64,000 nt of DNA from Pseudoprimorskyibacter insulae (GTDB lineage Bacteria > Pseudomonadota > Alphaproteobacteria > Rhodobacterales > Rhodobacteraceae), in NCBI RefSeq assembly GCF_900302505.1, contig NZ_OMOJ01000001.1, forward strand, positions 496,001-560,000. Direction: 5' to 3'. The notes below the pieces were generated by a model, which was given only the letters and a program-made list of their open reading frames with translations, had not been told where the DNA came from and ran no database searches. Shown one piece after another: positions 1 to 64,000 of this stretch. The translations under genes and the position numbers were made by a program. Position 1 is the stretch's first letter. Every line of letters begins with the position of its first letter.

Positions 1-1234
1 GGCAGAACTTGGTCACGCGGCTGGCGAAGTTGCCCAGCACGTCGGCCAGATCCTTGTTCACGCTGGTCTGGAAATTATCCCATGTGAATTCGGAGTCCGA
101 CGATTCCGGGGCGTGGCTCAGCAGCCACCAGCGCCAATAGTCGGCGGGCAGGATTTCCAGCGCTTGGTCCATGAACACGCCGCGCCCGCGCGAGGTGCTG
201 AACTGGCCGCCGTCATAGTTCAGGTAGTTGAACGACTTGATGTAATCGACCAGCTTCCACGGCTCGGCCGAGCCGAGGATGGTCGAGGGGAAGCTGAGGG
301 TGTGGAACGGCACGTTATCCTTGCCCATGAATTGGGTGTAGGTCACATCGTCTGCGCCTTTGTCGGTGCGCCACCAGCGTTCCCAATCGGTGCCTTTGCC
401 CGCATCGACCCATTCTTGGCCGCAGGCGATGTATTCGATCGGCGCGTCGAACCAGACGTAGAAGACCTTGCCTTCCATGCCCGGCCACGGCTCATCGCCT
501 TTCTGGACCGGCACACCCCAGTCAAGATCGCGTGTGATGCCGCGGTCTTGCAGCCCGTCACCATCGTTCAGCCACTTCTTGGCGATCGAGGTGGTCAGAA
601 CCGGCCAACCCTCGCGGGTGTCGATCCATTCTTCAAGCTGGTCCTTCATCTGGCTCTGGCACAGATAAAGGTGCTTGGTTTCGCGCATTTCCAGTTCGGT
701 GCTGCCCGAAATGGTCGAATGCGGGTTGATCAGGTCAACCGGGTCCAGCTGCTTGGTACAGTTGTCGCACTGGTCGCCGCGCGCGCTATCGAACCCGCAG
801 TTGGGGCAGGTGCCTTCGATATAGCGGTCGGGCAGGAAGCGGCCATCGGCATGGGAATACATCTGCGTCTCGGACACTTCGCGGATCAGGCCCTGATCGG
901 CCAGACGGCCAGCGAAGTGCTGGGTCAGCTTGTGGTTCGCCTCAGAGGACGAGCGGCCAAAATGGTCGAAGGACAGGCGAAATCCCTTGGCGATCTCAGA
1001 CTGAACCTCGTGCATTTCGGCGCAGTATTCGGCCACCGGCTTGCCGGCCTTGGCGGCGGCCAGTTCGGCAGGAGTGCCGTGTTCATCGGTCGCGCAAAGG
1101 AACAGAACCTCGCGGCCACGGGCGCGCTGATACCGGGCGAACAGATCCGCCGGTAGCTGGCTTCCGACCAGATTGCCCAAATGCTTGATGCCATTGATGT
1201 ACGGGATGGCAGAGGTGATGAGATGGCGCTGCAT
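1..1234 (-). CDS. metG: Methionyl-tRNA synthetase, N-terminal 411 codons (runs off the window)
   Basis: Charges tRNA-Met with methionine in the cytoplasm. Translating the minus strand from the ATG at 1234 gives [20 protein letters not shown], the class I HIGH-type signature of MetRS (here in the form [10 protein letters not shown]). A zinc-knuckle insert with four cysteines in CPNC...CDNC arrangement follows. Further on comes FSTSR, the variant of KMSKS seen in many MetRS, then the tRNA-binding helical region (ESSDSEFTW). The family is about 570 residues, so roughly the last quarter lies beyond base 1. The gene is divergent from the Hint-domain gene at 1484. Confidence 0.95.
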
Positions 1235-1483
1235 GACGAACCCTGTTCCTGTTTGGGCTTTCTCTAAGCCCAAAGCGCCCAAAGAGCCAGAGGCCGATTG
1301 CGCATGGTCGCCGCGAATTCACGTTGCGTCACTCGCCATTTGAGGGAGTTTCGTGGCGGCTTGGCAACTGTTTGCGGGCCTTGGCCCGGAACTTACATGC
1401 ACAACGGGTGATATGCCTTTGAAAAAACGTCCTTCCTGCGTTATCGTTAGCAAAATAACAAAAAGAGCAGGCAAATTGGGGAA

Positions 1484-2530
1484 ATGACGTCGCGCTGTAA
1501 AGGCACGCATGTTTTCTCATGGTCGCAAACGGAAATCGATGGATTGGAAGCTGCGCCGATTGACGCCCTGAGCGTTGGCGCGGTTTGGTCATGGTTCGGG
1601 TCAACCACGCGTGTGGATGGGCCGAATGGGCCGCTGATCTTGGAAAATGCGATCGGAGAGGACGAATGGCGCAGTCGGGCCGCGAAAGCGGTCCGTAAGC
1701 TGATGCGCACCGCGAAGCCAGCGGACGTGGAAGCTGTGCCAATTGCCGAAGACCTGACCGACGCAGGGTTTGCCGTCACCAACGGTGCCCGGACCTATAC
1801 CATCACCATTATCGACATTGGCCTGGGCCGTGCGCCGCTATTGATGTGCCTTGGCGAATTGCCGCCGCGCGGCCAAGAGCTTTGGGTGGTGGATACCATC
1901 GCCCCGGCCCGCCGCCCTGTGCATGCGCCGCAAGGGGTGATCTGTTTTGCCCCCGGTACGCGGATGTTGACCCCGACGGGGATCAAACTGGTCGAGGATT
2001 TGCGCGAAGGCGATTGGCTTCAGACCAAGGACAATGGGGCGCAGCCGGTGCAATGGGTCGGGTCCGAAACCTATAGCGGTGCACATCTGTTTGCCCAACC
2101 AGCGCTGCGGCCGATCCGGTTGCGGGCCAATACGCTGGGCATTGGCCGCCCGGATCATGATCTTGTCATCTCGCCGGAACATCGCCTGTTGGTGCAGGGC
2201 CGCGCGGCGCAGCGGCTGTTCAACACCGACGAAATTCTGGTCATGGCCAAGGATCTGGTTGATGGGCGCGGGGTGTCGCGCGATCTGACGGCGCAATCGG
2301 TGACCTATATTCATGTGTTGATGCCGCGCCATGAGGTGCTGTTTGCCAATGGCATCGAAACCGAAAGCTTCCACCCTGCCGATGCATCCTTCGCCGGGAT
2401 GAGCCGGGGCAACCGCCACGCGCTATGCGATCTGTTCCCCGGAGTTGTCGAAGACCCGTATCTTTACGGCGGGCACGCGCGGCGGGTGCTGTCGCGGCCC
2501 GAAGCCGCGATCCTGATGCACGCGGCCTAG
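1484..2530 (+). CDS. Hint (Hedgehog/intein) domain protein
   Basis: 348 residues. The first ~150 residues have no family I recognise. From Cys154 (CFAPGTRMLTPTG) to about residue 310 there is a Hint_2-type autoprocessing fold: the starting Cys, the GTRMLTPTG...VEDLREGD block, SPEHRLLVQG, and a C-terminal VLFANGIETESFHP block. Proteins of this type are frequent in Rhodobacteraceae, often next to calcium-binding or adhesin modules; this one has none. Whether it self-cleaves or marks the N-terminal region for modification is unknown. A second, dissimilar Hint protein lies at 40228-41184. The start was chosen as the first ATG after a GGGG-A purine stretch. Confidence 0.75.
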   Translation: MTSRCKGTHVFSWSQTEIDGLEAAPIDALSVGAVWSWFGSTTRVDGPNGPLILENAIGEDEWRSRAAKAVRKLMRTAKPADVEAVPIAEDLTDAGFAVTNGARTYTITIIDIGLGRAPLLMCLGELPPRGQELWVVDTIAPARRPVHAPQGVICFAPGTRMLTPTGIKLVEDLREGDWLQTKDNGAQPVQWVGSETYSGAHLFAQPALRPIRLRANTLGIGRPDHDLVISPEHRLLVQGRAAQRLFNTDEILVMAKDLVDGRGVSRDLTAQSVTYIHVLMPRHEVLFANGIETESFHPADASFAGMSRGNRHALCDLFPGVVEDPYLYGGHARRVLSRPEAAILMHAA

Positions 2531-2532
2531 GG

Positions 2533-3036
2533 TTATTCGCGGATCTCGTCGGGGGTCACGCCCCAAACCGCCGACTTGCGCGCCCAGCCTTTGAAGCCTT
2601 GGGCCTCCATCTGGCACCAGTCGATTTCGCAGGTTCCCAGATAGGCCACCACGCCGGTTTCAAGCTGTGCGCGGATCGGGGCCTTGTCATCGGGACGGGT
2701 GCGGAGGCCAAGCATATCTTCTTCGATCAAAACGGTGCGCTGACCAGACAAAAGCGAATAATGCACCCATCCGCCCGCGCCATCGCGGTCATGCACGCGG
2801 CGCCAATGTTCATATTCGGCGGTGATCATCAGCGGCATGTCACGGTGCTTGAACACCCAGTCAATCCGGTGCGTCAGGGACGGGCCGCGCCGCACGTTCG
2901 CCTCGGCCGCTTTGAGCGAGACAAACCGCGGCAAAGGCAAGTTCGTAACCGGCCCTTTTTCAACCGCAAGCGCCGGAGTCGCCAGCACCATAGCCAGCAA
3001 GAAAAGCCCAGTTTTCCTGAGTGAATAGCGTTTCAT
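2533..3036 (-). CDS. Exported bacterial SH3-domain protein
   Basis: 167 residues from the ATG at 3036, with AGGAT upstream. The N-terminus MKRYSLRKTGLFLLAMVLA...ALA is a clear Sec signal peptide (cleavage about residue 24). Two tandem SH3-like units follow (about 35-95, ANVRRGPS...WRRVHDRDG; and about 100-165, LGLRTRPD...WARKSAVWG), matching the SH3_4 / YgiM-like family that binds periplasmic or cell-wall ligands. A longer in-frame upstream extension lacks signal-peptide logic and was not used. The gene converges on the Hint gene (2-bp gap) and is divergent from the 2-hydroxyacid dehydrogenase at 3140. The precise role is unknown. Confidence 0.85.
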   Translation of the reverse strand: MKRYSLRKTGLFLLAMVLATPALAVEKGPVTNLPLPRFVSLKAAEANVRRGPSLTHRIDWVFKHRDMPLMITAEYEHWRRVHDRDGAGGWVHYSLLSGQRTVLIEEDMLGLRTRPDDKAPIRAQLETGVVAYLGTCEIDWCQMEAQGFKGWARKSAVWGVTPDEIRE

Positions 3037-3139
3037 TTGTATCCTGCCCGAGTTTTTCCAGCGGGGTTCTTGTGCCCCGTGCTGACTTGGGACAGTGTGG
3101 CAGAGAAGCGCGTCAGTGCAAAGTATAGGAGACCGGGAC

Positions 3140-4126
3140 ATGCCATCAAAACGCCTGAGTGTTGTTGTGACGCGACGCTTGCCAGAGGTGGTTGAGACAC
3201 GGCTGTCGGAACTGTTCAACGCCAAGCTGCGCGACAGTGATGAACCGATGTCGCGCGAAGATCTTGTCGCGGCGATGCAGTCCGCCGACGTGCTGGTTCC
3301 GACCCTGACGGATCGAATCGATGCCGGGATGATCGGGCAGGCTGGCCCCGATCTAAAGCTGATCGCCAACTACGGCGCAGGCGTCGACCACATCGACGTT
3401 GATACCGCCCGCACCAACGGGATCATGGTGTCCAACACCCCCGGCGTGGTGACCGAAGACACCGCCGATATGGTCTTGGCGCTGATGCTGGGCGTGACCC
3501 GCCGCATTCCTGAAGGGCTGGCGGCCATGCAATCGGGCGAATGGCAGGGATGGTCCCCGACGGGGTTCCTTGGCGGGCGTCTGGGCGGGCGGCGTCTGGG
3601 CATTCTGGGCATGGGCCGGATCGGCCAAGCCGTGGCGCGTCGCGCCCGTGCCTTTGGCATGCAGGTGCATTACCACAATCGCCGTCGTCTGCGCCCCGAG
3701 GCCGAAGACGCGCTGGATGCGACCTATTGGGAAAGCCTTGATCAGATGGTGGCGCGGATGGACGTGCTGTCGGTCAACTGCCCGCACACGCCTTCGACCT
3801 TCCACCTGCTGAACGCGCGGCGGCTGAAACTGATGAAGCCCTCGGCGGTGATCATCAACACCTCGCGTGGTGAGGTGATCGACGAAAACGCCATGGTGCG
3901 GATGTTGAAAGCGGGCGAATTGGCCGGTGCGGGGCTTGATGTGTATGAACACGGGCTGCGCGGAAACCCTGAGCTGTGCAATATGCCCAATGTGGTGATG
4001 CTGCCGCATATGGGGTCGGCCACACAAGAAGGCCGGGTCGAGATGGGTGAGAAAGTCATCATCAATATCAAGACCTTCGACGATGGCCACCGCCCGCCGG
4101 ATATGGTGGTTCCGGCCATGCTGTAA
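3140..4126 (+). CDS. D-isomer-specific 2-hydroxyacid dehydrogenase (NAD(P)-dependent)
   Basis: 328 residues. The Rossmann domain has the GILGMGRIGQAVARRA dinucleotide motif at about residues 150-165. The family's catalytic set is present: Arg in NTSRGEVID, the acidic residue following it, and His in LPHMGSAT near the C-terminus. Members reduce 2-oxoacids such as glyoxylate or hydroxypyruvate; the substrate cannot be read from sequence. The phosphate-binding loop HNRRR has arginines rather than an aspartate, which favours NADP(H) (inference). The start MPSKRLS at 3140 follows AGGAGACCGGG; an earlier in-frame ATG at 3095 would add residues not seen in the family. Confidence 0.9.
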   Translation: MPSKRLSVVVTRRLPEVVETRLSELFNAKLRDSDEPMSREDLVAAMQSADVLVPTLTDRIDAGMIGQAGPDLKLIANYGAGVDHIDVDTARTNGIMVSNTPGVVTEDTADMVLALMLGVTRRIPEGLAAMQSGEWQGWSPTGFLGGRLGGRRLGILGMGRIGQAVARRARAFGMQVHYHNRRRLRPEAEDALDATYWESLDQMVARMDVLSVNCPHTPSTFHLLNARRLKLMKPSAVIINTSRGEVIDENAMVRMLKAGELAGAGLDVYEHGLRGNPELCNMPNVVMLPHMGSATQEGRVEMGEKVIINIKTFDDGHRPPDMVVPAML

Positions 4127-4210
4127 GCACGTTCAAAGTGCTGCGATGGATAGGCGTGGGGGTTCCCGCGCCTTTTCTTTTGGCCGGTCGCATGGGGCTG
4201 GCGCTGTGTT

Positions 4211-4240
4211 GCGTATTTAAGAAAGAGAAGAAGCAGGGGG
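4211..4240. repeat. Intergenic repeat, copy 1 (GCGTATTTAAGAAAGAGAAG core)
   Basis: A purine-rich 29-bp sequence beginning GCGTATTTAAGAAAGAG is found here and, identical over 29 bases, at 29201-29229. A diverged copy is at 32172-32199. All are intergenic, just 3' of a plus-strand gene. No coding potential or hairpin was seen. Confidence 0.7.
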
Positions 4241-4256
4241 CGGGGCGCCCAGTCCT

Positions 4257-5240
4257 TTAGTGTGGGTTTCTGCCGGATTGGGCGCGGCCCAGATGCGTCT
4301 TGAGTTCGCGTATAAACAGCCCCGTGACCTGACGGGCGTCATCGCTGCGGGTCAAAAGGCCCAAGGGGGGCAGAGGCGTGGTCGCCATGCAGTCCAGCTC
4401 CACCACGCGGCCGTCGCGCAGCCAAGGTGCGGCGACGCCGCGCGGGATAAGCGTTAAGACGTCGCTGGTGGTCAGGAAGTTCAGGGTCAGGATCGACACA
4501 TGGGTGACCACGCTAAAACGATTCTCGGGGGGCAGGTCGATCTCTTCCGCCAGTTCTTCTAGCCGCTGCCGGGCGATTGATCCGCGCCGCGACACCAGCC
4601 AATTCGCGCGGGCCAGTTCCTCGGGCGAAATATGCCCTTTTCTGGCCAGCGCGTTTTGCGCACCGCAGACCACGACCAGCGGATCCTCGATGCATTCGAC
4701 AAATTCCCAACCTTCGGGAATGATCGACGCGCGGCGCATGAACAGGATATCGCATATTCCGTCCGAAATCGCGTGCAACGGATTGGAGGCCGAGGTTTCG
4801 GTAATCTCGACATGCACTTTGGGGTGGCGGCGGCCAAAATCGGCGATCATCGGCAAAAGCAGGCTGCTGATGGCGCCGGGGGGCGAGGAGATCCGCAAGA
4901 AACCGGCGTTTTCATTGACAACATTGGCCACCACTTCGGACCCGTCACCGATGGCCGCGATGATGCGCCGGGCCACGGGGATCAGTTCGGTAGTGACCGC
5001 GGTGGGATCGACACCGCGGGCGTGACGCTGAAACAGGTCTACCCCCAGCAGCTTTTCCAATTCCGAGATGGTCAGCGATACCGCAGGCTGTGACATGCCC
5101 ATCGCCTCGGCCGCGCGTTTCATGTTTCGCAGCTCAAACAGATGGATGAGCAGCAGCATGTGCCGGAACTTTGCCTTGGCAATGAAACGGCGAAAAATGG
5201 CTTCGGACTCGGGGTGCATGGTATTGGGAAACTTAATCAA
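4257..5240 (-). CDS. LysR-family transcriptional regulator
   Basis: 327 residues. The winged helix-turn-helix lies at about residues 25-85 (FELRNMKRAAEAMGMSQPAVS...LEKLLGVDLFQRHARG), followed by the periplasmic-binding-like effector domain (about 110-310). The start of the DNA-binding region (MLLLIHLFELRNMKRAA) resembles the subgroup typified by GbpR/CbbR-like sugar or aromatic regulators, but no effector can be assigned. It is divergent from the alpha/beta hydrolase gene (71-bp gap), its most likely target. An alternative start at the internal Met (5219) would remove seven residues. Confidence 0.9.
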   Translation of the reverse strand: MIKFPNTMHPESEAIFRRFIAKAKFRHMLLLIHLFELRNMKRAAEAMGMSQPAVSLTISELEKLLGVDLFQRHARGVDPTAVTTELIPVARRIIAAIGDGSEVVANVVNENAGFLRISSPPGAISSLLLPMIADFGRRHPKVHVEITETSASNPLHAISDGICDILFMRRASIIPEGWEFVECIEDPLVVVCGAQNALARKGHISPEELARANWLVSRRGSIARQRLEELAEEIDLPPENRFSVVTHVSILTLNFLTTSDVLTLIPRGVAAPWLRDGRVVELDCMATTPLPPLGLLTRSDDARQVTGLFIRELKTHLGRAQSGRNPH

Positions 5241-5311
5241 GGTCGCCCATAAATTATTAGTGCCTAATGACTCGGCTGTCTACATTTGCCAAGGAATGAG
5301 GGAGGACATCT

Positions 5312-6157
5312 ATGTCTTTTGAGCAATTGGAGCTGTCGTCTGTGGCGCTGCCCGATGGGGCTGTGATCACCTATGTGCGTGAAGGCGCGGGCGTGCCGTT
5401 GATTATGATCCATGGCGTTTTGGGCGACTATCGGTCTTGGGCCCCGCAGTGGGAGGCCTTTACCAAGCACTACGATTGTTTGTCGATCAGTTGCCGGTTC
5501 AGCTATCCCAATGGCAACACGATGGAGGCCCCGGACCACAGCGCCGAGGCCGATGGCCATGACATAGCCGCCTTCATGGACGCGCTGGGGATCGACAAGG
5601 CCATTCTGGTCGCCAGCTCCTACGGAGCCTTTGCCGCGATGACAATGCTGGGCAATCATCCGGGCCGGGTTCTGGCCGTCGCAGCGGTGGAGCCGCCGAT
5701 GATGAAATACGCCGAGATGTTTGAGGATACGGGCGCGGTGGCCGCTGCCTTCCGCGAAGCGACAGTGGTGCCGTCCCGCGCCGCGTTTGAACGGGGCGAG
5801 GATGATCTGGGCGCGGTTCTTCTGACGGGCGGCATTCGCAATATCGCCCCCGGTGACATTCCTGAGCCAATGATGGAGCGTCGCCGTCAGAACATCATGG
5901 CCGGTCGCCGCGTGGCGCTGTCGTCAGATGAATTCCCGCTGGTCGATCCGCAGGCGCTGGCGGCGTGTAAGACGCCGGTTTTGTTGATGACGGGGGCGAA
6001 AACTGCACCGATCTTTACGGCGATCATCACAGGGATTGAACGCGTGATGCCGCAGGCCCGGTTCGAAGTCATCGACGGTGTGGGCCATAGCGTGGCGCAA
6101 GAAAAAGCCGAGGTGTTCAACCCGATGGTTCTGGAGTTCCTGCAAGCCGCGATCTGA
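5312..6157 (+). CDS. Alpha/beta-fold hydrolase
   Basis: 281 residues with a strong ribosome site (GGGAGGAC) before ATG. The fold signatures are visible: the oxyanion-hole motif HGVLGD at about residues 34-39, the nucleophile elbow SSYGAF (Ser near residue 110), and the catalytic His in GVGHSVAQ near residue 258. Such enzymes hydrolyse esters, lactones or C-C bonds of small metabolites; the substrate is unknown. It sits between a divergent LysR gene and a convergent TRAP transporter operon, which could mark a small catabolic locus (inference). Confidence 0.88.
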   Translation: MSFEQLELSSVALPDGAVITYVREGAGVPLIMIHGVLGDYRSWAPQWEAFTKHYDCLSISCRFSYPNGNTMEAPDHSAEADGHDIAAFMDALGIDKAILVASSYGAFAAMTMLGNHPGRVLAVAAVEPPMMKYAEMFEDTGAVAAAFREATVVPSRAAFERGEDDLGAVLLTGGIRNIAPGDIPEPMMERRRQNIMAGRRVALSSDEFPLVDPQALAACKTPVLLMTGAKTAPIFTAIITGIERVMPQARFEVIDGVGHSVAQEKAEVFNPMVLEFLQAAI

Positions 6158-6175
6158 GGCGCAATGCCAGATAGA

Positions 6176-6212
6176 AAAAGGCCCGATCCCTTCTTTGGGG
6201 TCGGGCCTTTTC
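6176..6212. terminator. Bidirectional intrinsic terminator
   Basis: An 11-bp stem GGCCCGATCCC / GGGGTCGGGCC around a short loop, with AAAA on the left and TTTTCTTT on the right. It can end both the hydrolase (+) and the TRAP operon (-). Confidence 0.85.
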
Positions 6213-6230
6213 TTTCGCTTTTACTAAGTG

Positions 6231-7523
6231 TTAGCTTTTGCCAAAGACCATGTTCGGCAGCCATGTGGTGATTGCGGGCACATAGGTGACCAGGATCAGC
6301 AGGCACAGCATGATCAGGAAGAACGGCACCGTGCCCTTGATCACTTCGGCCACAGGGCGGCGGGTCACATTGGCCATGATGAACAGGTTCAGGCCAATCG
6401 GCGGCGACAGCAGCGCCAGTTCGATGTTGATGATCATCACCACCGCGAAATGCGTCATGTCGATGCCCAGCGTGCGCACGATGGGGGCCACGATCGGCAG
6501 CACCACAAGGATGATAACCGCGCCTTCCAGAAACATCCCCATCAGGATCAGGAAGATGTTCATCGCCGTCAGGAACTGCCAAGGCTCCAGGCCCATTTCC
6601 GACACGGTTCGCGCAAGGTTCTGCGGCAGGCCCGATTTGATCACCCAAGCTGACAGCAGCAGCGCGCCGATGACTTTGACGATCACAACGCCGGTGCGGT
6701 CGATGGCCTCGGTAAACAGGCTAAACACATCGCGCAGCCGCCCTGTCCGATAGATCAGCAGCACCGCAACGATGGCCACGGTCGCGCCCAGAACGGCGGC
6801 CTCGGTCAGGGTGACGAACCCGCCATAGATCCCGCCAAGCACCACCACCGGAATGGCATAGGCGGCCAAGGCATAGGTGTTCTTGCCAATGAATTCTTGC
6901 CGGGTGGCCATGGGCATTGGGTTGCCGCCCACCTTTTCGGCGACGATGAAGATGTAGATCCCGAACAGCGTGGCCTGCAACAGCCCCGGCATCACACCGC
7001 CAAGGAACAGGCGCGGCACAGATTCTTCGCCAATGATCCCGATCAGCAGCATCGGCAGCGACGGCGGAATCAGAATGCCCAGTGTGGCAGACGCCGCCGT
7101 CAGACCCATCGCAAAGGACGGACGATAGCCGTTTTCGATCATCAGCGGCACCAGAAGCGTGCCCATTGCCAGCGCCGTCGCCATGGACGACCCGTTGATC
7201 GCCGCAAAGACCGCCGTGGCCGCGACGCCAGCAATCGCCAGACCGCCGCGCATCCAGCCCAGCCAGGTCAATGCCGCGTCAAACAGCACCCGCGCCACGC
7301 CGCCGCCGCGCATGGTGACCGCCGCCAGCAGGAAGAACGGCACCGCAATCAGAACCGGCGAATTGAGGTGATCCAGCGCGTGTTGGCCCAGACCGGCCAT
7401 CGACACGCCCTCATGCAGCAGCAGCACGACGGCAACCGTGCCCAAGACAAGATAGATCGGGGCGCCAATGATCAGCAGGATACACACACCGATCAGGCCC
7501 AGAATAAGCAGTAGAAGCGTCAA
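6231..7523 (-). CDS. dctM: TRAP transporter large permease (DctM type)
   Basis: 430 residues, almost all hydrophobic, with about 12 predicted membrane helices. Typical DctM family signatures are seen (IGAPIYLVLG near the start, NGSSMATALAMGTLLVP and IPPSLPMLLIGIIGEESVPRLFLGGVMPGLL in the middle, LALLSPPIGLNLF near the end). It forms the ion-coupled membrane core that imports an organic acid or similar solute handed over by the DctP protein. It is the third gene of a tight operon, overlapping dctQ by 4 bp. Confidence 0.94.
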   Translation of the reverse strand: MTLLLLILGLIGVCILLIIGAPIYLVLGTVAVVLLLHEGVSMAGLGQHALDHLNSPVLIAVPFFLLAAVTMRGGGVARVLFDAALTWLGWMRGGLAIAGVAATAVFAAINGSSMATALAMGTLLVPLMIENGYRPSFAMGLTAASATLGILIPPSLPMLLIGIIGEESVPRLFLGGVMPGLLQATLFGIYIFIVAEKVGGNPMPMATRQEFIGKNTYALAAYAIPVVVLGGIYGGFVTLTEAAVLGATVAIVAVLLIYRTGRLRDVFSLFTEAIDRTGVVIVKVIGALLLSAWVIKSGLPQNLARTVSEMGLEPWQFLTAMNIFLILMGMFLEGAVIILVVLPIVAPIVRTLGIDMTHFAVVMIINIELALLSPPIGLNLFIMANVTRRPVAEVIKGTVPFFLIMLCLLILVTYVPAITTWLPNMVFGKS

Positions 7524-8065
7524 TCCGAATAGTCCCCGTTGTGTGCGATTTCGGCGGAAAGGTCTCCGTGATCGAATTCGACAGCATTGCGGGCAAGCAG
7601 CGTCAGGCGGTGCAGCACGAACAGGATGTGCACGCTAAAGGCGCTGGCAAGCGAGAGGTAATAGATCCAGTATGGCAAGCGAAGCGAGCTGTCGGTGCGT
7701 TCGTCCCACATTATCGCGTCTTGCACCACCAGCCATCCCGAATAGACGAGGATGACACTGAACATCAGCCCAAGCAGCAAAACCGCATATTCCGAGTAGG
7801 TCTTGCCCTTGTCGCCAAAGGTGCGCCAGACGATGTCCATGCGGATATGGGCGCGGCGGTGTTCGATGCGGGCCACGGACAGCAAGACGGCCCAGATGAT
7901 CGAGAACACGACCACCTCCATCAGCCAATCGGTGCCGGATCCGGGGATGAGATAGCGTTCGACGACGCCAAACACCGATAGGGCATAGGCCACGGCAAGA
8001 AGTGTTGCCGTGACCCAGCCAATCAATGTGTCCAGACCGTCGAAAAAACGATCCAGCGCGGTCAC
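7520..8065 (-). CDS. dctQ: TRAP transporter small permease (DctQ type)
   Basis: 181 residues with four predicted membrane helices, the usual DctQ topology. Motifs include the LIPGSGTDWLMEVVVFSI segment and the HIRMDIVWRTF loop that corresponds to the family's conserved H-R-x-D region. It pairs with DctM and overlaps its neighbours by 4 bp on both sides (ATGA junctions), implying translational coupling. Confidence 0.92.
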   Translation of the reverse strand: MTALDRFFDGLDTLIGWVTATLLAVAYALSVFGVVERYLIPGSGTDWLMEVVVFSIIWAVLLSVARIEHRRAHIRMDIVWRTFGDKGKTYSEYAVLLLGLMFSVILVYSGWLVVQDAIMWDERTDSSLRLPYWIYYLSLASAFSVHILFVLHRLTLLARNAVEFDHGDLSAEIAHNGDYSD

Positions 8066-9069
8066 TTTGCTGCGTCCGCCGCCAGTTGGACGATCTCAGC
8101 CGAGATTTCGAGCTTTTCGATCATCGCGTCTTGGATCGCCAGCATGGCCTCATTCGCTTGGGCGATGTCTTCGGCGGTGGCGTTTTCGGTGACGATGCCA
8201 TGCTCTGCCAGTTTGGCGATGTTTGAGGCTTCTTCCTCAAGCACCTTCTGGCGCTGTTCCATGGTGATTTCGTCCCACGTGGACCGGAACAGGGCTTGTT
8301 CGTCTTCGGTCAGGCTGTCCCAATAGCCTTTGTTCACCATCGGCGTCAGGAAGCCGATAATGCCGCCGTCCCAGAACCCGTGCTGAACGCCCGCGTCCCA
8401 CATTTTGTTGCCATAGATGTAGTCGGGCCCGCCCATGGTCGCGTCCACCACGCCTTGTTGCAGGGCCAGCGGCACATCGCTGCCCGGCATCGACACAGCC
8501 GAGGCGCCAATTGCGTCCAAACGCATGACCAGCGCCGCGCCGCCCGGAATGCGGATCTGCATGTTCTTCAGATCGGCGAAGGATTTCATCGGTTTTTCGG
8601 TCGAAAACAGGAACACTTTGCCCATCGACCAGTACTTTCCGGGGACTACGACGCCCATCTTGTTTTCAAACTGCGTCGACAGCGCATCGCCAAGACCGTT
8701 GTCCAGCATCGCGGCGCGGGCCTCATCGCTCATGCCATTCAGCATCGGCAGATCAAACACGTTGTAATCGGCCACAACGCGCGACAGGTAGGGCGTTACC
8801 AGAATGGCCATGCCTGCATCCCCGCGGGCCACGGCCTTCATGGCATCGCGGCTGCTGAACAATTGGTTGCTGTCAAAGATCTGAAACGTCAGCGATCCGT
8901 TGCTCCGCTCGCCCAGTCGGTTCGCGAATTCATTGATCATCCGGGTGCGCAGGTGCGACGGCGGCGTGTCCATCGTGATCACCAGTTTGTCGGCGGCGAA
9001 TGCGGGCGCTGCGGCTAGAAGCGAACCGACCACGGCCCCGATGGCCGCCGCGCGGGTAAATAGTTTCAT
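8062..9069 (-). CDS. dctP: TRAP transporter substrate-binding protein (DctP type)
   Basis: 335 residues from the ATG at 9069, which has the excellent ribosome site GGGAGG and is followed by a Sec signal peptide (MKLFTRAAAIGAVVGS...AFAAD). The mature protein is a periplasmic DctP-family receptor, with the conserved LKNMQIRIPGG segment whose Arg normally grips the carboxylate of the ligand (about residue 170). This suggests a carboxylated solute (inference). It is first in the dctP-dctQ-dctM operon. An in-frame upstream extension to 9153 was rejected because it would bury the signal peptide. Confidence 0.94.
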   Translation of the reverse strand: MKLFTRAAAIGAVVGSLLAAAPAFAADKLVITMDTPPSHLRTRMINEFANRLGERSNGSLTFQIFDSNQLFSSRDAMKAVARGDAGMAILVTPYLSRVVADYNVFDLPMLNGMSDEARAAMLDNGLGDALSTQFENKMGVVVPGKYWSMGKVFLFSTEKPMKSFADLKNMQIRIPGGAALVMRLDAIGASAVSMPGSDVPLALQQGVVDATMGGPDYIYGNKMWDAGVQHGFWDGGIIGFLTPMVNKGYWDSLTEDEQALFRSTWDEITMEQRQKVLEEEASNIAKLAEHGIVTENATAEDIAQANEAMLAIQDAMIEKLEISAEIVQLAADAAK

Positions 9070-9261
9070 GGTTTCCTCCCTATGAAACATGGTTGGGTCA
9101 TGCCTCAGGGGAAAGCGTAGCGACAACGGATATAAAGGAGTAATAAAAAACACTGGGCATCAATAAGGGATGCAAAAGGCTCTTTTGTCATATGTGTCGT
9201 CGATTTCGTGGGGCATGGGCGCAACGCCGTAGGGTGGGTTTTCAACCCGCCGCGCATAAGC

Positions 9262-9289
9262 AAAACGCCCGGCGCTGGGCCGGGCGTTT
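9262..9289 (-). terminator. Intrinsic terminator of leuA
   Basis: An 11-bp stem (AAACGCCCGGC / GCCGGGCGTTT) 6 bp beyond the leuA stop. On the minus strand the hairpin ends in a short T tract (TTTTGC). Confidence 0.8.
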
Positions 9290-9294
9290 CAGGA

Positions 9295-10860
9295 TCAGGC
9301 GTCCTTGTAGCTGATTTCCTTGGCATCCGCGCCGGGGCCAGCCTTTTCGCGGCGCACCAGCAGACGGTTGAGCGCGTTCACATAGGCGCGGGCCGAGGCG
9401 ACAACCGTGTCAGTGTCTGCCGACTGGCCGGTGGCGATCAGGCCGTCTTCCTCAAGGCGCACCGAAACGGTGGCTTGGGCGTCGGTGCCTTCGGTGACTG
9501 CCGCCACTTGGTACAGCTGAAGCCGCGCCTTGTTCGGGTGCAATTCGCGCACGGCCTTGAAGGTGGCATCCACGGGGCCGTCGCCCTGACAGGTGGCGGT
9601 GGCCTCTTTGCCGTCGATCTCCATCTCAAGCGTGGCTTCGGCGGGGCCGCCGGTGCCGCAGACAACCTTGAGCGACAGAACCTGAAGGCGGTCATAGTCG
9701 CCCTCGGCCGAGGCGGTGATCAGCGCGACGATGTCGTCGTCATAAACCTCTTTCTTGCGGTCGGCCAAAGCCTTGAAGCGCACGAACACGTCTTTGAGCT
9801 GGTTGTCACCGACATCATAGCCCAGATCGCGCAGCTTGGCGCGAAGCGCGGCGCGGCCCGAATGTTTGCCAAGCGGCAGCGAGGTGCCGGCAAGGCCCAC
9901 GTCCTCGGGGCGCATGATCTCGAAGGTTTCCTTGTTCTTCAGCATGCCGTCTTGGTGAATACCGGATTCATGCGCGAAGGCGTTCTTGCCGACGATGGCC
10001 TTGTTGAACTGCACGTTGAACCCCGAGGCCGTGGCAACCCGGCGCGAGATGTGCATCAGTTTTTTCGATTCAACGCCGGTGTAGAACGGCATGATATCGC
10101 CGCGCACTTTCAGGGCCATAACGACCTCTTCCAACGCGGTGTTGCCTGCGCGTTCGCCAAGGCCATTGATCGTGCATTCGATCTGGCGTGCGCCGCCCTC
10201 AACAGCGGCCAGCGCGTTCGCCGTCGCCATGCCAAGGTCGTTGTGGCAGTGGGTGGCAAAGATCACCTCATCCGCGCCGGGCACGGTGGCGATCAGGCGT
10301 TTGATCAGGTCAGCCGACTCACGCGGGGCGGTATAGCCAACGGTGTCGGGGATGTTGATCGTGGTGGCGCCAGCCTTGATCGCAATCTCGATCACACGGC
10401 AGAGGTAATCCCACTCGGTGCGCGTTGCATCCATCGGCGACCACTGCACATCAGGGCAGAGGTTGCGGGCATGGGTCACCGTTTCGTGGATGCGGTCGGC
10501 CATCTGATCCATCGTCAGGTTCGGAATGGCGCGGTGCAGCGGCGAGGTGCCGATAAACGTGTGAATGCGCGGCTTTTCGCAGTTCTTCACCGCGTCCCAG
10601 CAGCGTTCGATGTCAGGGAATTGCGCGCGGGCCAGCCCACAGATCGACGCGTTCTTGGCGCGTTTGGCGATTTCCGACACAGCGGCAAAATCGCCTTCCG
10701 AGGCGATCGGGAACCCGGCCTCGATGATGTCGACGCCCATATCGTCCAGCAGCTCGGCAATCTCGAGCTTTTCGTCATGGGTCATGGTCGCGCCGGGGGA
10801 CTGTTCGCCGTCACGGAGGGTCGTGTCAAAAATGAGCACGCGGTCTTTATCGTTGGTCAT
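9295..10860 (-). CDS. leuA: 2-isopropylmalate synthase
   Basis: 521 residues from the ATG at 10860. Catalyses the first committed step of leucine synthesis (2-oxoisovalerate + acetyl-CoA). The HMGL-like TIM barrel is at the N-terminus, with FDTTLRDGEQSPGA (metal-binding Asp) and the ATHCHNDLGMATAN metal histidines. HESGIHQDG is in the linker. The C-terminal ~130 residues form the LeuA dimer regulatory domain that senses leucine. An in-frame GTG at 10896 would add 12 residues and cannot be excluded. The upstream leader peptide and hairpin suggest control by leucine supply. Confidence 0.96.
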   Translation of the reverse strand: MTNDKDRVLIFDTTLRDGEQSPGATMTHDEKLEIAELLDDMGVDIIEAGFPIASEGDFAAVSEIAKRAKNASICGLARAQFPDIERCWDAVKNCEKPRIHTFIGTSPLHRAIPNLTMDQMADRIHETVTHARNLCPDVQWSPMDATRTEWDYLCRVIEIAIKAGATTINIPDTVGYTAPRESADLIKRLIATVPGADEVIFATHCHNDLGMATANALAAVEGGARQIECTINGLGERAGNTALEEVVMALKVRGDIMPFYTGVESKKLMHISRRVATASGFNVQFNKAIVGKNAFAHESGIHQDGMLKNKETFEIMRPEDVGLAGTSLPLGKHSGRAALRAKLRDLGYDVGDNQLKDVFVRFKALADRKKEVYDDDIVALITASAEGDYDRLQVLSLKVVCGTGGPAEATLEMEIDGKEATATCQGDGPVDATFKAVRELHPNKARLQLYQVAAVTEGTDAQATVSVRLEEDGLIATGQSADTDTVVASARAYVNALNRLLVRREKAGPGADAKEISYKDA

Positions 10861-10915
10861 GTCTGAAGTCTCTGTTTTGTCTTTATCCAGTGTCACGTCG
10901 GCGCGATGCAGGCCT

Positions 10916-10952
10916 CCTCTGAGCGGACGCGCCGTGACGGCACGCTCAGAGG
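10916..10952 (-). promoter_or_regulatory. leuA leader hairpin (candidate attenuator)
   Basis: A perfect 10-bp inverted repeat, CCTCTGAGCG / CGCTCAGAGG, with a 17-nt loop that itself contains GCCG-TCA-CGGC. Its 5' arm contains the stop codon of the leucine-rich leader peptide. Its 3' arm includes part of AGAGGAGG, a perfect ribosome-site sequence. No T tract follows, so transcription termination at this hairpin is not obvious. Masking of a translation signal is possible, although the nearest in-frame start (GTG 10896) lies 16 nt beyond AGAGGAGG. Confidence 0.6.
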
Positions 10953-11032
10953 CGTGTTAGGATTAGACGTAGGGCCAGCGCAAGCGCGGAACGCTGCGGT
11001 GCATCAGGTGCGATATGGCCATTCATCATCAT
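10946..11032 (-). CDS. Leucine-rich leader peptide of leuA (28 residues)
   Basis: A short frame beginning ATGATGATG and ending in TGA inside the hairpin upstream of leuA. It encodes a peptide whose last 12 residues are LALALRLILTRL: six Leu, three of them read by CTA, a rare codon in this GC-rich genome. Leucine-rich leaders before leuA are an established attenuation device in proteobacteria, including alphaproteobacteria. The ribosome site before the triple ATG is weak, so the exact start is uncertain. Confidence 0.65.
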   Translation of the reverse strand: MMMNGHIAPDAPQRSALALALRLILTRL

Positions 11033-11087
11033 GCCGCGGACTATGCCGCGCGGGTTTCAGAATGAAAAGCCCTTTTTCGCGGGAATT

Positions 11088-11882
11088 TCAGACCAGCCCC
11101 AATTCGGCATCGCTGGCGATCCGGTCATATTTGTCACGCGGCGGCATGGGACGGGTGCGCCAATCGGGATCGAAGGTGAAACTTGATTTGCTTCGCCCCT
11201 CGGGCAGTGCGCCGTTCCCGCAGCCGATGGCGTAGTCGTAATACAGTTTCACGATCTCGTCATGGCTGACCTGCTGCGCGGCGGGATGGGCCATGCAGGC
11301 GCTGCGCCATGCGGCGACGCGGGCATAGTCCGGCGTATCGGGCAGGGTGAAACCCTCGTAATACTCAAGAAACCAGAAGCGCATGAACATCGAGGTATAG
11401 ACGCATTCGACCAGCCCGAAGTCATCAAACACGAATGGACCATCGGGGGCAAAATGCTGCAATTCGTTGTTCAGCCAGCGGTATTCGGCCAGATGCGCCT
11501 CGCGCAGTTCATCGGTTTTGCTGCGGTCGCGGTTCATCACGAACTTATAGCCCGTCATGGCAAACTCGCCCTGACGGGTGATCAAGAACCGTTCAACGCT
11601 GCGTTTGTACGCATCGGTCTGGGCGACGGGGCGGTCGGCAAAGCGTTCCTCGACATAGCGTAGGATCACGAGGCTTTCCTTGATCACCTCGCCGGTCTCC
11701 AGCTCCATGATCGGCAGGGCGGTGGTGCCGCGCGATTTCTTCAGCAGCTCTGGATCGCGCGGTTTGGAGATGTCGACCGTGACGAAATTGATCTGATCCC
11801 GCAGGCCCTTAAGTTCGAGCAGGATCTCAACGCGCTGCGAGAAGGGGCAAACGGGGATGTGGTAAATAGTGGGTTTGGTCAT
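11088..11882 (-). CDS. Glutathione S-transferase family protein
   Basis: 264 residues. The N-terminal thioredoxin-fold GST domain (1-85) carries CPFSQR at about residues 12-17, so the active site is a cysteine as in omega-class and related GSTs. ALPIMELETGEVIKES follows, giving the cis-Pro and the Glu/Ser glutathione gamma-glutamyl site. The C-terminal alpha-helical domain runs from about 95 to 240. Cysteine-type GSTs usually act as thiol transferases or dehydroascorbate-type reductases; the substrate here is unknown. The gene lies between sqdC and leuA on the same strand but is separated from both, so it is probably not part of either operon. Confidence 0.85.
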   Translation of the reverse strand: MTKPTIYHIPVCPFSQRVEILLELKGLRDQINFVTVDISKPRDPELLKKSRGTTALPIMELETGEVIKESLVILRYVEERFADRPVAQTDAYKRSVERFLITRQGEFAMTGYKFVMNRDRSKTDELREAHLAEYRWLNNELQHFAPDGPFVFDDFGLVECVYTSMFMRFWFLEYYEGFTLPDTPDYARVAAWRSACMAHPAAQQVSHDEIVKLYYDYAIGCGNGALPEGRSKSSFTFDPDWRTRPMPPRDKYDRIASDAELGLV

Positions 11883-11933
11883 CGGGAAATCCTCTTTGGG
11901 CCAAAGTTAGCTCAAGCAGAGTGACTTGGCCAT

Positions 11934-12761
11934 TCACACCATTGCGCGCAGGGCCTCTTTTAGCCGGGCTATTCCACCGGGCTGCCAGCCAAGGGCGCGC
12001 AGGCGGGATGTGTCCATCACGTAATAATCTTTTGAGCGGGCGCGGGCGGGGATCGGGCCTTTGCGGTGGCTCGCCTCCAGATACATCGCCAACAGGTCTG
12101 AGCGATCAAGTAGCAGGTCCGACACGTTGAGGATCGGCGGCGTGTCTTGGGTCAGGGCGACGCGGCCAGCGGCGGCAAGGTCCGCGCCATGAACCTCGGT
12201 GCCCACACGGGGGGCGATACGGCGGCCCGCGGCGAAATCGTCAAACAGCCCTTGCCATTTATGCGCAGGGCCGGGGCCGTAAACACCCGTTGCGCGCAGG
12301 CTGGTGGATTTGAGGCGGGAGGTGGCGAGCGCCTGTTCGACCTGCAATTTGACCTGCCCATACAGCGTTTCGGGGGTGCAATGCATGTCTTCGGTCAACA
12401 CGGCACCGGGCGCTTGCTGGCCATAGACGGCGCGGGACGACAGGAAGATAAACCGCCTTACGCCCGCCGCCTCGGCCGCGCGGATCAGTGCGAGCGAGCC
12501 ATCCAAATTGGCGCGGCGAAACCCGTCTGGGTCATTGCCTTCGCCGCCGCGATATTTGCCCGGCTCGTGCAAATAGGCGCAGTGGATCACCGCATCAAAC
12601 CCGGCCAGATCGGGGGCAGGGCCGTTCAGATCATAGGGCAGGTGCGGCACCTCAGGGGATGGTGTGCGCGATAGGCAAACCACCTGATCGCCCGCAGCCA
12701 AAGCCTCGGCCACGAAGAAGCGCCCGACCAGCCCGTTGCCGCCCGTGACTGCGATTTTCAT
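11934..12761 (-). CDS. sqdC: Sulfolipid biosynthesis protein SqdC (NAD-dependent epimerase/reductase family)
   Basis: 275 residues. An extended SDR-type Rossmann fold starts MKIAVTGGNGLVGRFF. It has a catalytic-region Ser/Tyr (FLSSRAVYG) and a YGQVK that provides the Tyr-x-x-x-Lys pair. Alone it would be a generic nucleotide-sugar epimerase or reductase. Its place as third gene of a run with an unmistakable sqdB and a GT8 gene copies the Rhodobacter sphaeroides sqdB-sqdD-sqdC order, where SqdC is a reductase-like protein needed for normal SQDG formation. It overlaps sqdD by 4 bp. The assignment rests mainly on synteny. Confidence 0.75.
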   Translation of the reverse strand: MKIAVTGGNGLVGRFFVAEALAAGDQVVCLSRTPSPEVPHLPYDLNGPAPDLAGFDAVIHCAYLHEPGKYRGGEGNDPDGFRRANLDGSLALIRAAEAAGVRRFIFLSSRAVYGQQAPGAVLTEDMHCTPETLYGQVKLQVEQALATSRLKSTSLRATGVYGPGPAHKWQGLFDDFAAGRRIAPRVGTEVHGADLAAAGRVALTQDTPPILNVSDLLLDRSDLLAMYLEASHRKGPIPARARSKDYYVMDTSRLRALGWQPGGIARLKEALRAMV

Positions 12762-13594
12762 GCGCGCGGCCCCGGAAGGCTGGCGATGTCGGGGATTGCG
12801 TCGCCATTGGCGAACCGCTGCCATAGCTCTATCAATGGCAGGAGTTGGGCGCGCTTGGGGTGGTCGGTCTGCCACGGCTTTTCGTACTGGTAATGCAACA
12901 CATGGATGGCCTTCCAATCCCAAAGCGCGGGCATGTTGAACCAGACGTATTGCAGCATGTTGTAGAACACTGGAAGGCCGTGCCAGTCGGGGAAGTAGCT
13001 TTCCAAGAACGTCTGATCGGTGCGCCGCCAAAAGGCCCCGGGCACGTCCAGCTTGGCCAGCATATCGTCAAACGTCGCCTGCGCGGGGCGGGCGGTGAAC
13101 ACGCCCGAGTTCAGGCGATGAAAGTCAGCCATGGTTTCATACACGTTTGGGGCGGCGGAAAAGTCAGGGTAGGCAAACAGCCGATCACAGTATTTCAGCA
13201 TGATCGCATCGGCGTCGATAAATACCACGCTGTCATAATCGAGCTGCCACAGGCGCAGTTTGCTGAAATTGTCCAAAGGCGTGTGAAACACAGGCTTACC
13301 GCCCTTGGTGAAGGGGGCCAGCGTGTGGATCTTGTCGCGGGCGTGGGCCTCGGCGAAGGCCGGGCTGACGGGCATAAACTCGGCCAGAACCAACCGCGCG
13401 CCCAGCGACTCCAAGGGGGCCAAACGTGCCTCATCCACGCCGCCAGTGTACAGCACCACGCAATCCGCCTGGGTTCCCGTGTGGCGGATCGACCGGATCA
13501 GGGCCGTGGCCCCAAGCACATAGTCTGCATTCGTGACCAGCGTAACATAGGCGTGCCGGCCCTGCGCGGGCCGGCTGGCAGTCAGTGCAGCCAT
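12758..13594 (-). CDS. sqdD: Glycosyltransferase family 8 protein, probable SqdD (sulfoquinovosyltransferase)
   Basis: 278 residues, glycogenin-like. An N-terminal nucleotide-sugar fold (YVTLVTNADYVLGATALIRS) is followed by the metal-binding DxD motif in FIDADAIML at about residue 132, LNSGVFTARP, and the family's C-terminal His in HVLHYQYEKPW. In R. sphaeroides SqdD is a GT8 relative thought to move sulfoquinovose from UDP to diacylglycerol, and the gene sits directly after sqdB as here. The gene abuts sqdB with no gap and overlaps sqdC by 4 bp. Confidence 0.82.
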   Translation of the reverse strand: MAALTASRPAQGRHAYVTLVTNADYVLGATALIRSIRHTGTQADCVVLYTGGVDEARLAPLESLGARLVLAEFMPVSPAFAEAHARDKIHTLAPFTKGGKPVFHTPLDNFSKLRLWQLDYDSVVFIDADAIMLKYCDRLFAYPDFSAAPNVYETMADFHRLNSGVFTARPAQATFDDMLAKLDVPGAFWRRTDQTFLESYFPDWHGLPVFYNMLQYVWFNMPALWDWKAIHVLHYQYEKPWQTDHPKRAQLLPLIELWQRFANGDAIPDIASLPGPRA

Positions 13595-14815
13595 TTACGA
13601 AACGGCCTTGAGGCGCTTGCCTTCCGGGTCACGCTCTACCCGCTCGCCCAATTCCTTGGTCCAGGCGGATACGGCGGGCACTCGTTTGCGATCAATGCGG
13701 TGGGCGTATTTCTTCGCCACATCAACCACTTCGCTCATCAGCCCTTCGGCCAGCGTGATTGGGTTCAGGCCAAGGCTCAGGAACTGGTCGTTCTTGACGA
13801 TCAGATCGTTCTCGGCGGCCTCTTTGCGCGGGTTCGGCAGGTAGGCCACTTTGGCCCCGGTCAAGCCTGCGATCATCTCGGCCAGATCGCGCACGCGGTG
13901 GGTTTCGGTCATCTGGTTGAAGATCTTCACACGCTCGCCAGCTTTCGGTGCGTCGTTCAGGGCCAGTTCGATGCAGCGCACGCAGTCTTGAAGATGGATA
14001 AACGCGCGGGTCTGGCCGCCGGTGCCATGTACGGTCAGCGGATAGTCAATCGCGGCTTGGATCAGGAAACGGTTCAACACCGTGCCATAGTCCCCGTCAT
14101 AGTCGAAGCGGTTGATCAACTGCTCATGGCGGCGGGTCTGCTCGGTGTGCGTGCCCCAAACGATGCCCTGATGCAGATCGGTGATCCGCAGGTTGTCGTT
14201 TTGGGCGTAGAACTGGAACAGGATCTGATCGAGCGATTTGGTCATGTGATAGACCGAGCCGGGGCGCGTGGGATAGAGGATCTCAAGTCCCTTCTTTTCG
14301 CCTTCAAGGTTCTCAATCTCAACATCCAAGTAGCCTTCGGGGATGGCCGCGCCGACGCTGGAATAGCCGTAAACGCCCATTGTTCCGAGGTGGACCAGAT
14401 GCGCGTCGATGCCGGTTTCGGCCATCGCCGCCAAAACGTTATGCGTGGCACTGACGTTGTTGTTGACGGTGTAGGTTTTGTGGCGGTCCGTCTTCATTGA
14501 ATAGGGCGCGGCCCGCTGTTCGGCAAAATGGATCAGCGCGTCAGGACGGTATTCCAGCAGCCACGCCTTGAAGCGTTCATAATCCTTGGCCAGATCCAGC
14601 AGATGAAACTGAAGCGCGCGGCCAGTGACGTCTTTCCAGATCCGGCACCGTTCCTGAATCGAATCCATTGGCGTCAGCGATTGAACCCCCAACTCGGTGT
14701 CGATCCAACGCCGCGATAGGTTGTCGATGATGTGAACCTCGTGTCCCAAATCAGACAGGTGAAGCACGGTCGGCCAGCCAACAAATCCGTCGCCGCCAAG
14801 AACTGCAATGCGCAT
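13595..14815 (-). CDS. sqdB: UDP-sulfoquinovose synthase
   Basis: 406 residues, the usual length. Forms UDP-sulfoquinovose from UDP-glucose and sulfite. Diagnostic SQD1/SqdB features: MRIAVLGGDGFVGWPTVLHLS at the N-terminus, HFAEQRAAPYSM, HLGTMGVYG (catalytic Thr), YHMTKS (catalytic Tyr and Lys), DLHQGIVWG, and YGTVLNRFLIQAA. It is first gene of the sqdBDC operon. The product, the anionic sulfolipid SQDG, can replace phosphatidylglycerol under phosphate limitation. The promoter should lie in the 181-bp gap to 14997, which is AT-rich around 14880-14935, but I could not fix a Pho box. Confidence 0.95.
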   Translation of the reverse strand: MRIAVLGGDGFVGWPTVLHLSDLGHEVHIIDNLSRRWIDTELGVQSLTPMDSIQERCRIWKDVTGRALQFHLLDLAKDYERFKAWLLEYRPDALIHFAEQRAAPYSMKTDRHKTYTVNNNVSATHNVLAAMAETGIDAHLVHLGTMGVYGYSSVGAAIPEGYLDVEIENLEGEKKGLEILYPTRPGSVYHMTKSLDQILFQFYAQNDNLRITDLHQGIVWGTHTEQTRRHEQLINRFDYDGDYGTVLNRFLIQAAIDYPLTVHGTGGQTRAFIHLQDCVRCIELALNDAPKAGERVKIFNQMTETHRVRDLAEMIAGLTGAKVAYLPNPRKEAAENDLIVKNDQFLSLGLNPITLAEGLMSEVVDVAKKYAHRIDRKRVPAVSAWTKELGERVERDPEGKRLKAVS

Positions 14816-14996
14816 AAGTGGTCCTTTCTTCGCATGGCGTTTATTCGCTTTTGACGATGATTTTGACGTCGCGCAAGGTTCATAAAATCGTTACATATCA
14901 ATATGATAGGTGTCAAATTTTTGTTACATTACCCCCTCGTCTTGACCTCTTGCCGCGCCCGGCTATCTGGCGTGTCAGGGGTGAAAAGGGACGTAA

Positions 14997-15659
14997 ATGC
15001 GGGCACTTGTTATCGGTAGCACAGGCGGGATCGGGGCGGCGTTGGTCACCGCTTTGACGTCGCGCGGGGCCGAGGTCACAGGCCTGTCGCGGCGTGGCGA
15101 CGGTTTGGACATCACGGATGCGTCGGCAATTTCGCGCCGGTTTGCCGCACTCTCGCCGGGGTATGACCTGATTTTCACCGCCACAGGCGCCCTAGAGGTT
15201 AACGGCGCGGCGCCGGAAAAGGCCCTGTCTGCCCTGACGCCCAAGGCCATGGCGGATCAGTTCGCGGTCAATGCGATTGGGCCGATGATGGTTCTGCAAC
15301 AGGCGCAGCCGCTGCTGGCGCGGGATCGGCGGGCGGTGATTGCCACGCTGTCGGCGCGGGTTGGGTCCATCGGTGACAACCGGCTTGGTGGCTGGCACAG
15401 CTATCGCATGGCCAAGGCCGCGCTGAACCAAGGCATTCGCGGGGCCGCGATTGAACTGGCGCGGACCCACAAACAGGCGATCTGCGTAGCGCTGCATCCC
15501 GGCACCGTCGAGACCGAATTCACGCGCAAATATCTGGGCCGTCATCCTGCCGTCCCACCGGCCGAGGCTGCGGAAAACCTGCTGCGGGTGATTGCCGGGC
15601 TAACCCCCGGCGATACCGGTCAGTTCTATGATTGGGCGGGCAAGCGCGTCCCATGGTAA
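14997..15659 (+). CDS. SDR-family oxidoreductase
   Basis: 220 residues, C-factor/CsgA-like short-chain dehydrogenase. It has ALVIGSTGGIGAALVTAL at the N-terminus and a catalytic Ser-Tyr-x-x-x-Lys region (SARVGSIGD...SYRMAKAALNQ) at about residues 116-142. The substrate is unknown. The stop codon overlaps the first codons of the photolyase gene, so the two are probably co-transcribed and translationally coupled. Confidence 0.9.
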   Translation: MRALVIGSTGGIGAALVTALTSRGAEVTGLSRRGDGLDITDASAISRRFAALSPGYDLIFTATGALEVNGAAPEKALSALTPKAMADQFAVNAIGPMMVLQQAQPLLARDRRAVIATLSARVGSIGDNRLGGWHSYRMAKAALNQGIRGAAIELARTHKQAICVALHPGTVETEFTRKYLGRHPAVPPAEAAENLLRVIAGLTPGDTGQFYDWAGKRVPW

Positions 15660-17179
15660 GGCTGGTTTTGGTACTGGGGGACCAACTGTCGCCCGATCTG
15701 TCCGCCTTGGCGCAGGCGGATAAGGCGCGCGATGTGGTCGTGATGGCCGAAGTGCGGGACGAGGCGACCTATGTCCGCCACCACCCCAAGAAAATCGCCT
15801 TTTGCTTTGCCGCCATGCGCAAATTCGCCGCCCGTCTGCGGGATAACGGCTGGGATGTGCGCTATTCTGAATATGACGACACGCATAACGCGGGCTCGAT
15901 CGTCGGAGAACTGCTGCGCCGCGCGGATGAGATCGGCGCAGCCGAGGTGCTGGCAACGGAACCCGGCGAATGGCGTTTGATTGAGGCGTTGAATGCTGCG
16001 CCCGTTCCCGTGACAATCCTGCCGGACGACCGATTTATTGCGTCACATCAAGAGTTTGAGTCTTGGGCCAAAGGGCGAAAGACCCTGCGAATGGAGTATT
16101 TCTATCGCGATATGCGGCGCAAGACGGGTTTGCTCATGGACGGGGACAAGCCCGAGGGCGGGCAGTGGAATTATGACCACGACAATCGCAAACCCGCGCC
16201 GGATCAGGTTGACTATAGCGGCCCGATGCAATTCACACCTGACGCCACAGTCGAGGCGGCGCTCGATCTGGTTGAGGCCGAATTTGGCGACCATTTCGGG
16301 CACGCGCGGCCCTTTTGGTTTGCAACTGACCAAGAACAGGCGCGGCGTGCCTTGACGCATTTCATCAAACACGCCCTGCCGAAATTCGGCGACTACCAAG
16401 ACGCGATGCTTGACGGGAACCGGTTCCTTTATCACGCGGTAATCTCGGTCTACCTCAATGCGGGCCTACTGAGCCCGCTTGAGGTCTGCCGCGTCGCCGA
16501 AGACGCCTACCGGGCAGGGGATGCGCCGTTGAATGCGGTGGAAGGGTTCATCCGCCAGATCATCGGCTGGCGCGAATATGTGCGCGGGATCTATTTCCTT
16601 GAGGGGCCGGACTATCCGCGCCGCAACGCGCTGAGCCACCAACGCCCCTTGCCTGCGCTGTATTGGGGCGGTCCGACGAAAATGCGCTGTCTGTCCAAAG
16701 CGGTCGAACAAACTCGGGATGAGGCCTATGCCCACCACATCCAACGCCTTATGATCACGGGAAATTTCGGGCTTCTGGCCGGGATCAACCCAACCGCGCT
16801 ACATGAATGGTATCTTGAGGTCTATGCCGACGCCTATGAATGGGTCGAAGCACCGAACACCGTCGGAATGAGCCAGTTTGCTGACGGCGGGATCATCGCC
16901 TCCAAGCCCTATGTGTCCAGCGGGGCCTATATTGACCGGATGTCAGACCATTGCCGGGCCTGCCATTACGACGTCAAAACCAAGACAGGGCAGGGGGCCT
17001 GTCCGTTCAACCTGATGTACTGGGCCTTTCTGGACCGTCACCGCGACAGATTTTCCGGCAATCCGCGCATGGGCAATATGTACCGTACTTGGGATCGAAT
17101 GGACGCAGGCAAACGCCGTGTCATTCTGGACGAGGCCGAAGCCTTTCTGACCGCGCTGTCAAATGGCGATCCTGTCTGA
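15653..17179 (+). CDS. cryB: FeS bacterial cryptochrome/photolyase (CryB / PhrB type)
   Basis: 508 residues. Belongs to the FeS-BCP group that repairs (6-4) photoproducts and/or senses blue light, using FAD, a lumazine antenna and a [4Fe-4S] cluster. The four cluster cysteines are visible: one in MRCLSK (about residue 345), and HCRACHYDVKT...GACPF, where Cys-x2-Cys-x12-Cys reproduces the spacing of R. sphaeroides CryB. The N-terminal LVLVLGDQLSPDLSAL is the antenna-binding domain signature. The start at 15653 (MVRLVL) gives the family N-terminus and overlaps the SDR stop. It matches the deoxyribodipyrimidine photolyase-related family. Confidence 0.93.
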   Translation: MVRLVLVLGDQLSPDLSALAQADKARDVVVMAEVRDEATYVRHHPKKIAFCFAAMRKFAARLRDNGWDVRYSEYDDTHNAGSIVGELLRRADEIGAAEVLATEPGEWRLIEALNAAPVPVTILPDDRFIASHQEFESWAKGRKTLRMEYFYRDMRRKTGLLMDGDKPEGGQWNYDHDNRKPAPDQVDYSGPMQFTPDATVEAALDLVEAEFGDHFGHARPFWFATDQEQARRALTHFIKHALPKFGDYQDAMLDGNRFLYHAVISVYLNAGLLSPLEVCRVAEDAYRAGDAPLNAVEGFIRQIIGWREYVRGIYFLEGPDYPRRNALSHQRPLPALYWGGPTKMRCLSKAVEQTRDEAYAHHIQRLMITGNFGLLAGINPTALHEWYLEVYADAYEWVEAPNTVGMSQFADGGIIASKPYVSSGAYIDRMSDHCRACHYDVKTKTGQGACPFNLMYWAFLDRHRDRFSGNPRMGNMYRTWDRMDAGKRRVILDEAEAFLTALSNGDPV

Positions 17180-17209
17180 CTTTTCCTTTCAGCGCGGGCG
17201 CGATACACC

Positions 17210-17572
17210 GTGCACATGCGCATTTTGGAAAACATCATCACGGACCGGGGGTCTAAATACGCCGTGTCGGGCGGGCCCTGCACCTCAGAAGAGGAGGCGA
17301 AGGCGCTGGTTAAAGAACTGACGCGCAAGAAGAAATTCGCCAAAGCTACCCATCATAGCTGGGGTGTGATCACAAATGGCACCCAAATCAAGAATGATGA
17401 CGGCGAAAGCGGCGCAGGCATGGTTATTCTGCGTATGTTGGAACGTGAAGGCCTGCAAGATCACGCCGTAATCGTCACGCGCTGGTACGGCGGCAAGCAT
17501 CTGGGCGGCGACCGGTTCCGCCATGTTCAGGACGCCGTGCGCATTTATCTGGACTATCTGACCGCAAAATAG
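17210..17572 (+). CDS. IMPACT/YigZ (UPF0029) domain protein
   Basis: 120 residues, a single UPF0029 N-terminal domain. It shows ATHHSWG, NDDGESGAGMVIL and the signature VIVTRWYGGKHLGGDRFRH. Full-length YigZ/IMPACT proteins (about 200 residues) carry a second ferredoxin-like domain that is absent here, so this is a short family member rather than an obvious truncation. The molecular role is unclear; IMPACT relatives contact ribosomes or GCN1-type factors in eukaryotes. The start may be Met1 or Met3 (17216). Confidence 0.78.
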   Translation: MHMRILENIITDRGSKYAVSGGPCTSEEEAKALVKELTRKKKFAKATHHSWGVITNGTQIKNDDGESGAGMVILRMLEREGLQDHAVIVTRWYGGKHLGGDRFRHVQDAVRIYLDYLTAK

Positions 17573-17596
17573 GCGGCCCGAATGGTGTCGGGCCGC
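17573..17596. terminator. Hairpin between convergent genes
   Basis: A perfect 9-bp stem GCGGCCCGA / TCGGGCCGC with a 6-nt loop, directly after the UPF0029 gene. The minus-strand side is followed by TATTTT, so it could terminate the oxidoreductase gene at 17619 and slow transcription from the other side. Confidence 0.55.
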
Positions 17597-17618
17597 TCGA
17601 AACAATGCCTTAGGCGCA

Positions 17619-18317
17619 TCACGCCATGGCCGCTTGCCCCTGATGGGCCAGTACCGATTCCGATTTGCAGCCGACAATCGCCGGGGCCTGTTGCGACAGT
17701 TCGGGCCGGTCGATGGCATCGACCATGAACAACGCGAAATCCGTTCGGCGCACCAGATTGCTGGCCAAGATCGGATCGCCCACATGTTCGGACCAAACAG
17801 GCAAACCTTCGCTTTCGCCTTCTTCAAGGTTGCAGCCGCGCACAACCGTCCAATCGCGGCCAGAGTTAAAGATCATATCGCAGGCACGGTACTGGTCGTT
17901 GATATCGACCAGACGGAAGAACTTTACGATGGGCATCAGGATCGCCAGGATCGCCCGCAGTTTCCACGAATAGACGTCTTGGCCATCGCGAGTGATGTGC
18001 CAGCCGCAGGAAAAGACCAGACGGGCATCGGGTTTGGCGTATTTCATCACCGCGCTGGCGGTGTTGGTCGAATATCCCTTGACACCCCAAGGGGCCAAAA
18101 CCGTCAGAACCGCGTCCGCGCCCTCAACGGCCTTGGACACAGCGGCGTGATCGTCGGTTCGGCCGGGATAGACGGTGATCTTGTCCTTCCATTCGTCCAG
18201 TTTGTGCACGCTTTCAGGCCGACATACGCCAGATACAGTGTACCCGCGCGCCAGCGCGTGCTGAAGCATGTAGCGGCCAAGTTTTCCGGAGATACCGATG
18301 ATGCAGATATGTTTCAT
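17619..18317 (-). CDS. NAD(P)H-binding atypical SDR oxidoreductase
   Basis: 232 residues. The N-terminal Rossmann motif is CIIGISGKLGRYMLQHAL with an Arg (VCRPES) after strand 2, suggesting NADP(H). The fold resembles NmrA/BVR-B-like atypical SDRs that lack the Tyr-Lys pair; the substrate is unknown. It is divergently paired with a TetR regulator, and four palindromic operators fill the gap, so it is very probably that regulator's target. The ribosome site is AGGAA. Confidence 0.85.
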   Translation of the reverse strand: MKHICIIGISGKLGRYMLQHALARGYTVSGVCRPESVHKLDEWKDKITVYPGRTDDHAAVSKAVEGADAVLTVLAPWGVKGYSTNTASAVMKYAKPDARLVFSCGWHITRDGQDVYSWKLRAILAILMPIVKFFRLVDINDQYRACDMIFNSGRDWTVVRGCNLEEGESEGLPVWSEHVGDPILASNLVRRTDFALFMVDAIDRPELSQQAPAIVGCKSESVLAHQGQAAMA

Positions 18318-18345
18318 TTTTCTAAATTCCTGATTCTATTTTGCT

Positions 18346-18456
18346 TTTACGCTGTAAGTTGGCGGTGTCTTATGAAAACTTACACTGTAATTGTTCAGGC
18401 AGTTTTGGCGCTTACACTGTAAGTTATTGCTTGACCTTTTACGCTTACGCTGTAAG
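18346..18456. promoter_or_regulatory. Array of four TetR operators
   Basis: Four 13-bp palindromes of consensus CTTAC(A/G)CTGTAAG lie at 18346-18358, 18379-18391, 18411-18423 and 18444-18456. The third is a perfect palindrome (CTTACA-C-TGTAAG). Start-to-start distances are 33, 32 and 33 bp, about three helical turns, so all sites face the same side of the DNA. The first site lies next to the oxidoreductase start and the last overlaps the presumed TetR -10. This suggests cooperative repression of both divergent promoters. Confidence 0.85.
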
Positions 18457-18458
18457 TT
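18431..18458 (+). promoter_or_regulatory. Candidate promoter of the TetR gene
   Basis: TTGACC at 18431-18436 and TAAGTT at 18453-18458 with a 16-bp spacer. The -10 overlaps operator 4, consistent with autorepression. Confidence 0.45.
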
Positions 18459-18489
18459 TGGCAAGGAATTTCTGAGGAAACGGCATGTA

Positions 18490-19173
18490 ATGGAAAATAC
18501 CCAAGAAAAACAAAAGCTCAGCCGCGAAGCCATTCTGGAGGCTGCGTTGGAACTGGCGGATGAAGGCGGTTTGCAGGCTGTCTCGATGCGCAAGGTCGCA
18601 GCCCGAGTCGGGGCTGAGGCGATGTCGCTCTATAATCACATCAAAAACAAAGAAGACCTGATTGACGGGATCGTGGACCGTGTGGCGGCGCGGTTTGTCG
18701 TGCCGGATGTGAATGGCGATTGGCAGGAAGAGATGCGCAAACGCGCGGTGTCGATGCATCAGGTGATGATGCGCCACCGTTGGTCGCCCATTCCGTTTGT
18801 GTCGCGCATCAACACCGGCCCCGCACAGCTGCGCCATGTCGATGCAACGATCGGCTGTCTGGTGACGGCTGGATTTACCTATGAGATGGCCGATTACGCG
18901 TGGAATACGCTGGATAGCCACATCTTTGGCTTCACCCTGAAGGAAATCAGCTTTCCGTTTGAACCCGAAGAGTTCGCAGAGGTCGCGCAGCGCTATCAAA
19001 CCCTTATCACAGAAGACAAATACCCCTATCTGGCGGGCATGTCTCAGGCCGTGATGAGCGGGGCGCATAATGGCGTTCAAAGCGTCGAATTCGGCCTGAA
19101 CATCATTCTGGAAGGGCTAGAGGCAAAACGGGCGGCGCATTGGGGGCACCGCCTGTCTACGCTCAGGACATGA
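18490..19173 (+). CDS. TetR-family transcriptional regulator
   Basis: 227 residues from the ATG at 18490 (ribosome site GAGGAAACGG). The helix-turn-helix is at about residues 10-60 ([18 protein letters not shown]...[28 protein letters not shown]), followed by a TetR_C-type ligand domain of the class I tetracycline-repressor-like group. It probably represses itself and the divergent oxidoreductase through the four-site operator array. The effector is unknown. A longer in-frame start at 18391 would run through operators and the -35/-10 and was rejected. The 3' end overlaps wrbA by 11 bp tail to tail. Confidence 0.9.
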
Positions 19174-19756
19174 GCTTTTTGGTGATTGTGACCAGCCGTT
19201 CGGTTTGATGTTTGACGGCGGCTTTGCCTGCGTCGTCGTATTCACCTGCTTTGGCCGAATAGCCGTAGGGGTTGCCGCCCGAATTCGAGACGGCCTCAGA
19301 TGTGTAGCCCGGCGGCACCAGAACCGCGCCCCAGTGCATGAAACTGGTATAGAGCGAAATCAGCGTGGTTTCCTGCCCACCATGGGCGTTCCCGGCGCTT
19401 GTGGTGGCTGTCACGGCCTTGTTGGCAAGGCTGCCCTGGCTCCAGACGGGGCCAAGCGTGTCGATGAAGGCGCGCATCTGGCTGGCGACCACGCCATAGC
19501 GCGTCGGAGCCGAGAAGAAGTACCCATCCGCCCAGACCAGATCTTCTGGCGTGGCTTCGGGGATGTCGGCCATCTTGTCTTGTTGCGCTTTCCACGGCTC
19601 TTGCCCGTCGATCACCGCTTGCGGTGCGGTTTCACGCACTTTGCGCAGGCGAACCTCGGCGCCTGCGGCCTCGGCGGCCTCGGCTGCGGTCTTGGCGATT
19701 TCGTAATTCGTGCCATAAGTGGAATAATATAACACTGCGATTTTCGGTTTGGTCAT
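19163..19756 (-). CDS. wrbA: NAD(P)H:quinone oxidoreductase, WrbA type
   Basis: 197 residues, the family's length. The flavodoxin-like fold has an FMN phosphate loop [13 protein letters not shown] at residues 9-21, the [21 protein letters not shown] loop, and [13 protein letters not shown] near 115. It reduces quinones by two electrons, protecting against redox cycling. The start at 19756 has a strong AGGAGGG ribosome site. Convergent with the TetR gene. Confidence 0.95.
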
Positions 19757-19971
19757 CGGACCCTCCTGATGCGTTGTCGCGTCTTGAGGAGGAATGTAGG
19801 CTTTTTGCAAAAATGCGCTATTCTGAAAATTTTGATCTGTAATGTGCAAAATTGCACGGAACTTCCCGCGTTTTGGCGCGTTTTGACCGAATTGTCACGT
19901 AATGTTATATCATTACGTGCGGTGCGCTGTGAATTGGCCGCATGGCCAATCCGTCAGGTTTTCGCAGGGAT

Positions 19972-21630
19972 TTACCCGTTGTCGCGCCAGCGGTTGGCAA
20001 TCGGATAGCGGCGATCCAGCCAAAACGCCTTTTTCGACAGCCGGGTTCCGGGCGCCGATTGGAAGCGTTTGTATTCGCTGATGTAGAGCAGGTGTTGAAC
20101 ACGTTTCGCGTCGGCCTCGGGGAAGCCAGCGGCGACGCAATCCGCGATCGAGCCGTCCAGATCCACAAGGATTTCCAGAATGCCGTCCAGCACGGGGTAG
20201 TCGGGCAGGCTATCGCTGTCCTTCTGGTCCTCGCGCAGTTCCGCCGACGGGGGTTTGTCGATCACCGAGACCGGGATCACCTCGCCTTTGGGGCCAAGCA
20301 TCCAATCACGGTGAGTGTTATTGCGCCAACGACAGCAATCAAACACGCGGGTCTTGTACATGTCCTTGATCGGATTGTACCCGCCGTTCATATCGCCATA
20401 GATCGTGGCATAGCCCACCGCGACTTCGGACTTGTTGCCCGTGGTCAGCAGCATTTCGCCAAACTTGTTGGACAGTGCCATCAGAAGCAGCCCGCGCAAA
20501 CGGCTTTGGATGTTTTCTTCGGTCAGATCGGGCGAAGTGCCTTCGAACAGCGGGGCCAGCGTATTGGTGATTGCGCCGCGACCTTCGGCAATCGGCACGA
20601 AATCATAGCGGCAGCCCAGATTTTCGGCGACGGCTTTGGCGTCATCCAGCGACCCTTGGCTGGTGTATTCGGAGGGCAGCATCACACAGCGCACATTGTC
20701 CGCGCCGATGGCGTCGGTTGCAATGGTGGCGACGATAGCGGAATCAATCCCGCCGGATAGGCCCAGCAGCACTTTCTTGAACCCGGTTTTGCGCAGGTAG
20801 TCGCGCAACGACAGGACCATCGCGTGATAATCCTGCTCCATGCTGGTGGGGTGCTGGGTGAATGCGCCGTCCTGTGCGCGCCAGCCGTCATCGGTGCGCA
20901 GCATGTCGATGGTCGAGATCACCTCCTCGAACACCGGCAATTGCACCGCGGGCGCGCCATGGGGGTTGAGCACGAAAGACCCGCCGTCAAAGACCTGATC
21001 GTCCTGTCCGCCAACCATGTTCAGGTAAATCAGCGGCAGGCCGCTTTCGACCACGCGGGCGACCATCTTGTTCAGGCGGGTTTCGAACTTGTCGCGGTAA
21101 TAGGGCGATCCGTTCGGAACAAGGAAAAACTCGGCCCCCGATTCCTCCATCGCCTCAACCACGTCCGGATACCATGCGTCTTCGCAGATCGGCATGCCGA
21201 TGCGCACGCCATTGACCGACACCGGCCCCTGAAGTGCATCGCGGGAAAACACGCGCACTTCGTCGAACACATTATAGTTGGGCAGATAGTATTTATGCGT
21301 TACGGCGCTGATCTTGCCGCCCTGCAACACATAATAGCTGTTGTGCAGCTTGGTGCCTTCGGGGCAGGGGCCACCGATTGCCAAGGCCGGACCATCGGCG
21401 CAGCGCGTGGCCAAATCGTTGATCGCCTCAACGGCGGCGGCCACGAAAGCCGGTTTTACGATCAGATCCTGACATTGATAGCCAGTGATGAACATCTCGG
21501 GCAGGGCGACCAGATCTGCACCCGCCTCTTTGCCCTCCAGCCACGCCTGATGGGCGCGATCGGCGTTTCCGGCCAGATCTCCGACGGTTGGGTTCAACTG
21601 AGCAAGTGTCAGGCGAAAGCGATCGCTCAT
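19972..21630 (-). CDS. nadE: Glutamine-dependent NAD+ synthetase
   Basis: 552 residues, two domains. The N-terminal nitrilase-like glutaminase (1-260) has the Glu-Lys-Cys triad visible as ALPEMFITGY, THKYYLPNYNVFDE and MPICEDAWYP. The C-terminal ATP-pyrophosphatase (about 275-552) has the P-loop LGLSGGIDSAIVATI and YGDMNGGYNPIKDMYKT. It converts deamido-NAD to NAD with glutamine nitrogen, the last step of NAD synthesis. It stands alone and is divergent from the MORN gene. A 7-bp stem without T tract lies just downstream (19933-19950). Confidence 0.96.
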   Translation of the reverse strand: MSDRFRLTLAQLNPTVGDLAGNADRAHQAWLEGKEAGADLVALPEMFITGYQCQDLIVKPAFVAAAVEAINDLATRCADGPALAIGGPCPEGTKLHNSYYVLQGGKISAVTHKYYLPNYNVFDEVRVFSRDALQGPVSVNGVRIGMPICEDAWYPDVVEAMEESGAEFFLVPNGSPYYRDKFETRLNKMVARVVESGLPLIYLNMVGGQDDQVFDGGSFVLNPHGAPAVQLPVFEEVISTIDMLRTDDGWRAQDGAFTQHPTSMEQDYHAMVLSLRDYLRKTGFKKVLLGLSGGIDSAIVATIATDAIGADNVRCVMLPSEYTSQGSLDDAKAVAENLGCRYDFVPIAEGRGAITNTLAPLFEGTSPDLTEENIQSRLRGLLLMALSNKFGEMLLTTGNKSEVAVGYATIYGDMNGGYNPIKDMYKTRVFDCCRWRNNTHRDWMLGPKGEVIPVSVIDKPPSAELREDQKDSDSLPDYPVLDGILEILVDLDGSIADCVAAGFPEADAKRVQHLLYISEYKRFQSAPGTRLSKKAFWLDRRYPIANRWRDNG

Positions 21631-21787
21631 GTGTCGGCCTTTCTTTTGGACTTACGCCCCATGTATCAGATCACAGCGCGAGGAAAAGATGACTTGGGCA
21701 AAAGTGATTGCCCCGTCGCAGGTTCACCATTAGTTTTTGCGGTAACAGGGAACACCGTGACCACGGATAACAAGCGGGGCTTGGCAC

Positions 21788-23299
21788 ATGACTGGGAGGT
21801 TCACTTCGGCGCTGACGATGGGGGCGCTGATTGCGATGACAGCCGCGCCCGGCTGGGCTCAGAGCAACGAAGTTATCACAAAACAATATGATGACGGCGG
21901 CGTGTACGAAGGCACATTCCAAGATGGGCTTCAGCACGGCAACGGCACCTATATGTTGCCCAACGGCTATGAATATAGCGGTGAATGGGTCGATGGCGAA
22001 ATCAAGGGCAAGGGCGTTGCCAAATTCCCCAACGGGTCGGTCTATGACGGCACCTTTGCCAAGGGCAAACCCGATGGCGTGGGCAAGATCATCTTTGCCG
22101 ATGGCAGTTTCTACGAAGGCACGTGGCTGGATGGCAAGATCACCGGTCAAGGCGTGATGGTCTACGGCAATGGCGTCCGGTATGAAGGCAGCTTCCGCAA
22201 TGCGCTGCATCACGGGCGCGGCACGATGACCAGCCCCGGCGGTTACGTCTACGAAGGCGACTGGGTCAACGGCGTCAAGGAAGGCAACGGCAAGATCACC
22301 TATCCCGATGGGTCGATCTATGAGGGCCGCATCGCCGAGGGTGAACGCGATGGTCAGGGCAAGCTGACCATGGCGGACGGTCTTGTCTACGAAGGCATGT
22401 GGCGCGCGGGCCAGATCGAGGGCGCAGGCACGCTGTCGCAAACCAATGGCGATGTCTATGATGGTGATCTGGTGGCAGGCCGCCGCCAAGGTCAGGGCAA
22501 GGTCACCTATGCCAATGGCGACACCTATGAAGGAGCCTTTGCCGATGACAAGCGTCACGGGCAGGGCACATTTGTGGGCTCGGACGGGTATCGCTACACC
22601 GGCAATTGGGTTGAAGGCCAGATCGAAGGTCAGGGCGAAGTGCATTACCCCGATGGGTCGGTATACACCGGCATGTTCTCGGGCGACTTGGCCAACGGTA
22701 AGGGCAAGATCGTCTATGCCGACGGGTCGACCTATGATGGTGACTGGGTGGATGGTGTGATCGAAGGCGAAGGCACGGCCACCTATCCGAACGGTGTGAC
22801 GTATAAAGGCGGGTTCAAGAATGCCCGCAACCATGGCTTTGGCGTGATGTCCTATGCCGATGGCTACACCTACGAAGGCAACTGGGACAACGGTCAGCGC
22901 CACGGCGACGGCAAGGCGACCTTCGCGGATGGGACCGTTTACACCGGCCAATTCGAAAAGGGTCAGCGCCACGGCAAGGGCGATATCACCATGCCCAACG
23001 GCTTTACCTATTCCGGCGACTGGGTGAACGGCGCCATCGAAGGCCAAGGCCGCGCGGTCTATTCCAACGGTGATACCTATGAGGGCGGTTTTGTGAACGG
23101 CAAGCGCCAAGGGCAGGGGACCATGCGCTATGCATCGGGTCAGGAAGCCTCGGGCGAGTGGGTGAACGGTGCGCTTGATGCGATTGAGGCACCGGAACCA
23201 GCTGCGGATGCCATCCCGACCGCGGATCCGGCCCCGACAACCGAACCGGCCCAAGATGTCGTCCCAGCCGAGGAAGCCCCGGCCGAAACCGGCAATTAA
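21788..23299 (+). CDS. Exported MORN-repeat protein (18 full repeats)
   Basis: 503 residues. A Sec signal peptide (MTGRFTSALTMGALIAMTAAPGWAQ) precedes an uninterrupted run of 23-residue MORN repeats from about residue 37 to 450. I count 18 full units of pattern Y-x-G-x-(F/W)...G-x-G-x-(hydrophobic)...NG, plus a partial nineteenth. The C-terminal ~50 residues are a Pro/Ala/Glu-rich tail with no fold. MORN arrays form elongated beta-sheets that bind lipids or act as scaffolds; a periplasmic or surface role is expected. No enzymatic domain was seen. The 3' end overlaps thpR tail to tail by 4 bp. Confidence 0.88.
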   Translation: MTGRFTSALTMGALIAMTAAPGWAQSNEVITKQYDDGGVYEGTFQDGLQHGNGTYMLPNGYEYSGEWVDGEIKGKGVAKFPNGSVYDGTFAKGKPDGVGKIIFADGSFYEGTWLDGKITGQGVMVYGNGVRYEGSFRNALHHGRGTMTSPGGYVYEGDWVNGVKEGNGKITYPDGSIYEGRIAEGERDGQGKLTMADGLVYEGMWRAGQIEGAGTLSQTNGDVYDGDLVAGRRQGQGKVTYANGDTYEGAFADDKRHGQGTFVGSDGYRYTGNWVEGQIEGQGEVHYPDGSVYTGMFSGDLANGKGKIVYADGSTYDGDWVDGVIEGEGTATYPNGVTYKGGFKNARNHGFGVMSYADGYTYEGNWDNGQRHGDGKATFADGTVYTGQFEKGQRHGKGDITMPNGFTYSGDWVNGAIEGQGRAVYSNGDTYEGGFVNGKRQGQGTMRYASGQEASGEWVNGALDAIEAPEPAADAIPTADPAPTTEPAQDVVPAEEAPAETGN

Positions 23300-23841
23300 C
23301 GCAAACTGTAATCCGCAAGGGGGGTATAGCGCGCCCCTTGCGGTGTTAGCTCTGACTCATAAAGCGCAAAGCTGTCGGTCCTTTCGGGCGCGATGGGCTG
23401 CGGGGGTGTCCCGGCCAACAATGTCTGCGCCGCCGAACTGGCCATCTGCGATGACGCCATTCGCGCAATCGTCACATGCGGGCGGAACTTGCGCCGCTCG
23501 AGCCTGATTCCGGAATGGCGCACCGCGCGGGCCACGGCTTTGTGCAGGGCCGAAAGTTCGGGGGTGTCCTTGATGGTCAGGGCGATTGCCGTTTGATGCT
23601 TGGCCGAAAACGGCACCACCCCCGCCGATTGAAGCGGGACCGGCGGCAGGCTGATCGCGTCTAGCCCCGGATGCAGATCTTCAAGCGCGGTTTGCGGCTG
23701 ATCGCCAAGGAAGGCCAAAGTCAGGTGCAGATTTTCCGGCGGAACGCAGCGGATGCCCAAACCGGCTGCTTTGGTTTGTAGGGCTTTCGCCTGTTCGCGA
23801 ATGGGGGTAGGCAGGGCAAGGGCGATGAAGCTGCGGATCAT
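23296..23841 (-). CDS. thpR: RNA 2',3'-cyclic phosphodiesterase (2'-5' RNA ligase family)
   Basis: 181 residues. Both catalytic H-x-T/S-x motifs of the 2H superfamily are present: HLTLAFLG at about residue 40 and HVTIAR near residue 125. Opens 2',3'-cyclic phosphates on RNA ends (tRNA-related in E. coli, where it can also act as a ligase). It overlaps the upstream PfkB kinase gene by 4 bp, so the two form an operon; no functional link is evident. Confidence 0.92.
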   Translation of the reverse strand: MIRSFIALALPTPIREQAKALQTKAAGLGIRCVPPENLHLTLAFLGDQPQTALEDLHPGLDAISLPPVPLQSAGVVPFSAKHQTAIALTIKDTPELSALHKAVARAVRHSGIRLERRKFRPHVTIARMASSQMASSAAQTLLAGTPPQPIAPERTDSFALYESELTPQGARYTPLADYSLR

Positions 23842-24797
23842 GTTGCCCCCTCAAGCTGTGTCAGATGACAAAGCGGGCGCAAACGCTCGGCGTCCTCGCG
23901 GCGGCAGAGTTCGGTTCCGGGGGTCATGACCGCCGAACTGGCGGCGGCAGCGCCGAATTGCAGGGCATCGGGCAAGGTATCGCCGCGGGCCAAGGCCAGC
24001 GACATGCCGCCCACGAAACTGTCGCCCGCGCCGACCTTGCTGACAACGGGAACATCGGCGGCCATGGTGTGCCAACGCCCATCCGCGCAGGCCATCACCG
24101 ACCCGTCTGCGCCGCGTGCGATCACAACCGCCTCGGCCGCGCCACTGGTCACCAAATCCCGCGCCAAGCCTGCGCTATCCAAACGGTCCGGCAGGGGACG
24201 GCCTGCCAGCTCTTCCGCCTCGCCGCTATCCATGCGCAGAATAAAGGCCGCGCGGTCTGTCTGCGTCGCGGCCATGCGCAGCGCCTCGCCCGAGGTATCA
24301 AGGATCGCCCGCCCGCCTGCGTCACGGGTCTTGCGGGACAGGTCAGCGATTAGACCCGCTGGGCATCCGGGGGGCATGCTGCCGCTGATGACAACCAAAC
24401 CGCCGGGCCGGGTTTGTGCCGCGACTGCGTTGATCAGCCGGTCGATGTCGGATTGCGCCCAAACCGGCCCCGGCATCACGAACCGGTACTGCCCGCCCGT
24501 GGATTGATCCGTCACCGCAAGGCTTTGACGTGTGTCGCCGGGCGCGTTGAAAGCAACGGTTTCGATCCCGCCTGCGTTCAGCAAATCGCCAAGCTGCGCA
24601 CCGGTCGCGCCGCCCAAGGCCACCAATGCCCGCGCCTTGCCGTCCAAATGTGACACCGCACGCGCCACATTGATCCCGCCGCCGCCGGGTTCGGCCACTG
24701 GCGCGGTGCAGCGCAGCTTGGGGCCGGGGCTGATGGATGGGGCAGCGCAGGACAGATCCAGCGCAGGGTTCAATGTAATCGTCAGTATGTCAGTCAT
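23838..24797 (-). CDS. PfkB-family sugar-phosphate kinase (1-phosphofructokinase / hexose kinase type)
   Basis: 319 residues. PfkB fold: NPALDLS at residues 9-15, GGGGINVARA at about 38-47 (signature 1), and near the C-terminus KVGAGDSFVGGM with the catalytic Asp (signature 2). The opening TITLNPALD and overall length match the 1-phosphofructokinase / 6-phosphofructokinase II / tagatose-6-phosphate kinase subgroup. There is no PTS gene beside it, so the substrate is left open. Co-transcribed with thpR. Confidence 0.88.
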   Translation of the reverse strand: MTDILTITLNPALDLSCAAPSISPGPKLRCTAPVAEPGGGGINVARAVSHLDGKARALVALGGATGAQLGDLLNAGGIETVAFNAPGDTRQSLAVTDQSTGGQYRFVMPGPVWAQSDIDRLINAVAAQTRPGGLVVISGSMPPGCPAGLIADLSRKTRDAGGRAILDTSGEALRMAATQTDRAAFILRMDSGEAEELAGRPLPDRLDSAGLARDLVTSGAAEAVVIARGADGSVMACADGRWHTMAADVPVVSKVGAGDSFVGGMSLALARGDTLPDALQFGAAAASSAVMTPGTELCRREDAERLRPLCHLTQLEGAT

Positions 24798-24916
24798 GGG
24801 CCGTCCTTGTGGTGGGCAAGGGTGCCTTAATCTGACCAGCAGACCAAGCCCTCATCGGCCTTGCAACTGGACAAATCGCGCCTTCTGTGAAATGTCGCGC
24901 CCAACAGGAGACTCCG

Positions 24917-26242
24917 ATGACCGTTACCCGTTTCGCGCCGTCGCCGACCGGCTATATCCACGTTGGCAACCTGCGCACCGCGCTATTCAACTATCTGATC
25001 GCCCGCAAAGCTGGCGGCACATTCATTCTGCGTATCGACGATACCGACCCGGAGCGGTCGAAAGAAGAATATGTCGATGCCATCAAGCAAGATCTGGAAT
25101 GGCTGGGCCTGACCTGGGACCGTGTTGAGCGTCAGTCCGAGCGCCTTGAGCGCTACGAAGATGCCGCGCAATCGCTGCGTGACATGGGCCGGTTCTATGA
25201 AGCGTTCGAGACGCCGACCGAATTGGACCTGAAGCGCAAAAAACAGCTGAACATGGGCAAACCGCCGGTCTATGACCGCGCGGCATTGGCCCTGTCCGAC
25301 GACGAAAAGACCAAACTGCGCACTGAACGTGGCGATGGCGTTTGGCGGTTCAAGCTGGATCAACAGCGGATTGACTGGACCGACGGCATTCTGGGCGACA
25401 TCTCGATCGATGCGGCCTCGGTTTCAGACCCGGTTCTGATCCGTGCAGATGGCCAGTTCCTCTATACGCTTGCGTCTGTCTGCGATGACGTCGATTTCGG
25501 CATCACCCATGTTGTGCGCGGCTCGGACCACGTCACCAACACGGCGACACAGATTCAGATCATCCAAGCGCTGGGTGGCACTGTGCCTGCCTTCGCGCAC
25601 CATTCGCTGCTGACCGGCCCGCAGGGTGAGGCGCTGTCGAAACGTCTTGGCACTTTGGCCCTGCGCGATCTGCGTGAAAACGGGATCGAGCCTGAGGCGC
25701 TTCTTAGCCTGATGGCGCGTCTGGGATCGTCCCAACCGGTTGAGCTGCGACTGACACTGGACGAAATCGCCGATGGGTTCGACCTGTCGCAGTTCGGGTC
25801 GGCCCCGACCAAGTTCGACGTCCAAGATCTTTATCCGCTGACGGCCAAGAAACTGCATGACCTGCCGCTTGAGGCCGTTGCAGACCAAATCGCTGAAATC
25901 GGCGTGCCTTCCGACAAGGCCGAATTGTTCTGGACCGTCACGCGCGAAAACATCACCACCCGCAAGGATCTGGCCCCGTGGTGGGCGCTGTTCCGCGATG
26001 GGGCAGAGCCGGTGATCGAAGATGAAGACCGCGATTTCATCGCGCAGGCCATGACCATGTTGCCCGACGGCCCCTATACGCCGGACACCTGGAAAGACTG
26101 GACCACTGCGGTGAAGGATGCGACGGGCCGCAAGGGCAAAGGTCTGTTCATGCCGCTGCGCAAGGCCGTGACCGGCCAGCAAAGCGGGCCGGATATGTCC
26201 AATGTCATGCAGCTGATGCAGGTGATCCGCGCCAAGGGCTAA
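24917..26242 (+). CDS. gltX: Glutamyl-tRNA synthetase (short form, 441 residues)
   Basis: Class I synthetase with RFAPSPTGYIHVGNLRTALFNY (HIGH motif as HVGN) at the N-terminus and ALSKRLGT (KLSKR motif) at about residue 240. The start at 24917 has AGGAG nine bases before it; an upstream in-frame Met at 24887 was rejected. At 441 residues it is of the shorter type found as one of two GltX paralogs in many alphaproteobacteria. Whether this copy charges tRNA-Glu, tRNA-Gln or both cannot be decided here. Confidence 0.93.
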   Translation: MTVTRFAPSPTGYIHVGNLRTALFNYLIARKAGGTFILRIDDTDPERSKEEYVDAIKQDLEWLGLTWDRVERQSERLERYEDAAQSLRDMGRFYEAFETPTELDLKRKKQLNMGKPPVYDRAALALSDDEKTKLRTERGDGVWRFKLDQQRIDWTDGILGDISIDAASVSDPVLIRADGQFLYTLASVCDDVDFGITHVVRGSDHVTNTATQIQIIQALGGTVPAFAHHSLLTGPQGEALSKRLGTLALRDLRENGIEPEALLSLMARLGSSQPVELRLTLDEIADGFDLSQFGSAPTKFDVQDLYPLTAKKLHDLPLEAVADQIAEIGVPSDKAELFWTVTRENITTRKDLAPWWALFRDGAEPVIEDEDRDFIAQAMTMLPDGPYTPDTWKDWTTAVKDATGRKGKGLFMPLRKAVTGQQSGPDMSNVMQLMQVIRAKG

Positions 26243-26246
26243 GGCC

Positions 26247-26825
26247 CTATAGCGCGGGCATGTCTGCCATCACGGTACATCCCAATTTGCGCAGGGCGTC
26301 ATCCACGACGCCCTGTTCGCTTTCATGCAGGCGCTGCGCACGGGGATAGCGCGGATTGGCGCGGTCATTGAGGATAGGCGCTTCCCAGCCGGTGGTGGTG
26401 GCAAAAAATGCCTCGGCCCCGGATGCGCCAAACTCGGCCAGATAGCCCTGCACCACTACGTCAATATAACTGAGCAGCACCGGGTGCTGCCCATCGGGCA
26501 GGCGCATTCGATCCGGATGAATGGCATAGATCGCGATGTCGTCAACGCCGTCCGCCCCGTGATCTACTACATGTGTTGCGGGCACGCGGTCATAGGCGGC
26601 CTCGCGCACATCCAGCGCGGCCCAGTCATTGTGCGGCACATGGGCAATCAGGCCCGAAATCGTGCAATCTGCGTCGGGAATCGCCGTCAGAAAAGCCACT
26701 TGCCGATCCGGCGTATACCGCCACGCCCGCCGCCATCCCTTGGCCGTGGCCACCGCGCTGCGGGTGAAATCATGGGTGCGGCGGTTCACCAAAGACCCAT
26801 ATCCAAAGAAATAATGTTCCGGCAT
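26247..26825 (-). CDS. Gamma-glutamylcyclotransferase-like protein
   Basis: 192 residues from the ATG at 26825. The N-terminal FFGYGSLVNRRTH is the YGSL substrate-binding loop of the GGCT-like fold. The expected acidic catalytic residue would be near the middle (LDVREAAYDRVPA, with Glu in REAAYDR, resembling the E of AIG2/GGCT enzymes). Such enzymes release 5-oxoproline from gamma-glutamyl compounds. It is divergent from the Rrf2 gene, sharing a 100-bp region with an FNR-like box. Confidence 0.78.
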   Translation of the reverse strand: MPEHYFFGYGSLVNRRTHDFTRSAVATAKGWRRAWRYTPDRQVAFLTAIPDADCTISGLIAHVPHNDWAALDVREAAYDRVPATHVVDHGADGVDDIAIYAIHPDRMRLPDGQHPVLLSYIDVVVQGYLAEFGASGAEAFFATTTGWEAPILNDRANPRYPRAQRLHESEQGVVDDALRKLGCTVMADMPAL

Positions 26826-26842
26826 CACGCGGTGTCCTGACT

Positions 26843-26858
26843 TTTGACCTATGTCAAA
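26843..26858. promoter_or_regulatory. FNR/CRP-family-like palindrome
   Basis: TTTGAC-CTAT-GTCAAA, a 6-bp inverted repeat with a 4-bp centre. It has the geometry of FNR/DNR-type boxes (TTGAT-N4-ATCAA) with the T-A pair changed to C-G. It lies between the divergent GGCT-like and Rrf2 genes, 68 bp from the Rrf2 start codon. Confidence 0.5.
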
Positions 26859-26925
26859 CACATCTTTTCGGTTTGGTGCAACTGTACCCGCATAATGAAC
26901 TGGCCCCCAGAATGGAGCGTGACCT

Positions 26926-27405
26926 GTGCGAGTTACCAAACGAACCAATATTGCGATGCGAGTGCTGATGTTTTGTGCTGCCAACACTGGTCGCCTAGTC
27001 ACCAAGCATGAGATCGCGAAAAAGTGCAACGCTTCGGAAAACCATCTGGCGCAGGTCATCAACCAATTGGCTCAGCTGGGCTTTTTGCACACGCAGCGGG
27101 GCCGCAATGGCGGGCTGGAACTTGGCCGCCCGGCAGATCAAATTGTCATCGGAGAGATTTTCCGCGCGCTTGAAGCCCCTGTGCCGCTGGCGGAATGTTT
27201 TGCCGATGTGGACAACACCTGCCCGTTGACCAATTCCTGCCGCTTGCGCACCGCGCTGACCGATGCGGCCAACGCCTTTTATGCCACCCTTGATCCGATC
27301 ACGCTTGATGCGCTGATTTGCGACAATGTCGGACTGTTGAACTTGCTTGGGCCGGATGGATCTTGTGGGCGCGATACCTCCAAACCAGAGCTTGTCACAG
27401 GCTAA
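26926..27405 (+). CDS. Rrf2-family FeS-type transcriptional regulator (RirA/NsrR-like)
   Basis: 159 residues, GTG start. The winged helix covers residues 1-80 (MRVTKRTNIAMRVLMF...CNASENHLAQVINQLAQLGFLHTQRGRNGG). Three cysteines in ECFADVDNTCPLTNSC have Cys-x7-Cys-x5-Cys spacing, which as I recall matches RirA (iron response) better than E. coli NsrR (x4, x5). Such proteins sense iron, FeS status or nitric oxide through an FeS cluster. Target genes cannot be read, although the nearby FNR-like box hints at oxygen or nitrogen-oxide control. It is followed directly by the glycine riboswitch. Confidence 0.87.
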   Translation: MRVTKRTNIAMRVLMFCAANTGRLVTKHEIAKKCNASENHLAQVINQLAQLGFLHTQRGRNGGLELGRPADQIVIGEIFRALEAPVPLAECFADVDNTCPLTNSCRLRTALTDAANAFYATLDPITLDALICDNVGLLNLLGPDGSCGRDTSKPELVTG

Positions 27406-27424
27406 ATGGTCCGCTAGAGGTTCC

Positions 27425-27585
27425 CCATCTTGATGGGAGAACCGGGCAAACCCGGTGCCGAAGGAGCAACCGCCCCGGAAACTCTCAGGCCCAAGGACCG
27501 TCAGGATACGAAACTCTGGAGAGAGGCCCGTTCATCGGGTCCGCCGAAGGGATAACGATCTCAGGCGACAAGGACAGAGGGGGCA
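27425..27585 (+). ncRNA. Tandem glycine riboswitch
   Basis: Two consecutive glycine aptamers precede gcvT. The first covers about 27430-27510 (GGGAGAACCGGGCAAACCCGG..., then the conserved GCCGAAGGAGCAA and AAACTCTCAGGC). The second covers about 27511-27583 (GGAGAGAGGCCCG...CCGCCGAAGGGATAACG and ATCTCAGGCGACAAGGACAGAGGG). GCCGAAGG(A/G) and CTCAGGC occur in both halves, as in known tandem gcvT elements. Glycine binding normally turns on the glycine cleavage operon. A hairpin CCGAAG...CTTCGG at 27615-27638 could be the expression platform. Confidence 0.93.
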
Positions 27586-27659
27586 TTCAAGGTGCGGATG
27601 GCGCGCCACGAATGCCGAAGACATGCCTATGGCTTCGGACAGCTATGACCGGAGGCCGC

Positions 27660-28778
27660 ATGTCGGACGATTTGAAACATACACCGCTGTTTGATCTTCA
27701 TGCCGAATTGGGTGCCAAAATGGTGCCCTTTGCGGGCTATGCCATGCCGGTGCAATACCCGCTTGGCGTTATGAAAGAACATCTGCACACCCGCGCCCGC
27801 GCGGGTCTGTTCGATGTCAGCCACATGGGCCAAGTGATTCTGCGCGGGGCCGATGTTGCGGCTGCGTTTGAAACCATGGTGCCGGTCGATGTGGCCGGTC
27901 TGGCCGAAGGGCGTCAGCGCTATGGTTTTTTCACCAATGACAAAGGCGGGATCGAAGACGATCTGATGTTCGCCAATCGCGGCGATCATCTGTTCGTCGT
28001 GGTCAACGCCGCCTGCAAAGAGGCCGATGTCGCACTGATGCGTGCCGCGTTGGAACCGGGTGTCACGGTCGAGGTGATCGAAGACCGCGCGCTTTTGGCG
28101 CTGCAAGGCCCCGAAGCCGAGGACGTGCTGGCCGGCCTGAACCCCGCCGCCCGCGAAATGCGTTTTATGGATGTGGCCACGCTTGAATTGGTGGGGGCCG
28201 ATTGCTGGGTGTCGCGGTCGGGCTATACCGGCGAAGACGGGTATGAGATTTCGGTGCCAACGGACGCGGTCGAGGCACTGGCCCGCGCCCTTCTGGCCCA
28301 TGAGGCGGTCGAGCCCATCGGCCTTGGCGCGCGGGATTCGTTGCGGCTTGAGGCGGGGCTTTGCCTGTACGGTCATGACCTGACGCCCGACGTCACGCCC
28401 GTGGCCGGTGCCTTGACCTGGGCGATCCAGAAAATCCGCCGCGCAGGTGGCGACCGCGCGGGCGGTTTCCCCGGTGCAGATGTGATTCTGGCGCAGTTGT
28501 CGGGCGGGGCGGCGATGCGCCGCGTGAACCTGCGACCCGAAGGCCGCGCCCCGATGCGCGAAGGTGTGCAGATATTTGCGGATGAAACATCAGACACGCC
28601 GATTGGATACGTGACATCGGGTGCATTTGGACCGACCGTCGAAGGGCCAATTGCCATGGGCTATGTGTCTTGGGACTTGGCCGAACCAGATCAGAGGCTT
28701 TACGGTGAAGTGCGCGGCAAACGCCTGCCAGTCACCGTCTTGGCCGCCCCCGCCTTCAAATCCCGCTACAAGAAATAA
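27660..28778 (+). CDS. gcvT: Aminomethyltransferase, glycine cleavage T protein
   Basis: 372 residues from the ATG at 27660 (ribosome site GGAGG). Transfers the methylene group from the aminomethyl-lipoyl H protein to tetrahydrofolate. GCV_T fold: [20 protein letters not shown] at the N-terminus, [18 protein letters not shown] and [19 protein letters not shown]. First gene of gcvT-gcvH-gcvP under glycine riboswitch control. Longer in-frame starts would lie within the riboswitch and were rejected. Confidence 0.96.
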
Positions 28779-28797
28779 TCCTTCAGGAGAGACGAGA

Positions 28798-29157
28798 ATG
28801 AAATACACCGAAGAACATGAATGGCTGCGCGTCGAGGATGATGTGGTTGTCGTTGGCATCACTGCACATGCTGCCGAACAACTGGGCGATGTGGTTTTCG
28901 TGGAGCTTCCCGACGAAGGCACGACCGTGAGCAAAGACGATGAGGTCGTGGTGATCGAAAGCGTCAAGGCCGCATCCGATATTCTGGCCCCGCTGGACGG
29001 CGAGATTGTCGAAGTGAACGGCGCAATCGTCGATGAGCCTGGCAAGGTCAACGACGACCCGGAAGGCGAGGCTTGGTTCTTCAAGATGAAGATCGAAGAC
29101 CTGTCCGAGCTGGACGACTATATGGACGAAGCGGCCTATCGCAAGTTCATCGGGTAA
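28798..29157 (+). CDS. gcvH: Glycine cleavage system H protein
   Basis: 119 residues. Lipoyl carrier protein with the lipoylation site Lys in [10 protein letters not shown] at about residue 62 and the typical start [13 protein letters not shown]. Shuttles the aminomethyl group between P, T and L proteins. Ribosome site AGGAGAGA. Located 19 bp after gcvT. Confidence 0.97.
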
Positions 29158-29200
29158 GGCGCAATTGGCGGCGGGTGGCCCGGTGGCCGCTGTCGCATTT

Positions 29201-29230
29201 GCGTATTTAAGAAAGAGAAGAAGCAGGGGA
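29201..29230. repeat. Intergenic repeat, copy 2
   Basis: Identical over 29 bases to 4211-4239 and starts GCGTATTTAAGAAAGAG. It lies in the gcvH-gcvP gap, so it is transcribed with the operon. A polypurine run GAAAGAGAAGAAG forms its 3' half. Confidence 0.7.
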
Positions 29231-29277
29231 CGCGCGCGTTTCCTGCTGGCGTTGGGCTTTTCCTGAGGGGATGAAAC

Positions 29278-32127
<2,850 letters not shown>

Positions 32128-32131
32128 GGGG

Positions 32132-32150
32132 GAGGGGCTTTGCCCCTCTT
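32132..32150 (+). terminator. Hairpin after gcvP
   Basis: GAGGGGC-TTT-GCCCCTC followed by TT, 5 bp after the gcvP stop. A first, weak intrinsic terminator. Confidence 0.5.
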
Positions 32151-32171
32151 GGCCTGCGGCCAATTCACCCC

Positions 32172-32199
32172 GCGTACTTAGAAAAGAGAAGAAGAGAGG
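32172..32199. repeat. Intergenic repeat, diverged copy 3
   Basis: GCGTACTTAGAAAAGAGAAG-type sequence, resembling the copies at 4211 and 29201 with a few changes. It sits directly before the terminator at 32198. Confidence 0.55.
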
Positions 32200-32219
32200 G
32201 GCCTTGGCGGGCCCCTTTT
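32198..32219 (+). terminator. Intrinsic terminator of the gcv operon
   Basis: GGGGCC-TTGGCG-GGCCCC followed by TTTTC; a 6-bp GC stem with a T tract on the plus strand. Confidence 0.75.
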
Positions 32220-32221
32220 CG

Positions 32222-33088
32222 TTATTTCAGCGTATCGGTAAGGTGGTCGCGGATGCGGCCCCATGTGGCGGCGTCGGGGGCCATCAGCAGGATATCTGTG
32301 CGCGGGGCGGCGGCGGTATAGTCGCTACCATCCAGCAGGGCGACATGAGCGCCGGCGCGTTGCGCGATCAGAACGCCCGCGGCGTGATCCCATGGGGTCA
32401 GCTTGGTGGCCAGTAGGAAATCGACATTGCCTTGGGCGAAGGTGCGGGCCTCATGGCAGGCGCAGCGGAGCGACATGGCGCGGGCAAAGTCGGGCAGCAG
32501 CGCGGCCAAGGGCTTGCGCTTGTCTTCGGGGAAAAGATCTACCGTGATATAGCCGCCGAGATCGCCAATCGGGCCGCCCTTGGCGACGGTCAGTTTGCGC
32601 GGCGGTTTGCCGGGGCGGACCAGTTCGGCATCGCTGGTTTCATCGGCGATGATGTAGTCATCATTGACCGGATCATAGAGCAGACCAAACACTGGGCGGC
32701 CAAAACGCAGCATTGAGATGATGACGCCAAAGGTGCTCAGGCCGTTGGCAAAGTTCCATGTGCCGTCCACCGGATCAATGGTGAAGGCCAGTTCTGCCTC
32801 GGGGATTTTATCGAGCGTGCCCGGGTTTTCCGAGATGTCCTCTTCGCCGATGATCAACGCGTTGGGGAACATGCGCAGCAAACCGCGCGCGATCATTTTC
32901 TCGGACTCGCGGTCGGCATCCGTGACCAGATCCTGCGCACTGGTCTTGGTGTCGATCTGCGACGGCGAAAGTGCGCGGAAACGCGGCAGAATTTCGGTTT
33001 TGGCGGCGCGGCGAACCAGATTGACCAGACTTGCGCGTTGCGATGCGGTCAGCGGGGCGGTGATCGGGATAGGCAATTGGTCAGTCAA
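32222..33088 (-). CDS. Inositol monophosphatase family phosphatase
   Basis: 288 residues from a TTG at 33088, chosen because GGAG stands eight bases before it and the protein then begins LTDQLPIPITAPL as in related enzymes. Mg-dependent phosphatase signatures: GEEDISEN (metal Glu), DPVDGTWNFANG, and the C-terminal WDHAAG. The family includes inositol-1-phosphatase, histidinol-phosphatase and CysQ; the substrate here is not decidable. A longer TTG start at 33151 is possible but less likely. Confidence 0.85.
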   Translation of the reverse strand: MTDQLPIPITAPLTASQRASLVNLVRRAAKTEILPRFRALSPSQIDTKTSAQDLVTDADRESEKMIARGLLRMFPNALIIGEEDISENPGTLDKIPEAELAFTIDPVDGTWNFANGLSTFGVIISMLRFGRPVFGLLYDPVNDDYIIADETSDAELVRPGKPPRKLTVAKGGPIGDLGGYITVDLFPEDKRKPLAALLPDFARAMSLRCACHEARTFAQGNVDFLLATKLTPWDHAAGVLIAQRAGAHVALLDGSDYTAAAPRTDILLMAPDAATWGRIRDHLTDTLK

Positions 33089-33175
33089 TGAAACAGCTCC
33101 GGTGGAATCGGCGGTCGGGTTTGGGATGCCAGCCCCCGACGCCAAGTGCAAGGTGACGAATTGTTCGCAGCAGCC

Positions 33176-35692
33176 CTAGTCGCGGTTGCGCAAGATGCTG
33201 GCAGGGCGTGCCGCCAGCGGACGCCAAGCGAAGGCCAGACCGGCCAAAAGGCTTGCCAGAATTCCGCCCGCAACCACCCCAATGGCCGAGGCCCAGATCA
33301 CGATGAAATCGGCCTCCATCACGTAGTGGGTCACGGCCCAGCCGCCCAAAACACCTGCGGCCAGCGCCACCAGCCCCGCCGCCGCGCCAAGGATGGCCGA
33401 GCGGAGCGCGAAGCTGAACAGGATGCGGCGGCGCGTGGCGCCAAGGGTTTTCAGCACGGCCGCCTCAAACGTCCGGTTGCGCTCGCCCGCGGCGGCGGTC
33501 CCGATCAGCACCAGAAAGCCGGTGATCAAAGTGGCGGCGGCCCCCCAGCGGGTGGCATCGGCAATGCCGGACAGCAGCAGGCTGACCTGATCGATGGCGT
33601 CGCGCACGCTGATGGCGGTGATATTGGGATAGGCGTTGGACAGATCGCGCAGGATCGTCGCCTCGGCGCTGCGGTCAGCATAGACGGTTGAGATAAAGCT
33701 ATGCGGCGCACCCGACAGGGCGGCGGGGTTCATCGACATGACAAAGCCGATCCCGGCGGTGGAAAAATCCACCTCGCGGAAAGAGGTGATGGTCGCGGTG
33801 ATGTCGCGGCCCAGAATGTTGACGGTTAGTTCATCCCCCAGTTTCAGGCCCATTTCCGTGCCTTCTTCGGCAGCGAAGGACACTTGCGGCGCTCCGGTGT
33901 AATCTTCGGGCCACCAAGTGCCTCGGGTGATCGTCGTCCGTTCGGTCGGGGTGGCGGAATAGGTCACGCCGCGATCGCCGCGCAGAACCCAGTGTTCGCC
34001 CACGGCCTCGGTCGCTGGAATGCCGTTGATGCGGGTGATGATGCCGCGCAGCATCGGGGCGCTTTCGACGCGGGATACGGCCGGATCGCTGTTCAGGCGG
34101 TCCATGAAGCCGGGCATCTGGTCTTTTTGGATATCGACAAAGAAGTAAGAGGGCGCAACCTCGGGCAGGTCGCCCGCGATGGCGTTGCGCAGATTGCCGT
34201 CGATCTGGCCAATCGCGGCCAGAACGGCCAGTCCCAGACCCAGCGACAACACCACAGACATCGCCGCATCGCGCGGGCCGGATATCGCGCCAAGCGCCCA
34301 ACGCAGGGCGGGGCGGCCTTTGGTCAGGCGCATGCCCTTGCCCGCCAGCCAATGCACCGCCAGCGCGGCAAGGGACAGAAGGACAAGCGATCCAAGCATG
34401 CCGCCCGCCGTCCAAAGTGTCAGGCGCGGGTTGCCGGAAAATACCGTGGCGACGGCCAGCAGCAGGGCCAGCAAACCAAGCGTCCAAAGCAGATATCCCC
34501 GTGCGGGCAGGGCCTTGGCCCCATCCAGCGCATCGCGGAACAGGGTGGCGGCCCGGACCTCTTCGGCGCGGGCCAGCGGCCAGAGGGTGAACAAAAGCGC
34601 GGTCAGGATGCCGTAGAGCGCAGCCTCGGCCAGTGCGCCGGGGTGCAGGGCGATGATGGTCGGAACGGGCAGGGCCTGAATGATCAGCGGCGCAAACAGG
34701 ATCGGCACCAAAGCCCCAAGGATCAGCCCGATGCCAATGCCAAGCAGGCTGAGGGCGCCGATCTGAAGGAAATAGGTTTGAAAGATCGTCGCCCGCGTTG
34801 CCCCAAGCGTGCGCAGCGTGGCGATGACATGGGTCTTGCGGGCCAGATAGGCGCGAACGGCGGAGGACACACCAATGCCGCCAACGGCCAGACCGGACAG
34901 ACCAACCAACACTAGAAATGCGCCCAAACGGTCGACAAACCGGGCAATGCCGGGGGCGCCGTTGCGGGCGTCGCGCCAGCGCATGCCGGTATCGCGGAAC
35001 CGGGTCTCGGCCTCGGCGTCCAGGGCATCAAGATCGCTGCCGCTGGGCAAAAGCAGGCGGTAATTCGTCTCAAAAAGGGTGCCGGGTTGCAGCAGGCCGG
35101 ATGCGGCCAGCGCATCTGTCCGCACAATGGTGCGCGGGCCAAGGCCAAAGCCCCCCGTGGCGCTGTCGGGTTCGGTCACAAGGCGGGCGGTCAGGGTAAA
35201 GACCTGATCCCCAAGCTTAAATTCATCGCCGACGGTAAGGCCCAGACGGTCGGCCAGTACGGGGGCCATAACCGCGCCTTGGCCCGCCAACGCGGCCTTG
35301 ATCGACATCGCGGGGTCAAGCGTGACCTGACCAAGCAAAGGATAGGCATCATCGACGGATTTCACCTGCGTCAGCGCGCGTTCGGTTTGATCGCCGCGCG
35401 TGACAACCGCCATGGACCGGAAATCGGTCACTTCGGACAGGGCGGTGCCGGTGTCCGTTAACCATGCCCGCTCATCGGCATTGGCAAAGCGATAGGTGAA
35501 CCGCGCCTCGGCATCGCCGCCAAGCAGCACAGCGCCCTGATCGGTCAGCCCGGCCTCAATCGACGATCGCACCGATCCGACCCCGGCAATCGCGGCCACT
35601 CCAAGGGCAAGGCAGGCAACCAGAATGCGAAACCCGGCCAGCCCCCCGCGCAATTCGCGGTGGGCAAAGCGTGCGGCGGTCCGCAGGCTCAT
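33176..35692 (-). CDS. ybbP: FtsX-like ABC transporter permease (YbbP type)
   Basis: 838 residues from the ATG at 35692. One N-terminal helix (ILVACLALGVAAIAGVGS), a large periplasmic domain (about 45-250), and two FtsX membrane blocks (about 260-480 and 700-838), which is the 10-helix YbbP layout rather than the 4-helix LolCE layout. Uses the ATPase encoded immediately upstream (4-bp overlap). The E. coli ybbAP pair also lies divergent from tesA, exactly as here. The substrate is not established; the family handles lipoproteins or lipids at the periplasmic face. Confidence 0.9.
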   Translation of the reverse strand: MSLRTAARFAHRELRGGLAGFRILVACLALGVAAIAGVGSVRSSIEAGLTDQGAVLLGGDAEARFTYRFANADERAWLTDTGTALSEVTDFRSMAVVTRGDQTERALTQVKSVDDAYPLLGQVTLDPAMSIKAALAGQGAVMAPVLADRLGLTVGDEFKLGDQVFTLTARLVTEPDSATGGFGLGPRTIVRTDALAASGLLQPGTLFETNYRLLLPSGSDLDALDAEAETRFRDTGMRWRDARNGAPGIARFVDRLGAFLVLVGLSGLAVGGIGVSSAVRAYLARKTHVIATLRTLGATRATIFQTYFLQIGALSLLGIGIGLILGALVPILFAPLIIQALPVPTIIALHPGALAEAALYGILTALLFTLWPLARAEEVRAATLFRDALDGAKALPARGYLLWTLGLLALLLAVATVFSGNPRLTLWTAGGMLGSLVLLSLAALAVHWLAGKGMRLTKGRPALRWALGAISGPRDAAMSVVLSLGLGLAVLAAIGQIDGNLRNAIAGDLPEVAPSYFFVDIQKDQMPGFMDRLNSDPAVSRVESAPMLRGIITRINGIPATEAVGEHWVLRGDRGVTYSATPTERTTITRGTWWPEDYTGAPQVSFAAEEGTEMGLKLGDELTVNILGRDITATITSFREVDFSTAGIGFVMSMNPAALSGAPHSFISTVYADRSAEATILRDLSNAYPNITAISVRDAIDQVSLLLSGIADATRWGAAATLITGFLVLIGTAAAGERNRTFEAAVLKTLGATRRRILFSFALRSAILGAAAGLVALAAGVLGGWAVTHYVMEADFIVIWASAIGVVAGGILASLLAGLAFAWRPLAARPASILRNRD

Positions 35693-36378
35693 TCCGCGGC
35701 CTCGGCGGTTTGGGCGATCCGGCCATCGTGCAGGCGGATCGTGCGGTCGCATCGCGCGGCAAGATCGGGTGCGTGGGTCACAAGGATCAAGGTCGCGCCG
35801 TGCCGGTCGCGCAATCCGAACAACAAGTCGATGATCGCCGCGCCATTTGCGCCATCAAGGTTGCCCGTAGGTTCATCCGCCAAAAGGATCTTGGGGCGGG
35901 TTACGGCGGCGCGGGCCAGGGCGACGCGCTGTTGTTCGCCCCCCGACATCTGCGCCGGGTAATGGCCGGCGCGGTGGCCCAGTCCCACGGCCTCAAGCTC
36001 GGCCTCGGCGCGGTCAAAGGCGTCTTTTACCCCGGCAAGTTCCAACGGCGTGGCGACGTTCTCCAAGGCGGTCATCGTGGGGATCAGGTGGAAGGATTGA
36101 AACACAACGCCCATATGGTCGCGGCGAAACAGGGCAAGCTGGTCTTCGTTCATATGGGTCAGATCCTGCCCCAAGGCCAAAACCTTGCCCGAGGTTGCCC
36201 GCTCTAGCCCGCCCATGACCATCAGAAGCGATGATTTGCCCGACCCGGACGGGCCAACCAGCCCCAGCGTTTCCCCTGCGGTGACGTTTAACGAAATTCC
36301 GTGCAGGATTTCGACCATTCCGGCATTGCCTCTCAGGCGTAAAGTCACATCTTCTAGGGCAAGCAATGGGGCAGGCAT
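35689..36378 (-). CDS. ybbA: ABC transporter ATP-binding protein (LolD/YbbA type)
   Basis: 229 residues from the ATG at 36378. Walker A GPSGSGKSS at about residue 41, Q-loop VFQSFHLIPTMTALENV (typical of the MacB/LolD subgroup), signature MSGGEQQRVALARA, Walker B ILLADEPTGNLD, and His switch LVTHAPD. Partner of the FtsX-like permease. A longer in-frame start at 36438 would overlap tesA and was rejected. Divergent start codons of ybbA and tesA are only 16 bp apart, so promoters overlap the opposite genes. Confidence 0.93.
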   Translation of the reverse strand: MPAPLLALEDVTLRLRGNAGMVEILHGISLNVTAGETLGLVGPSGSGKSSLLMVMGGLERATSGKVLALGQDLTHMNEDQLALFRRDHMGVVFQSFHLIPTMTALENVATPLELAGVKDAFDRAEAELEAVGLGHRAGHYPAQMSGGEQQRVALARAAVTRPKILLADEPTGNLDGANGAAIIDLLFGLRDRHGATLILVTHAPDLAARCDRTIRLHDGRIAQTAEAAE

Positions 36379-36394
36379 CAAAGGACTTCCAATT

Positions 36395-37063
36395 ATGTTT
36401 CGCTGTTTCACATATGGGGCGCGTGCCCTGACGAACAACCTTGCGGCGCTGATGATTTTGGCGGCCCCGGCTGTGGCGGACGAACGGGTGGATATTCTGG
36501 CCTTCGGGGACAGTCTGACACAAGGTTACGGCTTGATCGAACAAGAAGGGTTCGTGCCGCAATTGCGCGGCTGGCTGGCAGGGCGCGGCCATGACGTGCG
36601 GGTCGTCAATGGCGGCGTTTCAGGCGATACCACGGCGGGCGGGTTTGCCCGGATTGCCTGGTCGCTGAGCGATGACATTGATGCGATTATCGTCGCGCTT
36701 GGCGGCAATGACGTGCTGCGCGGCATCGCGCCTGAGGTGGCGCGGGCCAATCTGGATGGCATTATGACCGAGGCGCAGACGCGCGGGGTTGAGGTTCTGC
36801 TGGTCGGGATCGACGTGCCGGGGAACTATGGGGCCGAATATAAATCGACCTTTGAGGCGATCTATCCAGACTTGGCAGCCACCTATGACGCCTTGCTATT
36901 CGAGAGCTTCTTAGACGGGTTGGCGCCGGAAGGCGGCGATTTGGCGGATCTTGGGGCCTATTTGCAGGCCGACGGTATCCATCCCAATGGCGCGGGCGTC
37001 ACGCGCATCGTTGAGGCCATTGGCCCATCAGTCGAAGCTTTGATTGAGAAAGCCGGGCAGTAG
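36395..37063 (+). CDS. tesA: Arylesterase / thioesterase I, SGNH hydrolase (TesA type)
   Basis: 222 residues. A signal peptide (about 1-28, ending AVADE) precedes an SGNH domain: block I FGDSLTQGYG (catalytic Ser), block II Gly in VSGDTTAGG, block III GGNDVLRG, and block V DGIHPNGAG (Asp and His). A periplasmic esterase/thioesterase/lysophospholipase. The divergent neighbour ybbAP is conserved from E. coli. The start is at ATG 36395; upstream in-frame codons read through ybbA. Confidence 0.93.
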   Translation: MFRCFTYGARALTNNLAALMILAAPAVADERVDILAFGDSLTQGYGLIEQEGFVPQLRGWLAGRGHDVRVVNGGVSGDTTAGGFARIAWSLSDDIDAIIVALGGNDVLRGIAPEVARANLDGIMTEAQTRGVEVLLVGIDVPGNYGAEYKSTFEAIYPDLAATYDALLFESFLDGLAPEGGDLADLGAYLQADGIHPNGAGVTRIVEAIGPSVEALIEKAGQ

Positions 37064-37071
37064 CGCCGGAT

Positions 37072-37299
37072 TTAGGCCGCGCGAGTGAAGGCCGGGGCGG
37101 GCGCGCGCATGGTTGCGGATGCGGCAGCGGGGCCATGCGGGCCGGATGCGCGTTTGGCGATCATCATCATGGCCAACAGAACGCTAAGCCCCATGTAGAT
37201 GCCGAAGGCGGACAGAGTGGAATAGTCCAGCGCGAATTTGCTGACGATAGCGGCGATAAATCCGATGATGCTGCTGAAGATAAAAGCCATTGCCGCCAT
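37072..37299 (-). CDS. Small membrane protein of unknown function
   Basis: 75 residues. Two predicted helices, about 3-24 (IFSSIIGFIAAIVSKFAL) and 30-48 (FGIYMGLSVLLAMMMIA), then a positively charged Pro/Ala tail. A good ribosome site (GGAAGGAA) argues that it is real. No family recognised. Convergent with tesA, 8-bp gap. Confidence 0.65.
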   Translation of the reverse strand: MAAMAFIFSSIIGFIAAIVSKFALDYSTLSAFGIYMGLSVLLAMMMIAKRASGPHGPAAASATMRAPAPAFTRAA

Positions 37300-37383
37300 A
37301 ATCCGTTCCTTCCCTTACGAATACTACCGTAGGTTTAATGAAATATAAACGGGAGAATTGGGCGCGAATGTGGCTCAGAGGTG

Positions 37384-38532
37384 TCAGGAGGCTGCCTTTT
37401 GGCGCGATCTTGGCAGAAAATAGCTTGGCAGACGTCCCAGAAGGGCCAGCGTGATCTCTCCGTACTCGCGCTCACCGGCCAAAAGATACAGGTATTCGCG
37501 GCGCAACGTGCGGGATGCGCGGAACCTGTTGATGAACGTCGCTTGAAACTGCGGCAGGAACAGAATCGGCCGGATCATGCGCGCCTGCCGGATGGCCCGG
37601 TGAATGGGGCGTAACGCATGCTTATAGAGGCGCAAGGCGCGGTCGGGTTCATGCGCGGCCTCAATCACGGCATTTGCCGCCATATGCCCGCTGCGAATGG
37701 CAAAAGCGATGCCTTCGCCGGTGATCGGATCGACAAGCCCAGCCGCATCCCCGGCCAGCAGAACGCGCCCCTTGCCCGGCATGGCGCGGAAGCCGCCGAA
37801 CGGTAGGAATTGCCCTTTGACCTTTGCCCCTGTTTTCAGGCCAAGATCGTCCATATAACGGGCCATATGCGCCTTCATGTCGGGGTTCCGGCGCATCACG
37901 CCGCCCACGCCCACGGTGATCGAGCCTTGTTTGGGGAAGTGCCAGCCATAGCCCCAATCCGCCGCGCCAAAGTCAATCCGCAGTTCGGCGTCGGGGTGGT
38001 TGCCGGGATATTCCAATTCCAGCGCGAAACCGATCTGATCGCGGTCAAACGCATCGCCAAACAGGGCCTTCGCGGTCTGGCTATTGGCCCCATCAGCGGC
38101 AATCAGGATGGGCGCGGTCAGGGTTTGGGCGCCCACGCGCACGCAGGGCGCATCCAGCGATTGCACCTGCGGCGCGGTGCCCAGATAGCACGCGGCCCCG
38201 GCGTCCTTGGCCAATTGCACCAAGGCGGCATCCAGATCCGTTCGCATCAGAAGATCCAGCGGCGGGATATCGTCATAGGTGCCAAGTTTCTGCCCGAAGG
38301 CGTGGAAGGACACGCGATGAAACCGGCGCATTGGCACATCTGGTGCGTCTTGCCCAAAGGCGTCACGGAAGTATTTTGTCGAACGGCCCGTGAACCCGCC
38401 ACCGCATAATTTATCGCGCGGAAACTTGGCCTTATCGACCAAAGCCACCGACAGACCCTTTGACGCCGCAACAAAAGCTGCGGTGCTACCAGCCGGGCCA
38501 GCCCCCAGAACGATCAGATCAAAGGCGGGCAC
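37384..38532 (-). CDS. Geranylgeranyl reductase family FAD-dependent oxidoreductase
   Basis: 382 residues. FAD-binding GxGxxG in DLIVLGAGPAGSTAAFVA at the N-terminus, the CGGGFTGRS block, and the second FAD motif VLLAGDAAGLVDPITGEGIAFAIRSG at about residues 270-295. This last motif defines the geranylgeranyl-reductase/electron-transfer flavoprotein-like group. Such enzymes saturate isoprenoid chains or oxidise other lipids. No photosynthesis genes are seen nearby, so chlorophyll synthesis is not implied. The gene ends 5 bp before the L,D-transpeptidase gene's start side on the same strand and may be co-transcribed with it. Confidence 0.88.
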   Translation of the reverse strand: MPAFDLIVLGAGPAGSTAAFVAASKGLSVALVDKAKFPRDKLCGGGFTGRSTKYFRDAFGQDAPDVPMRRFHRVSFHAFGQKLGTYDDIPPLDLLMRTDLDAALVQLAKDAGAACYLGTAPQVQSLDAPCVRVGAQTLTAPILIAADGANSQTAKALFGDAFDRDQIGFALELEYPGNHPDAELRIDFGAADWGYGWHFPKQGSITVGVGGVMRRNPDMKAHMARYMDDLGLKTGAKVKGQFLPFGGFRAMPGKGRVLLAGDAAGLVDPITGEGIAFAIRSGHMAANAVIEAAHEPDRALRLYKHALRPIHRAIRQARMIRPILFLPQFQATFINRFRASRTLRREYLYLLAGEREYGEITLALLGRLPSYFLPRSRQKAAS

Positions 38533-38537
38533 GGGTC

Positions 38538-39092
38538 TTACAGAACCGTAACCTTGGTGCCGACAGGAACGCGCGGATAAAGGTCTATCACATGGTCATT
38601 GATCATGCGCACGCACCCGTTCGAAACCGAATGGCCGATCGACTGCGGCGAGGTCGTGCCGTGGATCGCGTTATAGGTGTAGCGCCCATCGCGGAACAGA
38701 TAGAGCGCACGCGCCCCAAGCGGGTTGTCCGGGCCGCCGGGCTGAACGTAATCGTTGTCGATGAACTTACCATATGCACCCGGGTCCCGCTCAATCATCG
38801 CGTCGGTCGGGCGCCAGGTCGGCCATTCGCGTTTGCCGCCAACATAGAATTCACCGCTAATGGCTTGCCCCGCTTTGCCAAAGCCAACGCCATAGCGCAT
38901 AGCCTCGCCGGGGCCGGTGACCCAGTATAGGAAATGCGCGCGCGGCAGAACCAAGATCTGTCCCGGCGCGACATCGGCTTTCATCCGCACTTTCTGCGGG
39001 CGAAACATCGGATCGACCTCAAAAGCATGCGACAGGGTGGGGAAGGCGGTCGCGGCCAGCGAAGTGGCCAGCAAATTGCGTCGGGTAATCAT
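38538..39092 (-). CDS. Exported L,D-transpeptidase (YkuD domain)
   Basis: 184 residues from ATG 39092 (ribosome site GAGGA). The N-terminus MITRRNLLATSLAATAFPTLSHA has a twin-arginine-like start and signal peptidase site. The YkuD catalytic motif is complete: HGTTSPQSIG...SNGCVRM at about residues 140-160 (His, Ser, Gly, Cys, Arg). It crosslinks peptidoglycan 3-3 or anchors proteins to it. Upstream of the flavoprotein gene with a 5-bp gap. Confidence 0.93.
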   Translation of the reverse strand: MITRRNLLATSLAATAFPTLSHAFEVDPMFRPQKVRMKADVAPGQILVLPRAHFLYWVTGPGEAMRYGVGFGKAGQAISGEFYVGGKREWPTWRPTDAMIERDPGAYGKFIDNDYVQPGGPDNPLGARALYLFRDGRYTYNAIHGTTSPQSIGHSVSNGCVRMINDHVIDLYPRVPVGTKVTVL

Positions 39093-39270
39093 CGAATCCT
39101 CGGTCAGTAAACAGCGTGCAGCATCGTTACTTTGCGTGGAATACCACAAAATTCAATCCGCTGGGCGGAATACCGCGCAGGGATGACGCGGATGTGACCC
39201 AGAGCCATCAGCCCAAGGCGAAATTGACCGCCCACATTGGGGCGGCCAGACAGGGTACAATTGGCTTGGG

Positions 39271-39456
39271 TTAAACCGTCCGCGCCGCGCCGCGCGGGCC
39301 GAAAATCAGCCATGCGATCAGGCCGACGACCGGCAACAACAGAATGGCCAGTGTCCAGACGATCTTGGCCGCCGTCGAGGCAGGCGAGGTGAGCGTTTGG
39401 TAAATTGCGTATAAATCCAAGGCCAGAATAAGCAGGCCGAAAAGACCGTATTCCAT
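39271..39456 (-). CDS. Small PLDc_N-like membrane protein
   Basis: 61 residues from ATG 39456 (GGAGA). Two transmembrane helices; the second, KIVWTLAILLLPVVGLIAWLIFGPRG, is the characteristic core of the phospholipase D-nuclease N-terminal (PLDc_N) family, which here stands alone. Function unknown. Confidence 0.8.
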   Translation of the reverse strand: MEYGLFGLLILALDLYAIYQTLTSPASTAAKIVWTLAILLLPVVGLIAWLIFGPRGAARTV

Positions 39457-39532
39457 GGGAAACTCTCCGATTTGGGTGCGTCGTGATGCTTGCAAGTCCA
39501 ACGCCTTTGTCGCGAAATGGTTCCCTTCGGCG

Positions 39533-39560
39533 AAAAAATGCCCCCGCCGAAGCGGGGGCA
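39533..39560 (-). terminator. Intrinsic terminator of the BLUF gene
   Basis: A perfect 9-bp stem TGCCCCCGC-CGAA-GCGGGGGCA with a stable tetraloop. On the minus strand it is followed by TTTTTT. Confidence 0.85.
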
Positions 39561-39684
39561 ATCCGGCCCTAAGGGTCCGGTACGGGGAGATTGGTCCGGG
39601 GGATGGTCGGACCAAAAGGCGGAGGGGTAAACCCGACAGGGCGCCGCCTTATGTGTCTGGTTTAATGCTGAAAACGACGTTGGG

Positions 39685-40167
39685 TCAGTCAGGAATACCG
39701 GACGTTGCGTCAGCTTTTTCGCTCAGGCCGGGCCATTTGCCCCGCATGAACGAGGTGATCATGACTTTTTCCCACCCCGGTTTCATTTCGGAATAGCATG
39801 TACCGCCCAAATAAAAGTCATTCATTCCGTCGACCCCGCTTAGATCCTCGGGCGAGATCTCGGCGAAACCCATGCTCCAATCCGTAAAGGCGCGTCGGGC
39901 AATGATGCCTTCGCGCAGAACGGTGATGCAGCTGTGACGTTCGTCCAGCTCAATCGCGGCAAAGACGGCCTTCACTGCGTTTCTTGGCCCTTCCAGCACT
40001 TGGAAAAATTCACCATCCGCGAACAGAAGCATGCCCGACAGGTCATGCTTGAGGTTATTGGAGCGGATATGAGGCAGCATCGCACGCATCTGACGGGTGC
40101 CAAAGCCATGTACCGCAAGGCTTGTGTACATAAGCTGATACAGCGGCTGAAATCCGGTCTGAGACAT
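39685..40167 (-). CDS. BLUF-domain blue-light photoreceptor
   Basis: 160 residues from ATG 40167 (GGAGAA). The BLUF fold covers about residues 8-105: the flavin-contacting Tyr14 (LMYTS), the Asn pair IRSNNLKHDLSGMLLF, the key Gln in FFQVLEG, and DWSMGF with the Trp/Met switch residue. There is no output domain, only a ~50-residue C-terminal extension, so it must signal by protein-protein contact. It could act with or parallel to the CryB protein at 15653. Confidence 0.93.
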   Translation of the reverse strand: MSQTGFQPLYQLMYTSLAVHGFGTRQMRAMLPHIRSNNLKHDLSGMLLFADGEFFQVLEGPRNAVKAVFAAIELDERHSCITVLREGIIARRAFTDWSMGFAEISPEDLSGVDGMNDFYLGGTCYSEMKPGWEKVMITSFMRGKWPGLSEKADATSGIPD

Positions 40168-40227
40168 GCGCTTCTCCGTTGCCAATCTCTTGGCAAAACG
40201 GCTTACGTAAGGAAAGTTTTAGATGGC

Positions 40228-41184
40228 TTATAGCCACAAGGCGGTCTCTTCGACCTCGCGGCGGGTCAGAATGCGGGCGGCGGGGCGCATTCCGTGTAGC
40301 GGGAAATGGGGAACGCGGCCTTGTAAACGGTCAAGGCGCGTCAGCAAACCCGGCGGCAGCTTGGCCAGTGTTTGGTCGTTGATCAGCAGGCTTTCGGCAG
40401 GCAGGCCATTGGCCACCAGCACCGCATGGACCGGCAGCACAAGGTGGTAATAATCGATGGGGGCCGTCAAATCGGGCGATTTCACCTTTTCACCATCGAT
40501 CAAAGATTTGATCGGCACCAACCGGCCCGGCATCGGGTTGGTCAAAAAGATGTTGTGGTTCGGCGATAACATAACCGACCGATATGGAACCCCCGGCGCG
40601 ATTGCATCGCGGACGACTTTGACAGGGGCTTGCCCGGTGGCCTTGGCGCGATCCGCCGACAGGGTGCAGTGGCAGAGGTTCAACACCGGGTGCGCCTCGC
40701 CGAACCAATCGATGACGGTGTCCCATGGCGCAAGGGTTTGAACCGGGCGCGGGCCTTCGGATGTCAGGATATGTGTGCCTTTGGCAAAGCACAGCGGTGC
40801 CAAAGTCCCGACATTATAGCCGACCGGATCCAAGTTCACGACCAGGGCGATCATCCCTGTCGCGCTTGGCGCGCCGTCTGGATAGACGAAGACCAGATCG
40901 CCGGTTGTGTCATTTTCAAGCAAGACCAGATCGCGCGCGAACCCTGTTGGAACCGTCAGACCCAGCACGTTGATCCCCGGCTGTGCCGTGCCTGACCCAA
41001 CCATCGTATAGCTTTGCCCGGCCAGCGTGACGGTTTCGCCCACGTACATCATTCCGCTGGCATCGCTGAGCGTGCTTGTCACCTTCGAAGAGAACTGGCC
41101 CAGGAAAATAGTGGTCGCGCTGCTGAACAGGTTCACTGCCAGCAGGGCGCCATTGTAGGTCTGGTATGTTGCCGTGATGTCCAT
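40228..41184 (-). CDS. Hint-domain protein (second copy type)
   Basis: 318 residues. N-terminal ~125 residues are beta-rich with no family recognised. The Hint domain starts at Cys132 (CFAKGTHILTSEGP), followed by VQTLAPWDTV, SPNHNIFLT and HAVLVANGLPAESLL. It shares only these motifs with the Hint protein at 1484. No ribosome site is visible before the ATG, so the start could differ. Secretion or self-processing cannot be shown from sequence. Confidence 0.75.
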   Translation of the reverse strand: MDITATYQTYNGALLAVNLFSSATTIFLGQFSSKVTSTLSDASGMMYVGETVTLAGQSYTMVGSGTAQPGINVLGLTVPTGFARDLVLLENDTTGDLVFVYPDGAPSATGMIALVVNLDPVGYNVGTLAPLCFAKGTHILTSEGPRPVQTLAPWDTVIDWFGEAHPVLNLCHCTLSADRAKATGQAPVKVVRDAIAPGVPYRSVMLSPNHNIFLTNPMPGRLVPIKSLIDGEKVKSPDLTAPIDYYHLVLPVHAVLVANGLPAESLLINDQTLAKLPPGLLTRLDRLQGRVPHFPLHGMRPAARILTRREVEETALWL

Positions 41185-41469
41185 AGAAGGCGGAGAAGGA
41201 CTCTTTTATTTTGATAATTGGAAGGTGGAGTTTGGGTTGGTTTCGTCGGGATATTGCCGATTTCATGACTTGACGCTTCTTTCCGTTCAAAAGGTGTCAT
41301 TTTAAAGGGGTTTTGTGGGGCGACTTTGAGTGCACTACTTTAGTGCAAAAAATTAATATTTGGAAAATCTTAAATATACCTTTGGGGGTCACGTAAATCT
41401 AAAGTGTCGAAATGCAAAAGCCGCCCGGTTGGGCGGCCTTCCAATTTGGTCAATGTGTTTGATTTGCGC
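41185..41469. other. AT-rich intergenic region with an inverted repeat
   Basis: 285 bp, clearly more AT-rich than its surroundings at 41290-41400. It holds a perfect 7-bp inverted repeat TGCACTA-CTT-TAGTGCA at 41331-41347, followed by AAAAAATTAATATT, which may be an operator or part of the promoter of the Hint gene. The uvrB terminator lies at its right end. No gene was seen. Confidence 0.5.
41414..41440 (-). terminator. Intrinsic terminator of uvrB
   Basis: GCCGCCC-GGTT-GGGCGGC, 7-bp GC stem. On the minus strand it is followed by TTTTGCATTT, about 30 bp after the uvrB stop. Confidence 0.85.
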
Positions 41470-43668
<2,199 letters not shown>

Positions 43669-43698
43669 TCGGGCCTCCGGGACTTGTGCGTTACATTT

Positions 43699-43713
43699 GT
43701 TCCTATTTTGGTC
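43699..43713. promoter_or_regulatory. Possible LexA (SOS) box of uvrB
   Basis: GTTC-N7-GGTC, one mismatch from the alphaproteobacterial SOS box GTTC-N7-GTTC. It lies just upstream of uvrB, a usual LexA target in this group. Confidence 0.4.
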
Positions 43714-43843
43714 CGATGCAACCCCGTCCCCTGCCAGGTTTTGTCAGCAAAAGCGCGGTGGGATGTGACAAATCACGCCGACTGGCGTCTTGCCTGCGCC
43801 GCGCAAATGGTCGATAACCCGCTCAAGCCAAGGAGTTTCAGCC

Positions 43844-44155
43844 ATGCGTGCACGGATTTATCAGCCTGCGAAAACCGCCATGTCCTCGGGGACGGCAAAA
43901 ACCAAGCATTGGGTTCTGGAATACGCGCAAGCCGACGCGCGCAGCATCGACCCGCTGATGGGCTGGACCTCAAGCGCAGACACCCAAAGCCAGGTGCGCA
44001 TGCGTTTCGACAGCAAAGAGGCCGCACAGGACTACGCCAAGGCACACGGCATTGACGCCGTCGTGACCGAGCCGAACAAGCGCAAGCCGAACATCCGCCA
44101 GCGCGGCTATGCCGAAAACTTTGCCAACGACCGCCGCAGCCCTTGGACGCACTAA
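43844..44155 (+). CDS. ETC complex I accessory subunit (NDUFS4-like)
   Basis: 103 residues from ATG 43844 (AAGGAG upstream). Starts [28 protein letters not shown] and ends [25 protein letters not shown], the pattern of the alphaproteobacterial and mitochondrial NDUFS4 (18 kDa, AQDQ) family, which contacts the NADH-oxidising arm of complex I. Typically encoded alone, away from the nuo operon, as here. Confidence 0.92.
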
Positions 44156-44184
44156 GCGGCACGCGCATCACAATCTGACGGTTT

Positions 44185-44212
44185 GGGCGGCCTTGGGTCG
44201 CCCTTCTTCTTT
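44185..44212 (+). terminator. Weak intrinsic terminator
   Basis: GGGCG and CGCCC arms separated by 9 nt, then TTCTTCTTT, between the NDUFS4-like gene and the MYG1-family gene. Confidence 0.5.
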
Positions 44213-44232
44213 CCAGCGGCCCGGAGCCTTCG

Positions 44233-45153
44233 ATGACCATCACCCATCTTGTCACCCATTCCGGCGGATTTCATGCCGATGAACTTCTGTCCTCGGTCAT
44301 CCTGACGCGCTTGTTTCCGGGGGCCGAATTGCTCCGCACGCGCGATGCGGGCTGGACGACGCCGGGCGCGGGCAAGATCATCTACGACGTGGGCCGTAGC
44401 TATGACGCTGAGGCGGGGATCTTTGACCATCATCAACGGCCAAACCCGCTCCGCGAGGATGGCCAGCCCTACAGTTCCTTCGGGCTGATCTGGCGTCACT
44501 TTGGCCGCGATTATCTGCGGGCCATGGATGTGCCGGATGCAGATATCGAAAGCATTCACAGCAATTTCGATCAGGGCTTTGTTCTGCCGATTGACCTGAT
44601 GGACAATGGCGCACTTGCCCCGGCTGAGGCGGGCGCTTTGGCTGGGATGACCCTGCCGGTGCTGCTTGAAACGCTGAAGCCGGTGTTTGATGAACGCGCG
44701 CCCGATGCCGATGATCGCGCCTTCAGGGATGCGCTGACCGTCGCCCGCGCCTTTGTTGAGGCGTCGGTGAAGGTGAAGGCCGCCAAGCGCCGGGCCGATG
44801 CCCTAGTGACCGAAGCCATTGCCGCCGCCGGCGCGTCGCCCGTGTTGGAGCTGCCGCAGGGCATGCCCTTTCGCGCGGCGATTGAGAAGGCGGGGGCCGA
44901 TCACATGCTGTTCGTCGTCCATCCCCGCGATGGGGATTGGGCGCTGACCACGATCCGCAAAAGCGGCGATACCTTCGAAAGCCGCGCCGATCTGCCCGAG
45001 GCTTGGGCCGGTTTGACCGACGCCGATCTTGAAGCGGCGAGCGGCGTTGCGGGCGCAAAGTTCTGCCACAACGCCCGGTTCATCGCGGTCGCCCAGACCC
45101 GCGAGGCGATCTTGGCGATGGCCGAAAAAGCCGTGGCCGCGGTTCAGGCCTGA
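44233..45153 (+). CDS. MYG1-family protein (DHH-like metal hydrolase)
   Basis: 306 residues. THSGGFHADELLSSVILTRLFP at the N-terminus carries the metal-binding His and Asp, FDHHQRP the DHH-like motif near residue 62, and SSFGLIWRHFG follows, as in the whole MYG1 family. Eukaryotic MYG1 is a 3'-5' RNA exonuclease; bacterial members are little studied. The family fits well across the full length. The 3' end overlaps the next gene tail to tail by 10 bp. Confidence 0.9.
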   Translation: MTITHLVTHSGGFHADELLSSVILTRLFPGAELLRTRDAGWTTPGAGKIIYDVGRSYDAEAGIFDHHQRPNPLREDGQPYSSFGLIWRHFGRDYLRAMDVPDADIESIHSNFDQGFVLPIDLMDNGALAPAEAGALAGMTLPVLLETLKPVFDERAPDADDRAFRDALTVARAFVEASVKVKAAKRRADALVTEAIAAAGASPVLELPQGMPFRAAIEKAGADHMLFVVHPRDGDWALTTIRKSGDTFESRADLPEAWAGLTDADLEAASGVAGAKFCHNARFIAVAQTREAILAMAEKAVAAVQA

Positions 45154-45695
45154 TCTATCGGCGCGGCCTGTAACTCAGCGACAATCGCGTCGTCGATCGG
45201 CACGTCATAGGTTTTCAGGATCGTGCCCAGAACGCTGTAAAACCCAACCGTTGCAATCAGGTCGAAGACGCCGTGGGTGCCAATGGCGTCCCGCAACTCG
45301 GCCTCAAGCGCGAGGGGCATTTGGTGCTGGTCGAACATGGCATCCACGCCCCGCACCAATAGCCCGTCTTCGCCCTCGGGCGTGCCGCGAATGGCACGGA
45401 TGCGCGCGTCGGAAAAGCCCAAAGCGCGGGCACGACTGACGTGATGCGCCCATTCATAGTCTGACTCAAGCCGCACGCCGGTTCGCAAGATCACCACCTC
45501 GGACCGTTCCAGCCCAAGCGAGGTGTCCTTGACCACATGCTGGCGCAAATTGGCCCAAGCGCGGGTCAGCGCTGGGTGGTTTGCCATTGTGCGATAGACA
45601 TTCAGCGCACCGGCATAACCGTCGCGCAGATCATCGATTTCGGCGGGCCACAGCGCATCTGGCAGTGGTCCGATGGGGCGGGCGCCAGTTGTCAT
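45144..45695 (-). CDS. Carboxymuconolactone decarboxylase (AhpD-like) family protein
   Basis: 183 residues. All-helical CMD fold with SLGLERSEVVILRTGVRLESDYEWAHHVSRA at about residues 57-88. The AhpD Cys-x-x-Cys pair is absent; Glu and the His pair in EWAHH are kept, as in 4-carboxymuconolactone decarboxylase relatives. The reaction is unknown. Convergent with the MYG1-family gene. Confidence 0.82.
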   Translation of the reverse strand: MTTGARPIGPLPDALWPAEIDDLRDGYAGALNVYRTMANHPALTRAWANLRQHVVKDTSLGLERSEVVILRTGVRLESDYEWAHHVSRARALGFSDARIRAIRGTPEGEDGLLVRGVDAMFDQHQMPLALEAELRDAIGTHGVFDLIATVGFYSVLGTILKTYDVPIDDAIVAELQAAPIDQA

Positions 45696-45782
45696 GCGGT
45701 CCTCCGATCAAGGGCCACAATTCCCGCCCGCGCGGCAATGCGCAAGCTTGTTCCGCCTTGTCTTTTGACAGCCCTTACGCCG

Positions 45783-46118
45783 TCAGTGCATCGCGGTGGC
45801 GACCAGAAGGCTGGCAACGCCGGTTACGGCCAGCCCGGCAAGCGCCGCACGCCAGCCCCGCACGCCATAGCGCTGCGGTTCGGGGGTGGGGACAATCGTC
45901 GAAATGGCCGAGGCCTTGATCCAGTCGGGCGTGCCGAGATCTGCCAGACCTTCGCCCATTTGCGTAAAGCGGGCGTGCCATCGGAACACACGGGTCCGAA
46001 ATTCAGCGTCTGAGATCATGCGGCCGTCAACATCACGGCGTTTGTCGTTGGGTAGAAGACCAAGCGCGTAGTCGGCAGCCAGCGCATCGTCCTCTGGGAG
46101 GTGGGCGATATGTGCCAT
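45783..46118 (-). CDS. Short anti-sigma-factor-like membrane protein
   Basis: 111 residues. The N-terminal ~75 residues (DDALAADYALGLLPNDKRRDVDGRM...FRTRVFRWHARFTQMGEGL) resemble the cytoplasmic sigma-binding part of RskA/anti-sigma-K proteins. One helix, about 88-108 (WRAALAGLAVTGVASLLVATA), ends the protein, so the large periplasmic sensor domain of this family is missing. No sigma factor gene is adjacent. It may be a naturally short form or a degraded remnant. Confidence 0.65.
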   Translation of the reverse strand: MAHIAHLPEDDALAADYALGLLPNDKRRDVDGRMISDAEFRTRVFRWHARFTQMGEGLADLGTPDWIKASAISTIVPTPEPQRYGVRGWRAALAGLAVTGVASLLVATAMH

Positions 46119-46393
46119 TTGTTATTCTTCTTTTCATCAATTGCAGCATCCGAGCAGCCGGATACCTGACCAGTCTTACGAAATATTTTCAGCCACATGG
46201 CTGACCATGAAGTCGCGAAGCACACGCCGAGAAATGGGGCGAGGGGCCGGGAATAATTGGCCCCTTAGGCCAGCTTGGACAGCGTGTTGCGTCCGTGGAC
46301 GGATAAAATACCGTCTGTACTGAGCAGCTTAGCCCAAATCGACAGATTCGGCACCAATCATTTCGTTAAGATTCGAGGGGGAAATCTATGCGA
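46119..46393. other. Intergenic region without recognised features
   Basis: 275 bp between two minus-strand genes. I see no gene, terminator hairpin or conserved operator in it. Confidence 0.5.
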
Positions 46394-47293
46394 TTAGCTG
46401 CAAATTTCGGCGTCGCGAATGTCTTGCGCTGCAAAGTCAATCAGCGCCCGAACCTTGCGCGGCAGGACGCGGCCTTCCAGGTAAACCGCCGTCACGGGGC
46501 TTTGTGCTGTGGCAAAATCGGGCAGAACAGGCGTCAGGCGACCGGCTTCCAGTTCAGGGGCGATTGCAAAGCTAGGGGCATAGATGATGCCGTGTCCCGC
46601 GACGGCCAAAGCGCTGGCCGCGCGGGCCGAATTCACCTGATGCTGCCCGGTGACCAGCGCGACATGGTCGGCGCCGTCCTTTTGCAGCACCCAGCGTTTT
46701 GGGTTCTTGCGGTTGGTGTCTACGATGCACGCATGGCGTTGCAGATCTTCGGGGGTTTGCGGCGTGCCAGCGCGGGCCAGATAGTCGGGGCTGGCGGCCA
46801 GGATCGCGCGAAATGTGCCTAATTTTCGGGACTTAATCGATAGTGTGTCGGTTGTGCCAAGGCGAAAAGCCACGTCGATGCCTTCGGCGGCTAGATCGCT
46901 GAATTGATCGTTCAGGCGCAGATCCAGCGACAGATTTGGGTGCTTATCTGCAAACCGGCCCAGCATTCCGGCCACATAGATTTCGCCGAAGGTCACCGGG
47001 GCGGCAATGCGGATCACGCCGCTAAAGCCGCTGACGCCATCCGACACCTCGGACAGCACATCGTCAAGATCGTCCAGCAGGGCAGGGGCGCGGGCCAGCA
47101 GATCTTGGCCCGAGGGCGTCAGGCCAACCTTTCGCGTGGTGCGTTGCAACAGGCGCGTGCCAAGGCGCGTTTCCAGCTCGGCCACGTATTTTGAGGTCAG
47201 CCGGTTGGAGATGCCCATTTGTTCGGCCGCTGCGGTGAATGATCCGGTCTGGGCGGTGGCAACGAAGGCACGCAGTTGGTCAATCAGGTCCAT
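46394..47293 (-). CDS. LysR-family regulator of the quinone-stress operon
   Basis: 299 residues. DNA-binding N-terminus MDLIDQLRAFVATAQTGSFTAAAEQMGISNRLTSKYVAELETRLGTRLLQRTTRKVGLT, then the effector domain (about 88-290). Divergent from the doxX gene, with a perfect 11-bp inverted repeat between them. In E. coli the LysR protein YhaJ controls the related yqjF-yqjG pair in response to aromatic/quinone compounds, so a similar role is inferred here. Confidence 0.9.
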   Translation of the reverse strand: MDLIDQLRAFVATAQTGSFTAAAEQMGISNRLTSKYVAELETRLGTRLLQRTTRKVGLTPSGQDLLARAPALLDDLDDVLSEVSDGVSGFSGVIRIAAPVTFGEIYVAGMLGRFADKHPNLSLDLRLNDQFSDLAAEGIDVAFRLGTTDTLSIKSRKLGTFRAILAASPDYLARAGTPQTPEDLQRHACIVDTNRKNPKRWVLQKDGADHVALVTGQHQVNSARAASALAVAGHGIIYAPSFAIAPELEAGRLTPVLPDFATAQSPVTAVYLEGRVLPRKVRALIDFAAQDIRDAEICS

Positions 47294-47324
47294 GTCAGGG
47301 ATTTGCGAACAAAATGAGGATAGT

Positions 47325-47354
47325 CATTCAACAAAGTCGCCATTTTGTTGAATG
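47325..47354. promoter_or_regulatory. Candidate LysR operator
   Basis: Perfect inverted repeat CATTCAACAAA-N8-TTTGTTGAATG between the divergent LysR and doxX genes. The arms are 11 bp; the centre-to-centre distance (19 bp) suits a LysR dimer pair. Confidence 0.75.
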
Positions 47355-47423
47355 GGGTCAAGGCCTAAGTTGGGTTCAGACATCAACGCCGACACATCGA
47401 TCGGCCCCGAAAGGACCATAGAC

Positions 47424-47846
47424 ATGAGCAACCCAACTTCGAACGACTACGCCGCCTTCGCCCTTCGCGTCACCTCTGGCGCGCTTTTCATCGCCCACGG
47501 CTGGATGAAGGTCAGCGTCTTCACCATCCCCGGAACCGTCGGCTATTTCGAAAGCCTCGGACTGCCGGGCGTTCTGGCCTATCTGACCATCTTCGCCGAA
47601 TTGGCGGGCGGTCTGGCGCTGATCCTTGGCGTGGCGACCCGCCTTGTTAGCCTTGGCCTTGTGCCGATCCTGCTGGGCGCGGCTTGGGCGCATTGGGCAA
47701 ATGGCTGGAGCTTTTCGGCCCAAGGTGGCGGCTGGGAATTCCCGGTGTTCTGGGCGGTGGTGCAAACCAGCCTGATCGCGCTTGGCGCTGGTGCCTTTGC
47801 GCTGCGCCTGCCAGTGTTGGACACACGGCTTGGCAAACTGGCCTGA
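47424..47846 (+). CDS. DoxX-family membrane protein (YqjF-like)
   Basis: 140 residues from ATG 47424, four predicted helices. DoxX features: ALRVTSGALFIAHGWMKV near the start, FAELAGGLALILGVATRL in the middle. YqjF-type proteins respond to nitroaromatic and quinone stress. First gene of a three-gene run with DODA and glutathionyl-hydroquinone reductase genes. Confidence 0.9.
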   Translation: MSNPTSNDYAAFALRVTSGALFIAHGWMKVSVFTIPGTVGYFESLGLPGVLAYLTIFAELAGGLALILGVATRLVSLGLVPILLGAAWAHWANGWSFSAQGGGWEFPVFWAVVQTSLIALGAGAFALRLPVLDTRLGKLA

Positions 47847-47894
47847 TCCATAAGGGGTCGCCCGCGTGGCGGCCCCGTTTCATCGGAGGATGAC

Positions 47895-48719
47895 ATGACC
47901 ACGACACGCACGCTTCAATCCATCAAAGACCAGTTCGCCCCGTCGGATCGTATGCCGGTGGTGTTTTTGGGCCATGGCAGCCCGATGAACGCCATCGAGG
48001 ACACGCCCTTCAGCCGGGCTTGGACGACGCTGGGCCAATCCCTGCCACAGCCCAAGGCCATTCTGGTGGTGTCTGCGCATTGGATGACCAATGGCACCAC
48101 CCTTGTGGATGTTTCGAAAATGCCGCGTACAATCCATGACTTCTATGGCTTTCCTGACGCGCTTTACCAAGAACGCTATCCGGCCAAAGGCGCGCCCGAT
48201 CTGGCCCGCGATGTGGCGACCCTGCTAGCCAGTCACAAAAGCGGTGTGGATGACACTTGGGGGCTGGACCACGGGGCCTGGACCATTCTGAAGTTCCTTT
48301 ATCCCAACGCTGATGTGCCGGTGTTCCAAGTCTCCATCGACATGAGCCGGGGTCTGGAATGGCAGTTGGAGATTGGCCAATTGCTATCGGATCTGCGAGA
48401 TCGCGGCGTTCTGATCCTTGGGTCGGGCAACGTGGTGCACAACCTTCGGGCGCTTCGGTTTGGTGGTAAGCCGCAGGATTTCGCCATCGAGTTCGACACA
48501 CTATTCGCCGACAAACTGGCCGAGCGGGACTTCGACACGCTGTCCAATCCGCTGGAGCTGGGCAACCTGCTGTACCAAGCGCACCCGAGCGTTGACCACT
48601 ACTTGCCTGCGCTGACCATCGCTGGGGCATCGGACAAACGCGATGATCTGACCTTTATGACTGACTCCATCGACCTTGGGTCGGTCTCGATGCGGTCGTT
48701 CATCTTCCACCCGTCGTAA
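47895..48719 (+). CDS. 4,5-DOPA-type extradiol dioxygenase (YgiD/DODA family)
   Basis: 274 residues, class III extradiol dioxygenase LigB fold. Metal and catalytic histidines: VVFLGHGSPMNAI (about residue 22), VVSAHWMT, WGLDHGAWTIL and SGNVVHNLR. Cleaves catecholic rings next to the hydroxyls. It lies 48 bp after doxX with an AGGATG ribosome site. In this context a role in removing catechols or hydroquinones is likely (inference). Confidence 0.92.
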   Translation: MTTTRTLQSIKDQFAPSDRMPVVFLGHGSPMNAIEDTPFSRAWTTLGQSLPQPKAILVVSAHWMTNGTTLVDVSKMPRTIHDFYGFPDALYQERYPAKGAPDLARDVATLLASHKSGVDDTWGLDHGAWTILKFLYPNADVPVFQVSIDMSRGLEWQLEIGQLLSDLRDRGVLILGSGNVVHNLRALRFGGKPQDFAIEFDTLFADKLAERDFDTLSNPLELGNLLYQAHPSVDHYLPALTIAGASDKRDDLTFMTDSIDLGSVSMRSFIFHPS

Positions 48720-48729
48720 GGAGCGCGAA

Positions 48730-49692
48730 ATGTTGGTTAATGGAAAGTGGGCGGCGGACTGGCAACCAGTTCAGAAAGCCGATGTGCAGGGGCGCTTCGT
48801 CCGGCAAATGTCCGAATTTCGCAATTGGATCACGCCGGATGGTCGGCCCGGCCCGACCGGGCAAGAGGGCTTTGAGGCCGAGGCGGGGCGCTACCGGCTT
48901 TATGTGGCGCTGATTTGCCCTTGGGCGTCGCGCACTTTGATTGCCCGCAAACTGAAAGGGCTAGAGGATCTGATCCCGGTCACCGTGGTCAATCCGACGC
49001 TGGGCGATCAGGGCTGGGAATTTGGCGGGGCCGAGGGTGCGGATGAAGATCCGCTGTTCGGCGCGACCCATCTGCACCAGATCTACACCCGCGCCGATGC
49101 GGCCTATACCGGGCGGGCGACGGTGCCGGTGCTGTGGGACATGAAGCGCAATGTCATGGTGAACAATGAAAGCGCCGATATCCTGCGCATGTTTGACACG
49201 GCCTTCGCGGGTCTCGCGCCGTCGGACCATGTTCTGTACCCCGCCGATTTGGCCGATCAGATCGATGCATTGTCGCCCCGGCTTTATGAAAAGCTGAACA
49301 ACGGGGTGTATCGGGCCGGGTTTGCCTCATCCCAAGGGGCCTATGATGAGGCGGTCGAAGACGTTTTCGCCATGCTGGATGAGCTGGAAGCCGGAATGAA
49401 GGGCGATTTCCTACTGGGTAATAAGGTGACCGAGGCCGACATTCGCGCCTTCGTGACCCTGATCCGGTTCGATGCGGCCTATCATGGGCTGTTCAAGACC
49501 AACCGCCGTCAGATCAAGGACTACCCGCGTCTGACAGGGTTGCTGCGCCGGATGCTGGCCCTGCCGGGTGTGGCCGAGACGGTGAATATGGATCACATCC
49601 TGCGCGGCTATTATTCGATCAAGGCGCTAAACCCCGAGGGCATCCGCCCCGCCGCGCCAGATCATGTGGTGGCGCTTCTGAAGGGCGAATGA
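48730..49692 (+). CDS. Glutathionyl-hydroquinone reductase (YqjG type)
   Basis: 320 residues from ATG 48730 (ribosome site AAGGAG). Xi-class GST: WITPDGRPGPTG at the N-terminus, the active-site Cys in LICPWASRTLIA at about residue 63, and NNESADILRMF for glutathione. The C-terminal domain has DYPRLTGLLRRMLALPGVAETVNMDHI. Removes glutathione from glutathionyl-hydroquinones. The doxX-DODA-GHR order recalls E. coli yqjF-yqjG. Confidence 0.95.
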   Translation: MLVNGKWAADWQPVQKADVQGRFVRQMSEFRNWITPDGRPGPTGQEGFEAEAGRYRLYVALICPWASRTLIARKLKGLEDLIPVTVVNPTLGDQGWEFGGAEGADEDPLFGATHLHQIYTRADAAYTGRATVPVLWDMKRNVMVNNESADILRMFDTAFAGLAPSDHVLYPADLADQIDALSPRLYEKLNNGVYRAGFASSQGAYDEAVEDVFAMLDELEAGMKGDFLLGNKVTEADIRAFVTLIRFDAAYHGLFKTNRRQIKDYPRLTGLLRRMLALPGVAETVNMDHILRGYYSIKALNPEGIRPAAPDHVVALLKGE

Positions 49693-49704
49693 CTTAGCCG
49701 CCGG

Positions 49705-50667
49705 TCAATCGACCGGCGGTTTGTTCGCCGCGATGCGCAGGCGGGTGTCCACGTCTTCGCGTTTGGTGCCTGACAGGTATTCATCATAATAGGCCACCAT
49801 GGTCGGACGCGGCGCGCCTTTGCGGGCGGTGTCCCAGCGGGTTGTATAGCTGACATAGATGCCGCGACGGTGGTTCGGATCGGCGCTGCGGGTCTTGGGC
49901 TGTGTCGGGGCGACGGCGCCTTGGTAGTTGCAGACCAGATCACCATTGACCCAAGCGCGCACAAATCCAGTGTGATCCGGCGCGAAATTGCTGTTGATCA
50001 CCAGATCGACCCAAGTGCCGCGGCTGGCCTCCATGCTGAACAGCTTACAGATATAGCCGTCGTTCTGCGCCTCGCCCCAGTTGTTGGCTTGGCGCATGTC
50101 ATCCAGTTGCAACACCACGTCGCGCCCGGCGTCCTGGGTACGCTGACAGACCGCGGGATCGCAGGTTGTCCAATTGCCTTCGCCCTGACCAATCTGAATG
50201 ACGCGGATCGCGGCGGGGATCGATCCATCCAACTTCCACTGACCATAGACCGTTTTCAACGCGTCGCGGCGGCTGAACGAGGGGATGTTGGCGTTATAAA
50301 AGCTCCACCCGAACCAAGTGTCATCGCGCAGGAAGGTCCGGGCATCGCCGGTGCTGCGAATTTCAGACCGATAGCGGGGGTTGCCGCAGTCCGTTCCCGC
50401 GCAATCCGCGCTGCGCACTTCGTACCGTTCGCTACGCTGCCCGCGTCGGACGGGTTCCCCCGGAACCGAGAAGCGGAACCCATAGGGGCGGTCGTTCAGA
50501 AGGCGCGCATACCCGGCAGGCGCGAAGGTCGCCATTTCCTCTAGCGTGGTTGGTGTGGCCTTTTCGGCCGGTTTGGGCTGAAGTCTCGAAAGTTGGTCGG
50601 ACACTTTCGACACCGGAACGCAGGCGGCAATCAGCAAAATTGGAAGAATTTTAAGAGTCGCATGCAT
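49705..50667 (-). CDS. Lipoprotein resembling heparin-lyase-I-type polysaccharide lyases
   Basis: 320 residues from ATG 50667. Signal with lipobox LLIAAC (Cys16) so it is probably anchored in a membrane. The mature part looks like the jelly-roll Polysacc_lyase (heparin lyase I) family: YRSEIRS near residue 95, WFGWSFYNANIP, YGQWKLDGS, TWVDLVINSNFAPDHTGFVRAWVNG and a C-terminal RRGIYVSYTTRW. The divergent neighbour algD suggests a role on the alginate-like polymer, for turnover or release. The substrate is not proven and the family match is from memory of motifs. Confidence 0.65.
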   Translation of the reverse strand: MHATLKILPILLIAACVPVSKVSDQLSRLQPKPAEKATPTTLEEMATFAPAGYARLLNDRPYGFRFSVPGEPVRRGQRSERYEVRSADCAGTDCGNPRYRSEIRSTGDARTFLRDDTWFGWSFYNANIPSFSRRDALKTVYGQWKLDGSIPAAIRVIQIGQGEGNWTTCDPAVCQRTQDAGRDVVLQLDDMRQANNWGEAQNDGYICKLFSMEASRGTWVDLVINSNFAPDHTGFVRAWVNGDLVCNYQGAVAPTQPKTRSADPNHRRGIYVSYTTRWDTARKGAPRPTMVAYYDEYLSGTKREDVDTRLRIAANKPPVD

Positions 50668-50991
50668 CGGGCATATACCTTGTACCGGGTGTGGCATGGC
50701 GATACCGACGCCGAAATGGCCACAAATTGCCATAAAGTCTTAGATTGTTTCGATTTGAAACTCGATTCCACTGACCTCTGATGGAGTGGTTTCGCAATAA
50801 TCAACCATATCTTTCCTGTTTTAAGGGGGTGCGATACCATAATTGGTGTTTTGATGCACAAATGACACGTTTGACCTTCGGGCCGGACACTAAGATTGTT
50901 TCTTCTTTGTTCAGAACCGTTTCCAACGTATTTTAGCCATAAAAACTAAAGATAAAGACTTCACCTTTTGTGAAGCTTGAGAGGCAGAGAA
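50668..50991. promoter_or_regulatory. Divergent promoter region upstream of the alginate-like operon
   Basis: 324 bp without genes, AT-rich relative to its surroundings. A weak sigma-70-like pair, TTGTTC at 50907-50912 and TATTTT at 50929-50934 (16-bp spacer), could drive algD. A 6-bp inverted repeat CTTCAC-CTTTT-GTGAAG at 50959-50975 would lie in the 5' leader, 16 bp before the ATG. I looked for an AlgU/RpoE-type GAACTT-N16-TCTGA promoter and did not find one. Confidence 0.45.
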
Positions 50992-52311
50992 ATGGCAAAG
51001 ATCAGTGTCTTCGGCATTGGCTATGTTGGCGTAGTAGCAGCAGCATGCCTAGCCCGTGATGGTCACAGTGTGATCGCAGTAGACGTAGACCCCGGCAAGA
51101 TCAAATCGATCAATGCGGGTCTGTCCCCGATCGTGGAAAACGGTCTGGATGAACTTATCGCAGACGCAGTTAAGCAAGGCCGCCTTGAAGCGACCAGCGA
51201 CGTACAATACGCAGTGGATAACACCGACGCATCGTTCGTCGCTGTTGGCACCCCGTCGGCCCCCGATGGTTCGGTCGGCCTGGTCTATGTGACCGACGTT
51301 TGCAAAAACATCGGCAAGGCCTTGAAAAACAAAGATACTTGGCACTCGGTTGTCATTCGTTCGACCATCGTTCCGGGGTCGTGCGAAACCGCGTGTATCC
51401 CCACGCTGGAAGAAGAGTCGGGCAAAAAAGCCGGCGTTGACTTCGGCATGGGCTATTACCCTGAATTCCTGCGTGAATCGACCGCGATCGAAGATTACTA
51501 CGATCCGGGTCTGATCGTGTTCGGCGCCATGGACAAGCCGACCGCAGATATCCTGACCGAGCTGAACAAAGACCTGCCGTGCGATATCAACGTTGTTGAT
51601 CTGCGCACCGCCGAAATGGTCAAGTACTGCTCGAATACCTGGCGCGCCGTAAAGGTGACCTACGCCAACGAAATCGGCAACATCGCCAAGGCCTGCGGCC
51701 TGGACGGTCAGAAGGTCATGGAAATCCTGACTTCGGACAACAAGGCGATCGTTTCGAAATACTTCATGCGTCCGGGCTTTGCATTCGGTGGTTCCTGCCT
51801 GCCGAAAGACGTCCGTGCGCTGCGCCACCTGGCCCGTGAAAAGGGCATCAAGGCGCATCTGCTTGAAGCCACGCTTGAGGCCAATGAGGCCCAGATTCAG
51901 CGTGCAGAAGACATGGTGACCAAGTCTGGTGCCAAGAAAGTGGGCTTTGTGGGTGTGGCGTTCAAGCCGGGCACCGACGATCTGCGCGAAAGCCCGCTGG
52001 CAACCTTGGCTGGCCGCCTGATTGAGAAGGGCATCGAGGTGTCGATCTACGACCCCTACGTTGCCGAAGCATACGCAACCGAAACACCGGGTGCGGGCCG
52101 CGGCAATGACGTGATCCCGAACCTGCCAGAGCGTATCACCACCGATCTGAATGCAATGCTGAACGACACTGGGGCTGTGGTCGTTGGCAACCTGTATTCC
52201 GAAACAGTGGAAGCACTGACCAAGTCTGCCAAGTCGCGCCCGATTGTCGACCTGACCCGCTTGAACAAAGAGCTGGTTTCGGACGGCACCTACGAGGGCA
52301 TTTGCTGGTAA
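50992..52311 (+). CDS. algD: GDP-mannose 6-dehydrogenase
   Basis: 439 residues (Pseudomonas AlgD 436). Makes GDP-mannuronate, the committed precursor of alginate. ISVFGIGYVGVVAAACLA is the NAD motif; the catalytic Cys269 sits in FAFGGSCLPKDVRAL; YYPEFLRESTAIEDY and FKPGTDDLRESPL follow. The C-terminal EGICW is identical to Pseudomonas AlgD, and alg8 and alg44 follow, which argues against UDP-glucose dehydrogenase. The start ATG follows GAGAGGCAGAGA. First gene of the nine-gene run. Confidence 0.93.
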   Translation: MAKISVFGIGYVGVVAAACLARDGHSVIAVDVDPGKIKSINAGLSPIVENGLDELIADAVKQGRLEATSDVQYAVDNTDASFVAVGTPSAPDGSVGLVYVTDVCKNIGKALKNKDTWHSVVIRSTIVPGSCETACIPTLEEESGKKAGVDFGMGYYPEFLRESTAIEDYYDPGLIVFGAMDKPTADILTELNKDLPCDINVVDLRTAEMVKYCSNTWRAVKVTYANEIGNIAKACGLDGQKVMEILTSDNKAIVSKYFMRPGFAFGGSCLPKDVRALRHLAREKGIKAHLLEATLEANEAQIQRAEDMVTKSGAKKVGFVGVAFKPGTDDLRESPLATLAGRLIEKGIEVSIYDPYVAEAYATETPGAGRGNDVIPNLPERITTDLNAMLNDTGAVVVGNLYSETVEALTKSAKSRPIVDLTRLNKELVSDGTYEGICW

Positions 52312-52333
52312 TCTTGTATCCCGAGGGGCGCTC

Positions 52334-53806
52334 ATGCTGCTTCTGACACACATGGCCTATTTCGCGGTCATCATCCTACTAGCCACCTCAGTGCCTCAAG
52401 GGGCACTGGGATCGCTGGAGGCCGCGAAAAACTCGATCTTCATCCTTGGGTTCCTAGGAGCCTGGAGATATTCGTGGGCTGCATTGAACTTTACCCGTGC
52501 AATCATCTTCCGCCGGATCGTGTATCCGGTGCGCAAGGCACGGGTGTTCAAGCGGTTCCGTGACGACAAGATCGTGTCGCACTGCTTCTTCATGGTGACC
52601 ACCTACGGCATGGAAGTGCCGGTCACCATGCAGGTCTATCGCAAGCTGTTCCACGCCGCAGCCAATGCGAAAGACGGCTCGACAATCGTGGCCTCGGTTG
52701 TGGATGGATCGGATGAGCGTCTCATTCGCAAGATTTTCGAGACCATGCCGCGGGATATGTCATCCGTGCGGCTGGTCATCGACCGGATCAAATCCAAGGG
52801 CAAACGCGACGCGATTGCGCAAGCCCTTGATATTTTAAGAAGCTTCAGCCCGACTCATCGGGATATTTGCGTTTTTCTGGACGGCGACACGGTCCCCCCG
52901 GAAGACATTCACGCAAAATCCGCCCCGTGGTTTACCAACCCCAAAATCGGGGCTTTGACCACGGATGAGGGCGCGCTGATCGAACGCAAGAACCTGTATC
53001 GTGACTGGTTCATTTTGCGTTTTAACCAGCGGCAAGTGATGATGAGCTCGATGGGGCTCTCGAACCACGTTCTGACGCTGACCGGCCGCATGTCGGTCTT
53101 CCGCGCGGATCTGGCGACCAACCCTGAATTCATCGAAGGCGTCGATCACGACTTCATCGACCATTGGCGCCTTGGCCGTGTGACCTTCCTGACGGGCGAT
53201 GACAAATCGACCTGGTACTGGCTTCTGCGCCATGGCTACGAAATGGCCTATCTGCCCGACGTCCGGTCCTGGTCGTTCGAGGCGCAGCCGCGCGACACCT
53301 TCTTCGATAGCGCGAAGACGCTTATGGTGCGCTGGTTCGGCAACATGATGCGCACGAATGGCCGTGCCCTGCGTCTGAGCCCGCGCAAAATTGGTTTTTT
53401 CACGTGGTGGTCGATCCTCGACCAGCGTGTGTCGGCTTGGACCACCTTGGTTGGTCCGCTATCCGTGGCCATCGCGGCCACTTTCCACACGCTTACGGTT
53501 ATCCCTCTGTACATCGCATGGGTCATGGCGACCCGTTACATCTTCTGTGTGATCATCGCCTTGAACCGTGGAACATGGTTCCCGATCACACACCCGCCGA
53601 TCCTGTATTTCGGTCAGGTTGTCGGCGCATCGATCAAAACCTTCGTGATGTTCAGACTTAACAAGCAAAAATGGACCCGGCAGACGGCCACAGAAGCCGC
53701 GGCAGTTCCGAAGTCCGACAAGCAGAAGGCCCAAGAATCCTTCATCCACCACGTACTAGCCATCATCTGGCTGACCATTGGCGTCCTGTTCCTGGCCAAC
53801 ATTTAA
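52334..53806 (+). CDS. alg8: Alginate polymerase-type glycosyltransferase
   Basis: 490 residues (Pseudomonas Alg8 494). Processive GT2 membrane enzyme that polymerises GDP-mannuronate. Membrane helices at the N-terminus (about 1-50) and near the C-terminus (about 375-490) flank the cytosolic catalytic domain. Metal motif DGDT at residues 183-186; LTGRMSVFRADLATNPEFI; FLTGDDKSTWYWLLR with Asp289-Asp290; and TLMVRWFGNMMRTNGRAL, a close match to the Alg8 RW block. All polymerase motifs are intact. The ATG follows GAGGGG, 22 bp after algD. Confidence 0.95.
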   Translation: MLLLTHMAYFAVIILLATSVPQGALGSLEAAKNSIFILGFLGAWRYSWAALNFTRAIIFRRIVYPVRKARVFKRFRDDKIVSHCFFMVTTYGMEVPVTMQVYRKLFHAAANAKDGSTIVASVVDGSDERLIRKIFETMPRDMSSVRLVIDRIKSKGKRDAIAQALDILRSFSPTHRDICVFLDGDTVPPEDIHAKSAPWFTNPKIGALTTDEGALIERKNLYRDWFILRFNQRQVMMSSMGLSNHVLTLTGRMSVFRADLATNPEFIEGVDHDFIDHWRLGRVTFLTGDDKSTWYWLLRHGYEMAYLPDVRSWSFEAQPRDTFFDSAKTLMVRWFGNMMRTNGRALRLSPRKIGFFTWWSILDQRVSAWTTLVGPLSVAIAATFHTLTVIPLYIAWVMATRYIFCVIIALNRGTWFPITHPPILYFGQVVGASIKTFVMFRLNKQKWTRQTATEAAAVPKSDKQKAQESFIHHVLAIIWLTIGVLFLANI

Positions 53807-53856
53807 GTTGGCCGGTTTTTCAGGTTTTACAGGCAAAAAGAGACGAGTGATTGACA

Positions 53857-54933
53857 ATGACCGAGCAAAGCAACATCGCAGCAGAAGCCCACACCTCCAT
53901 CCCGGTAGACTTCGTATACGACACTGAGCACCCGGTACTGCCGATTCCCTTTACTGTGCATATTGGCGACCAGAAGTTCGAAGGCGCGGGTCTTTCGATC
54001 ACGGCGGCTTTCATCAAAGCGCCCGGCCCGTTCGATCCCGGCTTGGTTGGCACCAAATTCATCACCCGTCTTCAGTTCGATTTCGAAGGCTTCACGGTGG
54101 CCCTGTTCCCCGAAGCCATGGTTGCCGGAACGCGCAACGACGGTGAAATCGCGTTGCAGTTCATGGACCCGACCGGGCCGCACTTGCCGCAATTGCGATA
54201 CATTCTGAACAGTTTTATTGCCGGTGACTTCGTGCAGCTTGGCTCGATGCTCAGCTACACCGGTCCGGTGAAGCCGAAGAAGGCCAAAGAGGCCGCATCA
54301 GAGGATCCGCGCCGTCGTTTGCGCAGCCTTGGCGCGGCGGTTTTGTCCGGTGTCTTGATCCTGACTGCGGCCAACGTGATTCTGACCCGCTACACCCAAA
54401 GTTTCGAGGCGCGCCCGGTATTTATCGAACGCGCGGGCACCGAAATGCGGGCCACGGCTGCGGGCCAGCTGACCTATCTGAACCCCACCGCGCGTGAAGG
54501 CGACGTGGTGTTCTCCATCAATTCCAACAGCGGGGATGTCCTCAACTTCCAGCTGCCATGTGACTGTGAAGTCACACTTTCTGAGGGTGCCGTCGAGGGC
54601 GCAACTGTCCTTCCTATCGACCCAATTCTGACGTTTTTCGACTCTAGCATGGGACTCAGAGTGAGAACTCAAATGAGTGTTGAAGGACTGGCTAAGGCGA
54701 TGGACGGCGAACGCGTATATCTCGATATGGCAGATGGCCGCTCGATCCCGGTAAAAGTTGTCGTGAACTCGGCAACCAATGCGTCAGCACTTCGTGGCGA
54801 ATTGTACGTACCAGTGGACCTAGTGGCTGAAGAGGGCAGCTTGGGTGAAGGGGATATTGGCCAATCGGCGCGCGTGCGTCTGGCGAAACCCATTTTAGGT
54901 GGTGCACTCCTCGATCTGAAGGAAATGCTATGA
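53857..54933 (+). CDS. alg44: Alginate co-polymerase Alg44-like protein with degenerate PilZ domain
   Basis: 358 residues (Pseudomonas 389). Cytosolic PilZ-like domain (about 15-125), one membrane helix (about 156-176, AAVLSGVLILTAANVIL), then a periplasmic HlyD-like domain with the CDC motif at 235-237 (LPCDCEV), as in Pseudomonas Alg44. Pseudomonas Alg44 is activated by c-di-GMP through RxxxR and DxSxxG motifs. The aligned stretches here read TEHPV and GLSITAA, so both arginines, the Asp and the Gly are lost. LRYILNSFIAGDF still aligns with the family. It overlaps algA by 4 bp. Confidence 0.9.
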   Translation: MTEQSNIAAEAHTSIPVDFVYDTEHPVLPIPFTVHIGDQKFEGAGLSITAAFIKAPGPFDPGLVGTKFITRLQFDFEGFTVALFPEAMVAGTRNDGEIALQFMDPTGPHLPQLRYILNSFIAGDFVQLGSMLSYTGPVKPKKAKEAASEDPRRRLRSLGAAVLSGVLILTAANVILTRYTQSFEARPVFIERAGTEMRATAAGQLTYLNPTAREGDVVFSINSNSGDVLNFQLPCDCEVTLSEGAVEGATVLPIDPILTFFDSSMGLRVRTQMSVEGLAKAMDGERVYLDMADGRSIPVKVVVNSATNASALRGELYVPVDLVAEEGSLGEGDIGQSARVRLAKPILGGALLDLKEML

Positions 54934-56336
54934 CCAAGATCTACCCGCTGATTATTTGCGGCGGCAACGGCACCCGGCTCTGGCCAATTTCGCGGACCCA
55001 GAGCCCCAAACAATTCCAGAAAGTCGGCGACGCCGACAGTCTGACGTTCTTCCAAAGCACGGTTGAGCGCCATCGCGGCGAAGACTTCGCCGACCCGATC
55101 GTTGTGACCTCGGTACGCCACCGCAAAGTGGTGCATGAGCAGCTGGATGAAATCGGCGTGCAGGCCGAAGTTATCCTTGAACCCATGGGCCGCAATACCG
55201 GTCCGGCCGTTCTTGCCGCTGCTTTGACCAAGATCGCAGATGATCCCGATGCGCTTCTACTGGTGCTTCCGGCGGACCACGTGATCCGCGGCGATCTGAA
55301 CACGACCATCACCGCGATGCGCGGTGCGGCCCTGGACGGTTATATCATCACCTTCGGCATCAAGCCGCGTTTTGCTGAAACCGGCTTTGGCTATATCGTC
55401 GATGACGGACCGATCGTTGGCCACAACGGCCTGCGCATGGTGGAACGCTTTGTCGAAAAGCCCCCGGCACGCAAAGCGCGCCAGTTGGTTGAAAGCGATA
55501 TCGCCTATTGGGCGTCGGGCATTTCGATGTTCTCGGCCAAGACGATCATCGAAGAATACACCCAGTTTGACCCGGCAACGGTCGAAGCTGTGCGCAAATC
55601 GGTCGAACTGGCCGATGAACGCGAAGACGGGCTGATGCTGAACGCCATCCGCTTTAGCGAGGCCGGCAACCTGCCGACCGAACAGGCCGTGTTCGAAAAG
55701 ACTAGCCGCATTTCGCTGGCACCGCTGGACATCGACTGGTCCGACGTGGGCAGCTGGTCGGCCATGTACGGCATCTCGGACACCGACCACCTTGGCAACG
55801 TCCTTCAGGGCGACGCGATTGCGGTCGAAACGCAAAACTCGATGGTGCGCTCGGATGGCCGCCGTCTGGTGACGTTGGTCGGGATGAAAGACACCATCGT
55901 GATCGACACGCCTGACGCGCTGCTGGTGACCCAAGTGGGCCATTGCCAAAGCGTCAAGAAGGTTGCCGAGTTCCTCAAAGAGGAAAAGCGTCTCGAAGCA
56001 GAGCGCCACGTCGGCAAAGAACACGAAGACGGTCTGACCCGCCTGATCGCCAGCGATCATGTGAACGTGGCCGAAGCCAAGATTCAGCCCGGCAAGTCGC
56101 TGGAGATTGCCAAAGGCAACGGACGTGAAGTGATCGTTGTACGTGGTCAGGTGATCTTTGGAAGTGACGACGCCGCCCAAACCTATCAGGAAGGGCAGCG
56201 CTTTGCTCTGAGTGAAACCGAAGCAAGCACGCTTCGGAACAAGACCGGCAAAACGGCCGAGCTTTTGTTCCTGAACGTGCAAGCGCCGGTCGAACACGAC
56301 GCGAGCAAGGTTCTGTCACTAAAGAATTATGCATGA
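54930..56336 (+). CDS. algA: Mannose-1-phosphate guanylyltransferase (AlgA-like, isomerase half degenerate)
   Basis: 468 residues (Pseudomonas AlgA 481). Nucleotidyltransferase half intact: IICGGNGTRLWPISRTQSPKQF (residues 7-28), LEPMGRNTGPAVLAA, LPADHVIRG and FVEKPP. It makes GDP-mannose for AlgD. The C-terminal cupin of bifunctional AlgA normally has PWG and QxHxHRxEHW for phosphomannose isomerase; around residues 385-405 this protein reads KSLEIAKGNGREVIVVRG, without the metal histidines. It probably lacks isomerase activity and would need a separate ManA. In Pseudomonas algA is the last gene; here it follows alg44 with a 4-bp overlap. Confidence 0.9.
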   Translation: MTKIYPLIICGGNGTRLWPISRTQSPKQFQKVGDADSLTFFQSTVERHRGEDFADPIVVTSVRHRKVVHEQLDEIGVQAEVILEPMGRNTGPAVLAAALTKIADDPDALLLVLPADHVIRGDLNTTITAMRGAALDGYIITFGIKPRFAETGFGYIVDDGPIVGHNGLRMVERFVEKPPARKARQLVESDIAYWASGISMFSAKTIIEEYTQFDPATVEAVRKSVELADEREDGLMLNAIRFSEAGNLPTEQAVFEKTSRISLAPLDIDWSDVGSWSAMYGISDTDHLGNVLQGDAIAVETQNSMVRSDGRRLVTLVGMKDTIVIDTPDALLVTQVGHCQSVKKVAEFLKEEKRLEAERHVGKEHEDGLTRLIASDHVNVAEAKIQPGKSLEIAKGNGREVIVVRGQVIFGSDDAAQTYQEGQRFALSETEASTLRNKTGKTAELLFLNVQAPVEHDASKVLSLKNYA

Positions 56337-57864
56337 CAGATTGAAGCATATCGCGAAACAGGCCCTTGGGGCCTGTTTCAGCATGGTTTTCTGCGCAATC
56401 CCGGCGATGTCCGGGGCGGCCACGATCCAAGAAGTTGAAGATCTGCGCAGTGCGCTGCGGGGCTTTGCCGCTACGGTTGGCGATACCCAAGACACCCGCG
56501 TGCAGGCCGATGCGCTGATCGGGGCCTCTGGCCTGACCGGCATCGTCGATCTTCAGACAATCGCCCGCCCGACCGGGCAAATCGCCGCCGCTGCTCCGCA
56601 GCGTGGCGGTATGGTTGACGCGCGTCCGATGGACGTGCGTTTTGCGCTTGGTCTGATCGCTCAGATCTATGGCGCTAAGGACAACCTCGACATCATCGAA
56701 GCGCAGGCCAACCCTTCGGGTGAGGCGCTGGTCATCAATCGCGGCACGGTCACATTGGCCGAAATTTTCCGTCAGCTTGACCGCACGGGCCTGCAAAGTG
56801 CCGCCGATAGCGCGGATGGCGTGCTTCGCGTGCCGGTCATCATCTGGGCCGAGGGCGCGATTGAACTGGGCCCGCAAGACCGCGTGATCATGAGCCGCGA
56901 ACATGGGGCGTTTCTGGCCAACTTTGGCCGGATGACGGCCAATGGCACAGAATTCACCACAGTCGGGGGGATGAACCCTAAGAACACGGACTTTATTCCC
57001 TTCGTCGTGAACGCCGGCGGCGCCTCGGTTGAACTGCGCAATTCGGTTGTGGACGGTCTGGGCTTTGGGTCCGAAGGCAAGTTCGGCGGGTTTTCCCTTG
57101 TTCGGAACCCGCTGATGGTGAAACGCGACCGTAACGTGTTGGAAAACAACACATTCCGCAATCTGGTCAGCGTGACAACCTCGATGGCCGACGGTGTTGT
57201 GATCCGCAACAACCGTATATCGGATTCGCGCGGTCCGTCGCTTGTGGTGACGCACTCGATTGAGACGCGGCTTCTGGGCAACCTCATTTCTGGCAACGCG
57301 CCGACCAACGGGATTCGACTGCTGCAAGGCTCGGCCCGTGGGATCATTGCGGGGAACATCATTCTTGAAGGTGACCGCGCCGGGATCGTTGTTCAGAACG
57401 ACAGCAACAACGTGATCATTCGCAACAACATCGTCTGGGCGCGGGGCGGGGGTGGCATCACCATTTCCAAATCGCGCTGCGGCTTGGTTGAGGCCAACCT
57501 CGTGATGGACAACCGCCAAAAGGGGATCGAGGTGCGCTCAACCCCCGGCGTGACGGTGCGCAGCAACCGCATTTACGGCAACCGCTCTGCGGCGCTGTGG
57601 GTGTCTGATCAGGAAAAAGAAGTCATCACCCATATCGAAGGCAATGACGTCAACGCCAACGGGTCGGGCATTGCCACGGCGCAGGGCGAAGTTCTGGCTT
57701 TGATGGGCAATGATTTTACCAAGCAATTCCCGCGCTTTGTCGATGGGGATATTTCACCGCAAGGCCGCCTGATCGCGTCCAATCTGGATGGGTCGGTTCC
57801 GGTCGTTCTGACGGCGGGCGGCGTCTATACGGGCGCGGCGCAAACAGCGGGATGTGAGTACTGA
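56329..57864 (+). CDS. algG: AlgG-like right-handed beta-helix protein (putative mannuronan C5-epimerase)
   Basis: 511 residues (Pseudomonas 543). Sec signal (cleavage about MSGAA-TI, residue 31), then a right-handed beta-helix (about 180-440) rich in N-N-x-(I/V) turns: NVLENNTFRNL, VVIRNNRISDS, NVIIRNNIVW and VTVRSNRIYGN. GAFLANFGRM and FIPFVVNAGGASVELRNSVV align with Pseudomonas AlgG. The catalytic DPHD motif is absent; VVTHS (His309) occupies the equivalent position. Epimerase activity is uncertain; the protein may protect polymer in the periplasm, a second known AlgG role. It overlaps the end of algA by 8 bp. Confidence 0.82.
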   Translation: MHDRLKHIAKQALGACFSMVFCAIPAMSGAATIQEVEDLRSALRGFAATVGDTQDTRVQADALIGASGLTGIVDLQTIARPTGQIAAAAPQRGGMVDARPMDVRFALGLIAQIYGAKDNLDIIEAQANPSGEALVINRGTVTLAEIFRQLDRTGLQSAADSADGVLRVPVIIWAEGAIELGPQDRVIMSREHGAFLANFGRMTANGTEFTTVGGMNPKNTDFIPFVVNAGGASVELRNSVVDGLGFGSEGKFGGFSLVRNPLMVKRDRNVLENNTFRNLVSVTTSMADGVVIRNNRISDSRGPSLVVTHSIETRLLGNLISGNAPTNGIRLLQGSARGIIAGNIILEGDRAGIVVQNDSNNVIIRNNIVWARGGGGITISKSRCGLVEANLVMDNRQKGIEVRSTPGVTVRSNRIYGNRSAALWVSDQEKEVITHIEGNDVNANGSGIATAQGEVLALMGNDFTKQFPRFVDGDISPQGRLIASNLDGSVPVVLTAGGVYTGAAQTAGCEY

Positions 57865-57865
57865 T

Positions 57866-58648
57866 ATGGCTTGGGGGCAAGTTAAAACCGTTTCAGTCGC
57901 AATTCTGGCCCTTGGGCTAGGGGCACAAGTCTGGGCGCAAGAGGCATCCTTGCCACTGCCCATTCCCTATGATCGGGACACTCGCGAAATCAGCGTGGTC
58001 ACCGACGAGGGGCTGAAATCCATGGCGCGTCTGCCGCAAAACCTGAAGGATGCGCGGCAAGCCATGTTCAACGACCAGATCGTCGATGCAGACGATTTGA
58101 AAGCGCTGGCCGACCGGGGCGATACCCTGGCCGCGCTGCATTTTGTCGATGTGCTGAAGGCACGCGGCATCGAAAACAACCCGTCGGATACGGCCTATTA
58201 CGCGGCAATCGCCGTGGGTGGTGGCCGGGTTTGGGCCTTGCCGGAAATGGTGCAAGCCATGCACATGTTGGACCCCAAGACCGAACCCAAAGCGCGGGTG
58301 AACAAGTATATCTCGGTTTTGTACCCGCATGCTTGGGCCGGAAATACGCTGGCGCTAGAGGCGGTTATGTCCTTTAACGGGGAAGGCCGCCTGTTTGGGC
58401 CTTTGTCCTCGGCGACCAAAGCCAAGATTGACGAACAATTGGAAACTCAGACAGCGGGCCGCTTTGACTTGCAGCGCGCCGTCGACATTCTCCGAAAGCC
58501 GACATTGACCGAGGCAGAACTCGGCACGGCACGCACCCTGCTGGAGCGGGCGCAAAATTCGGACCACCTAGCGGTTGCAACGACAGCCGCGAACCTACTG
58601 GAGCAGTTGGCCGCAAATCATTACGGAAATGCGGCCCAAAACAATTAA
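57866..58648 (+). CDS. Periplasmic Sel1-like protein of the alginate-like cluster, function unknown
   Basis: 260 residues from ATG 57866, which overlaps nothing but lies 1 bp after the algG-like stop; a GTG at 57854 is an alternative. N-terminal Sec signal (VSVAILALGLGAQVWAQE). The rest is helical with weak Sel1/TPR-like units (ALADRGDTLAALHFVDVLKARG, TAYYAAIAVGGGRVWALPEMVQAM, ARTLLERAQNSDHLAVATTAANLLEQ). I know no counterpart in the Pseudomonas alginate operon. By position it may help the AlgK-like protein as a scaffold. Confidence 0.75.
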   Translation: MAWGQVKTVSVAILALGLGAQVWAQEASLPLPIPYDRDTREISVVTDEGLKSMARLPQNLKDARQAMFNDQIVDADDLKALADRGDTLAALHFVDVLKARGIENNPSDTAYYAAIAVGGGRVWALPEMVQAMHMLDPKTEPKARVNKYISVLYPHAWAGNTLALEAVMSFNGEGRLFGPLSSATKAKIDEQLETQTAGRFDLQRAVDILRKPTLTEAELGTARTLLERAQNSDHLAVATTAANLLEQLAANHYGNAAQNN

Positions 58649-58662
58649 GGATACGGGCTAAG

Positions 58663-60183
58663 ATGAAGCGACTGGCCAAAGGACTAGCGGCGGCAGCCGT
58701 GGCGTTTGCCATGGCTCAGACTGCCAGCGCACAATCGACATACGGATGCACCGACCTGGATGGGTTTCACAAACTGCCAAGCGTTGAGGGCACCGAAGGA
58801 TTTTTCTTCCGGGTCGAACCGGAACTCTATAACCACCACCCTTTCTCTGACGAAACGGTCGAAGATCTGGCCCGTGTCGCGCAGTCGCTTGCGCAAAGCG
58901 GCACGACCCTGATCTACGCGCCGATCCCGCCAAAAAGCATGGTGATGACCAAAAACCTGCCGCAGCGGGCCTTTGACTATGGGTTTGACCCCGACATCGC
59001 CTCGACGCTGTATGACGACATGATCGAGCGGCTTCAGGCCGTTGGCGTGCGTGCGGTCAACCTGCGCCGGGCGCTTGTTGTGGGGGCGGCCCAATACGGC
59101 GCGCCCTATTTCAAGGCCGATTTCCGACTGAACACGCTTGGCGCCCGGATCGTGGCGCAGGCCGTCGCGCAGGAAATGCAGCAGACCGGCGGCGGTTTTG
59201 GTGCGCCGCGGGCGGCGTTCAACTCGGTCGCGCAAGGCAAGATCGAGATCGACAGCGACATGCGCCGGATCCTGCAGCGTCACTGCCTGATCGAACTGCC
59301 CAGAACCGAAGTGGATGCCTTTGCCACGGCTCGCGCGGGCGGTGGCAACGGCAATTTTGGCACCACAAGCGGGTTTAGCGGCGGGGTGAACACCGGCAAC
59401 GGCGGCACCGCCAATACCGGGTTCAACAACGGCGGCTTTAATCAGGGGAACCAAGGCTTTAACCAAGGCAATGGCGGTTTTAACCAAGGGAACCCAGGCG
59501 GGTTCACCCAAGCTGGCAACGCGAACCAAGGTGGCAACTTCAACACCGGCGTCTTCAACAACGCTCCGGCCCAGACCGGCGGCGGCTTTGGCCAGTTCGC
59601 CCAAGTCGCTTTGGTCGGCACCGAATACACCGCCGATCCCAAGCTGAATTTCGCTGGCTTCCTGTCAGAATCCACTGGCTTTGCGGTCAACAACCTTTCG
59701 ATCCCCGGCGGCGGTGCCTTTGGTGCAATGTCGGCGTTTTTGACCTCGGACAGCTATCAGCAGGCGCGCCCCGGTTTTCTGGTCTGGGAAAACCCGGTCT
59801 ATTACAATCTGGCCAAATACGGCGATCAGCCGATGCGCGAGTTGATGGCCGCAGGCGGGGCAGGGTGCCGTTTGCCGGTGCCTGTCATGGGGTCGATGGA
59901 TGCCAATTCGATCCGCGCCGATCTAAGCGGGCTTGACCCGATGCAGGACTATACGCTGATGCTGGACACAGGCGGGTCGAACGCGTCGCTGGCGCAATTC
60001 GTCTTTACCTCCAGCACCGGGGCCACCCGCACCAAATCCGTTAGCCGCCGCACCGAACAGGAAAAAACCGGGCGGTTCTATGTTCCCATTTCCGGCCTGT
60101 GGAGTGATGGCGTCCGGTCGCTTGAGGTACGCCTCAATGCGCCGATGAACGGCACGCCCCGCATCACGGCATGTTTCTACTAA
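58663..60183 (+). CDS. algX: AlgX-like protein with altered catalytic residues and an Asn/Gly-rich insertion
   Basis: 506 residues (Pseudomonas 474). Sec signal to about residue 23. The SGNH-like domain is split by a low-complexity Asn/Gly/Gln/Phe-rich stretch at about 225-305 (units such as GFNQGN). After it, QVALVGTEYTADPKLNFAGFL, GGGAFGAMSAFLTSD and AAGGAGCR align well with AlgX, then a C-terminal carbohydrate-binding-like domain. In AlgX the triad is Asp174, His176 and Ser269. Here the sites read Asp153, Arg155 and Glu321, so acetyltransferase activity is unlikely. Polymer binding could remain. Confidence 0.82.
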   Translation: MKRLAKGLAAAAVAFAMAQTASAQSTYGCTDLDGFHKLPSVEGTEGFFFRVEPELYNHHPFSDETVEDLARVAQSLAQSGTTLIYAPIPPKSMVMTKNLPQRAFDYGFDPDIASTLYDDMIERLQAVGVRAVNLRRALVVGAAQYGAPYFKADFRLNTLGARIVAQAVAQEMQQTGGGFGAPRAAFNSVAQGKIEIDSDMRRILQRHCLIELPRTEVDAFATARAGGGNGNFGTTSGFSGGVNTGNGGTANTGFNNGGFNQGNQGFNQGNGGFNQGNPGGFTQAGNANQGGNFNTGVFNNAPAQTGGGFGQFAQVALVGTEYTADPKLNFAGFLSESTGFAVNNLSIPGGGAFGAMSAFLTSDSYQQARPGFLVWENPVYYNLAKYGDQPMRELMAAGGAGCRLPVPVMGSMDANSIRADLSGLDPMQDYTLMLDTGGSNASLAQFVFTSSTGATRTKSVSRRTEQEKTGRFYVPISGLWSDGVRSLEVRLNAPMNGTPRITACFY

Positions 60184-60195
60184 GGAGTTGGCACA

Positions 60196-62931
60196 ATGAA
60201 GAGACCGGTACTTTCCCTGATCGCTTCGGCCTTGCTTGCCAGCCTTCCGCAGGCAGGAACGGCCCGAACCGTGGATTTGGCATTCATGCCGCCCAAGATC
60301 GAACTGCGCAACATCTGCTCGCCCGAGCGTGAAGCAAAAGAGGACGATCTGACCATTGGCGAAGAAGACGGCAACCTGACCGATTTTCTGCGCATCCGCT
60401 ATCTGACGCGCGACATTCGCCGCCTTCAGACTTATGACCCGGACAAGTGGTTTGATTTCATCAACCAGCTGATCACGCGCCGCGCCGAGGTCGATGCCGA
60501 ATTCGCTGGGATTGACGAACTGATCGCGCGGGTTGAGCTGTACATCGACGCCGGCCGCAATCAGCAACTTATGGATGACGGGTTGGTAAACCGTCTGCGT
60601 CAGCGCGAAATCGAAATGTCGTCGAACCAGCGTCTGGTTATGGCGCAGTATTTCCTGAACGGCATCGGCGTCGAAAAGGACGAAGACTACGCCCGCAAGC
60701 TGATCGTGGATGCGGCCTACGGCGGCAACCCCAATGCGCTGCTGTCGATTGCCCGTTTCGATCTGGAAGGCCGCCCCGTCACTGGCTGGGATGCACCGCT
60801 GGATCTGACGGTGACCATGGCCTTTGGCGGCCTGCTGGGCCGGATGAACGAAAACGTCTGTTCGCGTGCCGAACGCATCGCCCGCGAATATATCAACGGC
60901 GATGTGGTGTCGCGCAATTTTGACGTGGCCTACGCGTGGTACAAGTTCTCGGCCGATCTGGGCGGGGCCATTGGCGCATGGCGCGTGGTCGAACTGCACC
61001 TGAACGCCGATGCCAACCGCAAAGACAACAAGGAAATGCTCCGCTATCTGGAAATGGCGGTTCAGCGCGGGATCACCGTGGACGATGCCCAGCTTGCGCA
61101 GATCAAAAGCGCCGGCAATGTCGACGAGGAAGAACTGCAACGCATCCTTGGCTACAACTATTCCGAGGACGATGGCCGCACCCGTGGGTCGCTGTCGAAG
61201 TTCTTCGAACTGGCGGTGAACATCGACGGTGAACGCACCGACGAAGAAAGCACCTATATCGAATACCTGCGCGAGATTTCGCAACTGCCTGCGGCGCCGG
61301 GCTGGATTTTCACCGAACTGGCCAACCAAGTGTTGATCCGGAAGGGCCGTTGGGCCGGTGAAAGCGAGGCGATTGCCCTGCTGGAAGAGGCCGCCGCGCG
61401 CCAAGATCCCGAAGGCATGCAAATGCTGGCAGCAAAGCTGATGCGCTATCGCGATGATCCGGCGATTGTGGACCGTGTGGTTGACCTGCTGACGGAAACG
61501 GTGGAACGCCACGGGCTGGAAACCTCGATGGAGAAGCTCGACTCGCTTTACCGCTGTCAGGTGAATCAGGCGCCGATGCTGCAACAGGCCGAACGCTGGG
61601 CCCGTGCCTATCGCGCGTCGATGTATGAAACCTATCCCATCAGCGCGACCGACCTTCTGGTTCTGGACCCGTTCAAAGAGCCTGAGCCGCTGGCGATCAT
61701 CCAGTCGCAGGCCGTGTCTGGCCGCGTGCAATCGACGGCCAACTATGCCGAACGTCTGCAAGTGGACCCGACCGCCCCCGATAGCGCGCTGCGTCTTTGG
61801 GCCGAAAAGGTCGACCGGTCTGACCAAACGCTTGAGGTGTTCGCCGAGCTTGATTTCGAACTGGCCACCAACCCGGCCGAGCGCCGTTTGGCCATCGAAC
61901 TGTTCCGCCGTGTTTATCTGAACAACGGTGTGACCTCGGCGCTGGATCTGGCGATTGCCTTGGTCGAACACGACGCCCGCAATCCCGAAATCGCGGATGA
62001 AATCATCGAGTTGCTGACCAAATCCGCGAACCGCGGGGAAGGGGCTTCGATCCGGTTGCTGTCGCGTCTTCAGTCAAATGAAATTCCGGCTATCAAGGTG
62101 TTTCAGGAGTTTGAAGAGGTGATCGAAGAACGCGGCGACTTCTTGGCGCTGATGTTCGCGTTGCCCTTTGTGGCGGATTCAAAGATCGACGATTACGTGG
62201 ACCGGGCCGTATCGCTGATGGTGTGCGGCACCAAGGATGCGGATGAAATCGGCGACGTCTACGCCATTCGCAGCATCCCCGAAGGGTCGTTCCATTGGCG
62301 CAATATCGGTCTGTTCTTTGATGGCGGGCACACCCTGTCGAAACTGCGCCTGTCGAACGAACAGATGAAGATGTACCGCATCGGTGCCGCCCCGACCGAG
62401 GTTGAGGTGCTGCAACGTCTGCTGGACGAAGGCGATCAGACCGCCTACCGCCGTCTCTACCTGCTGACCGCCAACCCGGATCTGGAAACCTATGATCCGC
62501 AGGCCGCCGCCGGGTACATGATGTCGCTGGTCAACAGTCGCAACGCGGCCGATGTGAACTGGGTTCTGTCCAGCTATCGCACCGCAGACGAAGACCTGAA
62601 GGCCGCGATCCAAGGCCGGTTCGACATTGGCGGGCTTTACGTCAATGCGATCGACGAAGGCAGCATCGAGGCCAAGTATGAATACGGCATGGTCCTGCGT
62701 GAAAACGCACGCTCGCCCGGCGATCTGGCCAATTCGGCCCGTTGGCTGCGCGAAGCTGCTGAAAACGGCCATGTCGCTGCGATGACCGAGGTGGGCTATG
62801 CGCTGGCCTATGGCATCGGCGTTCCACGTGATCCGCAAGCCGCCGCGCAATGGCTCGAAATGGCCTCGTCGGCTGGCAATGACCGGGCATCGGCGCTTCT
62901 TAGCCTTGTCCAATTTGGGGTTGGTCAATGA
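60196..62931 (+). CDS. algK: Very large AlgK-like Sel1/TPR-repeat periplasmic protein
   Basis: 911 residues, about twice Pseudomonas AlgK (475). Sec signal (MKRPVLSLIASALLASLPQAGTA) without a lipobox Cys, so not a lipoprotein, unlike AlgK. Sel1-type helices are spread along the length: QRLVMAQYFLNGIGVEKDEDYARKLI near 140, FDVAYAWYKFSADLGGAIGAWR near 240, and a canonical pair at the end (SARWLREAAENGHVAAMTEVGYALAYGIGVPRDPQAAAQWLEMA). Strong ribosome site AAGGAG. Presumably a periplasmic scaffold bridging polymerase and exporter. Assignment rests on fold and position. Confidence 0.8.
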   Translation: MKRPVLSLIASALLASLPQAGTARTVDLAFMPPKIELRNICSPEREAKEDDLTIGEEDGNLTDFLRIRYLTRDIRRLQTYDPDKWFDFINQLITRRAEVDAEFAGIDELIARVELYIDAGRNQQLMDDGLVNRLRQREIEMSSNQRLVMAQYFLNGIGVEKDEDYARKLIVDAAYGGNPNALLSIARFDLEGRPVTGWDAPLDLTVTMAFGGLLGRMNENVCSRAERIAREYINGDVVSRNFDVAYAWYKFSADLGGAIGAWRVVELHLNADANRKDNKEMLRYLEMAVQRGITVDDAQLAQIKSAGNVDEEELQRILGYNYSEDDGRTRGSLSKFFELAVNIDGERTDEESTYIEYLREISQLPAAPGWIFTELANQVLIRKGRWAGESEAIALLEEAAARQDPEGMQMLAAKLMRYRDDPAIVDRVVDLLTETVERHGLETSMEKLDSLYRCQVNQAPMLQQAERWARAYRASMYETYPISATDLLVLDPFKEPEPLAIIQSQAVSGRVQSTANYAERLQVDPTAPDSALRLWAEKVDRSDQTLEVFAELDFELATNPAERRLAIELFRRVYLNNGVTSALDLAIALVEHDARNPEIADEIIELLTKSANRGEGASIRLLSRLQSNEIPAIKVFQEFEEVIEERGDFLALMFALPFVADSKIDDYVDRAVSLMVCGTKDADEIGDVYAIRSIPEGSFHWRNIGLFFDGGHTLSKLRLSNEQMKMYRIGAAPTEVEVLQRLLDEGDQTAYRRLYLLTANPDLETYDPQAAAGYMMSLVNSRNAADVNWVLSSYRTADEDLKAAIQGRFDIGGLYVNAIDEGSIEAKYEYGMVLRENARSPGDLANSARWLREAAENGHVAAMTEVGYALAYGIGVPRDPQAAAQWLEMASSAGNDRASALLSLVQFGVGQ

Positions 62932-63959
62932 CAACACGAAATTTGGTGCGGTGTCTGGCATGGGTGCTGGGCACCGCGCCGCTGCTGCTGAGTACCACTG
63001 CCATGGCTCAGGATTGCCCGGCGACGCCGGACCCTGTTTTCACGCTGGATTACGGTAGCCGCTATGCCGATGACAGCGTCAATCGTTCCGACCTCGACGC
63101 CGCCAAAAGCGCCGAAGTCGACGAGGCGCTTGGCCCTGTGGACGATTTTCTGCGCGATCTGACCAATATCGCAAACGGTGTCTATCTGCCCGACGCAGAT
63201 CAAGGTGCCGTGGCCGATTGCGTGTTGGGGCAGGTGGCTGACTGGGCGACTGTTGGCGCATTGGCCCATCTGCAATCGGGCAATGCCAAGATGACCATCG
63301 GGTCACGATTGGCGAGCCTTGGCTTGATCGTGCTGCAAGCCGCGCCGTTCCGCACAACCGACCGCGATCTGGACGCAATCCGCCCTTGGCTGGCCGATCT
63401 GATGCAACGCCAGATGATGTACTGGGAGGCCGACGCCCCCGATGGGGCCAAACGCGGCAACCTGCGGGCTTGGGCCGCTTTGGGCGGGGCCGCCGCCGCC
63501 GCCATCTTGGAAGATCCGGTCGTGCGCGGCTGGTCGGCTTGGTCGGCGACCTATGTGCTGTGTACAGCCGAGGAGGACGGTAGTCTGCCGCAGGAAATGT
63601 CGCGCGGGAGATATGCGCTGCACTACCAAATGCACGCCGCCGCGCCATTGTCAGTGGCCGCAGCGCTGCTGTATCGTCAGGGCGTGGACATCCGCGACCG
63701 CTGCGATGATGCGCTTGGCCGGGTGGTGGGCTTTATCAAATCCGACATCTATGACGGCAAAATCACCGAAGCCAAGGTCGGCGAGCCGCAGTCTTATTTC
63801 GACGGGACCGACACGTTGGAAGGGTTCCACCTTGCCTGGATCGAGGCCTACCTGACCATCGCAAATGACCCGAATCTGGATACGCTGGCCGAACCATACC
63901 GGCCAATGTCCTATTCCAAATTGGGCGGCAATCAGACCCTGATGTGGGCCAAGCAATAA
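62928..63959 (+). CDS. algL: AlgL-like protein (PL5 fold) lacking the catalytic His
   Basis: 343 residues (Pseudomonas AlgL 367). Sec signal (cleavage about AMA-QD). The PL5 alpha/alpha-barrel is recognisable throughout: CVLGQVADWATVGAL, AWAALGGAAAAAI, LSVAAALLYRQGVDIR and the C-terminal PMSYSKLGGNQTL. The catalytic set Asn-His-Arg-Tyr (201, 202, 249, 256 in Pseudomonas) appears here as Asn178, Leu179, Arg226 and Tyr233, so only the His is lost. Lyase activity is likely weak or absent. It overlaps the algK-like gene by 4 bp and closes the operon. Confidence 0.85.
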   Translation: MTTRNLVRCLAWVLGTAPLLLSTTAMAQDCPATPDPVFTLDYGSRYADDSVNRSDLDAAKSAEVDEALGPVDDFLRDLTNIANGVYLPDADQGAVADCVLGQVADWATVGALAHLQSGNAKMTIGSRLASLGLIVLQAAPFRTTDRDLDAIRPWLADLMQRQMMYWEADAPDGAKRGNLRAWAALGGAAAAAILEDPVVRGWSAWSATYVLCTAEEDGSLPQEMSRGRYALHYQMHAAAPLSVAAALLYRQGVDIRDRCDDALGRVVGFIKSDIYDGKITEAKVGEPQSYFDGTDTLEGFHLAWIEAYLTIANDPNLDTLAEPYRPMSYSKLGGNQTLMWAKQ

Positions 63960-63970
63960 CCACAAAAGCA

Positions 63971-63999
63971 AAAGGCGCACCGCAAGGCGCGCCTTTTTT
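63971..63999 (+). terminator. Intrinsic terminator closing the alginate-like operon
   Basis: AAAGGCGC and GCGCCTTT arms (8 bp) around a 10-nt loop, running into TTTTTT, 12 bp after the algL-like stop. It indicates that the nine-gene transcript ends here, so algE or algI/J/F-type genes are not part of it. Confidence 0.85.
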
Positions 64000-64000
64000 G

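Follow-up and report, generated by a model that had tools for sequence, protein, structure and literature searches.

The nine-gene operon that we analysed in Pseudoprimorskyibacter insulae most probably makes β-1,4-glucuronan, neither acetylated nor C5-epimerised, a reading that we hold with moderate confidence and draw from sequence comparison. It lies within a window, by which we mean the whole 64,000-nucleotide stretch studied (positions 496001–560000 of the contig; genome size 4.0 Mb). Alginate, the product originally predicted, is doubtful: the residues for GDP-mannose use, C5-epimerisation, c-di-GMP control, the isomerase and acetylation have all changed, and the evidence ties the operon more closely to glucuronan. 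A shade less firmly, we propose that the family to which the operon belongs is a glucuronan synthase system, i.e., an alginate-type machine whose precursor enzymes would have switched from mannose to glucose at C2, and that the window's branch (and, separately, Martelella) was pruned to an unacetylated polymer with silent AlgG and AlgX scaffolds. The two sugars differ at C2 only. If true, the family would supply the genes behind glucuronan, a polyuronate with uses in biotechnology for which the pathway was described as unknown in 2023. Many alginate-looking clusters of Rhodobacterales and Rhizobiales, open to annotation as alginate operons, would then yield another polymer.

Operon Layout and Gene Family

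Nine plus-strand open reading frames fill positions 50992–63959 (Table 1), and an ORF check of the window left their predicted coordinates unchanged. The expected run of same-strand genes with short gaps was borne out, with gaps of 12–50 bp; the overlaps, predicted at 4–8 bp, measure 4–11 bp. The junctions are +22 (D/8), about +44 to +50 (8/44), −4 (44/A), −8 (A/G), −11 (G/S), +14 (S/X), +12 (X/K) and −4 (K/L). The operon ends at 63959, beyond which the next genes lie on the opposite strand (a polyol dehydrogenase and an ABC transporter, in a polyol transporter region); the divergent upstream neighbour is a polysaccharide lyase. Gene products were assigned by Pfam, NCBIfam and PDB searches, and these matches, together with homology among relatives, upheld the alg-type assignments.

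Table 1. Genes of the operon and its divergent neighbour (window positions).
Feature	Position	Strand	Assignment	Evidence and remarks
PL20-like lyase	49705..50733	−	PF14099 polysaccharide lyase, glucuronan-lyase-like	PF14099, 68.9 bits
D	50992..52311	+	NDP-sugar dehydrogenase, GDP-mannose-dehydrogenase class	Arg218 replaces PaGMD His217
Alg8-like	52334..53806	+	GT2 polyuronate synthase	PF13641, alignment, conservation, tree
Alg44-like	53851..54933	+	Co-polymerase	Homology via relatives; probable start ATG 53857
A	54930..56336	+	ManC/AlgA-like sugar-1-phosphate guanylyltransferase, isomerase domain dead	PF00483, PF22640
AlgG-like	56329..57864	+	Periplasmic beta-helix	Weak AlgG similarity; without DPHD epimerase motif
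S	57854..58648	+	Small secreted Sel1/TPR-like helical repeat protein, predicted	In most relatives
AlgX-like	58663..60183	+	Pseudo-acetyltransferase	PF16822; PDB alignment to AlgX; low-complexity Gly/Asn linker
K	60196..62931	+	Sel1-repeat periplasmic scaffold, 911 aa	PF08238; AlgK-like by position
AlgL-like	62928..63959	+	PL5 lyase	PF05426; PL5 PDB matches

An Alg8 alignment led to 80 loci in named genomes, which were annotated using sequences of the window and of Rhizobium sp. T1473 as seeds. The order D-8-44-A-G-S-X-K-L is identical in 24 loci, which excludes its having arisen by chance, and 40 further loci have D-8-44-A-G-I-J-S-X-F-K(-L), with L often outside the fetched stretch. This alphaproteobacterial alg-like family is present on chromosomes and plasmids, mostly of Rhodobacterales and Rhizobiales (at least 80 alphaproteobacterial genomes or plasmids), and forms one clade in both the D tree and the Alg8 tree. 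Having algA fourth and K next to last, once read as a rearrangement peculiar to this operon, is the normal arrangement of the family, and S, the gene taken to be new, is conserved in most relatives and hence a family component. What survives of the idea of a compact, separately evolved system is an alginate-type, synthase-dependent rhodobacteralean operon with its own order; however, its compactness is the loss of algI-J-F, and that order is shared across the alphaproteobacterial family.

The alginate operon of Pseudomonas and Azotobacter runs algD-8-44-K-E-G-X-L-I-J-F-A. It has homologous D, Alg8, Alg44, AlgA, AlgG, AlgX, AlgL and Sel1/TPR proteins and shares the invariant Alg8 motifs, but the window operon differs in order, in lacking AlgE, AlgI, AlgJ and AlgF, and in having an extra conserved Sel1-like gene. 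Residues are changed in D (His217 to Arg), AlgX (His and Ser) and AlgL (His202 to Leu), and the AlgA isomerase, AlgG DPHD and Alg44 RxxxR motifs are lost. A 2020 operon survey described atypical, rearranged alginate operons without outer-membrane or acetylation genes in environmental bacteria (PMC7112194), but the portions of that survey considered here neither analyse single residues nor connect these operons with glucuronan. Our literature search, mostly outside subscription journals, found no earlier claim tying atypical alginate operons to glucuronan and, on alginate genes in Rhodobacterales, returned nothing of use.

Some genomes hold more than one cluster. Rhodobacteraceae bacterium CCMM004 has two (L014 and L054), one complete and without algIJF, the other with algIJF and without D and A; the latter may draw its precursor from the complete one. 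A cluster in another locus (L052) also lacks D and A. Two Alg8-type clusters share one plasmid in the Medicago isolate Rhizobium sp. T1473 (L006/W01). A Medicago symbiont was the first reported source of glucuronan.

Links to Glucuronan

Peteryoungia (Rhizobium) rosettiformans DSM 26376 produces O-acetylated β-1,4-glucuronan, as tested with a Trichoderma glucuronan lyase, and in 2023 the genes responsible were described as unknown; the same study covers Sinorhizobium meliloti M5N1CS as a producer, and pathway genes are identified there for neither (PMC10180729). The R. rosettiformans W3 genome carries a cluster of the alphaproteobacterial alg-like family, placed deep inside it in the Alg8 tree. 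Since species and site are shared, we infer that W3 and DSM 26376 are the same strain. A homologous cluster is found in a proven glucuronan producer species. The W3 genome encodes one Alg8 and one MBOAT protein, the latter within the alg-like cluster; counting against the link, it also has a bcs (cellulose-type) operon. Its cluster retains algI, algJ and algF together with a complete AlgX triad, and the glucuronan of the species is acetylated; the window's branch, in contrast, lacks the acetylation genes.

The divergent lyase provides a second link. In a profile search with the family of this PF14099 neighbour, the sole PDB match was the endo-glucuronan lyase 2ZZJ (E 1.7e-4). A structural model of the neighbour, of moderate quality (mean pLDDT 67), superposes on 2ZZJ with Z 19.0 and rmsd 2.7 over 208 aligned residues, ahead of heparinase I (Z 15.8) and PL7 alginate lyases (about 14). 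Identity to 2ZZJ is about 18%, and the fold also occurs in heparinase I and PL7 alginate lyases. In predicted fold and sequence, the neighbour thus appears closest to the PL20 glucuronan lyase. A PF14099 lyase stands beside D in 14 of the 25 loci that lack algIJF and have enough upstream sequence, and in none of the 45 that have algIJF, a patchy distribution that weakens the link. We considered the PF14099 gene of W3, a would-be glucuronan lyase, as further support and rejected it because it lies in a prophage-like region. Elsewhere in the window's genome (contig C17, L117:8402-10180), secreted lyase-like genes stand in tandem, one PF14099 and one weakly PL7-like.

Precursor Enzymes and Alternative Products

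D matches Pseudomonas AlgD (1MFZ) over its full length at 416 bits, compared with 266 bits for the best UDP-glucose dehydrogenase. In the Pseudomonas enzyme (PaGMD), His217 lies 2.9 Å from the mannose 2-hydroxyl and has been called clearly responsible for substrate specificity (PMC4794789). This site is Arg in all 81 members of the alphaproteobacterial family, the window's included, His in 16 of 16 canonical alginate clusters and Leu in the three UDP-glucose-dehydrogenase-type partners of Alg8 (3/3). In D, the family and the canonical set are separated by fixed differences at only five positions. The enzyme retains the GDP-use residues Arg122 and Ala263, which makes an unaltered nucleotide probable and places the change at the sugar contact. 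We propose, from these residue patterns, that D is a GDP-glucose rather than a GDP-mannose dehydrogenase; our literature search returned no case of GDP-glucuronate serving as a polymer precursor.

Two considerations temper the weight of Arg218. Arg at this position is invariant in UDP-ManNAc dehydrogenases as well (PMC4794789), and therefore its presence alone does not point to glucose. The change in D maps to a single ancestral branch of the D tree, so the loci cannot be counted as separate pieces of evidence. The whole family is set off from canonical clusters by changes in D, A, AlgG and Alg44 and, as it is one clade in the D and Alg8 trees, these changes amount to one event held under constraint, not many.

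A reads NTGPAV where AlgA/ManC has NTAPA, and a Pfam search gave no MannoseP_isomer (PF01050) match. The isomerase motif HxxRxEHW is missing throughout the alphaproteobacterial family and present in canonical clusters and in the second ManC of the window's genome. Nine fixed differences set A apart from AlgA/ManC, including that isomerase-intact ManC, although by sequence they do not name a sugar. No type I mannose-6-phosphate isomerase was found in the window's genome; the idea that the genome is unable to make mannose-6-phosphate was nevertheless rejected, given the intact isomerase domain of the second ManC.

Among other products, the one that survives best is a stripped-down alginate, i.e., poly-β-1,4-mannuronate made from GDP-mannuronate, with no guluronate and no acetyl groups, by an Arg218 dehydrogenase that still takes GDP-mannose. 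We regard it as unlikely, if still a serious contender. It would account for the global closeness of D to GDP-mannose dehydrogenases and its retained GDP-class residues, the similarity of A to ManC and the PL5 family of the operon's lyase, and mannose-6-phosphate is available through the second ManC. However, the His that contacts the mannose 2-hydroxyl is kept in each of the 16 canonical alginate clusters and replaced in each of the 81 family members, A carries its fixed differences, the glucuronan producer R. rosettiformans has the same cluster type, and the neighbouring lyase is closest to a glucuronan lyase. It is improbable that the operon makes some other, undescribed uronate polymer, with D acting on a 2-substituted or different hexose through an Arg used as in UDP-ManNAc dehydrogenases: the invariance of that Arg and the failure of A to name a sugar would both fit, but the operon contains no epimerase or amino-sugar genes, the GDP-class nucleotide residues are kept, and R. 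rosettiformans gives a simpler link to glucuronan.

Synthase and Co-Polymerase

The Alg8-like protein has the invariant motifs DGD, TTDE, TGDDKSTW and LMxRWFGNM and groups with Alg8s, not with cellulose synthases, as the original prediction implied. A cellulose-type operon was rejected on this placement and because no BcsB is present in the genome. The operon pairs its Alg8-type GT2 synthase with an Alg44 partner, the combination that marks an alginate-type system. The Alg44-like protein has a PilZ-like N-terminus without the RxxxR/DxSxxG c-di-GMP motif, which is found in canonical clusters only.

A separate clade of Alg8 relatives directly adjoins UDP-glucose-dehydrogenase-type genes (L161, L162, L165), which suggests that synthases of the Alg8 family need not be tied to mannuronate. 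These three loci, whose genomes belong to a single family from another class, are operons of the order D-8-44-L-K, with a UDP-glucose-dehydrogenase-type D directly upstream of the Alg8-like synthase, and represent a second candidate glucuronan-type system. A single-residue switch for glucuronate in Alg8 was sought and rejected: the Alg8s coupled to UDP-glucose dehydrogenases do not have the residues fixed in the alphaproteobacterial family, and Alg8 therefore gives no verdict on the sugar.

Periplasmic Proteins and Loss of Acetylation

Catalysis by Pseudomonas AlgX depends on Asp174, His176 and Ser269. PDB alignment and family comparison show that the window protein keeps the Asp, has Arg for His176 and has Glu for Ser269. 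The genes algI, algJ and algF are not in the window operon or its branch, and a profile search of the window's genome found no MBOAT (algI-type) protein. Where loci retain algIJF, AlgX keeps Asp-x-His in 48 of 48 cases and the Ser in all 47 that are readable; family members without these genes have lost the His in 29 of 29 and the Ser in 27 of 29. In the Alg8 tree, algIJF was lost at least twice, in the rhodobacteralean clade and in Martelella. Given the loss of algIJF together with that of the AlgX His in all 29 members, in two separate lineages, the polymer should be unacetylated; and the retention of the AlgX protein itself in each of these lineages points naturally to a structural role. 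AlgX thus offers a natural experiment, in which two lineages lost the acetylation genes, the active site decayed and the protein was kept, separating the scaffold role from that of the enzyme. The canonical cluster of Devosia psychrophila (L088) has His217, DPHD and an intact AlgX, and no algI or algJ in the 20 kb covered. A Fisher test on the loci was set aside, since it scored L088 in error as a loss and takes no account of relatedness.

The DPHD motif of AlgG is missing across the alphaproteobacterial family. Glucuronan has no C5 epimers. In the branch without algIJF, the AlgG-like protein has conserved rows of Arg and Lys (R104, R190, K251, R301, R330, R350, R372, K398, R403), absent in the branch with algIJF; from their sequence, these rows could possibly form a track for a polyanion. 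S has no Pfam match; its model (pLDDT 88) finds helical repeat proteins as best fold matches (Z up to 8.9), all generic and none a clear best. K is conserved beside the algL-like gene in relatives. The AlgL-like protein keeps three of the four residues compared with P. aeruginosa AlgL (Asn201, Arg249 and Tyr256), has Leu for His202 and carries an adjacent invariant Arg, so that the motif reads NLR in the family versus NHS in true alginate clusters. Substrates cannot be read from PL5 or PL7-like folds. The AlgE porin (PF13372) is absent from the genomes of the window, of R. rosettiformans and of a canonical alphaproteobacterial representative (G112); a Pseudomonas-type control scored 350 bits.

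Motif controls comprised Pseudomonas-type and other loci (L150, L152–L160, L167–L169) and alphaproteobacterial ones (L008, L087, L088/L119). Among genes that were found and could be read, these controls mostly keep the motifs; L158, L160 and some AlgL proteins gave no clear reading with the simple patterns. A genuine alginate operon, merely re-ordered, with working epimerase, lyase and modification, is very improbable: its nine genes are homologous to alg genes, but the family shows changes in AlgG DPHD, the AlgX triad, Alg44 RxxxR, the AlgA isomerase motif and D His217 alike, algI-type and algE-type genes are absent from the genome by profile, and acetylation and the known epimerase motif contradict it.

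Proposed Working of the Complex

Under the glucuronan reading, the operon would encode a polyuronate synthase complex that spans the periplasm and is a relative of the alginate machinery. A would make a GDP-hexose, presumably GDP-glucose from glucose-1-phosphate, and D would oxidise it to a GDP-uronate, presumably GDP-glucuronate. The Alg8-like and Alg44-like proteins would polymerise this precursor across the inner membrane, without canonical c-di-GMP control. The AlgG-like protein (a dead epimerase), the AlgX-like protein (a dead acetyltransferase), S and K may together provide a channel or scaffold in the periplasm that has no catalytic activity. The AlgL-like lyase would clear stray chains, and the divergent PL20-like lyase may cut or remodel the exported polymer.

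Other Features of the Window

Upstream of gltX, positions 21788–23299 (+) encode a 503-aa secreted protein made almost entirely of MORN-like repeats, an unusual length for a bacterium. Probable sulfolipid (SQDG) genes lie at 11934–14815 (−), namely SqdB-like, GT8-like transferase and NDP-sugar epimerase-like genes. Two Hint-domain-like proteins of the CFxxGTxIxTxxGxxxVExL type are encoded at 1484–2530 (+) and 40228–41184 (−).
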